NCBI RefSeq assembly: GCF_900184685.1
Contig: NZ_FXXL01000005.1
Span: 124,001 to 188,000 of the forward strand
DNA: 64,000 nt
Origin: Butyricimonas sp. Marseille-P3923
Lineage (GTDB): Bacteria > Bacteroidota > Bacteroidia > Bacteroidales > Marinifilaceae
Direction: 5' to 3'
In this document: piece by piece, positions 1-64,000 of the stretch
How positions within the stretch are numbered: position 1 is the first letter of the stretch
Layout of the letters: the number at the start of each line of letters is the position of its first letter
The notes under the pieces: generated by a model
Seen by the model: the letters and a program-made list of their open reading frames with translations, nothing else
Told to the model about the DNA's origin: nothing
Database searches by the model: none
Program-made: the position numbers and the translations under genes

Positions 1-1
1 C

Positions 2-304
2 ACGGATGACGACAGGCCGGTATTCCCGCTGCCGGTCCGCGACGTCCTCTGGTATGAGGTACATGGAATGGGCGTGGCATTAGGCATGAAAGAGAACCTG
101 TCCTACCACATGGCCCGGCATTCGTTCGGGACCCTGACACTGACCGCAGGTATTCCGATAGAGAGCATCGCCAGGATGATGGGCCACACGAACATCGACA
201 GCACGCAGGTCTACGCCCAGGTCACCGACCGGAAGATATCCTCGGACATGAACCGGCTGATGGAAAGAAGAAAGCCCGCGGCCGGCAAGGAAGCCGCAGG
301 CTAA
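2..304 (+). CDS. Tyrosine recombinase, C-terminal part (gene runs off left edge)
   Basis: This is the catalytic C-terminus of a phage-integrase-family site-specific recombinase, an enzyme that integrates and excises mobile elements. The open frame enters from the left edge, so the N-terminal arm and core-binding domains are outside the window. The visible 100 residues carry the box II H-x-x-R motif (HMARHSFGT), the 'GHTNIDSTQVYAQ' motif with its H/W-class residue, and the nucleophilic Tyr. Reading frame 2 is open from base 2; an internal ATG at 68 is not the real start. It is followed within 70 bases by convergent HTH genes, a layout usual for Bacteroides integrative elements. GC content is clearly higher than in the AT-rich integrase near 39-40 kb, which suggests a separate origin. 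Confidence 0.9.
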   Translation, partial: TDDDRPVFPLPVRDVLWYEVHGMGVALGMKENLSYHMARHSFGTLTLTAGIPIESIARMMGHTNIDSTQVYAQVTDRKISSDMNRLMERRKPAAGKEAAG

Positions 305-368
305 ATAAAAACTGCCGCCGGAATCGTAAATGCAATTCCGGCGACAATCCTTAAACTTAAATACGATA

Positions 369-662
369 TTATACCAATGCAGGGTGATAGTTCTCCTCCA
401 GCAGCCTCTCGATGTCCGACTGCCTGTACAGGATCTTCCCGCCAAGCTGGATATAGGGAATCCGTCCTTGGTCCCTGTAATCCTGCAGGCACCTGCGGCT
501 GATCTTCAACATCCCGGAAAGCTCCCTGTCGGTCAGGAACCGTTCCCCGTTGAAGGGAGGACGGTTGTCACGAGCAAGACGTTCCACTTTTTTCTCCATG
601 TCGTCCAGCAGGGCAAAGAACCTGCGGACACGTTCGTTCTCCTTGTCGATAATGCCTTCCAT
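369..662 (-). CDS. Excisionase-like helix-turn-helix protein
   Basis: A 97-residue protein of the HTH_17/MerR-like excisionase group common on Bacteroides mobile elements, where such proteins bind element ends or promoters and bias excision. Residues about 1-40 form a charged helical segment. Residues about 42-95 carry the winged-helix signature: 'LTDRELSGMLKISRRCLQ', then 'YRDQGRIPYIQLGGKILYR' and 'DIERLLEENY'. The frame is intact. It lies 12 bases downstream of a second, broken HTH gene on the same strand and converges on the integrase end at 304. Family assignment is firm. The excision role is inferred from family and context. Confidence 0.8.
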   Translation of the reverse strand: MEGIIDKENERVRRFFALLDDMEKKVERLARDNRPPFNGERFLTDRELSGMLKISRRCLQDYRDQGRIPYIQLGGKILYRQSDIERLLEENYHPALV

Positions 663-674
663 CTCTTCCGCTCT

Positions 675-998
675 TTAAAGGTTTCCGTTCTTCCTTCTTT
701 CTCTCACCTCCTTCTCCTTGCGTCTGATGCCGACGTAGACCATCAACTTCTCCACATCCCCGGGCTTGTAATAGAACTTGCGCTGGAGGCGGGTGAACGC
801 CAGCCGTCCGGTATCGCGGAGAGTCTGCAGGGTACGCGGCGAGATGTCAAGGCGCAGGCAGACATCCTGGCCGTCCAGTCACTCTCCGGGTTCCTTACAG
901 CGGTTTCTCTCATACAATCTGTCCACACGTGCGGACAGGTTCTCGGCGCGCGCCAGCATCCTCTCAAGGACACCGGCCTCGATGTAGCATATTTCCAT
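675..998 (-). pseudogene. Second excisionase-like HTH gene, interrupted by in-frame TGA
   Basis: Reading the minus strand from the ATG at 998 gives 'MEICYIEAGVLERMLARAEN' and then 'RNRCKEPGE', followed by a TGA at 879-881. The same frame continues open for 67 more residues ('LDGQDVCLRLDISPRTLQ', 'TLRDTGRLAFTRLQRKFYY') to a TAA at 675. The whole frame is 108 codons with one internal stop. Related mobile-element HTH proteins, as I recall them, have Trp just before the '(L/M)DxQDV' motif, so a TGG-to-TGA change explains the stop. No frameshift is needed. Either the protein is cut before its DNA-binding domain, or the stop is read through. I treat it as a pseudogene. Confidence 0.75.
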
Positions 999-1500
999 AT
1001 TTTCAACTCGTTTAAATATCAGTGCGAATATAAGGGAAGAAACCATGAGAGGCAAGCACGACCGGCACACTGGCAGGAATAGTCATGGATAGTCGGTTTT
1101 TGTCATATGGGAAGGAAAAAGAAAGCCGAAGCAGGTCTGGATCCACTACCCCCTTTGGGTATGTGAAAGGAACGTTGTGGTGAAAGAAAAAACTCCTTTT
1201 CACACATGGATGAGGCAATGCCGGAAGTCCGGCAATAAAAAATGTGGCTTCTCTATCCGGGTAAATGCCATGATTACAGACTTCTTCCTGTTCCTATACC
1301 ATCAGGTCGGTTACCTTCAGGTTAACAACTTATCCAACCTGTGATAGATCCGGATGTGAAAAGATTACTTTGGCTGGCTATTACAATATAATAAGTAGAA
1401 TCATGTCAAATCTACTGCTGCTATTGTTTGTTGATAATGGCTGGCAGTAGAACAAACTTTCGTTAAACCAATACGTTCATTCTTTATTATCAAGTTTTTA
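999..1500. other. Non-coding spacer
   Basis: About 500 bases between the HTH pair and the restriction gene. I see no convincing coding sequence, RNA gene or strong hairpin in it. The base composition shifts from GC-rich on the left to AT-rich on the right, consistent with a junction between element backbone and cargo. Confidence 0.5.
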
Positions 1501-1503
1501 GAC

Positions 1504-1511
1504 TACCTTTG
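1504..1511 (+). promoter_or_regulatory. -7 box of the restriction-methylation gene
   Basis: TACCTTTG matches the Bacteroides -7 consensus TAnnTTTG and lies about 29 bases before the ATG at 1540. The -33 region is weak: no clean TTTG is present at 19-21 bases upstream. Confidence 0.55.
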
Positions 1512-1539
1512 TATTTTATTAACTCATTTACCAAACATT

Positions 1540-4500
1540 ATGGGACTACTCAAACCGAATCAAGTTTTGAACAAAGCATATAGACAGGTTGCGATTGAAA
1601 CAACAGATTTTGACTTATTCAAAAATGCCCTTCGCACATTGAGAGACAATATTGTGGATGGGCAAAGAGAACACACGCAAAAAGAACATTTACGTAATTT
1701 TCTGAGTGAAACGTTCTACAAGCCATACTACATGGCTCCCGAAGAAGATATTGATTTGGCTATCCGATTGGATAAAACTATCAAGTCCAATATAGGGTTA
1801 TTGATTGAAGTAAAGAGTACCACCAACAAAGGTGAGATGATTTCTAATGACAATCTTAATCGTAAGGCTTTGCAGGAATTATTGCTATACTATCTTAAAG
1901 AACGTGTCAATAAGAAGAACAATGATATTAAATATCTCATCGCTACTAATATTCATGAATTCTTTATTTTTGATGCCCATGAGTTTGAACGCAAATTCTA
2001 TCAGAACAAACAATTACGTCGTGAGTTTCAAGACTTTGTGGATGGACGCAAAACCAGTAACAAAACCGATTTCTTCTATACTGAAATTGCAACAACCTAT
2101 ATTGAGGAGGTGAAAGATAGCCTTGAATACACTTACTTCAACTTACAAGACTATCAACACCTGCTTGATAGAACAGACAGTAGCGCTTCACGCAAACTTA
2201 TCGAACTTTATAAGATATTCAGCGATACACATCTTTTGAAGCTATCGTTCCAAAATGACAGCAATTCGCTCAACCGTGGATTCTACACTGAGCTGCTACA
2301 CATTATTGGTATTGAGGAACGCAAAGAGAATAATAAAACCGTGATTGTACGCAAAGCTGTGGAACGGCGTGACGAGGCTTCATTACTAGAGAATACTATT
2401 AACCAACTGGATGCAGAAGATTGTTTGCGTCACATAAATGGTCGTTTGTATGGGAATGATTATGAGGAACGGTTATTCAATGTTGCAATGGAATTGTGTA
2501 TTACTTGGATGAATCGTATCCTTTTCTTGAAACTGTTGGAGGCTCAGATGTTGAAATACCACAATGGAGATGCAATCTATAAATTTCTTTCAATAACTAA
2601 GATTCATGACTATGATGATCTCAACACACTCTTTTTCCAAGTGCTTGCACGTGACATGGGCAGCCGCACACACTCCATTATGCGTGATTTTGCTTACGTT
2701 CCCTATCTTAACAGTTCTCTTTTCGAGGTGACAGATTTGGAAAGTAAAACAATTAAGATAAACAGCCTTTCACAACGTACGGTACTTCCTGTCTTGGCGA
2801 GTAGCGTATTACGAAATAAAAAACGCAATCTACAAGTCAACGCATTACCCACCCTGCAATATTTGTTTGCTTTTCTCGACGCTTATAACTTTGCGAGCGA
2901 AGGCAGTGAAGAAGTGCAAGAAGAGGCTAAAACACTCATCAATGCTTCTGTTTTAGGGCTTATATTCGAGAAAATAAATGGTCACAAGGATGGTTCAGTA
3001 TTCACTCCAGGCTTTATCACTATGTTCATGTGCCGTGAAGCAATCACCAAGACCGTGTTGCAAAAGTTTAATGGTTATTATGGCTGGAATTGTACCACCC
3101 GTATAGAACTATACAACCATATTGACAATATAGTCGAAGCTAATGAACTAATTAACAGTTTGCGACTGTGTGATCCAGCTGTTGGTTCGGGTCACTTTCT
3201 TGTGTCTGCTCTCAATGAACTGATACTCTTGAAATACGAATTAGGTATTTTGGTAGATGCTACCGGTAAGCGTATCCGCAAAGCGGACTATCAACTTGCC
3301 ATTGAAAATGACGAGCTGATTGTTACCGATACCGAAGGTAATTTATTTGCTTACAACCCACTCAATGCGGAAAGTCGCCGCATGCAGGAAACTCTTTTCA
3401 AGGAGAAGCGTCAAATCATTGAGAACTGTTTATTTGGCGTTGATATTAACCCCAACTCTGTGAAGATTTGCCGCCTACGACTGTGGATTGAATTGTTGAA
3501 GAATGCTTACTATACGGCTGAAAGTAATTACACTTATTTAGAAACCTTACCAAATATCGACATTAACATCAAATGTGGAAATTCTTTGCTTCACCGATTC
3601 GCTTTGACAGACAGTATTCAGACCGTACTGCGAGAGTCTAGTATCAGCATCAGCCAATATAAGGAGGCTGTAGCTAAATATAAAAATGCCCAAAGTAAAA
3701 GCGAAAAGCAGGATTTGGAAACGTTTATAACAGAAATCAAGTCGAAACTGAAAACAGAGATCAACCGCCGGGATGCACGATTGGTTAGATTGAACAAACG
3801 CCGCTCTGAGTTGGCAAACTTACAAGCGCCTCAACTGTTTGAACCGACAAAAAAGGAAAAGAAAGCGTCGGACAAGCGCATTGCCGATTTAAAGAAAGAA
3901 ATTGCGACTTTAGAAAATATATTTGAGGAAATACGCTCCAACAAAATTTATCTTGGTGCATTCGAATGGCGTATAGAGTTTCCAGAAGTACTTGATGCCG
4001 AAGGCAACTTCTTGGGATTTGACTGTATCATTGGCAATCCACCTTACATTCAGTTACAATCTATGGGTAAGAGTGCCGATGTATTAGAATGCATGGGTTA
4101 CATAACTTATGCACGCACTGGTGATATTTACTGCCTCTTCTATGAGTTGGGTATGAACCTGCTTACTCCCAATGGTTTTCTTTGCTATATCACGTCTAAT
4201 AAATGGATGCGTGCAGGGTATGGTGAAGCCTTGCGAGGTTATTTCGCAAGCAAGACCAATCCTATTATGTTGGTAGATTTTGCAGGTATAAAAATATTCG
4301 ATGCAATAACGGTAGAAGCAAATATTCTTTTATCTCAAAAAGCAGCAAATATTTTTAACACACAAGCTTGTTTGGTACAAGATTCGAATGGCTTGAATAA
4401 TTTGAGCGATTTCGTGCAGCAACAAGGCGTGAAGTGTAACTTTGCAGATTCTATCCCATGGATGATATTGTCTCCCATTGAACAGAGCATCAAGCAGAAG

Positions 4501-5088
4501 ATTGAGTCTGTGGGAATACCCTTGAAGGATTGGAACATCCAAATCAACTATGGGATAAAAACTGGTTTCAATGATGCTTTTATCATTTCTACCGAAAAGC
4601 GTGATGAGATACTAGCGAATTGTCAAACAGAAGATGAACGTGTTCGGACGGCTGAACTTATACGACCGATTCTTCGTGGCAGGGATATCAAGAGATATGA
4701 ATATGAATGGGCGGACTTGTGGATTATAGCCACATTTCCTTCGCGGCATTATGATATAGAAAGTTATCCTGCGGTGAAAAATTATCTTCTGTCAATTGGC
4801 ATAGAGCGTTTAGAACAAACAGGAGAAACTCATATTGTTAATGGCAAAAAAATAAAAGCCCGAAAGAAAACTAGTAACGAGTGGTTTGAAACACAAGATA
4901 GCATCAGTTATTGGGAGGATTTTTCTAAGCCAAAAATTGTATGGAAAATAATCGGAAACCAAATGGCTTTTGCATATGATGCCAACAATTATGTAATGAA
5001 CAATGCCTGTTATATTATGACAGGCGATCATTTGGATTATCTGTTGGCAGTATTGAATTTTCCAATAACTGAAGTAACCTTCGTGTAA
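1540..5088 (+). CDS. Type IIG-like restriction-modification enzyme (N6-adenine methyltransferase), C-terminus cut off
   Basis: A single-chain restriction-modification protein of the Eco57I/type IIG kind, 1182 residues. The N-terminus carries a PD-(D/E)xK-like nuclease signature ('DIDLAIRL' then 'IGLLIEVKS', about residues 70-100). The middle has SAM-binding motif I ('CDPAVGSGHFL') and the adenine methyltransferase motif IV NPPY ('IIGNPPYIQL'), separated by a charged coiled-coil-like stretch. The C-terminal third resembles the TaqI-type target-recognition domain. The frame ends abruptly after 'LDYLLAVLN', where related enzymes continue, because IS-derived DNA begins near 5062. The last residues 'FPITEVTFV' read into the IS fragment. 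Target recognition is therefore probably impaired, while the nuclease and methylase cores look intact. It is a solitary gene with its own promoter. Confidence 0.85.
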   Translation: MGLLKPNQVLNKAYRQVAIETTDFDLFKNALRTLRDNIVDGQREHTQKEHLRNFLSETFYKPYYMAPEEDIDLAIRLDKTIKSNIGLLIEVKSTTNKGEMISNDNLNRKALQELLLYYLKERVNKKNNDIKYLIATNIHEFFIFDAHEFERKFYQNKQLRREFQDFVDGRKTSNKTDFFYTEIATTYIEEVKDSLEYTYFNLQDYQHLLDRTDSSASRKLIELYKIFSDTHLLKLSFQNDSNSLNRGFYTELLHIIGIEERKENNKTVIVRKAVERRDEASLLENTINQLDAEDCLRHINGRLYGNDYEERLFNVAMELCITWMNRILFLKLLEAQMLKYHNGDAIYKFLSITKIHDYDDLNTLFFQVLARDMGSRTHSIMRDFAYVPYLNSSLFEVTDLESKTIKINSLSQRTVLPVLASSVLRNKKRNLQVNALPTLQYLFAFLDAYNFASEGSEEVQEEAKTLINASVLGLIFEKINGHKDGSVFTPGFITMFMCREAITKTVLQKFNGYYGWNCTTRIELYNHIDNIVEANELINSLRLCDPAVGSGHFLVSALNELILLKYELGILVDATGKRIRKADYQLAIENDELIVTDTEGNLFAYNPLNAESRRMQETLFKEKRQIIENCLFGVDINPNSVKICRLRLWIELLKNAYYTAESNYTYLETLPNIDINIKCGNSLLHRFALTDSIQTVLRESSISISQYKEAVAKYKNAQSKSEKQDLETFITEIKSKLKTEINRRDARLVRLNKRRSELANLQAPQLFEPTKKEKKASDKRIADLKKEIATLENIFEEIRSNKIYLGAFEWRIEFPEVLDAEGNFLGFDCIIGNPPYIQLQSMGKSADVLECMGYITYARTGDIYCLFYELGMNLLTPNGFLCYITSNKWMRAGYGEALRGYFASKTNPIMLVDFAGIKIFDAITVEANILLSQKAANIFNTQACLVQDSNGLNNLSDFVQQQGVKCNFADSIPWMILSPIEQSIKQKIESVGIPLKDWNIQINYGIKTGFNDAFIISTEKRDEILANCQTEDERVRTAELIRPILRGRDIKRYEYEWADLWIIATFPSRHYDIESYPAVKNYLLSIGIERLEQTGETHIVNGKKIKARKKTSNEWFETQDSISYWEDFSKPKIVWKIIGNQMAFAYDANNYVMNNACYIMTGDHLDYLLAVLNFPITEVTFV

Positions 5089-5746
5089 TCATACGAGTCT
5101 GTGATTTCCTGCGTTTACGCAGTTTGCTATAAGCAAGATAGGCACGGCGTACATCAAGATACTTGTTACGGGGACGTTGTATGTGCAAGGTCTGGCAATG
5201 TTTGCACAGATGACGATGAAGCCATACAATACCTTCCCATAAGAGTTTGGTATCAGTAGGAAAACGCAGATGACTTTCATAACAGGTGGCATCGGTCATA
5301 CAGACATGAAGGTTCTCAAGATAAGGTTTCCAATGCTCGGCAAGAATGAGCTGGAGGGGCTCAACGTCAAGGCGATGCGCTAGTTCCTGACGAATTGCAC
5401 TAACGATTTTAGGATTGGTTAGTGGATGAAGCGGATCAATCTGAACACCACAAAACAACTGGTAATGAATATTACCGTTTAAATGCTCAATCAGTTGTGC
5501 ATCGGAAAAGTTGGTATAGGACTTCAAGACCATCAAGGCTATTTTACCTTCGGGAGAAAAATAACTTTTACGACCCAAAGCAGAGGACTTCAAATGCATT
5601 TGTCGGGTCAGTTCCGAGAAAGGAAACAGAGCATGGAGGCGACCTAATTCACTCGTTGCAAAACTTTGACGATATTTTTTTAGCATATCGAACTCGGTAA
5701 AACCTAAACGAGGTTCGATTTCTGAGATTTTTTGTATCTTTACCAT
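5015..5746 (-). pseudogene. IS transposase, N-terminal part (InsH/DUF772-like, IS5/IS1182 type)
   Basis: A 243-residue reading frame starting at the ATG at 5746. It has the N-terminal 'InsH' type transposase domain ('SPEGKIALMVLKSYTNFSDA', 'HYQLFCGVQIDPLHP') and the first acidic region ('VCMTDATCYESHLRFPT'). The authentic transposase sequence stops near 5062, at 'RLLQLLEN'. The remaining residues are antisense to the methyltransferase gene, so the downstream DDE residues are missing. The transposase is thus truncated exactly where the methyltransferase is truncated. This points to an IS insertion followed by a deletion that removed the IS 3' end and the gene 3' end together. The family (IS5 versus IS1182 group) is my judgement from the motif pattern. 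Confidence 0.75.
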
Positions 5747-5819
5747 GTGTTTTTATTTTAGATTACCCCCGTTTTGGCCGTCAAACCGTTTTTTGGGGGG
5801 AATGCTTAAAGATACAAAA

Positions 5820-5852
5820 AAGGCAACTAACTCGCAATGAATTAGTTGCCTT
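5820..5852. terminator. Bidirectional intrinsic terminator
   Basis: A perfect 11-bp stem (5820-5830 with 5842-5852) with an 11-base loop. An A-run precedes it and a T-rich tract follows on the plus strand, so it can act in both directions. It sits in IS-derived DNA between the two transposase fragments. Confidence 0.7.
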
Positions 5853-5936
5853 AAATTTTATTATTTTAGGAATATCCCTGTTTTAATGATTGGTGTCTGG
5901 AACTGGTTGAGGAGTTATACTATAGACATTTACTGA

Positions 5937-6155
5937 ATGTCCCTGTATAGTGTCGATAATATTAAAGAAAAACTTGTTATCTCCCTATATGCCAAAGGAA
6001 TGAGCGTGTCAGACATAGAAGAGGAGATGCGTGAAATCTATGAGATAGAACTGTCCACATCAGCTATTTCCATCATCACGAACAAAGTCAACCAGGCTGC
6101 TCAGGAATGGCAGAACCGCCCTTTGGATCCGGTCTATCTCATCGTTTGGATGATT
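5937..6155 (+). pseudogene. IS256 (mutator) family transposase fragment
   Basis: The plus-strand frame encodes 'ISLYAKGMSVSDIEEEMREI' followed by 'LSTSAISIITNKVNQAAQEW' and 'RPLDPVYLIVWM', the characteristic N-terminal third of IS256-family transposases just before the first catalytic Asp. The frame then runs into sequence antisense to the 3' end of the adjacent peptidase gene, so the catalytic DDE core is absent. The 5' end is also missing: residues upstream of 'SVDNIKEKLV' do not look like the family. It is an IS relic marking a rearrangement junction near 6153. Confidence 0.8.
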
Positions 6156-8348
6156 CTACCTATTTTGACTTTTCAGCCTATTAATTGTTTTGGTAACTTC
6201 GTTCATTAGCTTTTGATTGGAAGTTCTAAATGTGTTAAGTTCTTTGATTATATCTGCTTTATTATAGTATAAATTATACCAGCCTAATGTTTCAGCAGCC
6301 AATATGCGAAGTTCTTCTTCTTGGCTTTCATTTTTTATAATGTTCAGTAATGGCTCAATAGCTTTAGCAATAGGTTTATTTCGGAACCTACTTATTTCGC
6401 TTTGTATCTGTTTGGTAGTACTTTCCGGACTGTCAATAAGTGCAAAATCTCTTTCAAGTCCTTTCTTTTGGCGAGGAAGGTATTCTAACAATTCATTCAC
6501 ATAGGAAGAATCGTAGAAAGACCAATCGGCAGCCTGTTTCTTCAATTCATTCAAAGCCATATCATGGTCGAACGTGTTGATAGCACTAAAAATTCTGAAA
6601 CGATGGCGGTTTTCATGTCCGCGTAATAAATAGCTTTCTATCCATGCCGGCAACAATTCCGGATTGCAATTCTTTTCAACGTATTCCACCGCATAACGAC
6701 GGATCAGTTCATAACTGTCGTTCATGGCTGTCTGCAATACATCGGCAACCTCTGTCGGATAGTTCAAAGCTAATAGGCGTAATGCTTCCAACCGCACAAC
6801 GAAATAGTTCGATTCGTGGTAACTTTTCTTCAGCAACTCAACGAGACCACTATAATTTGCCATTGACAATTGACGGAGCGCCATTGCCTGCATGTCAGCC
6901 ATAGGGGAATTCAGCTGTTTTTTCCAGAATGTAACATTTCCTTCCTGCGCAACTAAAGCTTGGTTGATGTCCATATCCAGCCCGGCATTATTGGTGAAGT
7001 GAAAAGTCGGGTCACCGATCAGATGATTTTCCAAGAAGCAGGTAAAACGAGTGAACTGCCCGATGCGCATACCGGCAGCTAACAAGCCGAGAAATTCATC
7101 CGGCCATTTATCTTGAATGGTGTTAACCGTACATCCCATAGTAGCAATGGTCTTACCCTTATTGAATATATAAGAGCCTACAATGTTGTCATCCAAATGG
7201 AAAGAACCGTTGAAACAAGCATCGAACAATATAAAACGCGCATTAGGAGTCAAAAGACGAATATCTTCAGTATAGATATCCATATTACGGTTTACAATGG
7301 AATCCGATTTTATTTTCTCCTCATCGAAAGCTTCCGCACACCAACTTTCAGGCACCCCATACTGCTTGGCATATTCTTTGATAGCAGCTTCACGCCCATG
7401 TTTCTTGGCGTATGAAGGCACTTTGCTTCGCAAGAATATTTTGGCATTCTCAATACTCAAATTAATACCGGAACCATTTTCATAGCCATTGATATACTGC
7501 ATGGTGGGGCCACCGTGGTGATGGAATAGCATGACATCTAATCCTTCGCGCTGAATCTCGTTCAAGTATAATGGTTTCATCGGATAGCGCATGTTAAAAT
7601 CATAGAACTTCACTGTATTACCCGATTTGAATATTTGCGGCAATTGCTCACGTAAGGCTATTTGCTCACCGCTCCATGCCAAAGGATCTTCAGAATTGTA
7701 ACCATGGCCACGGGCCATAGTCAGTTGGTCAAATGCATTTTGCTTTGCTTTTTCGGCAACTGCCTTTTTTAAGTAATCGCGTAGCATCTGATAACGGTTC
7801 TCACCTTCTAAATGTAATGGACGGATACGGGCCGAATAAATATCCGGTGAAATATACTGTTTAGAATCAGCACGCAATGTCATATAATGATAGTCAGGTA
7901 TCAAACTGTCTTGTTTAATATAATCAAATTTTAATCCGAAGTCATCATAATAACGGTCGGAAGGAACGCTTGATTTCTGCCAATTGGCTTTGGGAGACCT
8001 TTTGAAAGCCGAAGATAGATGATGTGCATCACGAATCATTGGAATAGGGATGTCACCTATAAATACGCAACCCTCCAAAGGCGTTTTCTCATTCTCATGC
8101 AATTTGACAAGTTGCTCACGAATAGGTTCGGGCCTTTTCCAATCATCAATTAGCAAGTAAGTACCTAAACCTTCTTTTTCTATACTGGTACGATAAGCAT
8201 CAATTTCACTTTTCGCTTCATCATAACTTTTCTGATCGACTACAATTGCAAAAGTAGTCTTTGTTTTTATACTAGGATGTACAACTGTTTGCGCCTGCAT
8301 ATCCTGTAAGCACAAAGCGGTAATTGCCAAAAGGATGTATTTATTCAT
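6156..8348 (-). CDS. Exported clan-CD cysteine peptidase (C25/gingipain-like) with HEAT-like tail, paralogue 3
   Basis: A 730-residue protein with a type I signal peptide (cleavage near 'MQAQ'). Residues about 30-450 resemble the catalytic fold of gingipain-type (C25, clan CD) peptidases. The His-Gly motif is at His278 ('LFHHHGGP') and the nucleophile motif Asp-Ala-Cys at Cys378 ('FILFDACFNG'), followed by the 'LIGDPTFHF' segment typical of C25 domain ends. Residues about 470-725 form alpha-helical repeats ('ALRQLSMANY', 'RLEALRLLAL', 'LIRRYAVEYV') resembling HEAT repeats, so a protein-binding tail is likely. It is the last gene of a six-gene minus-strand operon, 2 bases after its paralogue. 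It probably acts in the periplasm or, if secreted further, at the surface. Its substrate is unknown. Confidence 0.8.
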   Translation of the reverse strand: MNKYILLAITALCLQDMQAQTVVHPSIKTKTTFAIVVDQKSYDEAKSEIDAYRTSIEKEGLGTYLLIDDWKRPEPIREQLVKLHENEKTPLEGCVFIGDIPIPMIRDAHHLSSAFKRSPKANWQKSSVPSDRYYDDFGLKFDYIKQDSLIPDYHYMTLRADSKQYISPDIYSARIRPLHLEGENRYQMLRDYLKKAVAEKAKQNAFDQLTMARGHGYNSEDPLAWSGEQIALREQLPQIFKSGNTVKFYDFNMRYPMKPLYLNEIQREGLDVMLFHHHGGPTMQYINGYENGSGINLSIENAKIFLRSKVPSYAKKHGREAAIKEYAKQYGVPESWCAEAFDEEKIKSDSIVNRNMDIYTEDIRLLTPNARFILFDACFNGSFHLDDNIVGSYIFNKGKTIATMGCTVNTIQDKWPDEFLGLLAAGMRIGQFTRFTCFLENHLIGDPTFHFTNNAGLDMDINQALVAQEGNVTFWKKQLNSPMADMQAMALRQLSMANYSGLVELLKKSYHESNYFVVRLEALRLLALNYPTEVADVLQTAMNDSYELIRRYAVEYVEKNCNPELLPAWIESYLLRGHENRHRFRIFSAINTFDHDMALNELKKQAADWSFYDSSYVNELLEYLPRQKKGLERDFALIDSPESTTKQIQSEISRFRNKPIAKAIEPLLNIIKNESQEEELRILAAETLGWYNLYYNKADIIKELNTFRTSNQKLMNEVTKTINRLKSQNR

Positions 8349-8350
8349 AT

Positions 8351-10552
8351 TTATAAACTTAATCTTTTGATTGTCTGTTCAAGCTCTGCTTTTAAATCTT
8401 CCGGAAGATTGGCTGTTTGTTGCATCTTCTTTATTTCTTCAAGAATGTGTGGCCGTTGTACAGAATTAGTAAACCAACCTAATGCTTCGGCCATTACTAC
8501 ACGTACTTCCTGTGGATTACCGGCATCACGAATTACATTCAAATAATCATCCACGTGGAAATGGAATGTATAGTTACGCACATTGCGGATTGCACTGATA
8601 CGTTTTGCTTCCGGTGCAGCTACATCCATCAAGGTCTGATGGACTTTTGCCTCTTGTACAAACATTCTTTCCAGGCTTCTTAGTAATCGTTTTTTCTCTT
8701 CGTTTTCATTCAAACGGTCAACTTTTGCATAAAAGTCTTCTATTGTCTTTTCTACTTTCTCTTTCGGATAAAGGCTTAAAGCCTTGTTGGCACTCATTTG
8801 TACGCGTAAGCGTTCATTATGTTCGACCAATGCTTCCACAATAGCGGGCAATAAGGAATCGTCACCTACAAATCCAGCATAAATGGCACTTTGGCGAGCT
8901 ACCATTTCATAAGTATCGTTCAAACCTTCGCGTAATGCTTCGATGAAGTTGTCGTCCTGATAACGGCTCAACAACTTGATAGCTTCCATACGAACCGTAT
9001 TGAAGCCACTTTCCCGGTACTTCTTCAGGAGCAACGGAGATAATTCCTTTTGGGTATCGGCGTCAGCCAGCATACGCATGGCCAAACTTTGTACATCAGC
9101 GTATGGGCTGTTTAACAAATTCTTCCAATAGGCTTTGTCATCTTTGTGTATTGTTATATCGGTACTTAAAGTATTGGCTTCGATAGGAGCAAAACGGAAA
9201 GTGGGATCACCAAACAAATGACCTTCAAGTGATACGATTAGCTTATTGTATTGCCCGGCTCGTACACCATGGGACAACAAACCAATCATTTCAATAGTCC
9301 AGCGGTCTTGCAATACGTTACGGGTATTTCCTTGTGCTACTAATGTCTGACCGTCATTAAAGATATATTGTCCTGCTATATAGTCGTTTTCGTGAAAAGA
9401 ACCGTTGTAGCACGCATCAAACATTATCATCTTCGGATTAGTGGAAAGATTTCTCTTCATTAAATCTTCCGTTACGATACGTTCATCAGCGTAGTGAAGA
9501 GAGTCTGCTTCCCAGAACTTAGGATTGTCCAGGTCTTTAAAAAACACCTCATTCACTTGTCGTTTTTCCTGCATCTGAATACGTAAGGTGTCTTTGTCAC
9601 GTTTTCCAACATGGGACATGACTGCATTATAAAGTGTACTCTTCAACATTTTATAACGATTATTGAAATCAGTGCATGCCAATTCATCATTAATAAGCTG
9701 CCCTGTTGGCATTCCATGTTCATGAAACATAAATAAGTCAAGGTCCTTTCGTTGCAATTCGCTGAATAACTTATATTTCATAGGGTGTTTCATTCGGAAG
9801 TTCCAATGTTTGAATCCCATTTGACGACCAAAAGCTAATGGAAAGTTCTCCATATAAGCTTTTTCGTCATCCATCCATACAATCAGGCAATCGGAATTGT
9901 AAGAAGCACCATTGAATGAGAATACCCGATCTAATTGATTATGCTTATCTGCCTTGGCAGCAGCAGCTTTCTTCAGATATGAGGCAATGGCCGCATATTT
10001 ATCCCCTTCCTTTTTTTCCGGATACTTGATACGAGCTGAATAGAAAGTAGGATTTAGCCGCTGGGGACTGTCTTCTGTCAATTTGTAGTAGAAATGCTGA
10101 TGATTTACTGAGTCTTGCCTGATGAACTCAAACTTTAAGTTCAGATCATCATAAAAGCGGTCGGTAGGTACGGAAGACTGATCCCAAGGAAAGGCTTTCT
10201 CATTCATTTTGAATGCAGTAGTCATGTGTTGCGCATTACGTACCAATGCGACAGGCACATCGCCGATTAAAACCAGACCTTCCAATGAAGGGCATTCTTG
10301 ATATGTTTTGATGATTATCTGTTTGACTTGATCTGGATTTTGCCAGTCACCGCTGATCAGATAAGTTGCCAAACCATCATCTTCAACCGCAGTTTTGTAC
10401 TGATGCATGGCATCTTTGGTATTTGCATAAGTTTGGTTATCTGTTATGATAGCAAAAGCGGTAGGTTGTTTGACCAATGGCTTTATGACTGTTGTTTGTG
10501 CATTTCCTGCCAATGGCAAAAGAAATGCCAGATATATTATTTTTTTAATCAT
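8351..10552 (-). CDS. Exported clan-CD cysteine peptidase (C25/gingipain-like) with HEAT-like tail, paralogue 2
   Basis: The middle of three tandem paralogues. The signal peptide is 'IIYLAFLLPLAGNA'. I choose the ATG at 10552 rather than the in-frame TTG at 10558, because it places Lys-Lys directly before the hydrophobic core. The putative catalytic dyad is His279 ('FMFHEHGMP') and Cys381 ('IMFDACYNG'), and the C25-like closing motif is 'HLFGDPTFRF'. The tail of about 250 residues has HEAT-like helices ('LAMRMLADAD', 'RMEAIKLLSR', 'VVMAEALGWF'). It starts 6 bases after the stop of paralogue 1. Both dyad positions are conserved in all three copies, which argues for selection on catalysis, unlike the decayed proteases further right in this window. 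Confidence 0.8.
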   Translation of the reverse strand: MIKKIIYLAFLLPLAGNAQTTVIKPLVKQPTAFAIITDNQTYANTKDAMHQYKTAVEDDGLATYLISGDWQNPDQVKQIIIKTYQECPSLEGLVLIGDVPVALVRNAQHMTTAFKMNEKAFPWDQSSVPTDRFYDDLNLKFEFIRQDSVNHQHFYYKLTEDSPQRLNPTFYSARIKYPEKKEGDKYAAIASYLKKAAAAKADKHNQLDRVFSFNGASYNSDCLIVWMDDEKAYMENFPLAFGRQMGFKHWNFRMKHPMKYKLFSELQRKDLDLFMFHEHGMPTGQLINDELACTDFNNRYKMLKSTLYNAVMSHVGKRDKDTLRIQMQEKRQVNEVFFKDLDNPKFWEADSLHYADERIVTEDLMKRNLSTNPKMIMFDACYNGSFHENDYIAGQYIFNDGQTLVAQGNTRNVLQDRWTIEMIGLLSHGVRAGQYNKLIVSLEGHLFGDPTFRFAPIEANTLSTDITIHKDDKAYWKNLLNSPYADVQSLAMRMLADADTQKELSPLLLKKYRESGFNTVRMEAIKLLSRYQDDNFIEALREGLNDTYEMVARQSAIYAGFVGDDSLLPAIVEALVEHNERLRVQMSANKALSLYPKEKVEKTIEDFYAKVDRLNENEEKKRLLRSLERMFVQEAKVHQTLMDVAAPEAKRISAIRNVRNYTFHFHVDDYLNVIRDAGNPQEVRVVMAEALGWFTNSVQRPHILEEIKKMQQTANLPEDLKAELEQTIKRLSL

Positions 10553-10558
10553 GGCCAA

Positions 10559-12733
10559 TTAATTTTTAAGTCTGTAATATGTACGGTCGGCTTCTTCACG
10601 AAGGTTCTCGGATAAGCTCTTATCTTTTCTCAGTTGATCGCATACCCGAAGGATGTCAGGCTTCCGATAAGAATGAGTGAACCAAGCAAAAGCCTCCAAT
10701 AAACAGGTTTTTAGCTTTTCACTTTCACTGGAGTCGGTAAGTAAAGCCAAGAGGCCGTCTACACAGGCATGTGCCATATGATTTTTCAGAGAATTGCAAT
10801 AAAGGATGCGCCAACGTTCGGAAGTTTCTTTGCTTAATAACTCTTTTTGCATGCTACGACTATTATTGGCATTCTCCAAAACCTTACGCATCTCCTCCTT
10901 GTCTTGCAACACATAGGTCTCAGCCATTACTTTATCAATTGCCGCCTGTACGGCTGCCTGATCAAAGACTTGAAGCCCCAAACTCACATTAAATGCCACA
11001 CGCTCGGATAGGTTGTCTTCTACATAGGCTTTGATTTGCGGATAAACATACTCGTTCAGTCCCACATGTTGCATCATACGAACAGAGGTGCGACGAATAA
11101 ATTCATAGGAATCCGTAATGGCCAAGTGTAAGACTTCCCGGAAGTTTTTGTCACTAATCTTCTCAAGCAATGCCAAGCAGGTGAAACGTACCATCATGAA
11201 CGAGGAAGTTTCAAAAGTTTTTCTTAATAAATCAGAAATACCCGGATAGTCATTGCGATAAAGGTTGTGCAAAGCAAAATTCTGTATGTCGGCATAGGGC
11301 GACTGTAATAACTCCAACATGCGGGACTCGCTATATGGTTCTTTGAACAAAGCATTGGCATCTACCTCATTGATAGATTGAAAACGTAGAGTAGGGTCAC
11401 CGGTAATGTGCGATTCGAGAATATTCGTCAATTTAGCCCATTGCCCCACTCGTGCTCCCATACCTAACAGGCCGAGCATCTCGTTTGCCATTTTATCTTG
11501 CAGTACATTGACTGAATTGGCAAAAGTAGTTACGCATTTTCCTTCCGACATGATATAACGTCCGGCAATGTAATCTTTTTCCCGGAAATCACCATTATAG
11601 CATGCATCGAAAATTACCATACGGCTATTAGGCTTAAACTCTGTAACTTCCGACAGGATAATACCGGTGCGCAGGTCTAGTAAAGAATCTTCTGCAATTA
11701 CTTTGGGATCATCATAGCCTGCAATCCAAGTAGTGTCCAAACCGTATGTGTTTTTCATCATATCCAGCATTTCGTCGAAAGACTTTTTGTTGTTTTGCTT
11801 TCTACGCGCTAAACCACGATAATAGTACTTCATTGCATCTACATGAGCATTCCACCTATTAGTAGCGGGACTACCGGAAAGATATTGACGTTCGGGCATA
11901 CCATGCTCATGAAAAATAGACAAGTCCAGATCTGTGCGTTTCAGCATATTAATGACATCGTCCTTGGGATAATCGCTGAAATTATAACGGATGAAACGGG
12001 CCCGTCCCTCTTTATCGAATACGCCCGGCATTTGTTCGCGAATAGTAAAGGTTTCCGGTGTCCATGCAGTCAATGAGTTAGAGTAAGAGCCATCACCTGT
12101 ATAGGAGAAGAATTGGTCTAATTTATTGTTTATCTGGTGCTCAGCCACCACTTTTTTAAAATAGCGGCTGATTTGCGCATGCGGTTCTTCGCCGTTATCA
12201 ACAGCTTTGACACGTGCAGAATATATGTCACACCGAATTTGCTGTGGAGATTTTATAGCCAAATTATAATAGAAGAAATTATTTTCGACACTGTCCTGTT
12301 TCAAAAAATCGAATTGTAGGTCGAAATCATCGTAGAAACGGTCGCTGGGCACTGAAGAATCTCTCCAGTCATTGTTTTTCTCATCCATTTTAAAAGCGGA
12401 AGTCATATGCTGGGCTTTGCGGAGCATTGGAATAGGGATATCACCGACAAATACCACTCCTTCCAATTTATCCTTTTTGTAGAGCTTAACAATAACTTTC
12501 TTTACATCTTCCGGTTTATTCCATTCATTGTATACGATGAACGTAGGCAACCCTTCCATTCCTAGAATCTCCTGATAGGCTTTAAGCTCGGCTTCACAAG
12601 CCTGAAATGTCCCTTTATCTGTAATTACAGCAAAAGAGGTGTCCTTTACTTTCACAGCCGGTTTAACAAATGTCTGTGCCCGCAGAGATAATATGCTGCA
12701 GAGCATCAAACTTCCAGTTATTAATTTACGCAT
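10559..12733 (-). CDS. Exported clan-CD cysteine peptidase (C25/gingipain-like) with HEAT-like tail, paralogue 1
   Basis: The first of three tandem paralogues, 724 residues, with signal peptide 'SLMLCSILSLRAQ'. The catalytic-type motifs are His277-Gly ('IFHEHGMPE') and Asp-Ala-Cys378 ('VIFDACYNGDF'), with the C25-like 'HITGDPTLRF' segment near residue 445. The C-terminal part is helical and repeat-like ('ALHNLYRNDYPG', 'RFTCLALLEKI', 'LLEAFAWFTH'). No lipobox and no recognisable type IX sorting domain are visible at the C-terminus, so release to the periplasm is the simplest reading. It lies 30 bases after the beta-barrel gene in the same operon. The triplication suggests different specificities or a hetero-oligomer; that is inference. 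Confidence 0.8.
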   Translation of the reverse strand: MRKLITGSLMLCSILSLRAQTFVKPAVKVKDTSFAVITDKGTFQACEAELKAYQEILGMEGLPTFIVYNEWNKPEDVKKVIVKLYKKDKLEGVVFVGDIPIPMLRKAQHMTSAFKMDEKNNDWRDSSVPSDRFYDDFDLQFDFLKQDSVENNFFYYNLAIKSPQQIRCDIYSARVKAVDNGEEPHAQISRYFKKVVAEHQINNKLDQFFSYTGDGSYSNSLTAWTPETFTIREQMPGVFDKEGRARFIRYNFSDYPKDDVINMLKRTDLDLSIFHEHGMPERQYLSGSPATNRWNAHVDAMKYYYRGLARRKQNNKKSFDEMLDMMKNTYGLDTTWIAGYDDPKVIAEDSLLDLRTGIILSEVTEFKPNSRMVIFDACYNGDFREKDYIAGRYIMSEGKCVTTFANSVNVLQDKMANEMLGLLGMGARVGQWAKLTNILESHITGDPTLRFQSINEVDANALFKEPYSESRMLELLQSPYADIQNFALHNLYRNDYPGISDLLRKTFETSSFMMVRFTCLALLEKISDKNFREVLHLAITDSYEFIRRTSVRMMQHVGLNEYVYPQIKAYVEDNLSERVAFNVSLGLQVFDQAAVQAAIDKVMAETYVLQDKEEMRKVLENANNSRSMQKELLSKETSERWRILYCNSLKNHMAHACVDGLLALLTDSSESEKLKTCLLEAFAWFTHSYRKPDILRVCDQLRKDKSLSENLREEADRTYYRLKN

Positions 12734-12763
12734 GTTTTGTAATATAGATTTCGTTATGTAGCA

Positions 12764-14326
12764 TTAAAAATTACATCCTAAACTTATCGATAAATGAGTA
12801 CGCCCATCATAATCATAGTCAGAGGTATTTACACGATCGAATACAACTTTTGCAAATAAGTTCATACGTCTGTTTTCTCTGACTTGTTGCGAATACGTTA
12901 TCGACCCGCCAATACGATAGTAATCACAGGTATAATAATTAGTCAGCCCTTGTTGTAATTCGGTTACAGTTGGATAGTCTGCATGGCTGCCACCATATAC
13001 ATATTCACCTCCCAGATTATTGTTATACGCAACATGAACATCTATTAAAAGCCTGCGATTCAAACTATTGCCTAAAACAAAATTTTTTTTGCCACCTAAG
13101 CCTAAAGATAAATTTTCTGCATTCTGTACAGAATTAGGCATTAAATATTCATCGTCTTGCTTGGTATAATTCACATTTAATTCTGCTTTCCAACTATATT
13201 CATTCCCGCGGTTTCTGCTTAATGCATAATTAAGAGAAGCGGTTTGTGCCTTGTACGTAGAACGGATGTTATTATATAATTCCACCCAGCCACTTTGTGA
13301 TTCAGAGTTATCGCGTTGAGAAATATACTGAATACCATCGATGTTACGATTTGTATATGTGGTTCTCATATAATTGGTATAGTCCTTTCCTTCCTGAATC
13401 ATCGTTAAAGAAACATGAGCAGTTTTATCTTTTACACCGGCTATTTTTTTAGGAGTCGTATAGCTCTGCTGAACAGTTTCCGCTTTTACATCGTAACTGC
13501 CCTCAAGCAGTAAATTGAAAGAGGGCATACTGAAGTTGTACTGGAGAGCTCCACCGAAACGGTCTCCAATATAATTGCTGGTTACACCGCTGCCTATTCC
13601 TTTTATGGCTGTTCCCAAACCGTATAATATATAATAGTCCTGATCCACATAAGAGTTGACATTACTCATTCTTGAGTCTTCCTTGATAGAACTATACTTG
13701 AAACTTGCACCAAACTTGTGTGAATTATTCAACTTGTAAGTAATCCCCGGCGTCAGTCCCAGCGTATAAAAACGGGTATCCACACGCGGGTCGCGCTGTT
13801 TGGCAGCTAATGTAGCTACATAATTACCTTCCAACCCCAATGCCCAATGATTACCAAGTAAAGGAGTAGCTGCACGAAACTTCAGATCGTAATATTGATT
13901 TCTCCATTTGCTTAAGTGCTGGTCTGCGACATAGTAAGGCATTCCCCTGAATGGATCGGCAATGGAGGCGTTATATCCGGCATCTGTCAGATTTTTTTGT
14001 GCAAAATTAAATGCTCCCCACACATATGCATTTTTCAGATTGATAAAGCCTTCACTGGATACACCTACGATAGCCTCTTTCTGCCCCTCTTGCGGACGGC
14101 AATAGTTTCCGTCCTGTAAGTCATATCCCAATATAACATTCGAATAATTCTGAATATCATCGAATGGCATACCGGCAGCATTCTGTGAATGAGACCATAG
14201 TCGTCTTGTTTTCAATTGTTCCATAGCGGCGGGAGAGAAGCCCTGTGCCGCTCCCACCATACTTACAAGGCAGGCTATCATTACCAGCAGGCAGCTTTTC
14301 ATATAGTTCATATATTGTTTTTTCAT
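12764..14326 (-). CDS. Outer-membrane beta-barrel protein (DUF6850-like)
   Basis: A 520-residue exported protein with signal peptide 'CLLVMIACLVSMVGAAQ'. The rest alternates hydrophobic and polar residues in short strands with aromatic girdle residues, and it ends with a C-terminal Phe ('SISLGCNF'), the usual signature of an outer-membrane barrel. It matches what I recall of the DUF6850 barrel family found beside DUF4876 lipoproteins in Bacteroidetes; the family name is from memory. It sits between a DUF4876-like lipoprotein gene (24 bases) and the peptidase genes (30 bases). It may be a porin or a partner of the TonB-dependent receptor. No enzymatic motif is visible. Confidence 0.7.
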   Translation of the reverse strand: MKKQYMNYMKSCLLVMIACLVSMVGAAQGFSPAAMEQLKTRRLWSHSQNAAGMPFDDIQNYSNVILGYDLQDGNYCRPQEGQKEAIVGVSSEGFINLKNAYVWGAFNFAQKNLTDAGYNASIADPFRGMPYYVADQHLSKWRNQYYDLKFRAATPLLGNHWALGLEGNYVATLAAKQRDPRVDTRFYTLGLTPGITYKLNNSHKFGASFKYSSIKEDSRMSNVNSYVDQDYYILYGLGTAIKGIGSGVTSNYIGDRFGGALQYNFSMPSFNLLLEGSYDVKAETVQQSYTTPKKIAGVKDKTAHVSLTMIQEGKDYTNYMRTTYTNRNIDGIQYISQRDNSESQSGWVELYNNIRSTYKAQTASLNYALSRNRGNEYSWKAELNVNYTKQDDEYLMPNSVQNAENLSLGLGGKKNFVLGNSLNRRLLIDVHVAYNNNLGGEYVYGGSHADYPTVTELQQGLTNYYTCDYYRIGGSITYSQQVRENRRMNLFAKVVFDRVNTSDYDYDGRTHLSISLGCNF

Positions 14327-14349
14327 TGTTCTGTCTTTTTAGTTAATTA

Positions 14350-15621
14350 TTACAATGTGTGATTCCATGAAGGCATTTTTGCTCCATTACGACGCATTAC
14401 AGGAACAACGCCACGTTCAAAGTCATCCGTACTGTTGTTTGTATCCTGATATATATATGTACCTGTTTCTTCGCGAATAATAGGATTACCTTCTTCGTCT
14501 GTGGACAATTTGCGAGCAATACCTAAACCGCAATAAGTAGCTCCTACCCAAGTAATACCTGCATCAAGTACACCGGGGACACGTTTTGCATTCATCTTTG
14601 ACTCATTGTTTACTGCTTCAACAGCATCCAATACATATTTAATAGGTATTTTTGCATAATAAACATTGCTGTTCGGTTTGCTAAGATCTGTTGTCTTCAT
14701 ATTTTCATCGTTGACCGGATCCCAAGCTTCTCCTTCAGGAACACGAAAAATCACATAAGCACCTCCGAATACGGATGTCAAATATTGTGGTATACTTCCC
14801 ATCTCTGCTTTTCCTTGGTAGAAAACATGTTGCATATCATAAGCTGCCTGGTCAGGGAAGTTTGGATTATTCATATTAAACTCAAACTCAGAACTACTGC
14901 CGTCTATAGGACTTTGAGGGTTATAGATGTCCAACTGATGGTTAGCGGCAAATTGAGAAATGATGCAAGATTCACCTGGCGCTAACGGATATTCGGTTCC
15001 ATTTCCTGGAAATTTCCACACACGTTCTCCATATGCATAATTATTACCGTCCGCTTCCGGCCAAATAGGTAATTTAGTGGTAGCTGTACCCGGAGTTAAA
15101 TTTGCGAAATAAATACCGTCCAAATACAAAATGTCAGCAGAGTTATTGTATATCTCATAGAACTGGTCTCGGAAATAGACTCCTCCTTTTTCCGGACGGC
15201 TACCGCAATAATAAATCTCCTTGAATATTAATGGGCTCACTTTAAGCCCTTGTACTTCAATATTCAATGCGCTACCATGCTTAAATAATGCCGCATTTAC
15301 AGAATTGCCATTGATGTAGTATTCATTGTTTTCTGTATCGATCGCTGTACCGGATACTGTTACCGAATAAATTCCGGGGATAATTCCGTCAACTTTCACA
15401 CTATTATCAGTTACTTCTTTTACATAATGTAAATCTTCATCGTAATTGTCGAACTTTACAGTCAGATCTTTCAGTGTGGATATATTTTCAACGGTAATAT
15501 CCAAATATACATCCACTGTGATAGGATTCACTTCTGCTGTGCCAGACATGTCCCTGAACGAATCGCATCCTATCAAAAGGGTACTTGCCAATGTAAACAA
15601 ATATATTAAATATTTTTTCAT
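14350..15621 (-). CDS. DUF4876-like surface lipoprotein
   Basis: A 423-residue lipoprotein: the signal peptide ends in the lipobox 'TLLIGCDS'. An N-terminal Ig-like or carboxypeptidase-regulatory-like beta domain (about residues 30-135) is followed by a larger domain with 'IFKEIYYCGSRPEKGGVYF' and 'DQFYEIYNNS', a pattern I associate with DUF4876 and resembling lamin-tail-like beta folds. It is encoded 13 bases downstream of a TonB-dependent receptor gene, the position usually held by a substrate-capturing lipoprotein. A role in binding the receptor's substrate at the cell surface is inferred from that position. Confidence 0.7.
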   Translation of the reverse strand: MKKYLIYLFTLASTLLIGCDSFRDMSGTAEVNPITVDVYLDITVENISTLKDLTVKFDNYDEDLHYVKEVTDNSVKVDGIIPGIYSVTVSGTAIDTENNEYYINGNSVNAALFKHGSALNIEVQGLKVSPLIFKEIYYCGSRPEKGGVYFRDQFYEIYNNSADILYLDGIYFANLTPGTATTKLPIWPEADGNNYAYGERVWKFPGNGTEYPLAPGESCIISQFAANHQLDIYNPQSPIDGSSSEFEFNMNNPNFPDQAAYDMQHVFYQGKAEMGSIPQYLTSVFGGAYVIFRVPEGEAWDPVNDENMKTTDLSKPNSNVYYAKIPIKYVLDAVEAVNNESKMNAKRVPGVLDAGITWVGATYCGLGIARKLSTDEEGNPIIREETGTYIYQDTNNSTDDFERGVVPVMRRNGAKMPSWNHTL

Positions 15622-15634
15622 AACTTCCTAAACA

Positions 15635-18496
15635 TTATAAAGTGAGTGATAATTCCAGCCCAAAGAAAAATCGGTTATTCAATTGAATATATGAACCCGG
15701 ATTACGTTTGGATTCTCTGCGCGGATAACTTCTGAACATATTGTTGGCAAAGAAAGAAACACGTAGCATATTGCTAATTTCTTTAGTTACATTCAAGTTA
15801 AAACAAAAATAAGGACTGTATGATTCTTTTATAGCATTATTATGACTTACATTATTCAACATATATCCATATCCTGCATCCTTTACTTGCTGGGTAGTGG
15901 TATATTTCCCCTTGGGAAACATATTTACAGACGCATCTTCCAATGCTAAATAGCCCACAGGTATAGAATCGTTTCCAAATGTATTCCAATTAGACTGCTG
16001 CCAAATAGCTTGTGCTGTCATCGTAACAACAAAACCGATACGCGGGATATTGTGAGTGGCACGTAAAGTCGTTACAAATTGTTGTTTGTAACTTGCATTG
16101 CCTTCTTGAGAATAAATGGCCACCGGTTTACGGGCTGAAGCAGCATCTTCGCTATTGTCATAGAAGCTATAACCCTGACGCCAACTCTTAGTACGCATCC
16201 ATGAGCCATTTATTTGGAAGGCCGTACGGATAGCATCAATACGTCCGATATTCAAATCAAATTCTAAACCTTTAGTTTCTATATTTAAATTATTAGTTGG
16301 TTTTGCATAAGTAGACAATACCGGTAGGCTACTACTAAGCTCTATCCCGTTTTCTGTGCGCTGGTATTCATTGTAGATAAATGTATTGAAGGTGTTGAAG
16401 GTTTGGCTCATTACATAACCATCCTTCAGACGCTCCTTATAAGCTATTACATTCAGATTGGTTTTACCCACTCGTAAATTAAAACCGACTTCTGCTTTAT
16501 GATTTTGGGCAATCTTCAAATCTGAGTTATCTACTTGCCGAACTTCTGTGGTAGTCATAAACAAGCGCTGGCTTTCCGGAATATTTTCATTGGTAAGCTC
16601 ATTTATATTGATATATTCAAAATATGCATTTTCTGGATATAAATAGAGAAGAGAAGGCATCTTTGCAGCAATACCGTAACCTCCCTGAAGACTTAATAGA
16701 TTCGGAATCAAATCAATGGATGCATTTACACGTGGCGAGAAAATGCCTCCTACTACTGAGGTATGATCATAACGCACACCAGCCTGAATGTTCAAATCAT
16801 GCGTACCGCTTATGGACCATTTGAAATTATCTTCCACATATGCACCAAATTGGTTAATGAAAGGAATATCCTTATAGTTACGTGGACGGAAAGATGAATT
16901 ATGACCGTATTGACTACGATAAGGAGGAGTACTTGGGTCATAAGTTTTTCCTTTACCAACGTTACCGTCACTCCGGAAATCCGCACCAATCAAGATGCGG
17001 TTGTTTACATGACCGCTCGCCTTGAATAGAGAACTCGTCACTTTAGCAAACAAATTAACTTCACGACTATCGATCTCATAGTGTCCCAAATAGCTGCTTG
17101 GTAGATAAACAGCATAATGATTTATGTCTTCCGGTCCAAAATTAGTAATTTGATTACCATTGGCATCATAGATATGCTGACCTGCAAAGTTACTAAGTAC
17201 CGCACCGTTTGTAGTGGTCATGGAATAAGGAGATGTAGCAGAACTGTATACGGTTTCATAATAACTGTCTTTATCCATATACGTACCTGACAATACATAG
17301 CGTAGTGTTTTTAACCAGCCCTTATTTATATTCCATGTACCATTGGTATTCAAAGTAAAACCTATATCGCGGCCTTCCGAAGCTGTTTTAGTTTGTTCAT
17401 CATCAGGATTACGTTCACGTTGATCCTTACCATAAATAAAATCAAAGCTGGAATTGGTACGTAACTTATTATTAAAGAAAGTATTTGAATAGAGCAACTT
17501 TGTTGTGGCACGCTGATAGTGCTGGTAACTGGATATTGGATTATTCGTATTATAAGCATAATCTGCACTTACATTTAAAGCGCCTTTCTTTTTTCCAAGT
17601 TCAAAACCGGTTCCCATAGACACCTGATAGATATTGGGATTGGCTTTTGCTTTGACACGTAGCGGCTCACGACCAGCTTTTGTATTAATAATTACTGCTC
17701 CTGAGGTCAGATCACCATATTCAACAGAAGGGATACCACGAACGATTTGTATAGACTCTATATTTTCAGTAGAAATACTACGAACATCGGTTCCACCAGC
17801 CGGCGAGGCACCTCCGGCCAATGAAGCGGGTGTTTCCGTACCACTTAATACCGTAGGGCTCATCGCAGATAGATTAGCATTATTTGAGATGGGGGCACCA
17901 TCACGAATTATTGCGGTGCCCATAGCATTCATCGGAGCTTCCGGACCACTGGAACTGGAAACTTGACGGATGTTAATCTGTTGTGCCGAACTCATATCTT
18001 GATTCTGTGAAATTCCACCTGGCATCAATGACATTACATCATATAAACTGGTCGCTTGCATATGGTCCATAGCAGAGCGGGAAATGTGAGAAGATGTGGA
18101 TTTGCCTGAACGGCTGTTGGTTGCAGTTACTGTAACTTCTTTCAACTTAAAATCCTCATTCCTCATTGTAAAATTAAGAACCAAATCCTTATTTACATTT
18201 ATTAAGGTGTCAATGGAGACTTTGCCCAAATATTGAATTTGCATACGAATTTTACCAGTAGGTACGTTTTCCAGTATGTATCTACCATTTTCATCAGAGG
18301 TTGTCCCTAGTGCAATTTCAGGAATAGACACAGCTGCAAATTCTAAAGGCAAACGCTTGTTGTTGTGGTCGTACTCATAAACAGTGCCTGTAAGTTTTAC
18401 TTTGTAATTGTTTTGCGATTTGATAGGGAGGGCAATTCCTATGCAAATAAGTATAAACAAGTATATAATATTACACCCCAAAATACCTTTTTTCAT
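15635..18496 (-). CDS. TonB-dependent receptor, first gene of the clan-CD peptidase operon
   Basis: An outer-membrane active-transport receptor of about 953 residues. After the signal peptide comes a carboxypeptidase-regulatory-like domain ('LTGTVYEYD' to 'NFTMRNEDF'). A plug domain follows ('EVTVTATNS', 'SLYDVMSLMPGG', 'SIQIVRGIPSVEYGDLTSGA'), then a long beta-barrel ending in 'LELSLTL'. The frame is open upstream to 18619, but I start at the ATG at 18496: a strong promoter lies at 18523-18555, and Lys-Lys directly precedes the hydrophobic signal core there. It lacks an adjacent SusD, so it is not a glycan-type SusC. The substrate may be a peptide or a metal chelate; the sequence does not decide this. 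Confidence 0.85.
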   Translation of the reverse strand: MKKGILGCNIIYLFILICIGIALPIKSQNNYKVKLTGTVYEYDHNNKRLPLEFAAVSIPEIALGTTSDENGRYILENVPTGKIRMQIQYLGKVSIDTLINVNKDLVLNFTMRNEDFKLKEVTVTATNSRSGKSTSSHISRSAMDHMQATSLYDVMSLMPGGISQNQDMSSAQQINIRQVSSSSGPEAPMNAMGTAIIRDGAPISNNANLSAMSPTVLSGTETPASLAGGASPAGGTDVRSISTENIESIQIVRGIPSVEYGDLTSGAVIINTKAGREPLRVKAKANPNIYQVSMGTGFELGKKKGALNVSADYAYNTNNPISSYQHYQRATTKLLYSNTFFNNKLRTNSSFDFIYGKDQRERNPDDEQTKTASEGRDIGFTLNTNGTWNINKGWLKTLRYVLSGTYMDKDSYYETVYSSATSPYSMTTTNGAVLSNFAGQHIYDANGNQITNFGPEDINHYAVYLPSSYLGHYEIDSREVNLFAKVTSSLFKASGHVNNRILIGADFRSDGNVGKGKTYDPSTPPYRSQYGHNSSFRPRNYKDIPFINQFGAYVEDNFKWSISGTHDLNIQAGVRYDHTSVVGGIFSPRVNASIDLIPNLLSLQGGYGIAAKMPSLLYLYPENAYFEYININELTNENIPESQRLFMTTTEVRQVDNSDLKIAQNHKAEVGFNLRVGKTNLNVIAYKERLKDGYVMSQTFNTFNTFIYNEYQRTENGIELSSSLPVLSTYAKPTNNLNIETKGLEFDLNIGRIDAIRTAFQINGSWMRTKSWRQGYSFYDNSEDAASARKPVAIYSQEGNASYKQQFVTTLRATHNIPRIGFVVTMTAQAIWQQSNWNTFGNDSIPVGYLALEDASVNMFPKGKYTTTQQVKDAGYGYMLNNVSHNNAIKESYSPYFCFNLNVTKEISNMLRVSFFANNMFRSYPRRESKRNPGSYIQLNNRFFFGLELSLTL

Positions 18497-18522
18497 AAGT
18501 AACATCATATTTATTAATAATG

Positions 18523-18555
18523 CAAAATTATATGTAAATTTTAAATTAAAACAAA
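18523..18555 (-). promoter_or_regulatory. Promoter of the TonB-receptor/peptidase operon
   Basis: On the minus strand, TTTG (18555-18552), 21 bases, then TAATTTTG (18530-18523) matches the Bacteroides sigma-ABfr consensus exactly. The start of transcription would fall near 18516, about 20 bases before the chosen ATG. Confidence 0.75.
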
Positions 18556-18659
18556 CCATTGTGTGTAACAAAACTAAAATTATTAAAAATACATGTTGTT
18601 TTTGTTGGTGCCGTTGCATAATCTCACAGACCTCAACCGTCTGTTGTCTAACAATATAG

Positions 18660-19228
18660 CAACTGCATTATATTTAGGAAAATCCAATATATATTAGTAC
18701 TTTATTTAAGTTCCATACATAGTAATACGGATCTTGAGTGATTAAAAGCAAACTGCAAATCTAAATAAAAAACGGGATGGTTGTAGTTCTGATATGCTAT
18801 ATCTTAATACAACGCAGATAAATACTTATATTTTCATTGATAGATCTAACTAAGTTAAAAAACGGATTTTCTCCAAAATTCTTCTGATAGCTCCGTTCCA
18901 GCCTCATATTTATCGCACTTTACAGAAGCCCCAGTTCAAATATAAGGAAACTGTATCTCTCTTCGATAAAAGATCTATTTTAGGACGCAAAATTAGATAT
19001 TACAAAAGATTATAAAAATACCATTTTTTGGGTATAAAAACGCATCTAATACCTATATATAGGTATTAAATATCATTGGCAATGTATGTTCCATTTCATT
19101 AAGCAAACAATTTTTTGTATAAAATACAAATAGTACTTTTTTACCCACTTAAAAAGTGCAAGAATGTATAAAAGTCCATGTGTCAGCTATAATAGGGGCA
19201 TGAATAGGCATCCGTTCCATACCTGTCC
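18660..19228. other. Non-coding spacer
   Basis: About 570 AT-rich bases between the peptidase operon and the SusC/TOPRIM remnant region. No convincing gene, RNA or repeat seen. Confidence 0.45.
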
Positions 19229-19426
19229 CTATTTGAATCGGTCACCCCACAGTGACCGGACATTACTCACCCAATTCGGATTCTCATTACAGTAGGCAAC
19301 GAAAATCTGTATCAAGTTCCAAAGCCCGAGAATCATTCCATTAAACCTGGCAGGAATTGTGACAACATGTCTGCTTGAAACAGCTACTATTATGGTATCA
19401 TGCTGTATTGTTATGCTATATACCAT
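19229..19426 (-). CDS. Small hypothetical protein overlapping the TOPRIM chimera
   Basis: A 65-residue frame whose ATG overlaps the end of the upstream TOPRIM chimera by 11 bases, an arrangement that would allow translational coupling. It has a hydrophobic middle ('FNGMILGLWNLIQIFVAY') and a basic end. I do not recognise it. The overlap and the mobile-element context make it plausible as a short element-encoded protein, but it could be a chance frame. Confidence 0.35.
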   Translation of the reverse strand: MVYSITIQHDTIIVAVSSRHVVTIPARFNGMILGLWNLIQIFVAYCNENPNWVSNVRSLWGDRFK

Positions 19427-21296
19427 GTTCTAAGTCAAAACTCTTTTTTTTTAGAATTGAAGGTTTAAGGCTCCATCCGAAAGTCAATATCACTTTCTCA
19501 AAATTCTTTTCTACAGCACCCTTTGTATAAGTTAGGATGTCTTTCTCTAGAAAATTTTTGAAATCAGATGAACTCATGTCTCTAAAAATGTTTATATATT
19601 CTTTTTTAAGAAATTCATTTATGGCATGTGCCGATATCTTTTTTTGCGTGCACTTTTCTATAACATATAAGTTGCTTGGTACCGGTACCATCGTGTCCAG
19701 CCCCATGAAGATATTACAGTCTACCATAAGAGTATAAGCGCCGCTCTCGGCAAGAGGTGCGGAAATGCAGTAATTGGCTTGCTCAAGCAGAGAATCCACC
19801 AGTTCTTTTGTGGAAGAACTGATACTATTGGCCAATTGTTCATATCCTCTTAGATTCAGTTGGGATATGGTCTTTTCGATAGCCGGGATGAATTTCATTC
19901 CTGGACCCAGGTTCAAATCAAATCTTTTGTAATAGACAAGAAGCTCATTCCAATCTTTGTACCGTGAAGGTTTGATGATATTTACATTGTCTATACCATG
20001 TTGTTTAAGATACTCGCCGGAGGAAAATGCATCTTCTTTGAAGGTCTGTGTGTTTCCATCCGGGAAACTTAAATAGATGGTCTTATATGTGTCTCCAGTG
20101 TTGGTCCTTGCAAAAGCTTTACATTCCTCACCTTTGAGATAATATGCTGTGGTGATGTCAAAACCATTACCGCTGGCATCATTGTCATAGCAACAATTCC
20201 ACTTTACCTTATCAGATGGGAATATACGGCTTATATTCTCTATTTGGGATTTGGTGACATATCCCCCCGTGCTTATGAATGCGCATGTGGTTTCTTTAGT
20301 ATAATGGTTTATTTCGTAGAAACTCATTGCGTCAATAGCGGATTCAAAGAGATATATGTCTGTAACCTTGTCAAAAGGAACAAAATTGGCCATCCAACAG
20401 CTTTGTGCCTTGTCACCACCCGTGGCAAAGGCTTTATAATTGGTATTGGTCTCTGCAAAATAGTTCCTCATTTCAAAGTTAAGGATTTCCATCTGGGAGG
20501 GTTTGCGGAATGGAAAGCCGATATGATTGTTTTTTCCTACCTGGTAGATGAACAGTCTATTGGCGAAATCCTCCACAGTCTGTGGAGAGAGCTTCCTTTG
20601 GACGGTCAAATATGGATTATCCTTTTTGATAGGACGAGGATTCCAATAATTCAAATTGGATTCAATATCATTTGGATTCAGTCCCAGCAGAGGATTGTTT
20701 ACCGTTTCGGTATCTTCATTGGTGATCTGTTGAGTAGGCATTGGTACACCATCAATGACGAAGAGAGGCTGGGTTCCTCCTGTGACGGAGTTGACACCTC
20801 TGATTCTGAAAGTCATTCCGCTTGACAATGAACCGTCTGTGGGGATAATCTGTACTCCGCTGATTTTGCCTTGTAGTGCTTGCAACGTCTGCGTAGAACT
20901 ACTGTTTACAATATCTTTTATATTCACAGAAGCAACGGCGGTTGCAATATCACTTTTTCGCTGGCTACCATAGCCTACAACAACCACCTCATCCATCTCT
21001 GTGACTGAAGGGTCTAGAATGATATCAAATCTTCGGTTCTTTCCGATAGTGATAGTTTTGGGCTTATATCCCAGATAACTGATGACCAGTTTTTCAGAAG
21101 GAAGTACTTTTATCGTGAACTTTCCTTCTAAATCGGTGATTACTGCATTGGTGGTACCTTCGATATTTATCGTGGCACCGATAAGAGGTTCACTCTTCTC
21201 ATCCAACACTTGCCCTGAAATAGTTACTTGCTGTGCTAATGCTACAGTGAAATGTAGTATTAGAAACAATGTGCTTAATAGTACTTTTCTCTTCAT
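19416..21296 (-). pseudogene. In-frame chimera: SusC N-terminus fused to a TOPRIM (DUF3991-like) mobile-element protein
   Basis: The first 213 residues are a SusC-type TonB-linked receptor: signal peptide, carboxypeptidase-regulatory-like domain ('ISGQVLDEKSEPLIGATI'), TonB box region ('MDEVVVVGYG') and plug ('FRIRGVNSVTGG'), up to 'GLNPNDIES'. At about 20657 the sequence switches, without a frame break, to a mobile-element TOPRIM protein. There the TOPRIM Glu is in 'IYLFESAIDAMSF' and the acidic pair in 'CCYDNDASGNGF'. The receptor barrel and the N-terminal zinc-finger part of the TOPRIM protein are both missing. I choose the ATG at 21296 (Lys-Arg-Lys then hydrophobic core) over 21380. A recombination product, probably non-functional although uninterrupted for 626 codons. 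Confidence 0.7.
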
Positions 21297-21644
21297 AGTG
21301 CAGATATTAAAGTTTATAATAAGGATTAATACAATTAGATTTAAAATGGTAGTGCAAATAAAGCGAATTATAATATCCATGTTTTGACCTATTGTACTTT
21401 TCTCTTGACCAAATTACAGACTTTTTCTTCAAAGGTAATCGCTTTCTATTAATTTCATTTATCACCGCGTAAAATTATTCGATTGGACTTTTTATAGTGA
21501 GTATTATCATGGGGAGTATTAAAAAAGATTGGATATGAAAAATAGTATGTTAAATCATTCTGTTTTCTCAAATATGCAGTGGGGTGTGAGCGCAAGGAAA
21601 AATATCTGTAGAAATTGATAATAATGTATTTTATTCAAACTTTC

Positions 21645-21714
21645 CATTTATCCAAACTCTATCAGTTATCTGCACTTAAATCAGGCTTTGATATTTCAAG
21701 AGTTTGGATAAATG
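21645..21714. repeat. 16-bp perfect inverted repeat
   Basis: The sequence at 21645-21660 (catttatccaaactct) is exactly complementary to 21699-21714, separated by 38 bases. It lies between the truncated group II intron and the SusC start. It could be a hairpin in the SusC leader or the trace of a small element. Confidence 0.6.
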
Positions 21715-21755
21715 ATTAAGGATTCAGTCTGCATTAATACCGAACATAGCAGTCA

Positions 21756-22427
21756 GTGAACGATTGATACCTTACGTTCGCATCGTGCGAAGTCTATTCC
21801 TTTCCACACGGTTTTGCGTCCGGCTGAAGATGCACACTCGGCTTGCGCCTTGTTCCTTTGCTGTTTCTTTATACTTGAAGTTCTACAATTCGTTTCACAA
21901 AGAATTACCCTGTGGAAGTCTGCCCGCTTTCGCGTAGGGTGACGTTGAAACCTTTATCCAGGGCATTACACCATGGCATTCGCTTTCTCCACAATCCTTT
22001 ACCCGCACCTCATTCGGCCGCTCTTACAATTGGCCACCCATCGGTTATTGGCTGACGGGAGAGATACGGGCTTACCAAGTTTCGCACAAATAACTGACGA
22101 CCGACTTAGACTCCGCCTATCCACCAGCAGTGCGACATCCGTGTAGCACGATGTAACAGCGTACTATCCTGACTGCTTGCCTTTTGGAATGGCCCATAAA
22201 TATCCGTGAGCTAATTCATAGTCACGATGGTACGGCGATTCACTTAGGTTACTCATATCAGTCAGCTTTGACATTCTTCGCCTATGATGCTTAGGTTGGA
22301 ACGTCGTTGTCAAGAGGGCTTCGCACCCGACCGTTGCCAGTCACGTACGCCTCTTCAGGCTACTATTGATGGAACAATAGGTTCAGACACGATGCTGAAC
22401 AATTACTTGTGTGACCTCTTGGCGCAC
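21756..22427 (-). mobile_element. Group II intron, 5' part only
   Basis: On the minus strand the segment begins with GTGCGCC at 22427, the group II intron 5' consensus. It continues with domain I-type structure (for example 'gtgaatcgccgtaccatcg') and an open stretch that looks like the N-terminus of an intron-encoded reverse transcriptase. Near 21790 this reads 'RKTVWKGIDFARCERKV', like the RVT_N start of LtrA proteins. Homology then stops near 21756. The reverse transcriptase and maturase domains and catalytic domains V and VI are missing, so splicing and mobility are lost. Nothing else in the 1.1 kb between the chimera and the ParA gene looks coding. Confidence 0.75.
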
Positions 22428-22553
22428 ATTACACTACTAAGGTAATGCTTTTATAGGAGAAGTCACATCTGTAAAAAACTTATTATCATGCAATTATCTT
22501 ACTTTATCTTAGGCTAAAAGCCCTTATTCAAGGTGTCTGTATCCTATCATCCG

Positions 22554-23342
22554 CTACCGCTCGGTATCGGATTCCTCCAGACCGATGGCATGGCATATCT
22601 CCTCCACCAGTTCAGGAAGGCCGGAGTCTTTCTCCTGACGGGGATCGGGTGGAAACAGCGTGGAACGAAAGACACCCTTACAGACAGGGTCCGCCTCCTT
22701 GTTGTAGCGGAGGGTGTTCGGAATGTGTGAGGACAGCAGCCGCAGCCCCATCCTGTGGATGACCCGGTTCCAGGCATCATACAAATTCTTCCGTCCCCTT
22801 CTATCCACCATGTTCCAGAACAGCCGGATTCCTTTCAAGTTGCAGTTCCCCTTGGCGATCAGCTCCTCTTCCAGCACCTTGGTAAACTGCAGGGAACTCT
22901 GCATGACGATATTGTCCGCCTTGAGCGGGACAAAGATATAGTCCATCGCGGCAACGGTATGAACCACCCCCTCGCTGCGGAGCGTTCCGGGAAGGTCGAA
23001 GAGCACGATATCGAAAGTCTCCCCTTTTTCGTCCATATAACGCCGCAGGTCTTCCACCCCCTTTTCCGGGTCGCTTTTGATGACCGGATAGGCAGGCTTA
23101 CGGATTCTTTCGTACTGCCGGTACAGGTTCACCTTCAGGTCGTCATTTTTCATGACATTCTCCATGTCCCTCTCACGCATCAGGGCGATGCTGTGCTGCG
23201 GGGAGTCACAGTCCACAACCGCCACACGCACGTCTTTGCGGTAATGCAGGACACTGGCCAGCAGTACCGTAAAGACGGATTTTCCCACGCCACCCTTCTG
23301 GCTGGCGATGGCAACCAACAACTCTTTTTCTTTTTTCATCAT
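22554..23342 (-). CDS. ParA-family ATPase of a conjugative transposon (TraA-like)
   Basis: A 262-residue MinD/ParA ATPase. The deviant Walker A is 'ASQKGGVGKSVF' (residues about 14-25), the Walker A' is 'VAVVDCDSPQHS', and Walker B is 'DIVLFDLPGT'. It matches the 'TraA/ParA' protein that accompanies DUF3408 genes on Bacteroides conjugative transposons, where it may position or partition the element. It is the last of three GC-rich minus-strand genes (two DUF3408-like, then ParA). Base composition differs sharply from the AT-rich neighbours, marking element backbone. No relaxase, coupling protein or mating-pore genes remain in the window. Confidence 0.85.
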   Translation of the reverse strand: MMKKEKELLVAIASQKGGVGKSVFTVLLASVLHYRKDVRVAVVDCDSPQHSIALMRERDMENVMKNDDLKVNLYRQYERIRKPAYPVIKSDPEKGVEDLRRYMDEKGETFDIVLFDLPGTLRSEGVVHTVAAMDYIFVPLKADNIVMQSSLQFTKVLEEELIAKGNCNLKGIRLFWNMVDRRGRKNLYDAWNRVIHRMGLRLLSSHIPNTLRYNKEADPVCKGVFRSTLFPPDPRQEKDSGLPELVEEICHAIGLEESDTER

Positions 23343-23417
23343 ACTTCTTTTTCATTAAAAGTTAAACACTATTGTTTCAGAAACAAAAATAATGCTCCCA
23401 TCGGGGGAGATCCCCTG

Positions 23418-23822
23418 TCATGGGGGACGAGCCTTTATGACCGGGCCGGGCAGGGACTCCTCCAGAATCATGTCCGTCGTTTCCCTGTATTCTTCCAGAT
23501 GCCGCGAGACAAGGTGGTTGATGAACCCCTCCAGAGTGACCTTTCCGTTTCTCGAGGCTCCCGCCAGGATGGACAGTTTCCGGTGCAGGGCGGCGGGAAT
23601 ATGCAGCGACCGACGCTGCACGCCCGCAATGCCATGCAGGTATTCCTCCCCGTAGACGGACGGTTGCATGGGGCCATTTTTCCTTGCGGGACGTATAATG
23701 TCGTTACCGGACGTTCCACGTCTCTTCCGGGGACAGGCAGGCGCTTCCCCCATGATCTCACGGATGCGGTCCGCGTCCATCCCGCCAAGACCAATCCGCT
23801 CTTTTACGTTCTTTCCTGTCAT
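23418..23822 (-). CDS. DUF3408-like conjugative-transposon protein
   Basis: A 134-residue basic protein. The C-terminal half is the conserved part ('YLHGIAGVQRRSLHIPAALH' and 'NGKVTLEGFINHLVSRHLEE'), a ribbon-helix-helix-like DUF3408 pattern found in TraB/TraC-type genes of Bacteroides conjugative transposons. The N-terminal half is variable and proline-rich. It lies between a paralogue and the ParA gene, all on one strand. A DNA-binding role at the transfer region is the likely function, inferred from the fold. Confidence 0.75.
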   Translation of the reverse strand: MTGKNVKERIGLGGMDADRIREIMGEAPACPRKRRGTSGNDIIRPARKNGPMQPSVYGEEYLHGIAGVQRRSLHIPAALHRKLSILAGASRNGKVTLEGFINHLVSRHLEEYRETTDMILEESLPGPVIKARPP

Positions 23823-23851
23823 GATATGCCTTCTTGGACAATGACAACGTT

Positions 23852-24268
23852 TTATCGGCGAGGTGTTCCTCCCGGCTGTCCGTCCTCATCCCAGGGACGG
23901 TAGACCTCACCGAGCAGGGAGGCGATGTCCTCCCTGTGTTCCTCCATATGGAGTTCCAACAACCGGATGATAAAACCGGAGATGCTGCCGCAGCCGGCGG
24001 CCCTGACCAGCATGGCGATCCGGCGGTGCAGTCTCCCATCAATGTAGGCGGTCTTCCACTCAGCGGCTCTGGGAGCGGGAACCAGAAACCTCCTCTTGTA
24101 TTCCTCCGGACCTGTCACTTTCCCTGCCCGGACCTGACTTCCATGACTTGGTATCTCCACCACTGGTTCCAGGGATGGGGAAACGGGAGCTGACAGAAGG
24201 TTCCCCGTGAGTCCGACCCTCTCGAGAACGATATCGGAAAGCCGGTTCTTTTCCTTTTCTGAATCCAT
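23852..24268 (-). CDS. DUF3408-like conjugative-transposon protein, upstream paralogue
   Basis: A 138-residue protein with the same C-terminal pattern as its downstream neighbour ('AYIDGRLHRRIAMLVRAAGC', then 'SISGFIIRLLELHMEEH'). The first 70 residues are variable. It starts 30 bases upstream of the second DUF3408 gene. It is the first gene after a roughly 900-base non-coding region rich in repeats and hairpins, where regulatory or transfer-origin sites would be expected. Confidence 0.75.
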   Translation of the reverse strand: MDSEKEKNRLSDIVLERVGLTGNLLSAPVSPSLEPVVEIPSHGSQVRAGKVTGPEEYKRRFLVPAPRAAEWKTAYIDGRLHRRIAMLVRAAGCGSISGFIIRLLELHMEEHREDIASLLGEVYRPWDEDGQPGGTPRR

Positions 24269-24593
24269 ATTTTAAAATCTTAAATTATTAAATTACACAA
24301 CTGGTATTGTCTCGGAATACAAAATAAAGGAAGAAGAGAACAGGATGAAACCACCTGTCACTTATAGTCATCCAAAGTCAGTTATTGTCATGATACACAT
24401 GACGGGGGGGACGGAGATGCCGTTCCGTTCGGACGGTTCTTCCTATGCGGAGGCGACATCAGAGGCCCGTAGTGGTGTGGAAAAGCGAGCGGGATTCCGT
24501 TTCCTTGTCCACCGTTCCTTTTTAATCCTTATGGGCAGGCGTGAGAGCGCGCATCCGTCCGGATACGGATTCTTAAATTATCGGTCTATGGGA

Positions 24594-24786
24594 GTGTAAA
24601 AGTATTAATCCGTTAATGGAGAATTATGAAGGAAGACCATAAGGTGTACACGGCTACATTCTCCATTTGCAGAAGTGTAGAAGTAGTAATCCATTAATGA
24701 AGATAATGCAGAAAAACCATAAACCATATACGGCTCACTGCCGCTCTCCATTTGTAGATGTGTAGAAGTAACAATCCATTAATGGA
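24594..24786. repeat. Three iteron-like direct repeats (27 bp, 81-85 bp apart)
   Basis: Near-identical 27-base units at 24594-24620, 24675-24701 and 24760-24786 share 'gtgta(a/g)aagta' and end in ccattaatgga or close variants. That end contains the palindrome ccattaatgg. The intervening ~55 bases are also partly conserved ('accataa', then 'tacggct', then 'ctccattt'). They lie upstream of the DUF3408/ParA genes. Iterons or operator sites are plausible. Confidence 0.75.
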
Positions 24787-24986
24787 CAATAGGGCATGTA
24801 AAGGGCAGATTTCCCGTATATTCGCCTCCTTATTCCCGAATTATGGACGTAAGTCATATGATTATGGAGAGATATCCACCCTTTTATGGGGAGAGCAGCC
24901 GGCAAACACCTGATGGAAATGCCTCGTAAATCACAGGAGAATAGCCATACAATGGGCTAATACACAATAATTATTGGATAAATGTG

Positions 24987-25066
24987 GTCCGCTCCTGCGG
25001 ACAGCAAGTTGTGTTTTCGTTTAACGAAAACAGGACGGTTTAACGGAGAATACACCGATAAACCGT
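24987..25066. repeat. Cluster of three hairpins
   Basis: Three consecutive perfect inverted repeats occur in 80 bases. GTCCGC/GCGGAC has a 4-base loop (about 24987-25002). A 21-base palindrome TGTTTTCGTT-T-AACGAAAACA spans 25012-25032. ACGGTTTA/TAAACCGT (25035-25042 and 25059-25066) follows. None is followed by a clear U-run. They lie just downstream of the B12 operon and may be transfer-origin or regulator-binding structures. Confidence 0.6.
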
Positions 25067-25182
25067 TACTTATTTCAAGCTCCAGCGTCGCTTTTTACAT
25101 ATCTAACTATAATTCATTTGAAATCACAAAACAGATTGAACCGAATGTGGTTAGTTTGTCTGTTTATTTCATGTCCGAATCA

Positions 25183-25749
25183 TTAGTATGCTATGTTGCA
25201 AAGTTCGTATTCATTATGAAAAAATCCGCTTACGAGAACAAGATATTCAGGTAATTTGCCATCCTTTCCCCAAAGAAGTTCGATGTTAAAAAGTTCAGAA
25301 AGCGTTTTGGCTATGTCAAATCCGAAGGCTTCGAGTGACGGACGCACTTTTTCCGGGTGTCGGCATGGTGTGCCGCAGTTACGCGTACACTCGTTATCTG
25401 AGCAGTGAAGACATTTACCTATATAGGCAAATGAACGCCCTCCATATTTCCGTTCCATATCCAATAATTCGCTCTCGATTCGTATCCGTTCCGGTAAAAT
25501 GAGTTTTTGTGTATATTCAATCGGAATATCTTTGTCTTCAGGGATTATCTTCGTTGCCATAAGATGTGCATACTTGTATTGTCGGAGAAACGATTCCGTA
25601 TCAAAATCAAATGGAGGACACCCCCAACTTTTACCGTAATTGGTACATTGTTTGCAAAGTTCAAGAAAATGTGGTTCGTCACGGAATTCGGCGATGTATC
25701 CTTCAACAGTGATGTCTGAAGTAAAATTTTCTACAGTGTATATACTCAT
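25183..25749 (-). CDS. DUF2284 predicted metal-binding protein
   Basis: A 188-residue cysteine-rich protein of the DUF2284 family. Cysteines cluster as 'LCKQCTNYGKSWGCPPF' (about residues 32-48) and 'KCLHCSDNECTRNCGTPCRH' (about residues 113-132), suggesting metal or Fe-S binding. Its ATG overlaps the stop of the ABC ATPase gene in an ATGA, so it is translated with the B12 transporter and is the last gene of that operon. In-frame residues before 25749 belong to the ATPase overlap. A function in corrinoid handling is inferred from position only. Confidence 0.85.
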   Translation of the reverse strand: MSIYTVENFTSDITVEGYIAEFRDEPHFLELCKQCTNYGKSWGCPPFDFDTESFLRQYKYAHLMATKIIPEDKDIPIEYTQKLILPERIRIESELLDMERKYGGRSFAYIGKCLHCSDNECTRNCGTPCRHPEKVRPSLEAFGFDIAKTLSELFNIELLWGKDGKLPEYLVLVSGFFHNEYELCNIAY

Positions 25750-26504
25750 TGTTTCAAAATCATTGTACCGCATAAGGAGTCGAAACGGATGTTTTCATTT
25801 TGGAAAAGTCTGTCAATGTATCCGCTTTTCTGCATTTCAGACGCGGTCAAGCAACTTAAATTCGGGGTATCTAACAATGCTATCGAATCGCACATGGACA
25901 ACGCGATGTCAAGTTCATGTGTCGAGAACATGATACATTTTTTCTCGTCGTGGACAAGCCTACGAAGCAACGCCACAAGTTCGTAGCGATTAGGCATGTC
26001 AAGAAAGGAAGTCGGTTCATCAAGGAGAATGATAGGAGTATCCTGTGCCAATGCACGAGCAATCATCACACGCTGGCATTCGCCATCCGACATTTTATCC
26101 ATCGTGCGGTTTGCATAAGCCTCCATTCCCACCGAAATGAGCGATTGCATGACTATCTCCTTATCTGTTTCTTGCATCCTACCTATCCAGTTGGTATAAG
26201 GAGCACGGCCTATGGCTACGACATCCTTGCACCGCAGGTTGGCGATGCGCGTGCGCTCGGTCGTGACGACAGCCAGCGTTTTTGCCATATCTTCGGTTTT
26301 CATGCAGGCGATGTCGTGCCCGTCGAGAATGATTTTTCCGGAATAACACCGGTTCAGACCGGCTATGGCGCGGAGCAACGTCGATTTTCCTGTCCCGTTT
26401 CTTCCGATAAGGGCTGTCAGTTGACCTTTTTTTATCGTGGCATTTACCTCGTGGAGCAACGAGTTTTCTTTGTAACCTATGGAAAAATGCTGTAATTCTA
26501 TCAT
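25746..26504 (-). CDS. btuD: ABC transporter ATPase of B12 uptake (BtuD/FecE-like)
   Basis: The ATP-hydrolysing subunit of a FecCD-type importer. Walker A 'LIGRNGTGKSTLL', the signature 'MSDGECQRVMIARAL', Walker B 'IILLDEPTSFLD' and the switch His in 'STHELDIAL' are all present. The ATG at 26504 overlaps the stop of the permease gene (ATGA); the longer frame to 26537 would only read into the permease. It is in the same operon as the periplasmic binding protein and a riboswitch, which makes cobalamin the likely substrate. The iron-siderophore family is the alternative on sequence alone. Confidence 0.9.
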   Translation of the reverse strand: MIELQHFSIGYKENSLLHEVNATIKKGQLTALIGRNGTGKSTLLRAIAGLNRCYSGKIILDGHDIACMKTEDMAKTLAVVTTERTRIANLRCKDVVAIGRAPYTNWIGRMQETDKEIVMQSLISVGMEAYANRTMDKMSDGECQRVMIARALAQDTPIILLDEPTSFLDMPNRYELVALLRRLVHDEKKCIMFSTHELDIALSMCDSIALLDTPNLSCLTASEMQKSGYIDRLFQNENIRFDSLCGTMILKQ

Positions 26505-27481
26505 GCGGTGATGGATTTGTTGCGTAAAACCACCCATACGACGATTGGGATTCCCAATAGAGCTGTAATGGCGTTGATCGGCAAGGTGAATATTTTAGAA
26601 ATGATGTCGCAAAGAAGCAATATCGATGCTCCCGAAAGAATTGTTCCGGGCAGAAGGACATGATGATCGCTATTTTGGAAAAGCATTCTTGTGACATGAG
26701 GCATAGCGAGACCTATGAAACCTATCGGACCGCAAAAAGCGGTTATCGTTCCGGCGAGCAGCGTTGTCGAGAGAAACAACAGGCTGCGTGAACGCCGAAT
26801 ATTCAGTCCCATTGTTACGGCATATTCCTCTCCGAACAGCAGGAGGTTAAGCGGTTTGATGGTCAGTACAGCCAACAGCAGTCCGGCAAACACCGATGGA
26901 ACAAGAATCAGAAGTTGTCCGGAGGTGACGTCACCCAAAGCCCCCATCGTCCAAATGACAAAGGCTTTCAGCGATTCCTCTTTGCTGAGGTACTGCAATA
27001 TCTGCACGACAGCACCTACGCCCGATGAGAACATCATGCCCAGAATCAGGATTACCATGATGTCTTTTATTCGCTGTCCGACGGCAGTTATCACGAGCAA
27101 CACGACAGCCGCACCCACCCACGCTGCTCCGGCAATGCCTATTGATGAACCGATCCCGGCAAGTACCACAAGTGCCACACCGAGACTTGCACCGGAACTG
27201 ATGCCAAGGACATAGGGACCGGCAAGAGGATTACGGAAGAGGGTCTGCATCTGAAGACCGCTGACCGATAAGGCAGCCCCGGCCAACAGTGCCACTATAG
27301 CTTTTATGAGGCGTATGTTGAGTACGATTTTTTCCGTGGCACGGGAACAATTTCCCCCGGTCAGTGCTGCCCATACATCGCGGATCGGAATGTTGACAGC
27401 TCCCACGGCCAAGTCCAGTAAAAAAAGACCGACCGTGAGCGTAATCAATATGGAGAATAATATAGTCGAACGGGAACGCAT
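26501..27481 (-). CDS. btuC: ABC transporter permease of B12 uptake (BtuC/FecD-like)
   Basis: A 326-residue FecCD-family permease with about ten hydrophobic segments. Conserved stretches include 'LAGPYVLGISSGASLGVALV', 'LNLLLFGEEYAVTMGLN' and 'CGPIGFIGLAMPHVTRML', the last around the coupling region with the ATPase. The start abuts the stop of the binding-protein gene and the stop overlaps the ATPase start, so the three subunits are translationally linked. It acts in the inner membrane. Confidence 0.92.
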   Translation of the reverse strand: MRSRSTILFSILITLTVGLFLLDLAVGAVNIPIRDVWAALTGGNCSRATEKIVLNIRLIKAIVALLAGAALSVSGLQMQTLFRNPLAGPYVLGISSGASLGVALVVLAGIGSSIGIAGAAWVGAAVVLLVITAVGQRIKDIMVILILGMMFSSGVGAVVQILQYLSKEESLKAFVIWTMGALGDVTSGQLLILVPSVFAGLLLAVLTIKPLNLLLFGEEYAVTMGLNIRRSRSLLFLSTTLLAGTITAFCGPIGFIGLAMPHVTRMLFQNSDHHVLLPGTILSGASILLLCDIISKIFTLPINAITALLGIPIVVWVVLRNKSITA

Positions 27482-28621
27482 CTATTTCAGTTGCTTGTAA
27501 TACACACACTCTTCCTGCACCAGTTCAGGATGGAATATCTTCACGAGGTCGCGGAGCACGATGTCAGGATTCACGACGGCAGACTCGTAATAGTCGTTAC
27601 CCCCGGCTGTGTTGGTACGGGCGTTGTTGTTATACACCTCTCCATTTTTGAAACATCGGGTATCGGTGAATTTCGGACATGATGCCTTCAAGTCGTCAAG
27701 GGAGTTCGCCATTCCCACGTTCAACCACATGTCCGCATCCGACGCGAGCAGATATGCTTCTTCTAAGTCAATGGGGATAGAAGCGTTTCCCGTGTTCTTC
27801 TGGTAGATATAGCGGCCTCCCGCATCAGTAATCAAGCGGGCTACATAACTTTGGGTTGAAGGCATGAACCACGAGTCGCCATAGGGAACATTAAGCATAA
27901 CCGAAGGAGTGCCGAGGGTACTGTCGGCCACTTTCTTTTTCAAGGCGTTGTATCTGACCGGGATTGCGGCAAAGGCTTTTTCACCCTTCTCACGTTTTCC
28001 TGTGACTTCTGAAAGCACTACCATCCATTCGGCCTTGCCGAGAGGCGACTCTTCAAGATAATCGCCGACATACATGAACGGTATGTCGAGTTCTTCGAGT
28101 TTGCTTTCCATTGCGCTTGCGCCGTTCACCCCATAGAGCAGAACGAGGTCGGGATCGAGCGAGAGCAGCAACTCGTAGTTGATGTTCCCTTCATAGCCGA
28201 CATCGCCAATACTGTCGCGGCGGGCTTGGATGTCTGGGTTGGAAATGTAGTCGATTCCCGAAACGCCGGTTATACACCGGACTTCACCGATTGCGTCAAG
28301 CATGGCGATATGAGTGGAAGACATCGCCACGATACGTTTGGCGTCTCCTTTGAGTACCTGTCCTGCAAACCCTTCGGGAACCTCTTCACCGTTGCGGACG
28401 ATAAACAGCCATGTGGTTACACTGTCCGCTCCCTGCCAGGGATTCCTGACGGTTATCAGTACGCTTTCCTTCCCGCCCGCCCCTTTGATGTCGAAGCCGG
28501 AGGCATATTCGGGAGCATAAAGCAGCAGGTTGAAATCATTGATTTTTGAGCTTTTGTTGTGGCAGCCTGTAAATGCCAGAGAAAGCAACAAAATCAGGCT
28601 TAAATTCTTTAATGCGTTCAT
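27482..28621 (-). CDS. btuF: Substrate-binding lipoprotein of B12 uptake (BtuF-like)
   Basis: A 379-residue lipoprotein with lipobox 'LAFTGCHN' and a type III periplasmic binding fold: 'AKRIVAMSSTHIAMLDAIG' begins the first lobe and 'LLLSLDPDLVLLYG' is the typical strand-loop before the bridging helix. It delivers the corrinoid to the BtuC-like permease. It lies 11 bases downstream of the BtuB-like receptor gene. Anchoring by lipid rather than free periplasmic diffusion is usual for Bacteroidetes. Confidence 0.88.
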   Translation of the reverse strand: MNALKNLSLILLLSLAFTGCHNKSSKINDFNLLLYAPEYASGFDIKGAGGKESVLITVRNPWQGADSVTTWLFIVRNGEEVPEGFAGQVLKGDAKRIVAMSSTHIAMLDAIGEVRCITGVSGIDYISNPDIQARRDSIGDVGYEGNINYELLLSLDPDLVLLYGVNGASAMESKLEELDIPFMYVGDYLEESPLGKAEWMVVLSEVTGKREKGEKAFAAIPVRYNALKKKVADSTLGTPSVMLNVPYGDSWFMPSTQSYVARLITDAGGRYIYQKNTGNASIPIDLEEAYLLASDADMWLNVGMANSLDDLKASCPKFTDTRCFKNGEVYNNNARTNTAGGNDYYESAVVNPDIVLRDLVKIFHPELVQEECVYYKQLK

Positions 28622-28632
28622 ATTGATGCAGA

Positions 28633-30711
28633 TTATCGTTTACTATTTTTGTTTTTTCCGAACTTGGGTGTTATGCCGATGAATATCTCGAAATTGATGC
28701 CCGGCATGGGACGGGACAATACGGAAAGGTATTCTTCATCGAACAGGTTGTTGATGCTGCCCTTTAGCGACAGATCGGCCCATCGGAAAGAGAGCTGTTT
28801 TTCCAGTGTCACGTTATTCATGAAGTAAGGGGGCAGATAGCCCGTCAGGGTATAGTCATTACTCGACATGGTATAACGCTGGCTGTAATAACACCATTTG
28901 TAAAGCAGGCTCCATGTCCGCCATGACAGACGTCCGGTCACCGTTGCGGAAAACTCCGGCACGTATGGCAACTGTTTGCCGACGGATTGGTCTGCCGGAC
29001 TCATCGGTTCGCTCTCGTTGATCGAGGGAGTCCACGAGAAAGTTCCGTTCATATCCAGTTTCCAGTCCTTTCCGAGCATTATATCAAGGTGGGCGTTGGT
29101 CTCTGCCCCGTAAGCATGTACCTTTTTGAGGTTTCTGGGGGAGAAGAATCCCTTGGTTGTGGGTAGCCAGATGATCCAGTCGTCGATGTGCGAATCGAAC
29201 CAGTTGATACCACCGCTCAAAGCATATACATTTTCTTTCCCCACCGAGAACGACAACCCCACGTCGTATGTGAAGCCGTGCTCGCTTTTCAGGTCGGGAT
29301 TACCGCCCGGCAGAAAATAGAGGTCGTTCAGCGTGGGAAAACGGTAGTTCCGGGAGATGGATGCTTTCGCCACGATATTGCCTTTTTTCGACAGTACCCC
29401 GTCGATGAAGAAAGCCGGGATAACCGGGGCCCATTCCGTACCGAACATATCCTCGCGAAGGACAAGCGAGGCGGCAAAACGATCGACAGGCCGCCATTTC
29501 GCAGAAACGGAACCGGAAAACTCGACACGTCCCTTGTCATACCCGACAACAGCCTTGTTACCTTCCTGCGAGATGATATTTTTGTCCGCGCTTTCCACCA
29601 AATGCTGGTGTACGGAAACACCGGCCGTGAACAGCCATTTCTCTGAAGGAGCATAATCCCCGTCCGCACTTCCGTAGAACGTGTTAATCTTACTGCGTGA
29701 GCGGGTCATCGAAGCCATTTCGCCGTTTCCCTTGTCCCGCTTGTAATCATAGGCCATCCATGTGTGTATATAGCCGCCTTTTACACCGACCTTCCATTTC
29801 TCCCGCACGCGATCCCACGAGAGGACGCCGCGAAACGTCTGCTCCCTTTGGCGGTTCTCGAAGTCCATGTCGTTCCCGTAATCCGTGCTGAGCATCGCCA
29901 GTTCCCGGTTGGAATTGATATACCAGGCGTTTAGCCCGAACTTGTCGCCTTCGCCCGTGTTATAATAAATTTCCTGCAAGACGTGCAGATCCTTATAAGC
30001 CCCGCTGCGGTTGCGTTCCGTCGGGTAATAGGAACCGATGATGTTCTTGTCCTCGTCATAGATGTTTTCCTTCTTGTCCCGGTTTCGGTATTTGTAGTCG
30101 TTGGGGGAAGAGGAATACACCACACGGGTGGAGGACTGCCAGTGTTTGTCACCGTAGGTCAGGCGGAGAAACTCGTCGAACGTGCTGAACGACCCCACTC
30201 CCTGCACGTACTGCAACCCGAACCCTTCATGGTTGGCCGGAGAAGTGGAGAGCCTGACCAGACCACCCAAGCCGCCGCCCGTTTCGTTTACCGATGACGT
30301 TCCGTGCAGCAGCGAGGCATCATCGATAAAGTAAGAAGGGATGGTGGAAAAATCCGTCATGCCCAGCATCGGGTTGTTAATGCGCATACCATTCCACGTC
30401 ACTTGGGTATGCGAGGGAGAGGTACCCCGGAAAGCCACGGTGGATAACGTGGCGCGTCCGTAGTTCTTGACAAAAACGGATGAGTTGAATGTCAGCACAT
30501 CGGCCATAGACAAGGCGATGTTCTCTTTCATGGCGATGGAATCGAAACGGGTTCGTTGCACGCCTATATCCTTCATAGGTCGTTTGCCCACCACCGTAAC
30601 CTCCGGAATACGTAGTACCCTTTTGGTAATGCTGACGGAATTTTTCTGCTGGGCGGCAAGCAGAAAGGGCAGGCTTACCCCCACGAACAATAGAATAAGA
30701 TGTCTTTTCAT
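28633..30711 (-). CDS. btuB: TonB-dependent cobalamin receptor (BtuB-like)
   Basis: A 692-residue outer-membrane receptor. Signal peptide, TonB box region and plug ('EVTVVGKRPMKD', 'SMADVLTFNSSVFVKNYG', 'ATLSTVAFRGTSPSHTQVTW') are followed by a 22-strand-type barrel containing 'NYRFPTLNDLYFLPGG' and ending near 'NFEIFIGITPKFG'. It lacks the N-terminal carboxypeptidase-regulatory domain of SusC proteins and resembles Bacteroides BtuB receptors. Co-transcription with a BtuG-like propeller, BtuFCD and a B12 riboswitch supports the assignment. A downstream charged tail ('KFGKNKNSKR') is unusual but short. Confidence 0.9.
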   Translation of the reverse strand: MKRHLILLFVGVSLPFLLAAQQKNSVSITKRVLRIPEVTVVGKRPMKDIGVQRTRFDSIAMKENIALSMADVLTFNSSVFVKNYGRATLSTVAFRGTSPSHTQVTWNGMRINNPMLGMTDFSTIPSYFIDDASLLHGTSSVNETGGGLGGLVRLSTSPANHEGFGLQYVQGVGSFSTFDEFLRLTYGDKHWQSSTRVVYSSSPNDYKYRNRDKKENIYDEDKNIIGSYYPTERNRSGAYKDLHVLQEIYYNTGEGDKFGLNAWYINSNRELAMLSTDYGNDMDFENRQREQTFRGVLSWDRVREKWKVGVKGGYIHTWMAYDYKRDKGNGEMASMTRSRSKINTFYGSADGDYAPSEKWLFTAGVSVHQHLVESADKNIISQEGNKAVVGYDKGRVEFSGSVSAKWRPVDRFAASLVLREDMFGTEWAPVIPAFFIDGVLSKKGNIVAKASISRNYRFPTLNDLYFLPGGNPDLKSEHGFTYDVGLSFSVGKENVYALSGGINWFDSHIDDWIIWLPTTKGFFSPRNLKKVHAYGAETNAHLDIMLGKDWKLDMNGTFSWTPSINESEPMSPADQSVGKQLPYVPEFSATVTGRLSWRTWSLLYKWCYYSQRYTMSSNDYTLTGYLPPYFMNNVTLEKQLSFRWADLSLKGSINNLFDEEYLSVLSRPMPGINFEIFIGITPKFGKNKNSKR

Positions 30712-30729
30712 TTTTGTCCTCCTTCCTCG

Positions 30730-31803
30730 TTATTTCCAGCAGAAAGCTCCCGGAATGATTCCCACGTAAAATTCATCGATCAGCTTGCCTTGCGGCGAAT
30801 AGCGATACACGATACCTTGTTGCTGGTAATCAATAGCGTCGGCCACATATACCTCCCCGTTGTTGGGATTGACCGTAAGGCCGTAGTATTTGGTGTCCCG
30901 AAACTCCAGAAAAGGCCGGACGGGAACACGGTCGGCTTCCACCGGCATTCGCCAAATATCGTTGTTGATCCAGTAAAGTGTATCCCGTGTACCGTTGAGC
31001 TGGACTTCCGAAGGCCAGTCGCCCAGCTTAAACTTGAACTGTTTCTCTACGGTGAAAGTCTCGGCGTCTATACGATAGAGAGACGGTGCCTCGTAACCGT
31101 ATGGGCTGCCCTCGTAACCGCCATCCGTGATGGTCCACATCTTGTTGTATTTGTCCATGACCAGCGAAGTAGGTTGTATGCCGATGGTCAGTTCGTCCAC
31201 GACCTTGTCCGTCTCCGTGTCGATTTTCAGGATGCGGTTCTGGTACGACCAGCAGTTCACATAGACGTACTTGCCGTATTGTACCATTTGTTCGGTGGAA
31301 CCCGATTCCATGTCCATGTCTGGACATTCGATATAGCCGGTAATCTCGTATGTCTTGGGGTTGATGATGAAGATACGGTAGTCCCATATCTGCGTCACAT
31401 AGGCTTTCTCATCCGACAGAAAATGGATATACCGGGGTGAGGTGAAACCTGTGATACGGCCCACTTCCTTGAAAGTATTGATGTCGATGGCGAAAATCAC
31501 ATGCGAGTTGTTCACCACGATCCAGCCTATACCGTCCCGGATAACCATAGACTGGGCCACATCGCCCAACTTGAACCCGTTGGCACGGTAAAACACTTCA
31601 TTCTCCACTTCGCACGTGGCGGGATCGTAGTAGGAAAGCGTGGCATTGCTGTACTGGAAATTCCCCTCGTTGGTAATGAAAAGACCAGAGGCCGATACAG
31701 AGAAATCTTCCATCTCTCCGTAATCCCATTTCATGCAACTGCCGAAAACTGGCAGGCAGAAAAGAAAAAGGCAAATCCGTTGTATTGTTCTGCTCATTGT
31801 CAT
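30730..31803 (-). CDS. btuG: BtuG-like beta-propeller surface lipoprotein (DUF5074/YncE-like)
   Basis: A lipoprotein (lipobox 'VFGSC') with seven-bladed propeller repeats: 'GLFITNEGNFQYSNATLSYY', 'NNSHVIFAIDINTFKEVGRI', 'KAYVTQIWDYRIFIINP' and 'EVYVADAIDYQQQGIVYRYS'. BtuG proteins of Bacteroides have this architecture, bind B12 with extreme affinity at the surface and cap BtuB. Here the gene directly precedes the BtuB-like gene (18 bases). I start at the ATG at 31803; 31797 is also possible. The longer frame to 31830 begins inside a terminator hairpin. Confidence 0.85.
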   Translation of the reverse strand: MTMSRTIQRICLFLFCLPVFGSCMKWDYGEMEDFSVSASGLFITNEGNFQYSNATLSYYDPATCEVENEVFYRANGFKLGDVAQSMVIRDGIGWIVVNNSHVIFAIDINTFKEVGRITGFTSPRYIHFLSDEKAYVTQIWDYRIFIINPKTYEITGYIECPDMDMESGSTEQMVQYGKYVYVNCWSYQNRILKIDTETDKVVDELTIGIQPTSLVMDKYNKMWTITDGGYEGSPYGYEAPSLYRIDAETFTVEKQFKFKLGDWPSEVQLNGTRDTLYWINNDIWRMPVEADRVPVRPFLEFRDTKYYGLTVNPNNGEVYVADAIDYQQQGIVYRYSPQGKLIDEFYVGIIPGAFCWK

Positions 31804-31809
31804 TCGGAT

Positions 31810-31841
31810 AAAAAAGAGTACCCGAATCATTACGGGTACTC
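31810..31841 (-). terminator. Intra-operon intrinsic terminator
   Basis: A perfect 9-bp stem (31816-31824 with 31833-31841) with an 8-base loop, followed on the minus strand by six U residues (31815-31810). It sits between the LRR-like lipoprotein gene and btuG. Partial readthrough would be needed for the downstream transporter. Confidence 0.75.
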
Positions 31842-31858
31842 TGGTTAAGGTATAAGGT

Positions 31859-33949
31859 TTAATCCTGCTGCGTATATTGTTTGTCCTTCATATTTTGGAA
31901 GGTTGGGTTATACCCACATTTCGTCACGCTCCAACTTTCCCCCGTAATCATTCCGTTTTCTATAAACTTGCCGAAGAAAGTGTAGTCGGTAAATTTCGTC
32001 AAACCGTCAAAAACAACCCCATGCAAGGTCTCCAACTTCTCCATGGAAAGTGTTTCCTGAGAAAGAGAAGTCGCACTTTTTATCTGTAGCGTACCATCTA
32101 TAGTCTGTAATTTATCACAAGTAATGCCTGTTGCTTTATTAACGAACAACCCTTCACCTCCTACGTGAAGCAATTCCGGAATATCCAGCGATTTACTTTG
32201 TAAAGATATTGCTAACGAACCCTCTCCCTCTTTATAATATACAGGAGAAGCTGAACAACAAACTTTGGATAGTAAGGGCAAGTTACAACTGGTAAAATTT
32301 CCAGATAAATAGAACTGTCCTCCCACTTCTTTCAAGACTGGCATTGTGATTGAAGCAAACATGGGTATTTGGATATATCCATATCCATCTATGATTTCCA
32401 AGTCGGGAAATTTGGCATTGCTTCGCATTTGGCCTGTCACATTTAGATTTCCATATACATGTTGAATTGTCGATATGGTATAATCGGTATTGTTGGTGGT
32501 TGGCTTACAAGTGAAGTCTTTGATATTCTTGAACGTGATTTCAGGGAACTTATTATTCGTGAGACTGGTGATGACAAAATTTACATTTGACAAATCTTCG
32601 GCTGTTTCAATTTTGGAGAGCTGCACCTTGTTTATAATTTCAATCTGGGGCGCTGTTTCTCCGAAGGTTTCAAATCGGGCGTTCGGCAACAGCAGTGTTC
32701 CGCTCACATCTTCAAGATAATCCAGCGTGATGCTTCCAAGTGTGGTGATCTTGCTCCAGTCGGGAAGTTGTTTGAGTGCCGTGAAATTCTTTATCTTTAT
32801 CTGTCCCTTTATCGTTGTCAGTTTGTCCATTCCACCGAAAGCCTGAAGCACGTCATTTCGTTGGGGAACAAAACTACCGGTAGGAGGAGCTTCCATATTG
32901 GCTTCCATAATAATACTTCCGTTTACTGTTTCGATTTCCGGAAGGTTGATGGTTTCCAACATCACGGGGACGGTATGGAAATCAAGGCCACCGGTCTCTT
33001 TCAGCTTAAGGAAGCTCATGGAAGTCAGCTTGGCAAGATTGTTTACGGACAAGACCCCTCCGACACTTGTCAGTTCCGGTATTTCCAAAGACGCAATCGA
33101 ACCGGCTGCTGTGTTCTCTTCATTGAGTCCTTGAAGATTCAGATCCTGACCTACAGTAGTCAGAACCGGAAACTCAAAACTCTGTAACGACGACGCATTG
33201 AACATCACGCTTCCTTCAATAGTTGCCAGTTTCTCGAATAGGACATACGTCACTTGGTCGTTATATACCGATATGTCTCCGGAGAGCGTTTCCAATGCTT
33301 TCATGGAAATCATGTGAAGTTCCGTAGCTTTCGAGGCGACATCGGTCGAACCTACCTGTAAACCTCCGGCAGAAACGATATTATCCAACCCTGTCAAGTC
33401 TGCACCGTTGTAACTGTTACGAATGACAATGTTGCCAGTAACCTCTTTCAAAGATGCCAATGCAGATATGTCAGTGATTTTTTCTGCCTCTTCCGCATCA
33501 GAGCCGATAATCAGGTTCCCTTTGACAACGGTTGTTTTGGTTGCGGCAAAAGAAGCTACCTCCTCGGTGGTCTTCAACTCCACATCTCCGTCAGATTCTA
33601 TCTCGCTTTTCACGACCTTATAGGTATATTCGCGGGCATCTCCGTTATAGGATGTCACCCGGAAGGTTCGTTCGTTATCCCAGTCCGTTACCGTTTCAGG
33701 ATCAGGTATGATTGTTGCAGAAGTTGTGTACTTGAATTCCACTTCGGCGTTGTTCAGCGATACCGTATAGGGAACGGTTATTGTTACTGTATTGTCCGTA
33801 ATGTCGGCCGTGTACGATTTCCCGTCCACGGTCATCACGACCGATGTGATGAAATTTTCATCTGCATCTTCAGGTATAATTTCATCGTTTTTGTCACACG
33901 CTCCCAAAAAGAACAAGGATAGGAGCATGGGAAGAAAATAAATTTTCAT
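31859..33949 (-). CDS. Large surface lipoprotein with leucine-rich/L-domain-like repeats, B12 operon
   Basis: A 696-residue lipoprotein with lipobox 'LFFLGACDK'. An N-terminal Ig-like domain (about residues 30-115, resembling DUF5018, with 'VSLNNAEVEFKYTTSATIIP') is followed by some 20 short repeats. These include 'LASLKEVTGNIVIRNS', 'LETLSGDISVYN' and 'FPVLTTVGQDLNLQGL', each with a 'xTIxGxLxIxN' strand pattern. This resembles receptor-L-domain or leucine-rich solenoids. No catalytic motif is visible. Its position under a B12 riboswitch, between a PKD-like lipoprotein and BtuG, suggests a surface accessory that captures corrinoid or corrinoid-bound protein; this is inference. Confidence 0.8.
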   Translation of the reverse strand: MKIYFLPMLLSLFFLGACDKNDEIIPEDADENFITSVVMTVDGKSYTADITDNTVTITVPYTVSLNNAEVEFKYTTSATIIPDPETVTDWDNERTFRVTSYNGDAREYTYKVVKSEIESDGDVELKTTEEVASFAATKTTVVKGNLIIGSDAEEAEKITDISALASLKEVTGNIVIRNSYNGADLTGLDNIVSAGGLQVGSTDVASKATELHMISMKALETLSGDISVYNDQVTYVLFEKLATIEGSVMFNASSLQSFEFPVLTTVGQDLNLQGLNEENTAAGSIASLEIPELTSVGGVLSVNNLAKLTSMSFLKLKETGGLDFHTVPVMLETINLPEIETVNGSIIMEANMEAPPTGSFVPQRNDVLQAFGGMDKLTTIKGQIKIKNFTALKQLPDWSKITTLGSITLDYLEDVSGTLLLPNARFETFGETAPQIEIINKVQLSKIETAEDLSNVNFVITSLTNNKFPEITFKNIKDFTCKPTTNNTDYTISTIQHVYGNLNVTGQMRSNAKFPDLEIIDGYGYIQIPMFASITMPVLKEVGGQFYLSGNFTSCNLPLLSKVCCSASPVYYKEGEGSLAISLQSKSLDIPELLHVGGEGLFVNKATGITCDKLQTIDGTLQIKSATSLSQETLSMEKLETLHGVVFDGLTKFTDYTFFGKFIENGMITGESWSVTKCGYNPTFQNMKDKQYTQQD

Positions 33950-33963
33950 ACTTGTAATTTTTA

Positions 33964-35745
33964 TTATTTGGTTAGATCCTCAAAAGAAAATACCTCCGTA
34001 GAAACTTCGCCCAGCCAGCCGCTTTTGGCCAGAACACCGCATTGTATTTTGATAAAGTCAATATATTGCAGATTGGCTTCCGTTCCATCGGCATGGATGG
34101 CATTGGAAATTTTGAAACCGTTCCTTTGTCCGCTTCCATCCACCGTACTGCCGCCTTCTATCTGGTCGTTTCCGAAATTATCCACGTACCCCCAGTCATA
34201 ACTCTGATTATCCCAATAACCGGTTTGAGAATCTTGGGTGTTGCGGGCGGCCAGACAAGTGCCTGTCAGGGTATAACTGTTTTCCGAAATCCAAGCCGGA
34301 TAATAATAGTCTTGTGTATGATAAGCGGACAGATAGTCTACCCAGCCGTTTCTACCGTCGGAACTGATCCATTGGACATCCATTTTTTTGCCTTCCGGAC
34401 GGTAATAGGTCACTTCAAAATTCTGTATTGTTTCTTCCTTGCCTGCTTCAGATCCTTTCAGTTCGTACCACTCGTCATCCGGCAATCCGTTTCCGTTTAT
34501 ATCTTGCATGACCCATACGATACCCGGTTCGGAACTGCCGTCAAAGGCGTTCCCCTGAACACAGAAATCATATTGGTTACCCGAATTGGGAATACTGTGG
34601 TCGAAGCCGACGATGATATAACCCCCGAAAGAACCTAAAGAGACGTGCAGTTTGTCTTTCAAACGCTGTGTTGCCCATGCGACAGCCGCTTCAGGGGATG
34701 TTTCGTTGCCGGTCATACCGCCTATCGTGCTCGTCTCGTTGATAAATTGGCCGGGAGCTGGGGTATATTCATAGACTTTATTCCAGAGCTTGGAACTTCC
34801 CGAAGCCCGGAAGCCGTCTTGTTCCTTTTTGTCCACACAAACGACTTTTACGGTGGCAGTGACAGCCGTTTTCCCTTTGTCGATATTCCTGCTTATTTTT
34901 TCCGTCGGTGTGTCTTCCGACACAGTACAGGAGACGGTGTATTCTCCGGGTGCGGACGGCGTGAACTTGAACATGCGTTCCACTTCTCCTTCCATGACCT
35001 GACCGTCCACACTCCACTCAAAACGGGGATTGTCGAAATACTCCAACAACGGACGCAGGAAAACAGGACGGTCGGCAAAAGTGTACCTGTCCGTGGATGT
35101 TTGCAGGTAAGACGGGGTCGGGAATTTGACAACGTAGGGCATCGTTTCCACGACCTCTACGCTTACGTCTTTCGTTGTTGTCCCATCTATATTGGAAGCG
35201 TTGATTGTCACCGTATAAACACCGAGTTCTTTTTCATTGAAAGTATAAGTATTCTCGGTGGAAACGATTTTTCCTTCCCGTACCCATTCGATTTTGAACC
35301 CTTCGACATCCGAATGCTGAATATCGGGAGTAAATGTGTAATCGGTATTCCGGACGACTTTTAGCCCCTGCGAAGGTAGTGCCAGTGAGATGACCGGAGG
35401 GGTGAGTTCTTTCACTTCTACTTTCAGTTCCTCTTCGGCATAGCCTTCCGCATTGTCTACTCTTAGTTTGACATAAAAATCCCCGCATTCATTCCATGTA
35501 CGTTGAAGAGACGGACCCGAAGAAACCAGCGTACCGTCTATCGTCCAAGCAAAAAGAGCATCTTCAACATTCTGGTATGTCGGGGCGATAGTCAATTCGT
35601 GATCGACCTTGACCGTGTAAATACCGGTCTCGCTGTCAAGTTCTATTATAGGTTGTCCTCCTACTTCTTCGGTAATGACTTCATCCTTGTTGCAGGAGGT
35701 GAACAGCATACAGGCAGAAATAATAAAATAGTGAAAACGATGCAT
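33964..35745 (-). CDS. PKD-like surface lipoprotein of the B12 operon
   Basis: A 593-residue lipoprotein with lipobox 'CMLFTSCNK'. Three PKD/Ig-like domains occupy about residues 30-310, with repeated 'YTVxI/KLRVDNAEG' type ends. A C-terminal beta-rich domain (about residues 320-590) contains 'GGYIIVGFDHSIPN', 'DINGNGLPDDEWYELKGSE' and 'SYDWGYVDNFG'. The 'DxNGNGxxDDEWYE' stretch looks like a calcium-binding loop. Such proteins are encoded in Bacteroides cobalamin loci and are presumed surface accessories. It lies 14 bases upstream of the repeat-rich lipoprotein gene. The exact ligand cannot be told from sequence. Confidence 0.8.
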   Translation of the reverse strand: MHRFHYFIISACMLFTSCNKDEVITEEVGGQPIIELDSETGIYTVKVDHELTIAPTYQNVEDALFAWTIDGTLVSSGPSLQRTWNECGDFYVKLRVDNAEGYAEEELKVEVKELTPPVISLALPSQGLKVVRNTDYTFTPDIQHSDVEGFKIEWVREGKIVSTENTYTFNEKELGVYTVTINASNIDGTTTKDVSVEVVETMPYVVKFPTPSYLQTSTDRYTFADRPVFLRPLLEYFDNPRFEWSVDGQVMEGEVERMFKFTPSAPGEYTVSCTVSEDTPTEKISRNIDKGKTAVTATVKVVCVDKKEQDGFRASGSSKLWNKVYEYTPAPGQFINETSTIGGMTGNETSPEAAVAWATQRLKDKLHVSLGSFGGYIIVGFDHSIPNSGNQYDFCVQGNAFDGSSEPGIVWVMQDINGNGLPDDEWYELKGSEAGKEETIQNFEVTYYRPEGKKMDVQWISSDGRNGWVDYLSAYHTQDYYYPAWISENSYTLTGTCLAARNTQDSQTGYWDNQSYDWGYVDNFGNDQIEGGSTVDGSGQRNGFKISNAIHADGTEANLQYIDFIKIQCGVLAKSGWLGEVSTEVFSFEDLTK

Positions 35746-35769
35746 GATGTGTGGATTTTAGAAAAATAA

Positions 35770-35802
35770 CAGGGATACCCCCGACAGAAGGGATATCCTT
35801 GT
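35770..35802 (-). terminator. Possible weak terminator between two B12 lipoprotein genes
   Basis: An imperfect hairpin (ggata-ccc pairing with ggg-tatcc, one bulge) in the 64-base gap, followed on the minus strand by a short U-rich tract. Weaker than the hairpins at 31810 and 36769. Confidence 0.4.
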
Positions 35803-35809
35803 ATTCTTT

Positions 35810-36727
35810 TTATTGTATGGTGATATCATCAATACAGATATAAGCCGGAGTATTCAAACCGTATGCTCCCGAATCCGAACCCTCGAAGTTGAATTTCACA
35901 CTTTGCACCCCTTCGGCATTGATTTCCCAATAATCCCATGTCGTGATAGGATCAACCTGTTGTTGGCCGTTACGATAATCGGCTAAAAGACGTTTGTAAG
36001 TGCGGATCAGACCGCCATTCGCATCATAACATTCCAGATTCACTTGGAAATACCCTTTCATCTCTTTCAGAGGAGTCGCTACCCCCGTAGAACCGAACTG
36101 ATTACCATAAGTAATGACACCATAAGTGTATGAGGTGTTGCAGATCCACAGGCCGACCAATTTCCGGGGAACATTGAAATAAAATTCTGGTTTAGCCATC
36201 CATGCCTGATTGTAAGCATCCACATATCCGTAAACGACACCGAAATTGGAACCGCTGTGCCCGGCTTCCTTATTCTGTCCTTCCGCTTCCACCGCAGTGT
36301 TATAGACAGAACATTGGTTTAGATAAGAATACCACCAGTCTCCGGTATTTCCCGACTGATTGGAGCGGATGTTCCAGTTGGAAAGTGCGATGCCGCCGCT
36401 GGAATACTCTGTGCTTCCACCTACAGTATTAAACATTGAAAGGAAGAGATATTCTTCCGGAGTATTGTCGTAAATGGTGGTTACTTGAGGATACCCTTGG
36501 TACGAATAAAGATTTTCTCCGGCCGAGGTAGGTCCTGCTAACATGCCGGGATCGAAATCATCGAAAGTGATAGTTAAAGTACCGTCCGAATTTGTCACAG
36601 CACGGGTTTGCGAAGTTCCGGAATCAACCGGGTCCATCAAAAAGTCATCGTCCGAGCTACAGCCAGAGAACAAGGCGGTTGCGGTAAATAGACAGGCACC
36701 TGCCAGAAAGCGTAATTTTCTTTTCAT
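35810..36727 (-). CDS. DUF4465-like surface lipoprotein, first gene of the B12 operon
   Basis: A 305-residue lipoprotein with lipobox 'ALFSGCSS'. The body is a beta-sandwich-type domain: 'LTITFDDFDP', 'GGIALSNWNIRSNQ', 'GSNFGVVYGYVDAYN', 'RKLVGLWICNTSYTYGVI' and a final 'PAYICIDDITIQ'. I recognise this as DUF4465-like. Proteins of this type occur at the head of Bacteroides B12 loci and may correspond to the BtuH class of B12-binding lipoproteins; I hold that link loosely. The start is 45 bases after a terminator-like hairpin that follows the riboswitch. Confidence 0.75.
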   Translation of the reverse strand: MKRKLRFLAGACLFTATALFSGCSSDDDFLMDPVDSGTSQTRAVTNSDGTLTITFDDFDPGMLAGPTSAGENLYSYQGYPQVTTIYDNTPEEYLFLSMFNTVGGSTEYSSGGIALSNWNIRSNQSGNTGDWWYSYLNQCSVYNTAVEAEGQNKEAGHSGSNFGVVYGYVDAYNQAWMAKPEFYFNVPRKLVGLWICNTSYTYGVITYGNQFGSTGVATPLKEMKGYFQVNLECYDANGGLIRTYKRLLADYRNGQQQVDPITTWDYWEINAEGVQSVKFNFEGSDSGAYGLNTPAYICIDDITIQ

Positions 36728-36768
36728 AGGTCACTCATTTTAATGTAAAACATATTATTAACAAACAC

Positions 36769-36807
36769 AAAAAATTCCCGTTCGTGCGGACTTACACGAA
36801 CGGGAAT
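36769..36807 (-). terminator. Leader terminator of the B12 riboswitch
   Basis: A perfect 13-bp stem (36774-36786 with 36795-36807), 8-base loop, then a U6 run on the minus strand ending at 36769. It lies between the riboswitch and the first gene, so it could be the expression platform for transcriptional attenuation. Confidence 0.75.
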
Positions 36808-36894
36808 ATGTCTGTCTTCAAATATTGAATGGCCGATGAGCTATTCCTTATTTGATTACGACCCGTATATCCCGCAGGTGTAAATCTCATTCCG

Positions 36895-37062
36895 GTCATG
36901 GCAGGTCTTCTGACTCGTCCCGGTCATCGTGCCTTCCCGGTATTACACCAGTGGCAAAAGTTCGATGTCCGTTTTTGTGGACTCACAGCAGCGGGTACTG
37001 TCCCGGATTTTCACCGGGTTCCCTTTTCATTCGGAAGGCGTAAACCTCCCGAAACCATTTCC
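36895..37062 (-). promoter_or_regulatory. Cobalamin riboswitch
   Basis: The minus strand carries the conserved cobalamin aptamer blocks in order: 'ggtgaaaatccgggacagta', 'cccgctgctgtgagt', the B12-box element 'gccactg', 'gggaaggc' and 'gagtcagaagacctgcc'. The outer helix is formed by atggt (37058-37054) with gccat (36902-36898). It lies between a consensus promoter and a nine-gene corrinoid uptake operon. High B12 is expected to lower expression, as for known members. Confidence 0.93.
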
Positions 37063-37068
37063 CGACTG

Positions 37069-37100
37069 CAAAATTATCTATATTACATATCAATTCCAAA
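37069..37100 (-). promoter_or_regulatory. Promoter of the B12 uptake operon
   Basis: On the minus strand TTTG (37100-37097), 20 bases, then TAATTTTG (37076-37069): an exact Bacteroides promoter consensus placed so that transcription starts just before the riboswitch. Confidence 0.8.
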
Positions 37101-37532
37101 TAATTCATAATATTTATAATAAAACACACAAAGCATGACAACCGTACTGTTTTAATTAGAGCATTCAAGTTTACGACAAACGAAGACGGTAATTATCATA
37201 CACAATATCCATAAACCAACAAAACAGCTTGCCATTTTCCATAACAATGCGTTCTGGAATAGATAACTGTTAGCTGCAATTATGCAAGCAAAAAAAGCAG
37301 ACAGAATAATGACTATTAATATCATGCACCAGAAATTAATCCTATAAATTTATGGAAAACAAGTAAGGGAATGGAAGTTCCGTTGCCGCATGGATGCAGG
37401 TGAAGGACCTTCTCTTTTAACGTTGGATACGCCAATGCACGCCAACGGAAGACTCTGATATTATCTGTTTGGAAAGGATATAGGATGTGCGTTACTTTGT
37501 CGCATATTCAGAATCTTAAAAAGAATTTTAGT
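37101..37532. other. Non-coding spacer
   Basis: AT-rich spacer between the B12 promoter and the HTH/integrase remnants. I see no supported gene or RNA. Confidence 0.45.
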
Positions 37533-37676
37533 ATGGAACTGACAATTATTGAAACAAGCGCGTATTAGGAGTTGAGAAAGCTGGTCAGCACGCTGGTCGT
37601 ACAGATGGGCGACTTCCAGAAAAAGATTGCCCCGCCTGCGCCGGACAAGTGAATGGATGCGCAGGACGTATGTGAT
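37533..37676 (+). pseudogene. Excisionase-like HTH gene remnant (two in-frame stops)
   Basis: From the ATG at 37533 the plus strand reads 'MELTIIETSAY', a TAG (37566-37568), 'ELRKLVSTLVVQMGDFQKK' and 'PPAPDK', a TGA (37650-37652), and 'MDAQDVC'. This is the N-terminal half of the Bacteroides mobile-element HTH family. The TGA again occupies the Trp position before 'MDxQDV'. Similarity ends near 37676, where sequence antisense to the integrase pseudogene begins. Confidence 0.65.
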
Positions 37677-38730
37677 GGACTTATGCCCAAACACTTTCTG
37701 AAGAGTTTCCAGCAGCATCCCCTTGAGTATGGCCAGAACGGCAAATGCGTGGCGTCCGATGTGCGGGGTGACCTCGCCCCGGAGTTGCATTTCCTGCCTA
37801 TGATTCCAAGACTGAGCCGCATGGCATTGTATTCACCTACCGGAAAGACACATTCGGGGAGTCTTTCTTTTCATCCGTACCCCTATATTTTTCAATCAGT
37901 TCGATAGCAATGGGCAATAATTTTACGACATACGCCACTCCCGTTTTTATACGGTTGCCCATCAGCCATGTACCGCCGTCGGAGTCGGTATGGATATTAT
38001 CGTATGTTATGGCTTTCAAGTCCACATAGGAAAGACCGGTGAAGCACATGAACAGGAACATGTCGCGCATGGCACGCTGGCGTTTGTATCTCGGTTCTAT
38101 ATGGATTATCCTTTGCAGTTCCTCTTCGGAAAGGAAAGAACGCCTCTTGTATTCGGGCATACACTCGAATGATGCGAACGGATGAACCCGTATCCAGCCT
38201 TTTTCCTGCGCGATATACATCAGCCACTTCAAGGTATTGACACGCCCGAAGACAGTGGAGTTTGCCAAAGCGCATGTACCGAGCATCCAGTTGTAGTAAT
38301 CCTCGATGAATGATTTCTCAAGTTCTTCGATGACAATATCCTCTGCATTCTTCTTGCTTTTCATGAAAAGCAGGAGACTCTTGTAATCGGCAACCAGACC
38401 GCAGTAGGTGCTTTCGGCTTTCTCTATGCCGATTTTCTTTTTATACGGTTCCAGCTGTTCCCTGAAAAGGTTCATAAGGGTGTGGCATTCCTCTGAGAAG
38501 CCGACATAGCGGTTATAGACTTTCTTGGCTGTAACAAAACTGTCGTGGTCGCAGATGTACTGGTAGTGCCTGGTGATTTGCGCCTTGATATTGTCAAGCT
38601 CCTGATTGAGTGTACGGGCCTCCTCGGACTTGCCTTTGGCCCGGTTGGTTTTGACGTCCCACAAAGCGAGGGACACTTCTTTCTTACAACTGAAACCGGC
38701 TTGGGTTCCATTGATGGTGATACGGCCCAT
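37677..38730 (-). pseudogene. Tyrosine recombinase pseudogene (frameshifted)
   Basis: The first 297 codons from 38730 encode an Arm-less/SAM-like and catalytic N-part of a Bacteroides integrase ('MGRITINGTQAGFSCKKE', 'FMCFTGLSYVDLKAITYDNI' with box I region). After 'KKDSPNV' (near 37860) the frame shifts: the expected 'FPVGEYNAMRLSLGIIGR' continues in another frame. It shifts again near 37790 into 'VTPHIGRHAFAVLAI' and 'LETLQKVFGHKSIT', then loses similarity before the catalytic Tyr. The start is also uncertain, since the family usually has ~25 more residues; the upstream frame reads 'VKNGKTPI'. Two frameshifts and a missing nucleophile make it non-functional. Confidence 0.8.
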
Positions 38731-39159
38731 AATCGGTGTCTTTCCGTTTTTTACAGACTGTTTATTCTCAAAACACTTAGCTATACATGGTCTGCGATAA
38801 GCTAAGAGAGATTCCCCTTACACAAAAGCATGGCATCTCCTTGTCGTATCTCGCCTTTATACTTTTATGTATAGTAGTCTACCGGATCGAATGAACAAGA
38901 CCTATCCCATACATAAACCAATTTAGACTGCTATGTTATTTTTGAGGAAGAAGATGGAATGAGACCAGATACCCTCTTTAAGGCTGACTGTAAGTCGATT
39001 AAATGTAGAAAAAGATTGCTTTTGTCACAAGTAAAGTGTATATTTGCATTGAAAGAATCGTTCTTTGACAGAGGCAAAAGAAAACAGAATATTGTAATTC
39101 GCTCGTTTCTAAATCGTTACCTGATATTAATTAAACAGAAATAACTGTTTAATTTTCAA
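38731..39159. other. Non-coding spacer between two integrase remnants
   Basis: About 430 bases. No supported gene, RNA or strong repeat. Confidence 0.45.
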
Positions 39160-40233
39160 TTAGATAGAGATTGTATGATGTTTCGCGGTGTAGGTTGTAA
39201 TATCAACATTAAGATTTATTAATTGGGCAATTTCTTTTAGCCTTTGATTTATCTTATCTAACACATAGTGAATTCTCGTTTGCTTTTTCTTCTTTGTTGG
39301 ATAAACTTCATCATTTAGTATCGGAAATAGGTAATCATTAGACCGTTTATACTTGTTTATTATATCCAATGCTTCTGGCAGTATTTTCAATTTAATTTGT
39401 TTTCCAGTTTTTTGACGAAGATATACCAATTGCTCTTCAACTATATTACTGTCTTTTAAATGAGCAATATCAACGAAATTAATGCCTCCGCACAAATAGC
39501 TAAATACAAATATATCTCTAGCAAAATTCAATTCATTTCCTTTCAAAGCAATATTCATGATTTTCTGAATATCTTTTTTGGATATAGCACGTTTATTTGT
39601 TGAGGTATCAAATTTACTGACCTTATATTTCTTAAAAGGGTAATAGCTTTCATTTACAATTCCTTCGTCTATTGCTTTATTATAGGCAGCACGTAACGTT
39701 CTAAATTGAATGCTCAAAGTTGTATCTTTATTCTCTCTCTTCCTTAACCATTTCTCGTAATTATTTAACCAAGTAACATCTATATCGGAAAAATAAATAT
39801 CTAACTTCTTTTTTGTAAACTTCAACAAAGAATTGTATGAACTCACGTATATACGCCAATTTCCTAATTGTTCATCATTTTCCATACTTGTAAGCAATTG
39901 TTCATAGAATTCTTTTACAGTCTTTTTTGTAACTTGTTTATGATTAAAAGTTATCAGAGATTGGGCAGAGTAATCTTTATCCTCCACTTGAAAAGTTAGT
40001 ATTTGTTGTTGATATTTCTTGAGATGCGTTGAAATAACATTTTCTATCTTTTCTCGTTCAGGACAATTACGCTTGGGACGCCCTTTTTCAAAATCCCAAT
40101 ATTTAGGGTTGACGGATATGCCAATACTTATATATTTCTTTTTACCGTCTTTACATACTCTAAGCATTAGGGGATGCTCTCCATTGGCTAGCGTTTTAGA
40201 TTTGTAACACAACACATTAACCGTTGCATTCAT
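39160..40233 (-). pseudogene. Tyrosine recombinase truncated before its catalytic C-terminus
   Basis: A 357-residue integrase with an N-terminal arm-binding domain ('MNATVNVLCYKSKTLANGEH', 'KKYISIGISVNPKYWD'), a SAM-like core-binding domain (about residues 105-200) and the start of the catalytic domain ('LNFARDIFVFSYLCGGINFV'). In this protein family the first Arg is usually within that last segment; here Gly stands near that place. The protein stops at 'TTYTAKHHTISI', where the H-x-x-R box should begin, so the later Arg and the nucleophilic Tyr are missing. AT-rich composition. It lies 115 bases from the 3' end of tRNA-Ser, the usual place for an integrase of a tRNA-targeting island. Confidence 0.75.
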
Positions 40234-40348
40234 GTCAATTTTCGGTTTAACTCTTGGTTTAACTTTCCACCAAAAAACCGCCTAAAATTGTTCTTGCAAG
40301 CAAAAAGAAAAGGAGCTACATTTTATCTTGTAACTCCTTGATTTCTTG

Positions 40349-40436
40349 CGGAAAGAGGGGGATTCGAACCCCCGAAACCCTTTAGAGGTTTACACGCTTT
40401 CCAGGCGTGCCAGTTCAGCCACTCCTGCACCTTTCC
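40349..40436 (-). tRNA. tRNA-Ser (GGA)
   Basis: An 88-base class II tRNA. Acceptor 'ggaaagg' pairs with the 3' 'tctttcc', the anticodon is GGA in 'gcctggaaagc', a long variable arm is present, and the T-loop is 'ggttcgaatcc'. No encoded CCA; the discriminator is G as in serine tRNAs. The truncated integrase next to its 3' end suggests it was an attachment site. Confidence 0.92.
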
Positions 40437-40546
40437 AGATGCGGGGACAAATATAGAAATTATTTTTGTATCATCACGTATATTCTTATCTATTTTTAAC
40501 TGGAAATCTAAAACGATTTTTCTCACGGGGCGTATCAATAGTACAA

Positions 40547-40665
40547 TTTCACCGGAGGGAACGTGAGATGAAACGGTGAAACTAAAGAGATTGCTAGCAT
40601 TAGGAGAGAGGGAATTCCCGGTGTCACAACTAGGAAAAAGTGAATGTAGATTGTTGCTAGTCTCG
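40547..40665 (+). other. Possible structured leader or small RNA
   Basis: The region contains an 8-bp pairing TTTCACCG (40547-40554) with CGGTGAAA (40574-40581) and ends in a strong terminator, without an open frame of note. It could be a small RNA or an attenuator leader for the gene at 40801. Confidence 0.35.
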
Positions 40666-40706
40666 GTGCGGTTACTTCGCTAATGGACGTAACCGCACTT
40701 TCTTTA
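40666..40706 (+). terminator. Intrinsic terminator
   Basis: A perfect 10-bp GC-rich stem (40666-40675 with 40689-40698), 13-base loop, then tttcttta on the plus strand. No plus-strand gene ends upstream of it, which is why a short transcript is suspected there. Confidence 0.65.
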
Positions 40707-40800
40707 CATGGAAAATTTACCATAATTACCAAAAACTTGTCTGCTTTTTACGTATAGTCTAAGATATTTGGTAATTTCGCGGTAGAAAACAAAAAACGTT

Positions 40801-41337
40801 ATGGACGATTTACAACACGTGGGATACAGCAAGGAGGTCATTGAATTTGTGGCCGTGGCAAAGGAGTTTTGCGGGTATTTAGAATCCGCGCAAGAGGAAG
40901 AAAGAAATGATTTTCTCTCCAAAGTGCAGAAATTTATCCCGTTAATCTATTTGAAGGGGAGTTTGTTGCCGGATTGCGAGAGTGACGAAATGGGTATGCT
41001 GGATGAAGCGGTGACGGAAGAGGATTATAATATGCTGCTCGCGTCCCTGCACGGGATACTCGGGGAACATGACGAGTATCTTGAAGTTTTTGACGATAAT
41101 ATGCAATACAGCGAAACTCCCGTCGTGAACTCGATATCGGAGAAGCTCTGTGATATATATCAAGATCTAAAGAATTTTATTTCCTCTTATCGCAGCGGCA
41201 TGGTTGACGTGATAGCGGAAGCCCTGTGGCAGTTAAATAACAGTTTTGAATTATACTGGGGTAAATCTTGTGCCAGCGTGTTAAGAGCGATTCATCTGGC
41301 GATTTTCAAAGTGACCGACACGAGCGAACCCCAATAA
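40801..41337 (+). CDS. DUF5063 domain protein
   Basis: A 178-residue acidic, helical cytoplasmic protein ('EVIEFVAVAKEFCGYLESAQ', 'LEVFDDNMQYSETPVVNSIS', 'FELYWGKSCASVLRAIHLAI'), matching DUF5063 of Bacteroidetes. No catalytic motif or membrane segment is seen. It ends 17 bases before the exonuclease gene, so the pair is probably co-transcribed, an arrangement I recall from other Bacteroidales. Its function is unknown. Confidence 0.8.
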   Translation: MDDLQHVGYSKEVIEFVAVAKEFCGYLESAQEEERNDFLSKVQKFIPLIYLKGSLLPDCESDEMGMLDEAVTEEDYNMLLASLHGILGEHDEYLEVFDDNMQYSETPVVNSISEKLCDIYQDLKNFISSYRSGMVDVIAEALWQLNNSFELYWGKSCASVLRAIHLAIFKVTDTSEPQ

Positions 41338-41354
41338 AATCCAAGATACTAAAC

Positions 41355-41954
41355 ATGGAATACCAGACAAAGATAAGTGAGGAGGAGATTGAGGAGTTAC
41401 CGCTCTTCACGTTTGACGGAGAAATCGTCGTGATAGATCACGAGAATAAGGTTCAAGCGGCCGTGGAAGATTTGCTCTCGTATCCCTACATCGGTTTCGA
41501 CACGGAGACGAAACCGGCATTCAAAAAAGGAGTGACGCACCAAGTCGGCTTGCTCCAGTTGGCAACAGATAAGCGGGTGTATCTATTCCGCTTGAACAAG
41601 TGCGGATTCCCGAAAGAATTGCAAGCACTTCTGGCAAACGAGGAAGTCACGAAAGTAGGCGTGGGCATACGGGACGACATCCGGGGGTTGAGAAAATTGG
41701 GGAACTTTACTCCTGCCAGTTTTCTGGACTTACAGATTTTCGCCAAAGCGTTCAAGATCGAGGAAATGTCTTTCTCGAAACTCATGTCTATCATATTTCA
41801 TGTAAAGATTTCAAAACGACAACGCACGTCCAACTGGGAAGCCCCGAAACTTACACCCGCCCAAGTTCATTACGCCGCGACAGACGCGTGGGGTGCGCTC
41901 AAAATGTATAAAGCGTTGAAATCCGGGAAGAGTCAACTTCAACAAGTGTCCTAA
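41355..41954 (+). CDS. 3'-5' exonuclease (DnaQ-like/RNase D superfamily)
   Basis: A 199-residue DEDD-type nuclease. Exo I is 'IGFDTETKP', Exo II is in 'VGVGIRDDIRGLRKLG', and Exo III with the final Asp is 'VHYAATDAWGALKMYKAL', of DEDDy type with Tyr in place. It resembles the single-domain WRN-exonuclease-like proteins. I start at the ATG at 41355; an in-frame upstream ATG lies inside the DUF5063 gene. It converges with the histidine kinase gene, overlapping it by 4 bases at the 3' ends. Confidence 0.88.
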   Translation: MEYQTKISEEEIEELPLFTFDGEIVVIDHENKVQAAVEDLLSYPYIGFDTETKPAFKKGVTHQVGLLQLATDKRVYLFRLNKCGFPKELQALLANEEVTKVGVGIRDDIRGLRKLGNFTPASFLDLQIFAKAFKIEEMSFSKLMSIIFHVKISKRQRTSNWEAPKLTPAQVHYAATDAWGALKMYKALKSGKSQLQQVS

Positions 41955-43081
41955 TTCGGGACTTTATCGGACACGGGAATGGAAAAATAAAATGTTGTTC
42001 CTTTACCCTCCTTCGAGTTAAACCATATCTTCCCGTGGTTCATTTTCACGAAATCCTTGCAAAGTTGCAGTCCTAACCCGCTACCCTTCTCTTTTTGAGT
42101 CCCGTAAGAAATGAAATGCAAGCCGTCCGCGAACAGATCCCGTTGATGCTCTTCACTTATTCCCTGCCCTTTATCTCGCACGGACACGATCAGATACCCG
42201 TCTTTCTCCTCCCCGTCAATGTTTATTTCCCCGCCCGTGTAACTGAATTTTATCGCGTTTGACAGTAAATTGCGCAACACGGTTTTCATCATGTTCAAAT
42301 CGGCATGAACCGGAAAAACTTTATCCAAGTGATTGTACACTTTGATCCCTTTGGCCTCGGCGATATTTTCCTGCAATGTCACGACATCTTTGGCTGCCTC
42401 GGAAAAAGAGAACGTCTGCAAAACAGGTTTCAATACCCCGTTCCGGCTATTGCTCCACAGCAACAGGTTTTCCAGCAACAAATACGCCTCGTCCGTTGTT
42501 TCCTGCAACATCTTGATCAGATGCTTGATATTGGAATCCGGGATTTTCTCTTTCTGGTGATCTATCGCCTCGAGAATCATTTTCAACGTCCCGATCGGGG
42601 CGCGCAAATCATGCGCGATAACCGAATACAATTTCTCTTTGGAACGTACCACATTTTGAATTTTCTCGTTCTGACAGGCAATAATTCGTTGAGATTCCAG
42701 TAAAAGCAACTGATTGTTTATACGCAGCATCAACTCTTTTTTACTCAACGGACGGGAAATAAATTCCACTTCCTCGTAATCCGCCACTTTTTGAAAATCC
42801 TCGTGCCGGTTGGGAAGCGTCATGTAAAGTATCGGGATATGCTTGGTTAAAGTACTCTCTTTCAATTGACGCACGACAACAATACCTTTGCCGTCTTCCA
42901 ACCCGAGGCGGACAATGATCAAGTCCGGCATCCTCAATTTAGCGAGTAAAAATACCTCGTCCGCCTCCAGAGTGGTTATCAACTTGAAATTCTCCCCGGC
43001 AAGCAGACTCTTCATTTTCTCCAGATTCGAGATGGAATCATCCGCCAAAAGTATCGTGTATTCGTTATGATCTATATGCAT
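41951..43081 (-). CDS. Response-regulator/histidine kinase hybrid with degenerate receiver
   Basis: An N-terminal receiver-fold domain (about residues 1-120), a HisKA dimerisation domain with phospho-acceptor His157 ('YSVIAHDLRAPIG') and an HATPase_c domain ('NLLSNAIKFS', 'DKGQGISEEH', 'GSGLGLQLCKDFV'). The receiver keeps the acidic pair ('LLADDS'), but the phospho-acceptor Asp is Arg58 ('PDLIIVRLG') and the conserved Lys is Arg ('FISRPLS'), so it cannot be phosphorylated in the usual way. The kinase core is complete. The start at 43081 overlaps the upstream GAF-PAS gene by 17 bases, indicating coupling. It probably signals together with that sensor. Confidence 0.88.
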   Translation of the reverse strand: MHIDHNEYTILLADDSISNLEKMKSLLAGENFKLITTLEADEVFLLAKLRMPDLIIVRLGLEDGKGIVVVRQLKESTLTKHIPILYMTLPNRHEDFQKVADYEEVEFISRPLSKKELMLRINNQLLLLESQRIIACQNEKIQNVVRSKEKLYSVIAHDLRAPIGTLKMILEAIDHQKEKIPDSNIKHLIKMLQETTDEAYLLLENLLLWSNSRNGVLKPVLQTFSFSEAAKDVVTLQENIAEAKGIKVYNHLDKVFPVHADLNMMKTVLRNLLSNAIKFSYTGGEINIDGEEKDGYLIVSVRDKGQGISEEHQRDLFADGLHFISYGTQKEKGSGLGLQLCKDFVKMNHGKIWFNSKEGKGTTFYFSIPVSDKVPN

Positions 43082-44153
43082 GCGTCGCAAATTTATAACC
43101 AATTTTTGACAAAAGTTCCTTGTAGAGCCGATTAAATATCTCCGCCTTACCCGTCAACTCATCCTTTTCATCCGCGTTGCACGCAATTCCCTCATGGATA
43201 GATTTCCACATGGGAAACATGGATTCGGAAAAAGTTTGCAACTCTGTCTTCAATAAATTCAACTCGTTCTCCGCCTCCCTGTATTTAGTCACGTTATGCC
43301 CGATCAAATGAATCTCAATATGCTCCCGCCCCAATCGCACGGGATAAGCGTACCACTCGATAAACACCACCTCGTCACGTTGCGCTAATTGGGCATGGAA
43401 GGTCAACAAAGTATCGGTATGTTTTGTCACCGCCTCCAACTGCTTGGAAGAGATATCCATTTCCGTCATCAAATCCCCTATCCTGCACCCGATAACATCG
43501 TCCGGGCTGTCACCGAATAACGAGTAAAAAGTCTTGTTGGAAAAACTGATATGCAGATGCCTGTTAAGCCTCAAAATGTAGTCCACCCGATTCTCGATAA
43601 AATCCTGATAAAGAGCGTGATGTTTCACCAGCTTGCGCAATATCAACTCTTTCTCCAACGCGCCCGACAGTACAGATGCCACCTGAATCAAAAAATCGAT
43701 CTCCTCCTTTGTCCACGGCTCCTCGTCATGACATCGGCTCAAGCATAAAAACGAGAAAAGATGACTCGATATATATAACGGTAAAAATATCGCGCACCGT
43801 ACCTGCATGGCATGCATGATATTCTTTAACCCCTCGTTTGTCACCTCGTTTACATCCCGTATATATATATAATTATCCCTTTCCAACTCCCGCTCGAGTT
43901 TCCGGTCATAATAGAAACTTCTCTTTTCGTCCGTTTCCGGGAACACGGATTCACCGTTTTTCGTCCACTCCTCCGATATCGTGAAAGTCATATCATGGTT
44001 AATACTCACGATATACACCTGATCGGCTCTCTCGTGTTCACCCAATCTCCTTAAAGCTTGTTTCACGTTTTTGTTCAATCCCACGTTAGTGGATAATAAT
44101 ACATTCAAATCCGAGAGAAACTCCGCCCCTGTCATGTTATTTTCTGTTTGCAT
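43065..44153 (-). CDS. GAF-PAS sensor protein
   Basis: A 362-residue cytoplasmic protein. A GAF domain spans about residues 8-165 ('CAIFLPLYISSHLFSFLCLS', 'TKEEIDFLIQVASVLSGAL'). A PAS domain lies at about residues 185-295 ('ISFSNKTFYSLFGDSPDDVI', 'EIHLIGHNVTKYREAE'). A short helical C-terminus has no kinase or output domain. Its stop overlaps the start of the histidine kinase gene, so the two likely form a split sensor kinase. The ligand is unknown. Confidence 0.82.
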   Translation of the reverse strand: MQTENNMTGAEFLSDLNVLLSTNVGLNKNVKQALRRLGEHERADQVYIVSINHDMTFTISEEWTKNGESVFPETDEKRSFYYDRKLERELERDNYIYIRDVNEVTNEGLKNIMHAMQVRCAIFLPLYISSHLFSFLCLSRCHDEEPWTKEEIDFLIQVASVLSGALEKELILRKLVKHHALYQDFIENRVDYILRLNRHLHISFSNKTFYSLFGDSPDDVIGCRIGDLMTEMDISSKQLEAVTKHTDTLLTFHAQLAQRDEVVFIEWYAYPVRLGREHIEIHLIGHNVTKYREAENELNLLKTELQTFSESMFPMWKSIHEGIACNADEKDELTGKAEIFNRLYKELLSKIGYKFATHAYRS

Positions 44154-44345
44154 ACGTTCGTTTGGATCGTTTAGTCCTTAATAAATGCTTTCAATTGTCA
44201 CTATTTATACCCGAATTTCACACTTTAGGTTACATAAATCCCTATTTTTATATAACAACAATAAAATACATCTCCAAATAATCAACTATTAGCCAATATA
44301 TTAAATTCTCCTTCATATTTTCCTGTACAAAAAAGGTAGAAAACA

Positions 44346-44376
44346 TTTGGTAACTGAGAAGATTTTTGTACTTTTG
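44346..44376 (+). promoter_or_regulatory. Promoter of the SRP RNA/tRNA-Thr unit
   Basis: TTTG (44346-44349), 19 bases, TACTTTTG (44369-44376): an exact Bacteroides promoter consensus ending just before the SRP RNA. Confidence 0.8.
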
Positions 44377-44379
44377 TGC

Positions 44380-44480
44380 CCGGGTAAGTCCTATGCGACC
44401 AGCTCCTGTCGAACTCCCCCAGGGTCGGAAGGCAGCAAGGGTAGATGGTTGTAGCGGTGCGACATAGTCAGCTTACCCTT
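44380..44480 (+). ncRNA. ffs: Signal recognition particle RNA (small bacterial type)
   Basis: The conserved helix 8 core 'gtcggaaggcagcaagggta' with its GGAA-type tetraloop region and the matching 'tcgaactcccccaggg' strand is present. The ends pair as gggtaag (44382-44388) with cttaccc (44472-44478). It scaffolds Ffh for co-translational membrane targeting. It lies directly upstream of two tRNA-Thr genes and behind a consensus promoter. Confidence 0.93.
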
Positions 44481-44489
44481 TTTGGAAAC

Positions 44490-44563
44490 GCCTCTTTAGC
44501 TCAGCTGGCCAGAGCACGTGATTTGTAATCTCGGGGTCGTTGGTTCGAATCCGACAAGAGGCT
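44490..44563 (+). tRNA. tRNA-Thr (TGT)
   Basis: Acceptor gcctctt pairs with aagaggc; anticodon TGT in loop 'tttgtaa'; T-loop 'ggttcgaatcc'. It lies about 10 bases after the SRP RNA, in the same transcript. CCA is not encoded. Confidence 0.92.
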
Positions 44564-44587
44564 CAGGAAAGTAAAGTTCTTTCAGTT

Positions 44588-44659
<72 letters not shown>

Positions 44660-44666
44660 CAGGGAT

Positions 44667-44695
44667 AGCAGTCAATTTCTTGGCTGCTTTTTTTG
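44667..44695 (+). terminator. Terminator of the SRP/tRNA unit
   Basis: A 9-bp stem with one G-U pair (44667-44675 with 44680-44688), 4-base loop and a run of seven T residues. Confidence 0.8.
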
Positions 44696-44787
44696 TTTTA
44701 TAGAACTATTATTCAGTTCCGCTATTTCTCAAATTATTTACTCCCCTGTCGGTTGCGACAAACCGATGAAAATCTAAAATAAAAAAC

Positions 44788-45072
44788 ATGGAAAAGAAGA
44801 AAGTAGTAATCGCGAAAATACAAGTAATCAAGGGAAAGGAAAATAAATTCATTGCACTCGTTTCGCCACTGACCGAGTTGTCTAAAGCAGAACCGGGCAA
44901 TCTGGTTTACAGTTTATATCAAGACACTTCGGAAAACAACCGGTTTATAGCATACGAGGAATATACCAATGAAGAAGCATTTAACTATCATTGCAGTACC
45001 GCTCATTTCCAAACCTTCGTAGAAAATGTAAAACCATTGCTTGCCGCAGAGATTGATATTCAAGTCTTTTAG
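44788..45072 (+). CDS. Antibiotic-biosynthesis-monooxygenase (ABM/YgiN-like) domain protein
   Basis: A 94-residue single-domain protein with the ABM ferredoxin-like pattern: 'VVIAKIQVIKGKENKFIALV', 'SKAEPGNLVYSLYQDTSENN', 'FIAYEEYTNEEAFNYHCSTA' and 'HFQTFVENVKPLL'. The His in 'YHCSTAHFQ' is the usual conserved one. Members act as quinol or heme-related monooxygenases, or have unknown small-molecule roles, as dimers. It stands alone, followed by a repeat-rich non-coding region. Confidence 0.85.
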   Translation: MEKKKVVIAKIQVIKGKENKFIALVSPLTELSKAEPGNLVYSLYQDTSENNRFIAYEEYTNEEAFNYHCSTAHFQTFVENVKPLLAAEIDIQVF

Positions 45073-45079
45073 AATAAAG

Positions 45080-45303
45080 AGGGACTGCCGTTTCCGGTCA
45101 GTCCCGCGCAGTAATGCGTGCATGTTATTCGTGTAGAGTAACACGCTTTTTACTATCTTAGGCAAGATGTAAAATCCTTTATTATTTCAACGAGCAATTA
45201 TTATCTACCGTGATTCAAAAGCCGAAAAATGGGGGTACTGCCGTTTCCAGACAGTTTCCCCCGGTGCGAAGCACTCGCACGTCATTCACGCGTTAGCATC
45301 ACC
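45080..45303. repeat. Two diverged copies of a ~70-base hairpin repeat
   Basis: Copy 1 (45080-45145) and copy 2 (45231-45303) both start with a G-rich stem around 'actgccgtttcc' (gggactg/cagtccc in copy 1, a ggggg/ccccc-based stem in copy 2). A second small hairpin follows (cgca/tgcg; gtgcga/tcgcac), then a similar tail ('attcgtg', 'attcacg'). They look like members of a dispersed palindromic repeat family, REP-like in organisation. Confidence 0.5.
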
Positions 45304-45310
45304 ATCACAA

Positions 45311-45442
45311 CTAATTGAGGCAAATGGGATGTTCTTCCAATATACAAGTAGGCTCTAATAGATTATTCCGGATTGCCCAAATGGCAAATTTTTCCTCCGG
45401 GATAGGGGGAATGTTTAACGTGATTTTGTCGTGATCTTCCAT
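45311..45442 (-). CDS. Putative 43-residue protein
   Basis: An ATG-started frame encoding 'MEDHDKITLNIPPIPEEKF', 'AIWAIRNNLLEPTCILE' and 'EHPICLN', with balanced composition and an ordinary stop. I do not recognise it. It lies between the hairpin repeats and another hairpin (gccgcgg/ccgcggc at 45466-45485). A real small protein is possible, but a chance frame cannot be excluded. Confidence 0.35.
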   Translation of the reverse strand: MEDHDKITLNIPPIPEEKFAIWAIRNNLLEPTCILEEHPICLN

Positions 45443-45545
45443 AATCCTTTTTTAGTAAAACATCTGCCGCGGTTTCCCCCGCGGCTATATCTTAAAATCG
45501 TCACGACAAAAAAAGATGCGTACCACATCCTACGCTTCCCTCCCC

Positions 45546-45647
45546 CAAGCTTCGAAACAATCGAGAAGTTCCACGTAAGACGGGTACGCATATCTTTATA
45601 TATACGTACACCGTCACCGAAAGGTCACCTGATTGTTTCGAAGCTTG
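45546..45647. repeat. 17-bp perfect inverted repeat
   Basis: caagcttcgaaacaatc at 45546-45562 is exactly complementary to 45631-45647, with 68 bases between. The spacer has no open frame of note. It may be a structured RNA or a miniature element. Apart from the small frame at 45311, nothing coding is seen from 45073 to 46026. Confidence 0.6.
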
Positions 45648-45960
45648 AGATGACCTTCGTTTGCCGTGCATATATTTTCTAACCAAGAACGTGCTACACA
45701 CGTTCATCTAGCAAAGGTATGAAAAATTATTAAAATTATACACCTCCTGCCATTTTTATTTTACAGTTATCCAGATTTATTCATTCCCGCGGCAGAGGAA
45801 ATATTCCTGTTTTTTCGCTGTAATTATTCGCACCCTTCTCAGCCCCTGCCACACGGGGCTTACAGCAGTATCACGCCTCACGTAAACCTGCCTTTAACCT
45901 GCCCATAAGTTGGTCTTAACCCGACAGGACTATTTAACGACAGGTTTACACCCGACAGGG

Positions 45961-45997
45961 ATAAAAACAAGATTGAGGCTGCTGAACAACCTCAATC
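45961..45997 (-). terminator. Terminator of the SusCD/zincin operon
   Basis: An 8-bp stem (45971-45978 with 45990-45997) followed on the minus strand by TTGTTTTTAT, 30 bases after the stop of the thioredoxin lipoprotein gene. Confidence 0.7.
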
Positions 45998-46026
45998 CCA
46001 TAAAACTATCACTCCAAACCTTTTCT

Positions 46027-47121
46027 TCACAACAACGTTTCAATTTTATCACGTAGCATATTCCGACGAAGCCCTTTTGCCACAATTTTGCCCTCTTTAT
46101 CAATAACCACGACAAACGGGATGGCACGAATCCCCAACATCTTCACGAGTCCTGTCTTTTTAAATCCTTGTGGATTATGCAAACTAATCCAAGGAATCTG
46201 CTCTTCCTGACAGGCTTTTTGCCAAGCATCAAGTGAATTATCCAAGGAGATACTGACAATTTCAACCCCTTTATCCCTCCAATCCGGGTAAAATCTTTTC
46301 AAACTTGCCATCTCTTCCCGACACGGGCCACACCAAGATGCCCAAAAATCAATAACGGTCACCCGACCCGTCCAAGAAGAGATAACAACAGTATCACCAG
46401 CTTCATTTATCCCTGTCACCCGGGGAAAGGATTTACCGACCGCCGATTCCGAAATATCCTCCAACGCTTTTCTCATTCGTTGCCCTTGCGCCGTTTCCTG
46501 CATCATCGGGGATAAAGCCCTGTACATTTCTATTCCGATTTCATAATGAAATTTTCGTTCTTTATCAGCTAAATACACAGAATAAACATTATCGGGATGT
46601 TTTTGGATAAAACGTAATGCCAGTTTCAGGCGTAACGAATCGTGTTTCATACTTTCTGTCATCATTTCATCCAATAATACTTGATCTTTGGCTTCCATGA
46701 TCTTGAAATAATTATATTTCTCGTACACTTCCATCAACTTGGATTCATATTCTTCATATAAAATCCGTTCAAATTCCAGACGTAATTCATTTGCAGGAGA
46801 GCCTGTCAAACTATCCGCGGAAAGATGTTCGTAATCCGAAACCAACTCCATTTTCTTACCATCCAACAACAAGAATAATTTCTTATCCCCTATCTGCAAG
46901 CAAAAGTTACCCGGTTCCGCAGCCTCTCCTTTCAACTTGAATTTTCCCTGTTTCAATTCGCCTGTCGCACTCGTTGTCATTTCCGGTGTAAATAACACCA
47001 CTTGCCCTGTATCTTTCCCCGCGATATTACCGGAAAGGTAAAAACGGTACCCCTCGGGAGGGGTACACTTCAAAAATAAAACAATAAATATAATCCATAT
47101 CAAAATTCGTACTTGCATCAC
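46027..47121 (-). CDS. TlpA-like thioredoxin-fold protein with DUF4369-type N-domain
   Basis: A 364-residue exported protein. The N-terminus ends in 'IFIVLFLKC', a possible lipobox. The N-terminal half is a DUF4369-like beta domain plus helices (about residues 25-215). The C-terminal half is a TlpA/ResA-type thioredoxin with active site 'WASWCGPC' and the cis-Pro 'IRAIPFVVVID'. It reduces or resolves disulfides in the periplasm. Last gene of the ECF sigma/FecR/SusCD operon, 5 bases after the zincin gene. The linkage to SusCD and proteases suggests handling of disulfide-containing peptides; this is inference. Confidence 0.85.
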   Translation of the reverse strand: MMQVRILIWIIFIVLFLKCTPPEGYRFYLSGNIAGKDTGQVVLFTPEMTTSATGELKQGKFKLKGEAAEPGNFCLQIGDKKLFLLLDGKKMELVSDYEHLSADSLTGSPANELRLEFERILYEEYESKLMEVYEKYNYFKIMEAKDQVLLDEMMTESMKHDSLRLKLALRFIQKHPDNVYSVYLADKERKFHYEIGIEMYRALSPMMQETAQGQRMRKALEDISESAVGKSFPRVTGINEAGDTVVISSWTGRVTVIDFWASWCGPCREEMASLKRFYPDWRDKGVEIVSISLDNSLDAWQKACQEEQIPWISLHNPQGFKKTGLVKMLGIRAIPFVVVIDKEGKIVAKGLRRNMLRDKIETLL

Positions 47122-47125
47122 GCTA

Positions 47126-49771
47126 TCACTTTAATAATCGGTTCAACGTAAACAAAAGAGACTGGTAATGACGTTTCGCGTCACCTGTTGAAGAAGGTAA
47201 TGTTTCCTCCAATAATTGTTTTACTCTCAACGCCATATCATAAATATAGACCTTTGAATTATCTATTACCTGCCAATTCACTTCATGCTGCCAGCCATAA
47301 CCATTCCCGAAGCTGTTTAAAGATAACTCCTTCTTTAAATTCAAATCTACAGATTCCGTTTCCAATCTCTCGAACTTTCCGATATACTTTTCAATCATTT
47401 CGTTTTCGTCCAATCCATAAGCAATCAGATCATCCGGTGAAGGAGCATAAGCATTTTGACTTGAAGCCAAACTGAAAAGTCCTTTCTCTTTCTTCTCCTG
47501 CAAAGTTTCACTTAACAAATCAAGCGCCGTCGTTTGTAAAATCTTATCACCTTCCGTCAAAGCCCTGCCTGTAAGAATATTTTCAAACACTCCTTTATAA
47601 TAATCATCAAAGAACTCTTCCACCGTATAAGGCTCTTCTTTAGCAACATGAGCGGACAGAATCACACCTTCATAACTCTTTTTTAAAACTTCCGCTATCC
47701 GTTTACGAACAACAATACTGGAATTGACTTTCAACGGAAGTTTCTTTTTCAACGTTTCGTTATCCAGCCAATCACAAGTACGGAATTGATTCATCACCCA
47801 AGCCAACGAAGCCTTTTGCACCTCCCGGGGTACAGATTGGTAAATATTTCCCGGTGTCCCCTCTTTCACTGAAGTCAAGTAAATACCTCCGATATTATAA
47901 AGTACATTACGGATATAACGATAATATTGTCCCGTCAACTCCGAATACAAATCAGCTTTCTGTTTCCCGTTCTCGTCATCCACGATCCATTCATCCATAT
48001 TCTTCAAGATATACTGCAAATTCTTAACGCCATAATCACCTGCTTTTACAGGATCGTCCCCCAAATCTTCCTCGAGGGCACTCGGGTCATAACGACTGTA
48101 TATTTGCTGCCGCCCGTAACGATACCTAGGATCTCCGGCTTTCTCGTCCACCCATTTTTCTAAAATCTTACTTTCCTCCTCGGCGTCTTTCGCTTTTGGA
48201 AAATACTGGTAAGCCCACTTGATTAAAAATTCATCATATACCCCCAAATCCGGCGGAGTCAACTTCACCCCTTTATCTCCCGGTTGGGCAACATAATTAA
48301 ATCGGGCATAATCCATGATGGAAGGCGTCGTCCCATACTTTTTCGTGAAAGAAGCCGAACGTAACGAATCCACCGGATAAGCGGCGGATGCCGCCATATT
48401 GTGCATAAATCCCAGTGAATGACCTACCTCATGAGCCACCACATAAGCTATCGACTCGGCAATAATCTTATCCGGCATCTTCTTGGTTCGCACGCTAGGA
48501 TCGAGTTGTGCGGTCTGAACAAAACGCCAACCATTGATAACCTTCACTACATCATTATAGATCAATACGGTAGCAGCTATAATCTCACCCGTGGAAGGAT
48601 CCATAAAAGAAAGCCCCATCGCATTTTCCGTGGAAGACGGGATATAGCGGATACAAGAATATTTCAAATTATCAGGATCGAACGACGCATCATTCTTCGG
48701 GTAATCCTTCACTTGAATAACATTTTTAAAACCGATTTTTTCAAAAGCCTTATTCCAACGTAAAGTCCCTTCTTTTATCGGTTTTTTCCATGCTTCCGGG
48801 AATGCATCATCCAAATAAAACACGATAGGTTTCACAGGCTCTACCAATTGACCTTTCGCGTATGCTTTCACGTCTTTCGGTTCTACCCTCCAGCGATGAG
48901 CCACGGAATAACTTTGTAATTGATCTTCCTCGGTCGATACATTCAATTTATTGTACAAGAATATTCCCACCCGGGAATCGCTAAATCGGGGGCGCATCTT
49001 TTCTTCCGGCAAGAGCATTAACGAGCGGGCAGCGACAACCGTAACATCATTCCGATAAACAGTAAACATGAAATATTTTAATGAAACGGAAAAAGACATC
49101 GTCGTCCTAATCGTCAAATTATCGTCAAAAGACTTCATTTCAGACACAAATGGTTCACTATTTCCCATTCTGAAAGAAACGGAATATTGTCCGACCTGTT
49201 CTGGCAGAATCGGCAACATTTCATTTTCCTTCAAAAACATACCGGAAACATCAAAAACTACGGCAGTACTATCCGGGTTATAAGCCAATATCTTGTAGGA
49301 TGCAACTATCGGATCCAGATTATTCCGGGCTACAGCTTTTTTCATCGCTTCCTCCCGTTGCGTGCAGGTCGTTGTAGAATTAACTTTCCGCAAGCAAATC
49401 AATGTATCATCTTTCGTGAATTTAACATGATTCGTACTTTTCACCCCGATTTCACACACGAAATTATTGCTCGCGGCAGCCGGTGATGAAGCAAGTAACA
49501 TTTCTCTCTTTAAATATTTCAACGGAAATTCAAAATAAACTTTGTCCTCTATTTTGTGAATCGTGATAAACGTACTTTTCACGCTCTTACAAGACTTATC
49601 TTGAAACAATTTCTCGTAAGCCGTCGGCTTTTTCACTTCATCCTTTTTTTCCTTTACCGTATCCGCTTTGACAACGGTTTCAACCTTTTTACTTTGCAGC
49701 GCGGCTTGTACTTCCCGATAAAAAGGAAATACCAACAATAATACCGCACTTACCATTTTCCACTTTTTCAT
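47126..49771 (-). CDS. Large exported zinc metalloprotease (DUF5117/DUF5118-type zincin)
   Basis: An 881-residue zincin with a signal peptide ending near 'YREVQA'. Accessory domains of the DUF5118/DUF5117 type (about residues 50-310: 'FEFPLKYLKREMLLASSPA') are followed by the metzincin-like catalytic motif HEVGHSLGFMH at 447-457, with a downstream Met-turn-like 'PSIMDYARFNYVA'. A long helical C-terminal region follows. All zinc ligands and the catalytic Glu are present, so it should be active in the periplasm or at the surface. It lies between the Mx1-like lipoprotein and the thioredoxin lipoprotein in a SusCD operon, which suggests the operon degrades protein or peptide. Confidence 0.85.
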   Translation of the reverse strand: MKKWKMVSAVLLLVFPFYREVQAALQSKKVETVVKADTVKEKKDEVKKPTAYEKLFQDKSCKSVKSTFITIHKIEDKVYFEFPLKYLKREMLLASSPAAASNNFVCEIGVKSTNHVKFTKDDTLICLRKVNSTTTCTQREEAMKKAVARNNLDPIVASYKILAYNPDSTAVVFDVSGMFLKENEMLPILPEQVGQYSVSFRMGNSEPFVSEMKSFDDNLTIRTTMSFSVSLKYFMFTVYRNDVTVVAARSLMLLPEEKMRPRFSDSRVGIFLYNKLNVSTEEDQLQSYSVAHRWRVEPKDVKAYAKGQLVEPVKPIVFYLDDAFPEAWKKPIKEGTLRWNKAFEKIGFKNVIQVKDYPKNDASFDPDNLKYSCIRYIPSSTENAMGLSFMDPSTGEIIAATVLIYNDVVKVINGWRFVQTAQLDPSVRTKKMPDKIIAESIAYVVAHEVGHSLGFMHNMAASAAYPVDSLRSASFTKKYGTTPSIMDYARFNYVAQPGDKGVKLTPPDLGVYDEFLIKWAYQYFPKAKDAEEESKILEKWVDEKAGDPRYRYGRQQIYSRYDPSALEEDLGDDPVKAGDYGVKNLQYILKNMDEWIVDDENGKQKADLYSELTGQYYRYIRNVLYNIGGIYLTSVKEGTPGNIYQSVPREVQKASLAWVMNQFRTCDWLDNETLKKKLPLKVNSSIVVRKRIAEVLKKSYEGVILSAHVAKEEPYTVEEFFDDYYKGVFENILTGRALTEGDKILQTTALDLLSETLQEKKEKGLFSLASSQNAYAPSPDDLIAYGLDENEMIEKYIGKFERLETESVDLNLKKELSLNSFGNGYGWQHEVNWQVIDNSKVYIYDMALRVKQLLEETLPSSTGDAKRHYQSLLFTLNRLLK

Positions 49772-49914
49772 AACATACTTTTATTTATTACATACAAAAC
49801 CTACTCCCTCCACTTCCCCCTTAAGGAAAGCACAGGATACAAGGAACAATTTTCCGGACTCTACTTCCGTTTATATCAAGGAAGAAGCAGAAGGAGTAGT
49901 ATATTCAGACATCA

Positions 49915-50799
49915 CTATTTCAATTTCAAACCGGAAAGAGCTTCCAGATCGATACCGTAAATACGCTTCATCTCGTCGACTAGGATTCCGCATTTTTTCT
50001 TAATCATACCTTTGGAATCAACACCCCAATCATCCGGACTCGCGAACCAGAAATAATCAAACATAAACTGGTCTTCCGTGAAAATCAACTCGATGAAACC
50101 CAACATATCCTCCTTGGCTCCAATACCGGAACTCCATTTCACGATACCCCAGTCCTCGGCATTCTTGGACGTCACTTTAGAGTAATCCACTTCCGCGTAA
50201 AAAGCTTCCGGCACGTCCATCTTCTGATAATCGATACAATATGAAATATAAGCAAAATTCAACATCGCCTTGTATTTCTTCTTCCGGGATGAACTCGTAA
50301 TCAAGTTAATACTCTCGTTCACGTTCCCGATACAAATATTATCAACCGTGTACGTGTAATCGACGAAAGCACCTTCATCCGTCAGACTTTTCTTCCGCAA
50401 AACAGTATCCGCCAGTAAAATCTTTTTCGGCAAAGTTGCTTTTAATGTCTCGGGGGAGTACAACCCCAGCCATTCGGAAAATAGCAAACTAACCGCCTTT
50501 TCCAGATACTCCTCTTTCGGGAGAGTCACTTTCAACGGGTACGCGTTATTGGGATACAAACTTGTCACGTTCCAAACAGCATCAATCAGATCGTAACGAT
50601 ACAACAAAAAAGTACCCGTCGACTGATAAAAATCCACAATCTGGTCATCAAACTCATGTTCGCCTTGCGGCACACTGTATTTTTCCTCGAGTCCCTCCGC
50701 GTCAATCTTATCGTCCTCATAACTACACCCGCACAACAAAAAACACAAGGACAAGATTCCTAATCCGATAATTATAGTTATTCTATTCATATCTTTCAT
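49915..50799 (-). CDS. SusCD-associated lipoprotein related to Mx1 zinc metallopeptidases, zinc motif lost
   Basis: A 294-residue lipoprotein with lipobox 'LCFLLCGCSY'. Its plan follows the 'substrate import-associated zinc metallohydrolase' lipoproteins (Mx1), which sit directly downstream of SusD. Where the family has HEFxH, this protein has 'MLNFAYISYCI' (residues 179-189), so both His ligands and the Glu are absent. The later part ('FIELIFTEDQFMFDYFWF' and 'MKRIYGIDLEALSG') resembles the C-terminus of the partial gene at the right edge. It is likely a catalytically dead binding lipoprotein. It lies 11 bases after the SusD gene. Confidence 0.7.
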   Translation of the reverse strand: MKDMNRITIIIGLGILSLCFLLCGCSYEDDKIDAEGLEEKYSVPQGEHEFDDQIVDFYQSTGTFLLYRYDLIDAVWNVTSLYPNNAYPLKVTLPKEEYLEKAVSLLFSEWLGLYSPETLKATLPKKILLADTVLRKKSLTDEGAFVDYTYTVDNICIGNVNESINLITSSSRKKKYKAMLNFAYISYCIDYQKMDVPEAFYAEVDYSKVTSKNAEDWGIVKWSSGIGAKEDMLGFIELIFTEDQFMFDYFWFASPDDWGVDSKGMIKKKCGILVDEMKRIYGIDLEALSGLKLK

Positions 50800-50810
50800 T
50801 TTAATTCGAT

Positions 50811-52319
50811 TTATAACGGCATTCTTTGAGGTTCCGAGGCTCCCGGATTCTGTTCCAATTTTCCGTTCCGGTCAATGGCTTCGGAAGGAATAGAAAGTAC
50901 ATACATCGGATCACCCTCTCTCAACACGTAAGTTTCATTCTGTTGTTCATTCAACTGCCAGATTTTCTTTATTTCAGGCATACCGAAACGTCGCAAGTCA
51001 AACCAACGCTGTCCCTCGAAGCAAAGTTCGCGTTGACGCTCTTCACGATAAATTTTCAACAAATCATCAGCTTCCTGCATCGGAATTTCATCCAGAACTT
51101 CACCGTCTCCCGGAAATATTCGCTTAGCCCGCAAGGCATTCAATAAATCCAATCCCTCTTGCCCGGCTTGTGCATCCCCAGTTTTCTTGTATTTCTGCAG
51201 TAAAGCCTCACACCCGTTCAGCCAAGCCTCGGCAACCCGGAATGCCTGACCGAAAGTGACGGACTTAGCCGCCCACTTATCCACCTTCTGACCAACCACC
51301 TCGCCTGTTATCCAATCCGTAATATCCGAAAAATAATATTCCAAACGGCAATCTTTTGCCGGAGCCGTTTGTTCAAATAACTTCATCAACTCGTTGGAAG
51401 GACAGTAGCTATCCGTAGCAGAACCACCCACATTATACCAGTTCTGTTTAGCCCCGTACATCCAGATAATCTCTTTATTTCCATTCTCCAGAACCTTCAA
51501 TGTTGGTAACTCACCCGTTAAGTCTACCAAATCCTTACGCTCCATCACGTAACGGGAATGCATCAAAGCTGCATCCCAATTTTCCATGTACAAATAAACA
51601 CGGGAAGCAAGCAAATGAGCGGACAACGCGTTCAAACGGTAAACAGCAGATTCCCTTCCTCTCATTTCCAACAAACGGATACCTTCATTCAAGTCCGACA
51701 AAATTTGCCTGTACACTTCGGATACCGTATTCCTCGGCGAACCGGTTTCTACAATATCCGGACTCAAGACAATCGGTACTCCCGGATTCGTCAACGAATC
51801 TTTATTGCTGTAAGGCAGTGCGTAATAATTCACCAACTGGAAATAATAGAAAGCCCTTAACACAAGAGCTTCACCTTTTAAACGCTCCTTGTCCTCGTCC
51901 GTCCCGATTGAGCCATCCGCGTATTTCAAAGCAATATTACATCCCAGTACCCGTTTATAATAATTCTCCCAACAATTCATCCCGCCAGTCATGCCATATC
52001 CGCCTTGTTCTTCCGCATCCAAAGCAATTTCATAAGCCAACGGTTGCCAAGTGTAAAAATTCTGGTATAGCAAAGCCTCATCCGATCTGCCGGAAGAATA
52101 CAAACTGGTATACTCATCACTCAAATAGGAACAAACCACATCCATGGCTCTTCCCTCTGCCGGATACCCTTCCCCCCACAACAATTCATTGAAAGAGGTC
52201 GTCGTTTCCGGAATCATTTCATCCTGAGGTGTCTTCTCCAAAAAACTATCACAAGCAGAGAAACACCCCGCACATAAAATCAATATATATAATTGCTTCA
52301 TCGTTCTCATAATCATCAT
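50811..52319 (-). CDS. SusD/RagB family surface lipoprotein
   Basis: A 502-residue lipoprotein with lipobox 'CFSACDSFLEKTPQDE', the canonical SusD opening. TPR-like helices follow ('ALVLRAFYYFQLVNYYALPY') and then the C-terminal SusD domain with 'ERQRELCFEGQRWFDLRRFG'. It caps the SusC pore and captures substrate. Its first ATG overlaps the SusC stop codon as ATGA, which supports the start at 52319, although the signal peptide really begins at the later Met before 'KQLYILI'. Confidence 0.9.
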   Translation of the reverse strand: MMIMRTMKQLYILILCAGCFSACDSFLEKTPQDEMIPETTTSFNELLWGEGYPAEGRAMDVVCSYLSDEYTSLYSSGRSDEALLYQNFYTWQPLAYEIALDAEEQGGYGMTGGMNCWENYYKRVLGCNIALKYADGSIGTDEDKERLKGEALVLRAFYYFQLVNYYALPYSNKDSLTNPGVPIVLSPDIVETGSPRNTVSEVYRQILSDLNEGIRLLEMRGRESAVYRLNALSAHLLASRVYLYMENWDAALMHSRYVMERKDLVDLTGELPTLKVLENGNKEIIWMYGAKQNWYNVGGSATDSYCPSNELMKLFEQTAPAKDCRLEYYFSDITDWITGEVVGQKVDKWAAKSVTFGQAFRVAEAWLNGCEALLQKYKKTGDAQAGQEGLDLLNALRAKRIFPGDGEVLDEIPMQEADDLLKIYREERQRELCFEGQRWFDLRRFGMPEIKKIWQLNEQQNETYVLREGDPMYVLSIPSEAIDRNGKLEQNPGASEPQRMPL

Positions 52320-55300
52320 AAGCTAATATTAATAGTAAAATTATAAGAAGGTTGTCTCGGTACGGCCGAACTCGATGTTTCCGGATCTTGGTTGCGCAAC
52401 CGTTTGTTAGCTATCACGAATAAATCATTTCCCGAAAGCTCCATTGTCAACCCGTTTAATCCCAAACGAGAAGCGACACTTTTCGGGAACGAATAATTCA
52501 ATCCGATACTGCGGCAACGCAAGAAATCTCCACTCACCACCCGGTGATTTCCCTCGTCCCACATCGTGTACATACTTTCCGTGCCCGCCGGGTGCACGTA
52601 CATATAGGTACGTCCCGGTTTCAAGAACCCCGGGTTATCGGTAAATTCCTCGTCCCCCGGCTTACGCCAATGTGTCACGAATTCCGCCGGAACATTCTCG
52701 TAGTGGCTTGGAGCATCCAGCGCCATACGGGAATCATACACGGGACGCAACCGGATTTTAGCTCCCAGATTATAAGCAAAAGAAGCCCTCAACGTGAAAT
52801 TATAAAAAACGAAACGAGTGGAAAGCCCTCCGGTCACGACCGGGTTACGACGCCCCGAGTATTCAAGAAATTTCGTCGGGTCCTCTTTCATCTCCGTGTT
52901 CGTGTACCCGTTTCCACTATCATACTCGAAAACAGGAAAGCCATCCTCATGTGTCAATCCCTTGTATTTCCATGACCAAAACGAACTCACCGCATAATCA
53001 TTCAACACAACTGTCCCCGACAAATACTCGCCATAAGACCTGTTCTCCGTTTTACGACGAATCTTATCTCTGTTCCATGAAAGCACGGGAGAAAGCGTCC
53101 ACCTAAAATTCTGTGTTTTCAACGGTACAAAAGTTAAAGAAACATCTATCCCCTCGTTCCGGATATTCGCCCCGTTCTGGTAAGCCGCATCCACACCTTG
53201 TTCAACGGGCACGTTCAACGTGTACAATAATTCTTTGCCCCTCTTCTGGTAATATTCCACGGAACCGCTGAAACGACTATCGAACATAGAGAATTCGAGT
53301 CCCAAATTGACAGTTTGAGTCTTCTCCCACCGCAGATCGGGATAAGGCAAACTTTTTAAATTCAGAACATATTCACCGATATACTCGTCTATGGGCTTCA
53401 AGGGATATTTCGCTATTAAATCCGGTCCCACTGTTGAAATCACATTTCCCTGCAAACCGTAAGATACTTTAAGTGACAAATCGTTAAACCATTTCTGCTT
53501 TTCCATCCATCTCTCCGAAACCACGTTCCAACGAGCGGCAATACTCCAGATCGGCAAAAAACGATTGTTCGTCTTCTTACCGAAACGACTGGATGCATCC
53601 ACCCGGAAATTCGTATTTAAAATATAACGATTCTTATAGCTATAAGCCAAGGTCGCCAACAAAGACATTTTATTATTAATCTGGTCGGTCAAGGACACAG
53701 GATGCTTGCTGGCGGAAGTACCGTAGAAATCGTACAAATTCCCGGCATCTGCCTGATTATATTCATAATAAATCACTTTACCTCTATCGGGGAAGTAACC
53801 GTATTCCGCCGTTTCAAACCCCGTTTGTTTATGTGAAGTCATCTCTCCCCCGACCATCACGTTCAATGAATGCACGTCATCCCACGTCTTCATATAATTC
53901 AACCGGGCATTCACCATCCACAAATCACTATTCTCCTCGTCCCGCTCGTACCTGCCCCCGTAAGGATACATTGACAATTTCTCGTTGATACTTCCCGGCT
54001 CCACGCTCCCGTAATCATAACCTCTCAAATTAGCCATATAATAAGAACGGTCGGTAGCCCACTTTTCCGTTAACCCGCGAGTGGCAGAATAAGAAACCAA
54101 CACATCACCTTTCAATCCTGCCAGAATATTCGCCCTTAAAGAAAGTGCTGTCGAGAATGATTGGTTTTCTCCCTCGGAACCTGATTCCCTTAACTCATCC
54201 AGCACGTTATAAGTCAAATCATACGTGAATTTATGCACTCCTTGATACTGTCCCTCTTTAATCTCCTGCGACACGTAATTCGTCGATCTCACGTATCTCT
54301 CGTCTGCTGCTAAGGTACGGGCAGTTCTCAACGCGTAATTCATCGGATTCACGTCGTAAAAAGAAGAGACCTGCCGATTGGAATATTCCATTTTAAAATC
54401 GGCATCCAACCATTTGAACACGGGTAATTCCACTCTGGAATTCAACGTGTAACGCTTCACATCATCCCCGTTCGCCGTTCCTTTGTCACTGGCAAAACTT
54501 GCCGAGATATAATAAGATATTCTATCCTTTCCCCCCGAAATAGAAAGCGAGTGGGAATGGGAGAAGGCATTAGAAAACAGCACGTCAAACCAATCCGTGT
54601 TCATAACCTCCCGTCTTGAATACTCTTGTTCTACATCGCTAAAAGGTATCCTATTCTCCAAATAATCAAGCATCGCTTTCTCATAACCGTAACGAGGCGT
54701 GGATGCCAGTATCAACCCATCCTCGAAAAACTCTTTCGATAATTTCATTCTCTCTTGGGAATTCATCACATCAGCCGATTTCCGGTAAGAAGGACGCTGT
54801 TTCACGGTATAAGTTCCCGAATAATTCACTGCCGTCCTCCCCGAACGCCCCTTCTTCGTCGTCACGACAATCACACCGTTTGCCGCCCTTGTCCCGTAAA
54901 TCGCAGTGGCGGAAGCATCCTTCAAAAAAGTGATACTTTCTATATCCATCGGGTTTAAACCCGATATAGCGTTACCAAACATTAAATAATTCGGGTTCGT
55001 CATTTCCATCGCGGCAGCAACGTCTTCATTAGCGATATTCACAGGATCTTCCCGGATTACTCCATCAATCACCCAAACGGGAGCCGCATTTCCCAATAAT
55101 GTTGCCGTTCCCCTCATTCGTATCTTCGGAAGAGCTGAAGGACTCCCCGAGGTATTCACAATCATCAATCCCGGGATTTCGCCCTGCAACATATCATCGA
55201 TCGAATTCATTCCCGATTTCATAATATCGGCGGCTTTCACCGTGTAAGTGGAACTGGCAGACAATCGCTTGTCAATCCTTTGATACCCGGTCACCACCAC

Positions 55301-55960
55301 TTCTTCCATTTCCTGAGCGTCTTCTTCCATCACGATCACCCAAGGATTCATCTCTTTAAAGCGCAAGCAGGACAATGTCTGTGTTTTCATCCCAATAAAG
55401 GACACAACAATTGTCGCCTTTGATAAATCGGGAACCATCAAAACAAATTTCCCGTTCTTATCCGTCGAGACACCGACAGTTGTCCCCTTCAACAACACGG
55501 AAACCCCGGGTAACGGCAAACCTCCCTCATCCTTCACGTACCCTGTCACCCGCGCATTCGTTAAAGAATCGGTCTTCGATTCTATCAAACGTTTTACGAC
55601 CACAACCTTATCATTCATCTGATAATAAAGCCCCGTACCTTCCAGTACCTTACCTAAAATTTCCTCTAAAGACGTATCTTTAAAAACTGCATCCAGCCCT
55701 TTGATTCCGGCAACATCTGCCACGTTATAAAAAAAGGTAATCTCACTTTTCTTCTCCAACGTCCAAATAATCTCTTCCAAGGTAGCCCCCCTCATCTCTA
55801 TACTCACCTTCATCTGTTGAGCCCGCACACTGGCAGACAGGGACATAACAGAACAAAATAACACACACATACATAATTTCATAATCCTAAAAATTTTTCC
55901 ATACTTCCCTTTACAGGGGAAATACTCTTTCCACTTTTTTTTCATAACTTTGTTTTTCAA
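52316..55960 (-). CDS. SusC/RagA family TonB-linked receptor with STN signalling domain
   Basis: A 1214-residue outer-membrane transporter. After a long N-terminal leader it has an STN (secretin/TonB short N-terminal) domain at about residues 48-125 ('VSIEMRGATLEEIIWTLEKK'), which contacts FecR. A carboxypeptidase-regulatory-like domain follows ('VTGYVKDEGGLPLPGVSVLL'), then the TonB box region and plug ('EEVVVTGYQ', 'LKDASATAIYGTRAANGVIV') and a C-terminal barrel. The STN domain together with the adjacent FecR/sigma genes indicates substrate-induced expression. The actual start may be the Met at 55945. The substrate is not readable from sequence; co-encoded proteases favour peptides. Confidence 0.92.
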   Translation of the reverse strand: MKNKVMKKKWKEYFPCKGKYGKIFRIMKLCMCVLFCSVMSLSASVRAQQMKVSIEMRGATLEEIIWTLEKKSEITFFYNVADVAGIKGLDAVFKDTSLEEILGKVLEGTGLYYQMNDKVVVVKRLIESKTDSLTNARVTGYVKDEGGLPLPGVSVLLKGTTVGVSTDKNGKFVLMVPDLSKATIVVSFIGMKTQTLSCLRFKEMNPWVIVMEEDAQEMEEVVVTGYQRIDKRLSASSTYTVKAADIMKSGMNSIDDMLQGEIPGLMIVNTSGSPSALPKIRMRGTATLLGNAAPVWVIDGVIREDPVNIANEDVAAAMEMTNPNYLMFGNAISGLNPMDIESITFLKDASATAIYGTRAANGVIVVTTKKGRSGRTAVNYSGTYTVKQRPSYRKSADVMNSQERMKLSKEFFEDGLILASTPRYGYEKAMLDYLENRIPFSDVEQEYSRREVMNTDWFDVLFSNAFSHSHSLSISGGKDRISYYISASFASDKGTANGDDVKRYTLNSRVELPVFKWLDADFKMEYSNRQVSSFYDVNPMNYALRTARTLAADERYVRSTNYVSQEIKEGQYQGVHKFTYDLTYNVLDELRESGSEGENQSFSTALSLRANILAGLKGDVLVSYSATRGLTEKWATDRSYYMANLRGYDYGSVEPGSINEKLSMYPYGGRYERDEENSDLWMVNARLNYMKTWDDVHSLNVMVGGEMTSHKQTGFETAEYGYFPDRGKVIYYEYNQADAGNLYDFYGTSASKHPVSLTDQINNKMSLLATLAYSYKNRYILNTNFRVDASSRFGKKTNNRFLPIWSIAARWNVVSERWMEKQKWFNDLSLKVSYGLQGNVISTVGPDLIAKYPLKPIDEYIGEYVLNLKSLPYPDLRWEKTQTVNLGLEFSMFDSRFSGSVEYYQKRGKELLYTLNVPVEQGVDAAYQNGANIRNEGIDVSLTFVPLKTQNFRWTLSPVLSWNRDKIRRKTENRSYGEYLSGTVVLNDYAVSSFWSWKYKGLTHEDGFPVFEYDSGNGYTNTEMKEDPTKFLEYSGRRNPVVTGGLSTRFVFYNFTLRASFAYNLGAKIRLRPVYDSRMALDAPSHYENVPAEFVTHWRKPGDEEFTDNPGFLKPGRTYMYVHPAGTESMYTMWDEGNHRVVSGDFLRCRSIGLNYSFPKSVASRLGLNGLTMELSGNDLFVIANKRLRNQDPETSSSAVPRQPSYNFTINISL

Positions 55961-56027
55961 AATTTTTAAAACACTTATCTCATGAAAGTGAGATATTGAC
56001 AGGCGATGTTCGCAGCATCGCTTGTTT

Positions 56028-57194
56028 TTATTTCACTCCTAAAACAATACGTTTCCCATTCACTTCTACTGTCAACTTATCCGTGGCACGCAGTACATTC
56101 AATATCGGCGTGATATCCTCGCTCCTGTCCAATTTCCCGGCAAAAGCCATATCCTTTATAGATTCATCAAGATAAACGACTTCCACGTCATACCAGCGTG
56201 CCAACGTCCGCATGATATCTTCCAACCTGTCCTGCCGGAAAATAAACTGCCCGTTTCGCCATGCCATAAATAAAACCGGATCGACCTCACGCACTTCCAA
56301 CGCCGCTTTCTTCCGGTTCCATTGTGCTTGTTGGGCGGGTATGATTCCCACCTCCTCTTTTTTCCCGAATCCCGTGAAAACAGACACGTTCCCCTTCAAC
56401 AATGTGGTTTGCACATTCAACTCGTCGGGATACGCCTTCACGTTGAACTCCGTCCCGGTCACCAACACATCCATATCTTTCGTCTTCACGATAAACGGGT
56501 GTTTCTTGGATGCCGCCACTTGAAAATACGCCTCTCCTTCCAACGTGACCACCCTCTCCTTGCCCGAAAATTTCACGGGAAACTCTATTTTACTCTCGGC
56601 ATTCAAATAAACCGTTGTCCCGTCACTCAATATCAGATTATACTCTCCCCCGGTCGGAACAATAACTTTATTCGTTAATCCCGTTCCCTGTTCTCCCACC
56701 TCCCGGTTATAGTTAATTCCCGCGGAATCGTTCATGATAATCTTCCCGTCTTTCTCGACGATTTCATTCATACTTCGAGTATCCAGCTCGACCTGCCTCC
56801 CGTCGTCCAACACCAACACCGCCTTCGCTTGCCCCGGCACGATCGCGGCATCCGCCAAACACGGCTCCCCCGCATCCTTTACCGTCAACACCCAAAACAC
56901 GATTCCGACAGCGACCAATGCCGCAACTGCCGCCGCATACGCCCACCATTTCCCGATCCTTCTGTCGTGCTTCATATCTATTTCCTTCCCGAAGGCATTC
57001 GCGTATTTCTCCACGTCAATAGAAGCCCATTTCTGGATTCTCGACCTCACGTGGCTTTTCTCCGTCATCTTCTCGTAGAGAATCCGGTTCTCCGGCTCCT
57101 TTAGCCACTCCTCCAATTCCCGCCTCTCTTTTTCGTTCACCCCTTCCAAAAGTTGTTTGGCTATCAATTGGTATATTCTTTTGTCTTGTATCAT
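56028..57194 (-). CDS. FecR-type anti-sigma factor
   Basis: A 388-residue inner-membrane regulator. The cytoplasmic N-terminal part is about 85 residues ('LIAKQLLEGVNEKERRELEE'), with one transmembrane helix ('WAYAAAVAALVAVGIVFWVL'). A periplasmic FecR domain follows ('VIVPTGGEYNLILSDGTTVY', 'FPVKFSGKERVVTLEGEAYF'), then a C-terminal STN-like DUF4974 domain ('MRTLARWYDVEVVYLDESIK'). It holds the sigma factor encoded upstream until SusC is occupied. It lies 67 bases before the SusC gene. Confidence 0.92.
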   Translation of the reverse strand: MIQDKRIYQLIAKQLLEGVNEKERRELEEWLKEPENRILYEKMTEKSHVRSRIQKWASIDVEKYANAFGKEIDMKHDRRIGKWWAYAAAVAALVAVGIVFWVLTVKDAGEPCLADAAIVPGQAKAVLVLDDGRQVELDTRSMNEIVEKDGKIIMNDSAGINYNREVGEQGTGLTNKVIVPTGGEYNLILSDGTTVYLNAESKIEFPVKFSGKERVVTLEGEAYFQVAASKKHPFIVKTKDMDVLVTGTEFNVKAYPDELNVQTTLLKGNVSVFTGFGKKEEVGIIPAQQAQWNRKKAALEVREVDPVLFMAWRNGQFIFRQDRLEDIMRTLARWYDVEVVYLDESIKDMAFAGKLDRSEDITPILNVLRATDKLTVEVNGKRIVLGVK

Positions 57195-57299
57195 CGCTTT
57201 CGACTGTTTTATCGCATTGTATATTCATATAACAACTGAAAAAAAGAAATCGATGAATCCCTTTTCAAAAAAACAATGTTAAATATTGAAAATACAATA

Positions 57300-57851
57300 T
57301 CAAGGCAAGCGAGTCCAGTCCACCAAGAAAAGAAGATAAAAATAGTCTTTCAATAAGCCCCGCAGTTTCTTGTAAGCATTCTGTTTCAACGTCCTAACCG
57401 AATTGATTGAAATATTCAATTGCTCGGCGATCTCCCCGTTCGAGAGTTCCTGAAGTGACATTAGTATCACTTTGCGGGACTGTGGTGCCAATTCGTCGAT
57501 AGCCTTGTAAACCAAAGCGTATACTTCCTCCTCGATTATATTATCCCGCGTATATTCTTCGGATTCCAGCATTCCTTTCTGCACGTAACGGGTAACAATC
57601 GCACCGTGTTTCAATTCGTTCAAGGCAAGATTTCTCGCCGTGGTGTACAAAAATCCCTTGATCTTATCCTCCGACTCGAAAGTTAAATCCTCACGCCATA
57701 ATCGGATAAAACATTCTTGCGCAATATCGGCCGCAATCTCCATATCATCAATATATTTATTGGCAAACATTACCACAGACGAGAAGTTCTTCTCGAAAAA
57801 GACCTTGAAAATCCGACGATCCTTGTTATTTATTCCGATAACCGTATCCAT
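57300..57851 (-). CDS. ECF RNA polymerase sigma factor
   Basis: A 183-residue sigma-70 family ECF factor. Region 2 contains 'EIAADIAQECFIRLW' and 'KGFLYTTARNLALNELKH'. Region 4 contains 'LAPQSRKVILMSLQELSNGE' and 'IAEQLNISINSVRTLKQNAY'. With FecR it forms a cell-surface signalling pair controlling the SusCD operon downstream. It starts 21 bases before a consensus promoter -7 box and is the first gene of the unit. Confidence 0.93.
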   Translation of the reverse strand: MDTVIGINNKDRRIFKVFFEKNFSSVVMFANKYIDDMEIAADIAQECFIRLWREDLTFESEDKIKGFLYTTARNLALNELKHGAIVTRYVQKGMLESEEYTRDNIIEEEVYALVYKAIDELAPQSRKVILMSLQELSNGEIAEQLNISINSVRTLKQNAYKKLRGLLKDYFYLLFLVDWTRLP

Positions 57852-57871
57852 AATACACCACTGTTACAGAA

Positions 57872-57904
57872 CAAATATAGGCAATAATCGAAATTTCGCA
57901 CAAA
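57872..57904 (-). promoter_or_regulatory. Promoter of the ECF sigma gene
   Basis: Minus strand TTTG (57904-57901), 21 bases, TATATTTG (57879-57872): exact housekeeping consensus, so basal sigma/FecR expression is independent of the ECF factor. Confidence 0.75.
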
Positions 57905-58178
57905 AAACGACTAAATATTTTCCGTTCTTACCAACAAGGCACGTTCCACATCCCACACTTTCCTCCTGCCGACTACCCCGGCAAATAGTATCAATCAACA
58001 TGTCAAAGAACTTTTCCTATACAAATATACTTCCCGCTTTACCCTTTTCCTACCATTTTTCATAAAGAGCCCACGTGTTTTCACGAACACCCCTATTTAA
58101 GACATGAACACGTCTTTAAGCAACCGATATCCCGTGCCAAATCCGCTCGAATCAGTGTACACGACTGCATCACTTTTA

Positions 58179-58230
58179 AATCACTCCCGTATCAAAAACG
58201 CACCCAAGCGCCTTTGATACGGGAGTGATT
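58179..58230. repeat. 18-bp perfect hairpin in a 700-base intergenic region
   Basis: aatcactcccgtatcaaa (58179-58196) pairs perfectly with 58213-58230 across a 16-base loop, with no U-run on either side. The intergenic region 57905-58580 shows no gene. It separates the sigma/FecR unit from the second protease block. Confidence 0.6.
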
Positions 58231-58580
58231 CGAAGGTAATACGTGTTTGACTCGGGACTTCAACGGGTTCTCTTCAAATTCTGTCCGAATTCTGATAAAA
58301 AGAAGAATCCCAAACATAAAGGTCATCTTTCTCTTAAAGTAAGCACCTTCACCCAGTGTTCTATCGTTATTGCTCCGTTGTAGATATACCCCGAAGCGTT
58401 TCTACTCTGTATCTATAACAAACGTACAACCACATTACTTCTCAAGTATTGCCCGTTCGAATACTTAAAACAGGGGAAAACGGGACTCAATTAAAAAAGG
58501 AGCTATGCCTATTACAGACATAACCCCCAATCCATGCAAACTTTGCACGCGTAAGTCTAGAGTGAACAATTAGACATCAC

Positions 58581-59852
58581 CTACTTCAATAACTGTTCTT
58601 GAATAATCTTCTCGTATTTTTCCGGTAAAGCACCCGTTTCTATAATCGGTTTACCCCCGACAGGGATAAAAAACAAAGTCGGCAGTGCCACTATATTAAA
58701 CATACTGCACAATTCCTTCTCTTGATCGGCATTCACTTTCAAGAATATAACTTTATCCTTGTATTTCTCCGCCATCTTTTCCAATTCGGGAATCAATCGC
58801 ATACAAGGCCCGCACCACGTCGCCCAGAAATCAATCACGACAGGCTTGTCGCCCTTGAACACGAACTCTTTCCCTACACGGTAATCATACACGTGTTCGA
58901 GAAAATAATCACGGGTGATCGGGTTCAGTTTGCCCGCTTCTACCGTTACTTCCGCCCCGGATTGTACCTCATCCTTCACTTCCGCCAAATCAAAAGATTG
59001 GAAATACACCTTCTGTTTTTGAAAATCAATAGAAATAATCCCCTCTTTTAATATTCCGGTTCCCAACACGGAACGGGGCAAATCCTTATTTTCCGTCACG
59101 AGTACGTCCGAAAAATCATTCTTCACGAAAGTACACTTCTTTGCCAACTTCGTACTATTCGTTACCACCGGTTCTCCATAACCATTAAACAATTCGGCCT
59201 TGCCCCCGGCTATGCCGTTTATTCGGGCATAATCGGATGATGTCAAAGCAATCATACCCTCGTTCCATGTATCAAAAGCTAATGGCAACGACACACCGTC
59301 AACCGCCACGGGAAACGAGACCACCGATCCCGGAAGTATATCCAAATCCGCCCGATGATCCAATTTCATGTATGAAGGGCGATAAGGTACTGAAGTCGTG
59401 ATCTTCTTCCTTCTGCCGTCAATCGTCAACACGACATTACGGAACAGAGCTCCACCAATAACTCCCGCCACTCCCAGTTTCCGCAAGTAAGGTTCATCTT
59501 CCAGCACGAATGCCGCCACGCTATTCCCAAACACGTTATTCCCGAAAGCAATCGTACTTATTGAAACACTTTTAGCGGTCGGTACTTTCTTGTGAAGGAA
59601 TGTATTATAACGGAAATCTCCCGGCTGATTCGGGTTTATTTTGAATTTCTCCACGTATTCCGGCAAGATAGCGTTATGTCCCGTCAAGTCCAACACGAAA
59701 TCAGCCCGTTCGCCATTTACAATCATCTCCACGATAATTTTACCGTCCACTTCCCGGTAATCCCTCACCTCCGTGGCGGTGTTCTTGGATTGGGCAAATA
59801 TCAACACGGGTAAAGATATTATTGCCAATAATATAAATATTCTATTTTTCAT
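58581..59852 (-). CDS. Aspartic-protease-fold/thioredoxin fusion with degenerate protease motifs
   Basis: A 423-residue exported protein. Residues about 30-290 follow the two-lobed retropepsin-like plan of the neighbouring gene, but the DTG motifs are altered: 'FVLDLTGHN' (Asp55-Leu-Thr) in the first lobe and 'LAFDTWNEG' (Asp194-Thr-Trp) in the second. Residues about 310-423 are a thioredoxin domain with intact active site 'WATWCGPC' (Cys347, Cys350) and cis-Pro 'VALPTLFFI'. It lies 3 bases after the retropepsin/PDZ gene and is the last gene of the block. A peptide-binding lobe tethered to a disulfide reductase is a reasonable guess. Confidence 0.75.
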   Translation of the reverse strand: MKNRIFILLAIISLPVLIFAQSKNTATEVRDYREVDGKIIVEMIVNGERADFVLDLTGHNAILPEYVEKFKINPNQPGDFRYNTFLHKKVPTAKSVSISTIAFGNNVFGNSVAAFVLEDEPYLRKLGVAGVIGGALFRNVVLTIDGRRKKITTSVPYRPSYMKLDHRADLDILPGSVVSFPVAVDGVSLPLAFDTWNEGMIALTSSDYARINGIAGGKAELFNGYGEPVVTNSTKLAKKCTFVKNDFSDVLVTENKDLPRSVLGTGILKEGIISIDFQKQKVYFQSFDLAEVKDEVQSGAEVTVEAGKLNPITRDYFLEHVYDYRVGKEFVFKGDKPVVIDFWATWCGPCMRLIPELEKMAEKYKDKVIFLKVNADQEKELCSMFNIVALPTLFFIPVGGKPIIETGALPEKYEKIIQEQLLK

Positions 59853-59855
59853 ACT

Positions 59856-60989
59856 TCACTCTTTTTCGTAAACGATTACTTTTTCCCCTTGTCGGGTTCG
59901 GATCGTCAATTTGGTTTTCTTCTTCGCTTTCAACTCGGGTATGCCGTTAATAATACTCTCGCAGAAGTCATATTTACCCGTGGGTTTCCCGTTAATCTTC
60001 GTGACCTTATCGCCCACCTCGACAATGCCTTTCATGGCACTCCACACGGTAGACACGAACAACTCACCATCCTTTACCCGCAACGCCACGTTATAGTGCT
60101 TACTCCCCAAATCATTCTCCGGCTCATAAGCCTCAAAATAAAACCGGGCACGGGGGTAATCCAGCGTTACCTTGCCGTAATCCAGCAATCTTACGCCTAA
60201 TAAAGTAAACGGCGGAGTAGATGTCTCGGAACTCACGTTTTTGAACTTTGTACTTCCCACGGATATCAAAGGGAATCGTACCCGATAAGACACATCCGCG
60301 GCAGCCATCCCGGCAACACCGATAGAACCTTCACCGTATCCCTCGGACAAGATATTAAACGCCGCGGCTGATTTCAATACCTCAAAATCCGTATTTTTCA
60401 AAGAAAAAAAGCCGGGGCATCCGGTATCGAACAAACAAGTGATATTATTCCCCGCTCCCGCCTGCAACGAGATGAGCGGCATACCCGCTTTCACGAACGG
60501 GAGCATTTTTCGCAATGATATAGCGGATGCTTTCTCGGCTGAAGTTATCGTGACAGTCTTCGCTTTCCCGTCAATCTCCACGATAGTACGTGCCAACAGA
60601 TCGCTACCGATCAACCCATCCGCGTGAAAACATTCGAAAGGTGACGGTTGCGCCAATTGTAACGCCGGAACGCCTTTGAAATTTATTTTCCCGTCGGGAG
60701 TAAGCAGACTCTCGATAACCACGATCGGATAAGTCGCTTGGTTGTTGTTCACGTCGGTCACGACAAGAGAGTCCGTCACCGTTAATCCCAGTTCTTCACA
60801 AATCTCCCCGGTTAAAGCCGTGCGCCCTCCCGTATCGAAAATAAACGAACGAGGTGTCCCGTTCATAATCATCTCCACTAGCATTTTGCCCCCGACCATC
60901 CGGTAAGGTAGCACAGTCTTGTATTGCTGTGCCACTACCGGAAAAGTCATCATGCAAAATAACCATATAGTAATAATCCTATACTTCAT
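59856..60989 (-). CDS. Retropepsin-like aspartic protease with PDZ domain
   Basis: A 377-residue exported protein with signal peptide 'IWLFCMMTFPVVAQ'. Two retropepsin-like lobes carry intact DTG motifs: Asp52 ('FIFDTGGRTAL') and Asp188 ('CLFDTGCPGFF'), with 'DGLIGSDLL' as the typical downstream motif. The C-terminal ~90 residues form a PDZ domain ('GIVEVGDKVTKINGKPTG'). Both catalytic aspartates are present, so activity in the periplasm is likely. It lies 18 bases after the subtilisin-like gene. Confidence 0.82.
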   Translation of the reverse strand: MKYRIITIWLFCMMTFPVVAQQYKTVLPYRMVGGKMLVEMIMNGTPRSFIFDTGGRTALTGEICEELGLTVTDSLVVTDVNNNQATYPIVVIESLLTPDGKINFKGVPALQLAQPSPFECFHADGLIGSDLLARTIVEIDGKAKTVTITSAEKASAISLRKMLPFVKAGMPLISLQAGAGNNITCLFDTGCPGFFSLKNTDFEVLKSAAAFNILSEGYGEGSIGVAGMAAADVSYRVRFPLISVGSTKFKNVSSETSTPPFTLLGVRLLDYGKVTLDYPRARFYFEAYEPENDLGSKHYNVALRVKDGELFVSTVWSAMKGIVEVGDKVTKINGKPTGKYDFCESIINGIPELKAKKKTKLTIRTRQGEKVIVYEKE

Positions 60990-61007
60990 ACGATACTTGT
61001 TTACTGA

Positions 61008-62711
61008 CTATTTACTCCGTTTATCCGCTGCCACGACAGCTTGGTACGCATTCACGATACCACCGGATAAACACAAATCATCAAAAAGGAATAAATCCTG
61101 AGCTCTTTTGCCATTCACCACGATTCCTTTCTCTATTTCCACCCCCCTTCTGGATGTCACGGTTTCCAAAAGAATCTCACGTATTTGTGCTCCCATCAGA
61201 TTCGGGTAATAAGCCTTTACCAAAGCCGCCACCCCGGCGACCGTGGCTGATGCCAACCCTGCCCCGGTTCCCGTTTTGTACGTATCGCCCATATAGGCAG
61301 CGTAGATATCCATACCGGGTGCGAACAAGTCCAGTTCTTTCGCCCCGTAATTAGAGTTCATCGAAGGGTTTCCGTTTTTATCGGAAGAAGCGATGACCAT
61401 TAGATTTGTCAACTCCTTATTTCCATCCATCCAACGATTCGGGAAAAATTCTACTTTGGAAAGGTCATACGCCAATTCCCAAACCGGAACAATGACCAAA
61501 CTCCCTTTACCCTCGGCATAACGAATTGCCTCGTTCATCCAAATCTTCTGACCTTCCGGGTACAATGTATTTTGTTGGGGCAACACGATCACATCCGCCC
61601 CGTGATCCACGGCATAGCGAATAGCCAAAGCCATATCTTTTAAATAAGGTTCTCCGGCACCTCCACTCACCCGCAAGCACATGATTTCAGCCTCATCCAT
61701 AATACCGTTTCCTCCCAAACCGTTATCTCTTTTTCCTCCGATTATTCCGGCTTGCATGGTTCCCGTGGCAGCTTCGGATGTCAGCAATACATTATTCCCA
61801 TATTTATTGTCTTTTATATCCATATAATTATCACCGACAATCTCCTTACGCCCGTCATTACCCAATGCTTGCAACGCTTTCTCGTAAGATTCCCTGCCTC
61901 TCTGCACGGATGTCTGGACAAAATTTTTATAAATCACATCAAAATCCTCCGTTTTATATAGACTAAATCCATACGCAATCAGTGTAAAAACTACATCGCT
62001 TAACGAATCTTGAGGGGCTTTCGGATCATAGCAAGTCTGAAATTCTTCCAAAGTATGGTTATGCCCGGGGAATTTAGCATCCATCTGCTCCTTGAATTTT
62101 TGAGCATACTCTTCTATCACATAGCCTATTCTCCATCCCCCGTAAGTTCCGGCAAGCTTGGACTCCGGCACAACTTTATTCTTGTAATAGGAATACTCCG
62201 CCAAATTTTCGGGAGCCGGAACTTTCGTCCGTTTCCCGTCGATAATCTTAAAAAATTCACCGTTACTCGTCATGTAATCCGCGTATTTATCTTTCAAACG
62301 CAAAAATTCCCGATCTCCTTCCTGCATCAAGGATTCCATGACCTGCCCATCCTTACCTCCAAGGAAATTCCACCCGTTAATATCATCCGTGAAACCATTC
62401 TTGTCATTATCCTTTCCGTCTGCTTTTTCTTTCGGGTTTACCCAGATCGCCTGCTTCAAATCCTCGTGCTCCACGTCCAGACCTGTCCCGATTAAAGCGA
62501 CAACCGGTCTTTTCTTTATCTTTTTCCCCTTCAGAAATTCATAAGCCTTATTCACTTCTACCCCGTATACGCCATCTTGGTCAAAAGCACAATTATACCA
62601 ATCCAAATCCGCTTGTTTCTTTTGTACCTGCTCATCTTGCTTAATTAACTGTGCATTCACGTTACCTATACCGATGCACACCAGTAATAATAAGAAATAC
62701 TTTTTCATCAT
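61008..62711 (-). CDS. Subtilisin-fold (S8) pseudoprotease
   Basis: A 567-residue exported protein with clear S8 architecture but no catalytic triad. The Asp block is 'VVALIGTGLDVEHEDL', with Gly75 where Asp belongs. The His block is 'ATGTMQAGIIGGKRDNG', with Thr316 for His. The Ser block is 'GTGAGLASATVAGVAALV', with Gly485 for Ser. The oxyanion-hole Asn region reads 'IVPVWELAYD' and also lacks Asn. A long insertion (about residues 110-300) separates the Asp and His blocks. The surrounding fold residues are well kept, so it is more likely a repurposed binding protein than a decaying gene. The reading frame is complete, and it is co-transcribed with the retropepsin genes. Confidence 0.85.
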   Translation of the reverse strand: MMKKYFLLLLVCIGIGNVNAQLIKQDEQVQKKQADLDWYNCAFDQDGVYGVEVNKAYEFLKGKKIKKRPVVALIGTGLDVEHEDLKQAIWVNPKEKADGKDNDKNGFTDDINGWNFLGGKDGQVMESLMQEGDREFLRLKDKYADYMTSNGEFFKIIDGKRTKVPAPENLAEYSYYKNKVVPESKLAGTYGGWRIGYVIEEYAQKFKEQMDAKFPGHNHTLEEFQTCYDPKAPQDSLSDVVFTLIAYGFSLYKTEDFDVIYKNFVQTSVQRGRESYEKALQALGNDGRKEIVGDNYMDIKDNKYGNNVLLTSEAATGTMQAGIIGGKRDNGLGGNGIMDEAEIMCLRVSGGAGEPYLKDMALAIRYAVDHGADVIVLPQQNTLYPEGQKIWMNEAIRYAEGKGSLVIVPVWELAYDLSKVEFFPNRWMDGNKELTNLMVIASSDKNGNPSMNSNYGAKELDLFAPGMDIYAAYMGDTYKTGTGAGLASATVAGVAALVKAYYPNLMGAQIREILLETVTSRRGVEIEKGIVVNGKRAQDLFLFDDLCLSGGIVNAYQAVVAADKRSK

Positions 62712-62824
62712 TTACAGAATTTATCTTGTTATACAATACGAAATCTTTAAAATTTACACGCAATGATAGACAATCGAGTAATCCACAATCACACAATCTA
62801 AAATTTAAAATCTAAAATCGTAAA

Positions 62825-63823
62825 TTACTCTCTGGCTTCCTCTATCGCCACCTTCACTTTCTCCCCTCGCAAACCTCTCGCGAGTATCCGTCCTTCCTTA
62901 TCTATCAAAACGATAAAAGGGATTCCGTAAAATCCATAGGCTTTCTGAATCGTGTTAGGTTCATTACCGATCGTGAACCCCTCTTGATTCCATAACATCA
63001 CCCAAGGTAATTTCTCTTCCTCCAACATCTTACGCCAGTCCTTTTCCCGTTTATCCAACGACACGCTGATAAATTCCAAATCATCCCCTTTTAACTCGTT
63101 ATATATCGGTAAAAGACTTTTCATCTCATGCCGGCAAGGTCCGCACCATGATGCCCAAAAATCAACCAATACCAATTTCCCCCGAAAATCACTCAATCGA
63201 ACCCTTTTCCCCTCCGGATCAACATACTCGAAATCATAAGCCTCCGCACCCACGGCAAACGTTCCCAGACTATCCACCCGATGAGCCAGCCATTTCGCAG
63301 ATAGAGAATTTCGGTCAGCTTCCGGTACTAAATCCAATAACATCTTATTCGGTTCATACGCCTCCATATCGGCAATATAGGCCAACGCACTATACATGGT
63401 TCCATGTAACTTCCCTTTCACTTCTTCGGCAATTGTCTTTTTCTTCGGATTTTTCTCCGTGGGTATCCATTTCGACAATTCTAAAAAATCGTCTATCCCA
63501 TGAAAGGAGAGAGAGCTATTCCCGGGATTCTTTCCATTATAAAATCCTGTTATTGTTACCTCCCGACCACCCAGATAAATCGGTTGTTCCGTGCTGCCCA
63601 CGCTCAAAATATACACGTCCGGCATGACTTCTCCGGACATAGCTCGAAATTCTTTCCCATTGGTTACAGAAATAGATAATATCTCTTTTCCATCAATAGA
63701 AGTTACTTTGATTTCCGCAGGTTCCAGCAATCGCAACTTCCCGGATAGCACAAAATCGGTTTGAGCTATCCCGGGAGCAAACGCTCCCGAGATTAGCAAG
63801 AATACTAAAACAATTCTCAGCAT
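62825..63823 (-). CDS. TlpA-like thioredoxin-fold protein with DUF4369-type N-domain
   Basis: A 332-residue exported protein with signal peptide 'IVLVFLLISGAFAPGIAQ'. The N-terminal DUF4369-like domain is about residues 20-120. The C-terminal TlpA/ResA thioredoxin has 'WASWCGPCRHEM' and 'FYGIPFIVLIDKEGRI' with the cis-Pro. It strongly resembles the gene at 46027-47121 in plan and motif. A 113-base gap follows before the subtilisin-like gene, and the gene for an Mx1-like lipoprotein ends 9 bases upstream, so it mirrors the SusCD-lipoprotein-thioredoxin order seen at 46-56 kb. Confidence 0.87.
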   Translation of the reverse strand: MLRIVLVFLLISGAFAPGIAQTDFVLSGKLRLLEPAEIKVTSIDGKEILSISVTNGKEFRAMSGEVMPDVYILSVGSTEQPIYLGGREVTITGFYNGKNPGNSSLSFHGIDDFLELSKWIPTEKNPKKKTIAEEVKGKLHGTMYSALAYIADMEAYEPNKMLLDLVPEADRNSLSAKWLAHRVDSLGTFAVGAEAYDFEYVDPEGKRVRLSDFRGKLVLVDFWASWCGPCRHEMKSLLPIYNELKGDDLEFISVSLDKREKDWRKMLEEEKLPWVMLWNQEGFTIGNEPNTIQKAYGFYGIPFIVLIDKEGRILARGLRGEKVKVAIEEARE

Positions 63824-63832
63824 ATTTTTTTA

Positions 63833-64000
63833 TTATTGCAAAACAACATTACCAATAGCTTGTAAATCTATCCCGTAGTTCTCCTTAAATTTATTTACAA
63901 GAACATCATATTTCTTCCGGATATAACCATTTACATCTTTTTTGGCATGCAATATTCCCTTGTTCGTGTAATCGTTAGCAGCCGGTTCGGCGATTAAAAC
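63833..64000 (-). CDS. Mx1-like SusCD-associated lipoprotein, C-terminal part (runs off right edge)
   Basis: The last 55 residues of a protein entering from the right edge. 'NGYIRKKYDVLVNKFKENYG' and 'IDLQAIGNVV' closely match the end of the Mx1-like lipoprotein at 49915-50799 ('DEMKRIYGIDLEALSG'). This suggests a second SusC-SusD-Mx1 operon just outside the window that continues into the thioredoxin and protease genes at 58.5-63.8 kb. Confidence 0.7.
   Translation of the reverse strand, partial: VLIAEPAANDYTNKGILHAKKDVNGYIRKKYDVLVNKFKENYGIDLQAIGNVVLQ

Follow-up and report, generated by a model that had tools for sequence, protein, structure and literature searches.

The window (the whole 64-kb stretch of DNA analyzed here) carries a compact minus-strand operon in which genes for a TonB-dependent receptor, a DUF4876 lipoprotein and a DUF6850 protein lead into three tandem genes for C25-like peptidases with HEAT tails. 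Our leading reading, to which we give about an even chance, is that the operon encodes an iron-regulated, protease-associated TonB import system whose cargo, a protein or peptide bearing iron or haem, is digested in the periplasm. A mechanism of import and processing is proposed because of the anatomy of the operon, the swapping of genes downstream of related receptor cores, and published iron regulation; the type of cargo, the periplasmic site, the cleavage, the release of iron, what the HEAT tails do and the barrel nature of the DUF6850 protein are what we infer within it. The features of the locus are:

18523-18555, minus strand: Bacteroidota-type promoter, TTTG-N21-TAATTTTG, by pattern match
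15635-18508, minus strand: TonB-dependent receptor with CarboxypepD_reg_2 and Plug; longest ORF from 18619; presumed BT_1939 counterpart
14350-15621, minus strand: DUF4876 lipoprotein (Pfam 4.9e-56; identity to PDB 4q1z)
12764-14326, minus strand: DUF6850 protein, probable outer-membrane barrel (Pfam 1.9e-115; C-terminal Phe, signal peptide)
10559-12733, minus strand: PepA, C25-like cysteine peptidase with HEAT tail (signal peptide, His277, Cys378)
8351-10552, minus strand: PepB, C25-like cysteine peptidase with HEAT tail (His279, Cys381; AlphaFold2 mean pLDDT 95)
6156-8348, minus strand: PepC, C25-like cysteine peptidase with HEAT tail (His278, Cys378)
5937-6158, plus strand: Mutator-family (IS256-type) transposase fragment (PF00872, 5.1e-13)
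5015-5746: DUF772 transposase, an IS remnant

The six open reading frames span 18619-6156 and are tightly packed, with gaps of 13, 23, 30, 0 and 2 bases; the zero gap before PepB becomes 6 if this protein starts at ATG 10552. An earlier note on this DNA had described six same-strand genes, no more than 30 bases apart, behind a promoter, and this description held. As the promoter pattern sits at 18555-18523, the receptor likely starts at ATG 18508 or 18496 rather than at 18619. Taken alone, the pattern is weak evidence; TTTG/TAATTTTG with spacings of 17-22 matched eight times across both strands of the 64 kb. Classical Fur boxes were matched at ≥13/19 positions 37 times in the window, and none of the best 15 matches lay upstream of the operon.

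Insertion sequence relics had been reported near the operon, and both the DUF772 transposase and the PF00872 fragment were located there. Phocaeicola faecicola (window 18348-5852) and B. xylanisolvens XB1A (18033-5879) have near-copies of the operon, its aligned parts being 99.94-99.98% identical. Matches given as 100% continued to window position 39186 in both genomes, and in XB1A also ran from 5155 to the left end of the window. Given this near-identity, a recent transfer between species has moved no less than 33 kb as one block (39 kb in XB1A). Its end falls within an integrase-type gene (39160-40233), and an Eco57I-type restriction-modification gene is present on it. A break in the XB1A identity at window 5155-5879 was considered as a different insertion and rejected, the XB1A record having runs of N opposite 5156-5878 and about 18034-18082.

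Over 399 residues the lipoprotein shows complete identity to PDB entry 4q1z, whose title names BT_1938 of B. thetaiotaomicron VPI-5482, and on the strength of this identity the window operon looks like the BT_1934-1939 operon. The published BT1933-39 gene list, as given in the sections of PMC10434189 used here, comprises an IS256 family transposase, hypothetical proteins, a HEAT repeat protein, a DUF4876 protein and a TonB-dependent receptor; it fits the gene order of the window, including the IS256-type fragment behind the last peptidase. DUF4876 was the sole Pfam match of the lipoprotein, with no match to SusD/RagB. Among its relatives, the lipobox Cys19 was invariant (58/58), and matches at E ≤ 1 to LTD and CarboxypepD_reg were found in 27/58 and 24/58, respectively. 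The receptor matched the Pfam families Plug (9.1e-12) and CarbopepD_reg_2 (2e-13) and showed a weak, below-cut-off match to the TonB-siderophore receptor family. Single-sequence phmmer against the PDB, a weak test, returned no related solved TonB receptor at E ≤ 0.001; a FusA structure, reported in PMC5095587, was presumably present in the PDB copy searched.

Expression data that bear on these genes come from published tables. According to the transcriptome sections of PMC10434189 consulted, low iron raised BT1933-39 expression in B. thetaiotaomicron 3.5-7.4-fold, a far weaker response than that of BT3625-33 (38-128-fold), and raised P. gingivalis PG1019-22 (DUF4876 protein, TonB receptor, hypothetical proteins) 20.8-214.5-fold. 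One TonB-receptor operon was up in all three species compared in Fig. 1C of that paper (PG1019-21, BT_1938-9 and PIN17_RS07775-90). In a P. gingivalis dataset on hemin availability (PMC10470040, excerpted), the DUF4876 gene and hmuY changed with the same sign (LFC -5.42 and -6.11), the direction of the comparison not being established. Open-access PMC yielded no functional study of the operon, just expression tables; a paper elsewhere is possible.

PepA, PepB and PepC are 724-735 aa each. The catalytic residues proposed in the earlier note were confirmed exactly: His-Gly at His277, His279 and His278, Asp-Ala-Cys at Cys378, Cys381 and Cys378 (in PepA, PepB and PepC; PepB numbered from ATG 10552), and GDPT in all three. 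Both catalytic residues were retained in 135 of 141 related proteins, the six others being two-gene sets on the opposite strand at three Sphingobacterium loci. HEAT_2 passed the Pfam cut-off in two of the three window peptidases and stayed under it in the third. None of the three reached Pfam C25; 9/57 related catalytic domains did (best 9.7e-7), and the next family was matched in 3/57. With hhalign, the 57 catalytic domains aligned to 26 diverse C25 sequences with a probability of 96% and an E value of 1.5e-9 (single comparison), the score of 77 comparing with at most 35 in 100 block shuffles and 17 for the reversed control. In the full-length C25 alignment, the catalytic Cys matched up, and so did the closing GDP motif, but not the His. 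The match to PorU-type C25 alone was weak (5-13% probability; score 33 versus up to 30 in 60 shuffles) and the global mode gave nothing, as did a PDB profile search with the catalytic domain for any peptidase, even at E ≤ 10. Sequence profiles thus support the assignment of the peptidases as distant, clan-CD-like relatives of C25.

Structure prediction had been suggested as a check on both halves of these proteins. The AlphaFold2 model of PepB (mean pLDDT 95, pTM 0.92) has a mixed alpha/beta N-terminal domain followed by 16 predicted helices in 462-732, in line with the helical tail that had been expected. Two modeled strands, 273-277 and 375-379, stop shortly ahead of His279 and Cys381, respectively, and residues 296-366 form a helical insert between the two. 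The expected caspase-type fold found no counterpart among the 50 Foldseek matches listed out of 1092; by title these 50 are helical-repeat proteins that match the HEAT part. Support for a caspase-type fold therefore comes from the sequence profile and from the order of the modeled strands rather than from any structure that it matched.

A tree of 131 peptidases, built by a quick method with SH-aLRT support, separated the three positions of the tandem array. From the three-peptidase operons, 22/23 first-position genes formed a group of their own, as did 22/23 second-position genes; 22/23 third-position genes fell into one group of 38, together with 15 from single-peptidase loci. The odd one out was each time L073. 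PepC may thus represent the basic type, nearest to the peptidases of many single-peptidase operons, with PepA and PepB as old duplicates kept in place. So long a retention suggests that the three are not redundant.

As to where the peptidases act, a crude pattern assigned a signal-like N-terminus to 135 of 138 relatives, 127 of them type I-like and eight lipoprotein-like (about three of these doubtful by eye), and left three unclear. Pfam and NCBIfam scans (E ≤ 0.1) detected no type IX sorting domain in PepA-C. Since the signals are type I-like and a type IX sorting domain is missing from the window proteins, the periplasm is their likely site.

The association of these peptidases with the receptor was assessed in two ways. 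A genome scan returned at least 414 peptidase relatives, and the best 80, a set biased towards window-like proteins, fell into 79 loci. Receptor, DUF4876 and DUF6850 genes were all present at 70 of these best-match loci. Of the remaining nine, eight sit close to the end of a contig; the ninth (L087, Ignavibacteria) was without the partners in the 20.8 kb examined. Where the core was ordered TonB-DUF4876-DUF6850, it led directly into a same-strand peptidase gene in 62/71 cases at these best-match loci, and the linkage spans nine named Bacteroidota families. We also sampled 395 genomes drawn evenly from the phylum, that of the window included. The peptidase was found in seven and DUF6850 in 32, counts that are lower bounds with at most two and four candidates, respectively, scored per genome; all seven fell within the 32 (hypergeometric P 1.2e-8; 1.5e-7 without the window's own genome). 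The six other peptidase genomes had the peptidase in or beside the core (L156-L160, L162), in L156 on the far side of the receptor, past an opposite-strand M16 gene. Within the window's genus, the peptidase was absent from all five other genomes searched. A neighborhood survey in which the peptidases failed to travel with the receptor had been named beforehand as what would count against the idea; they traveled with it at 70/79 loci and in 7/7 genomes.

The receptor/DUF4876/DUF6850 core is more widespread than the peptidases, and the lower-bound searches found no C25-like peptidase in 25/32 DUF6850 genomes. To describe what follows the core elsewhere, we fetched 43 regions, from which a script extracted 43 receptor-DUF4876 cores (one region held two, one none). 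The downstream same-strand cluster contained a CCP_MauG-type di-haem cytochrome c peroxidase in 10/43 cores, a C25-like peptidase in 5/43 (L157-L160, L162) and an M16 peptidase without a C25-like one in 3/43 (L142, L161, L163), the two peptidase types together accounting for 8/43. YCF48-like propellers followed eight cores, an unnamed lipoprotein-like family six, and an ABC ATPase like that of L137 four (L137 counted); some cores held several of the six scored gene types, and 15/43 held none. On the same core, the peptidase is thus replaced by an M16 peptidase or a di-haem peroxidase. Peroxidase and peptidase never occurred within one operon among the 43 cores, an exclusion not significant alone (10 and 8/43, P 0.096), and at the 79 peptidase loci a peroxidase was seen twice, each time on a second, opposite-strand core (L072, L080). 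M16 genes adjoin related cores at L057, L069, L156 and L160, where they also lie beside C25-like genes, and at L142, L161 and L163; none of the six window proteins is an M16 protease. Two more DUF6850 cores occur in the window's genome; an ABC ATPase and a DUF4857 protein accompany the first, a 4Fe-4S protein the second. The ABC ATPase/DUF4857 core resembles in make-up BT3625-33, the locus with the strong low-iron response.

In the mechanism that we propose, the surface lipoprotein and the receptor would bind a protein or peptide that carries iron or haem, and the receptor would bring it across the outer membrane using TonB energy. The DUF6850 protein, probably a barrel, may serve as the receptor's outer-membrane partner. 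PepA-C, perhaps docked by their HEAT tails, would then cut the cargo in the periplasm, and the freed iron or haem would pass to inner-membrane importers.

The main rival, which we regard as rather unlikely, is that the receptor imports a small ligand, namely a peptidic metallophore, a lipopeptide or a haem-peptide, which the peptidases trim or open in the periplasm with release of the metal. Small ligands are the more usual cargo of TonB receptors, the linkage and iron data serve this reading equally, and the ABC ATPase, PepSY and DUF4857 genes found on the same core elsewhere resemble metal-ligand handling; yet three old, separately conserved peptidases of ~730 aa, and the M16 genes beside some cores, seem excessive for such a task. 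Less probable again is a gingipain-like arrangement, in which peptidases acting outside the cell or on its surface free haem or iron from host proteins, leaving the cofactor for the receptor to import. The C25 relationship would suit it, as would the eight lipoprotein-like members among 138 relatives (crude pattern, about three probably false), given that lipoproteins can face outward in Bacteroidota, but the type I-like signals of 127/138 relatives and the missing type IX sorting tail of PepA-C point away from the surface.

Two further readings rank lower still. Tight linkage and a fixed gene order would also be expected if the peptidases had no part in handling cargo and instead served to mature or quality-control the operon's other products (receptor, lipoprotein, barrel) or to cleave a regulator; we consider this very unlikely, considering that the lower-bound searches showed no such peptidase in 25/32 DUF6850 genomes and that many cores carry a peroxidase or another gene in the peptidase's place. 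The earlier note had offered a role in competition or defense against other microbes next to one in processing an imported peptide or ligand. The restriction-modification gene on the recently transferred block and weak PADLOC matches, all within the HEAT tails, might be taken to favor it; however, Pfam, NCBIfam and PADLOC gave no toxin, immunity or defense family in the six proteins beyond those HEAT-tail matches (best 8.2e-6), the Pfam and NCBIfam scans detected no type IX sorting domain in the peptidases, the core is widespread as an uptake locus, and expression follows iron in the portions of PMC10434189 used. We thus found nothing to sustain this part of the earlier interpretation and judge it close to negligible, whereas its other part is supported: clan-CD-like peptidases are tied to a TonB receptor, and the processing of something imported fits best. 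The iron link, the solved lipoprotein structure, the exchange for peroxidase or M16 genes and the Fus-like precedent described below were not part of that first reading.

Returning to an import system that digests its cargo, we tentatively extend it, with distinctly less than even confidence, to a broader proposal: gut and oral Bacteroidota may use a TonB receptor to import whole iron or haem proteins, which up to three caspase-clan peptidases would then digest in the periplasm. The system would be an independently evolved counterpart of ferredoxin piracy whose core uses proteolysis or a di-haem peroxidase to obtain the metal. In the published accounts drawn on here, protease-linked import of proteins across the outer membrane for iron is a matter of Proteobacteria and M16 proteases. 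If the proposal is true, there would be a cysteine-peptidase version in dominant gut bacteria, and commensals may take iron from whole proteins. DUF4876, DUF6850 and the unnamed C25-like HEAT family would gain a shared, testable role, and direct testing is possible in B. thetaiotaomicron VPI-5482, which apparently has the same operon, with one part of solved structure.

The nearest known locus is the 'outer membrane transport system locus' BT_1933-1939 / PG1019-1022, which shares with the window operon an identical lipoprotein (BT_1938) and a fitting gene list, and which is listed as up in low iron; PMC10434189, in the sections used, names its genes without recognizing peptidases or proposing a function for the system. 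With peptidase family C25 (gingipains, PorU), the window-type peptidases have in common the His-Gly, a Cys-x-Asn-Gly-x-Phe segment and a closing GDP motif, but they place ~100 residues and the helical insert between His and Cys, and end in a HEAT tail instead of a type IX tail. The pairing of a CarboxypepD_reg_2-bearing TonB receptor with a lipoprotein recalls SusC/SusD uptake, except that the lipoprotein is of the DUF4876 and not the SusD/RagB type. The peroxidase on related cores prompted a comparison with copper uptake of the methanobactin MbnH/MbnP kind, which was set aside, the published response being to iron.

The closest functional likeness is to the Fus systems (FusA-FusC of Pectobacterium; YddB-PqqL of E. 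coli), where, in the sections of PMC6793856 consulted, a TonB receptor likewise stands beside an exported protease and expression is linked to iron. Weighing against our reading, that article heads a section on these E. coli relatives 'PqqL and YddB do not support growth during iron limitation in LB media'. The parallel extends to the genes that alternate at such loci: in section 6 of PMC6793856, as consulted, proteobacterial FusA homologues are accompanied by FusC (M16), by proteases of other kinds or by cytochrome c peroxidases, much as peptidase and peroxidase genes alternate on the Bacteroidota core. The differences lie in the parts. The Fus protease is M16, whereas the window operon, from another phylum, the Bacteroidota, has three C25-like cysteine peptidases with HEAT tails and adds a DUF4876 lipoprotein and a DUF6850 protein; no relationship between the window receptor and FusA was detected by phmmer against the PDB, the one comparison made. 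With parts that seem unrelated, we take the likeness to Fus as probable convergence on the same task rather than membership in the same system.

Six of the 43 cores (TonB receptor-DUF4876-DUF6850 gene sets) read for downstream same-strand genes, those at the fetched loci L152, L167, L168, L169, L171 and L175, carry, as one of those genes, a member of an unnamed lipoprotein-like family, for which a Pfam scan of the L152 member returned no match. After the cores of L158-L165, from distant phylum members, comes a YCF48-like propeller; the one scanned, that of L158, also bears a type IX sorting tail in Pfam. Behind L138, a further core in the window's own genome, a 4Fe-4S protein suggests a redox version of the system.

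L152 7715-8758: unnamed lipoprotein-like family member
L168 3377-4480: unnamed lipoprotein-like family member
L138 10265-12211: membrane 4Fe-4S protein, 649 aa

Among the peptidase relatives, three two-gene sets from Sphingobacterium loci have lost both the catalytic His and Cys and are likely pseudoenzymes close to a copy that retains both residues.

L065 12631-16550: two-gene set
L068 13378-17192: two-gene set
L071 17292-21199: two-gene set

Within the window, the protease operon is part of a block that was recently transferred: Bacteroides xylanisolvens XB1A is ~100% identical to all of it, runs of N excepted, and Phocaeicola faecicola is ~100% identical to 5852-39186, spread across more than one contig. 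IS remnants lie behind the operon, and one ORF is a recombination fusion, whose DUF3991/Toprim portion probably came from a mobile element.

1-39186: block with protease operon, Eco57I-type restriction gene, cobalamin-type uptake locus and integrase-type gene
5015-5746: DUF772 transposase, IS remnant that overlaps the Eco57I-type gene's 3' end
5937-6158, plus strand: Mutator-type transposase fragment, IS remnant
19416-21380: ORF joining a TonB receptor N-terminal part (CarboxypepD_reg, Plug) to DUF3991/Toprim
25183-35745: adjacent cobalamin-type uptake locus; its genes encode an ABC ATPase, a permease, a binding protein, a TonB receptor and a beta-propeller-like lipoprotein

The uptake locus moved in one transfer with the protease operon. 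The Pfam scan there covered the ATPase and DUF2284 only; judged by eye, the locus resembles a vitamin B12 (Btu) uptake cluster.
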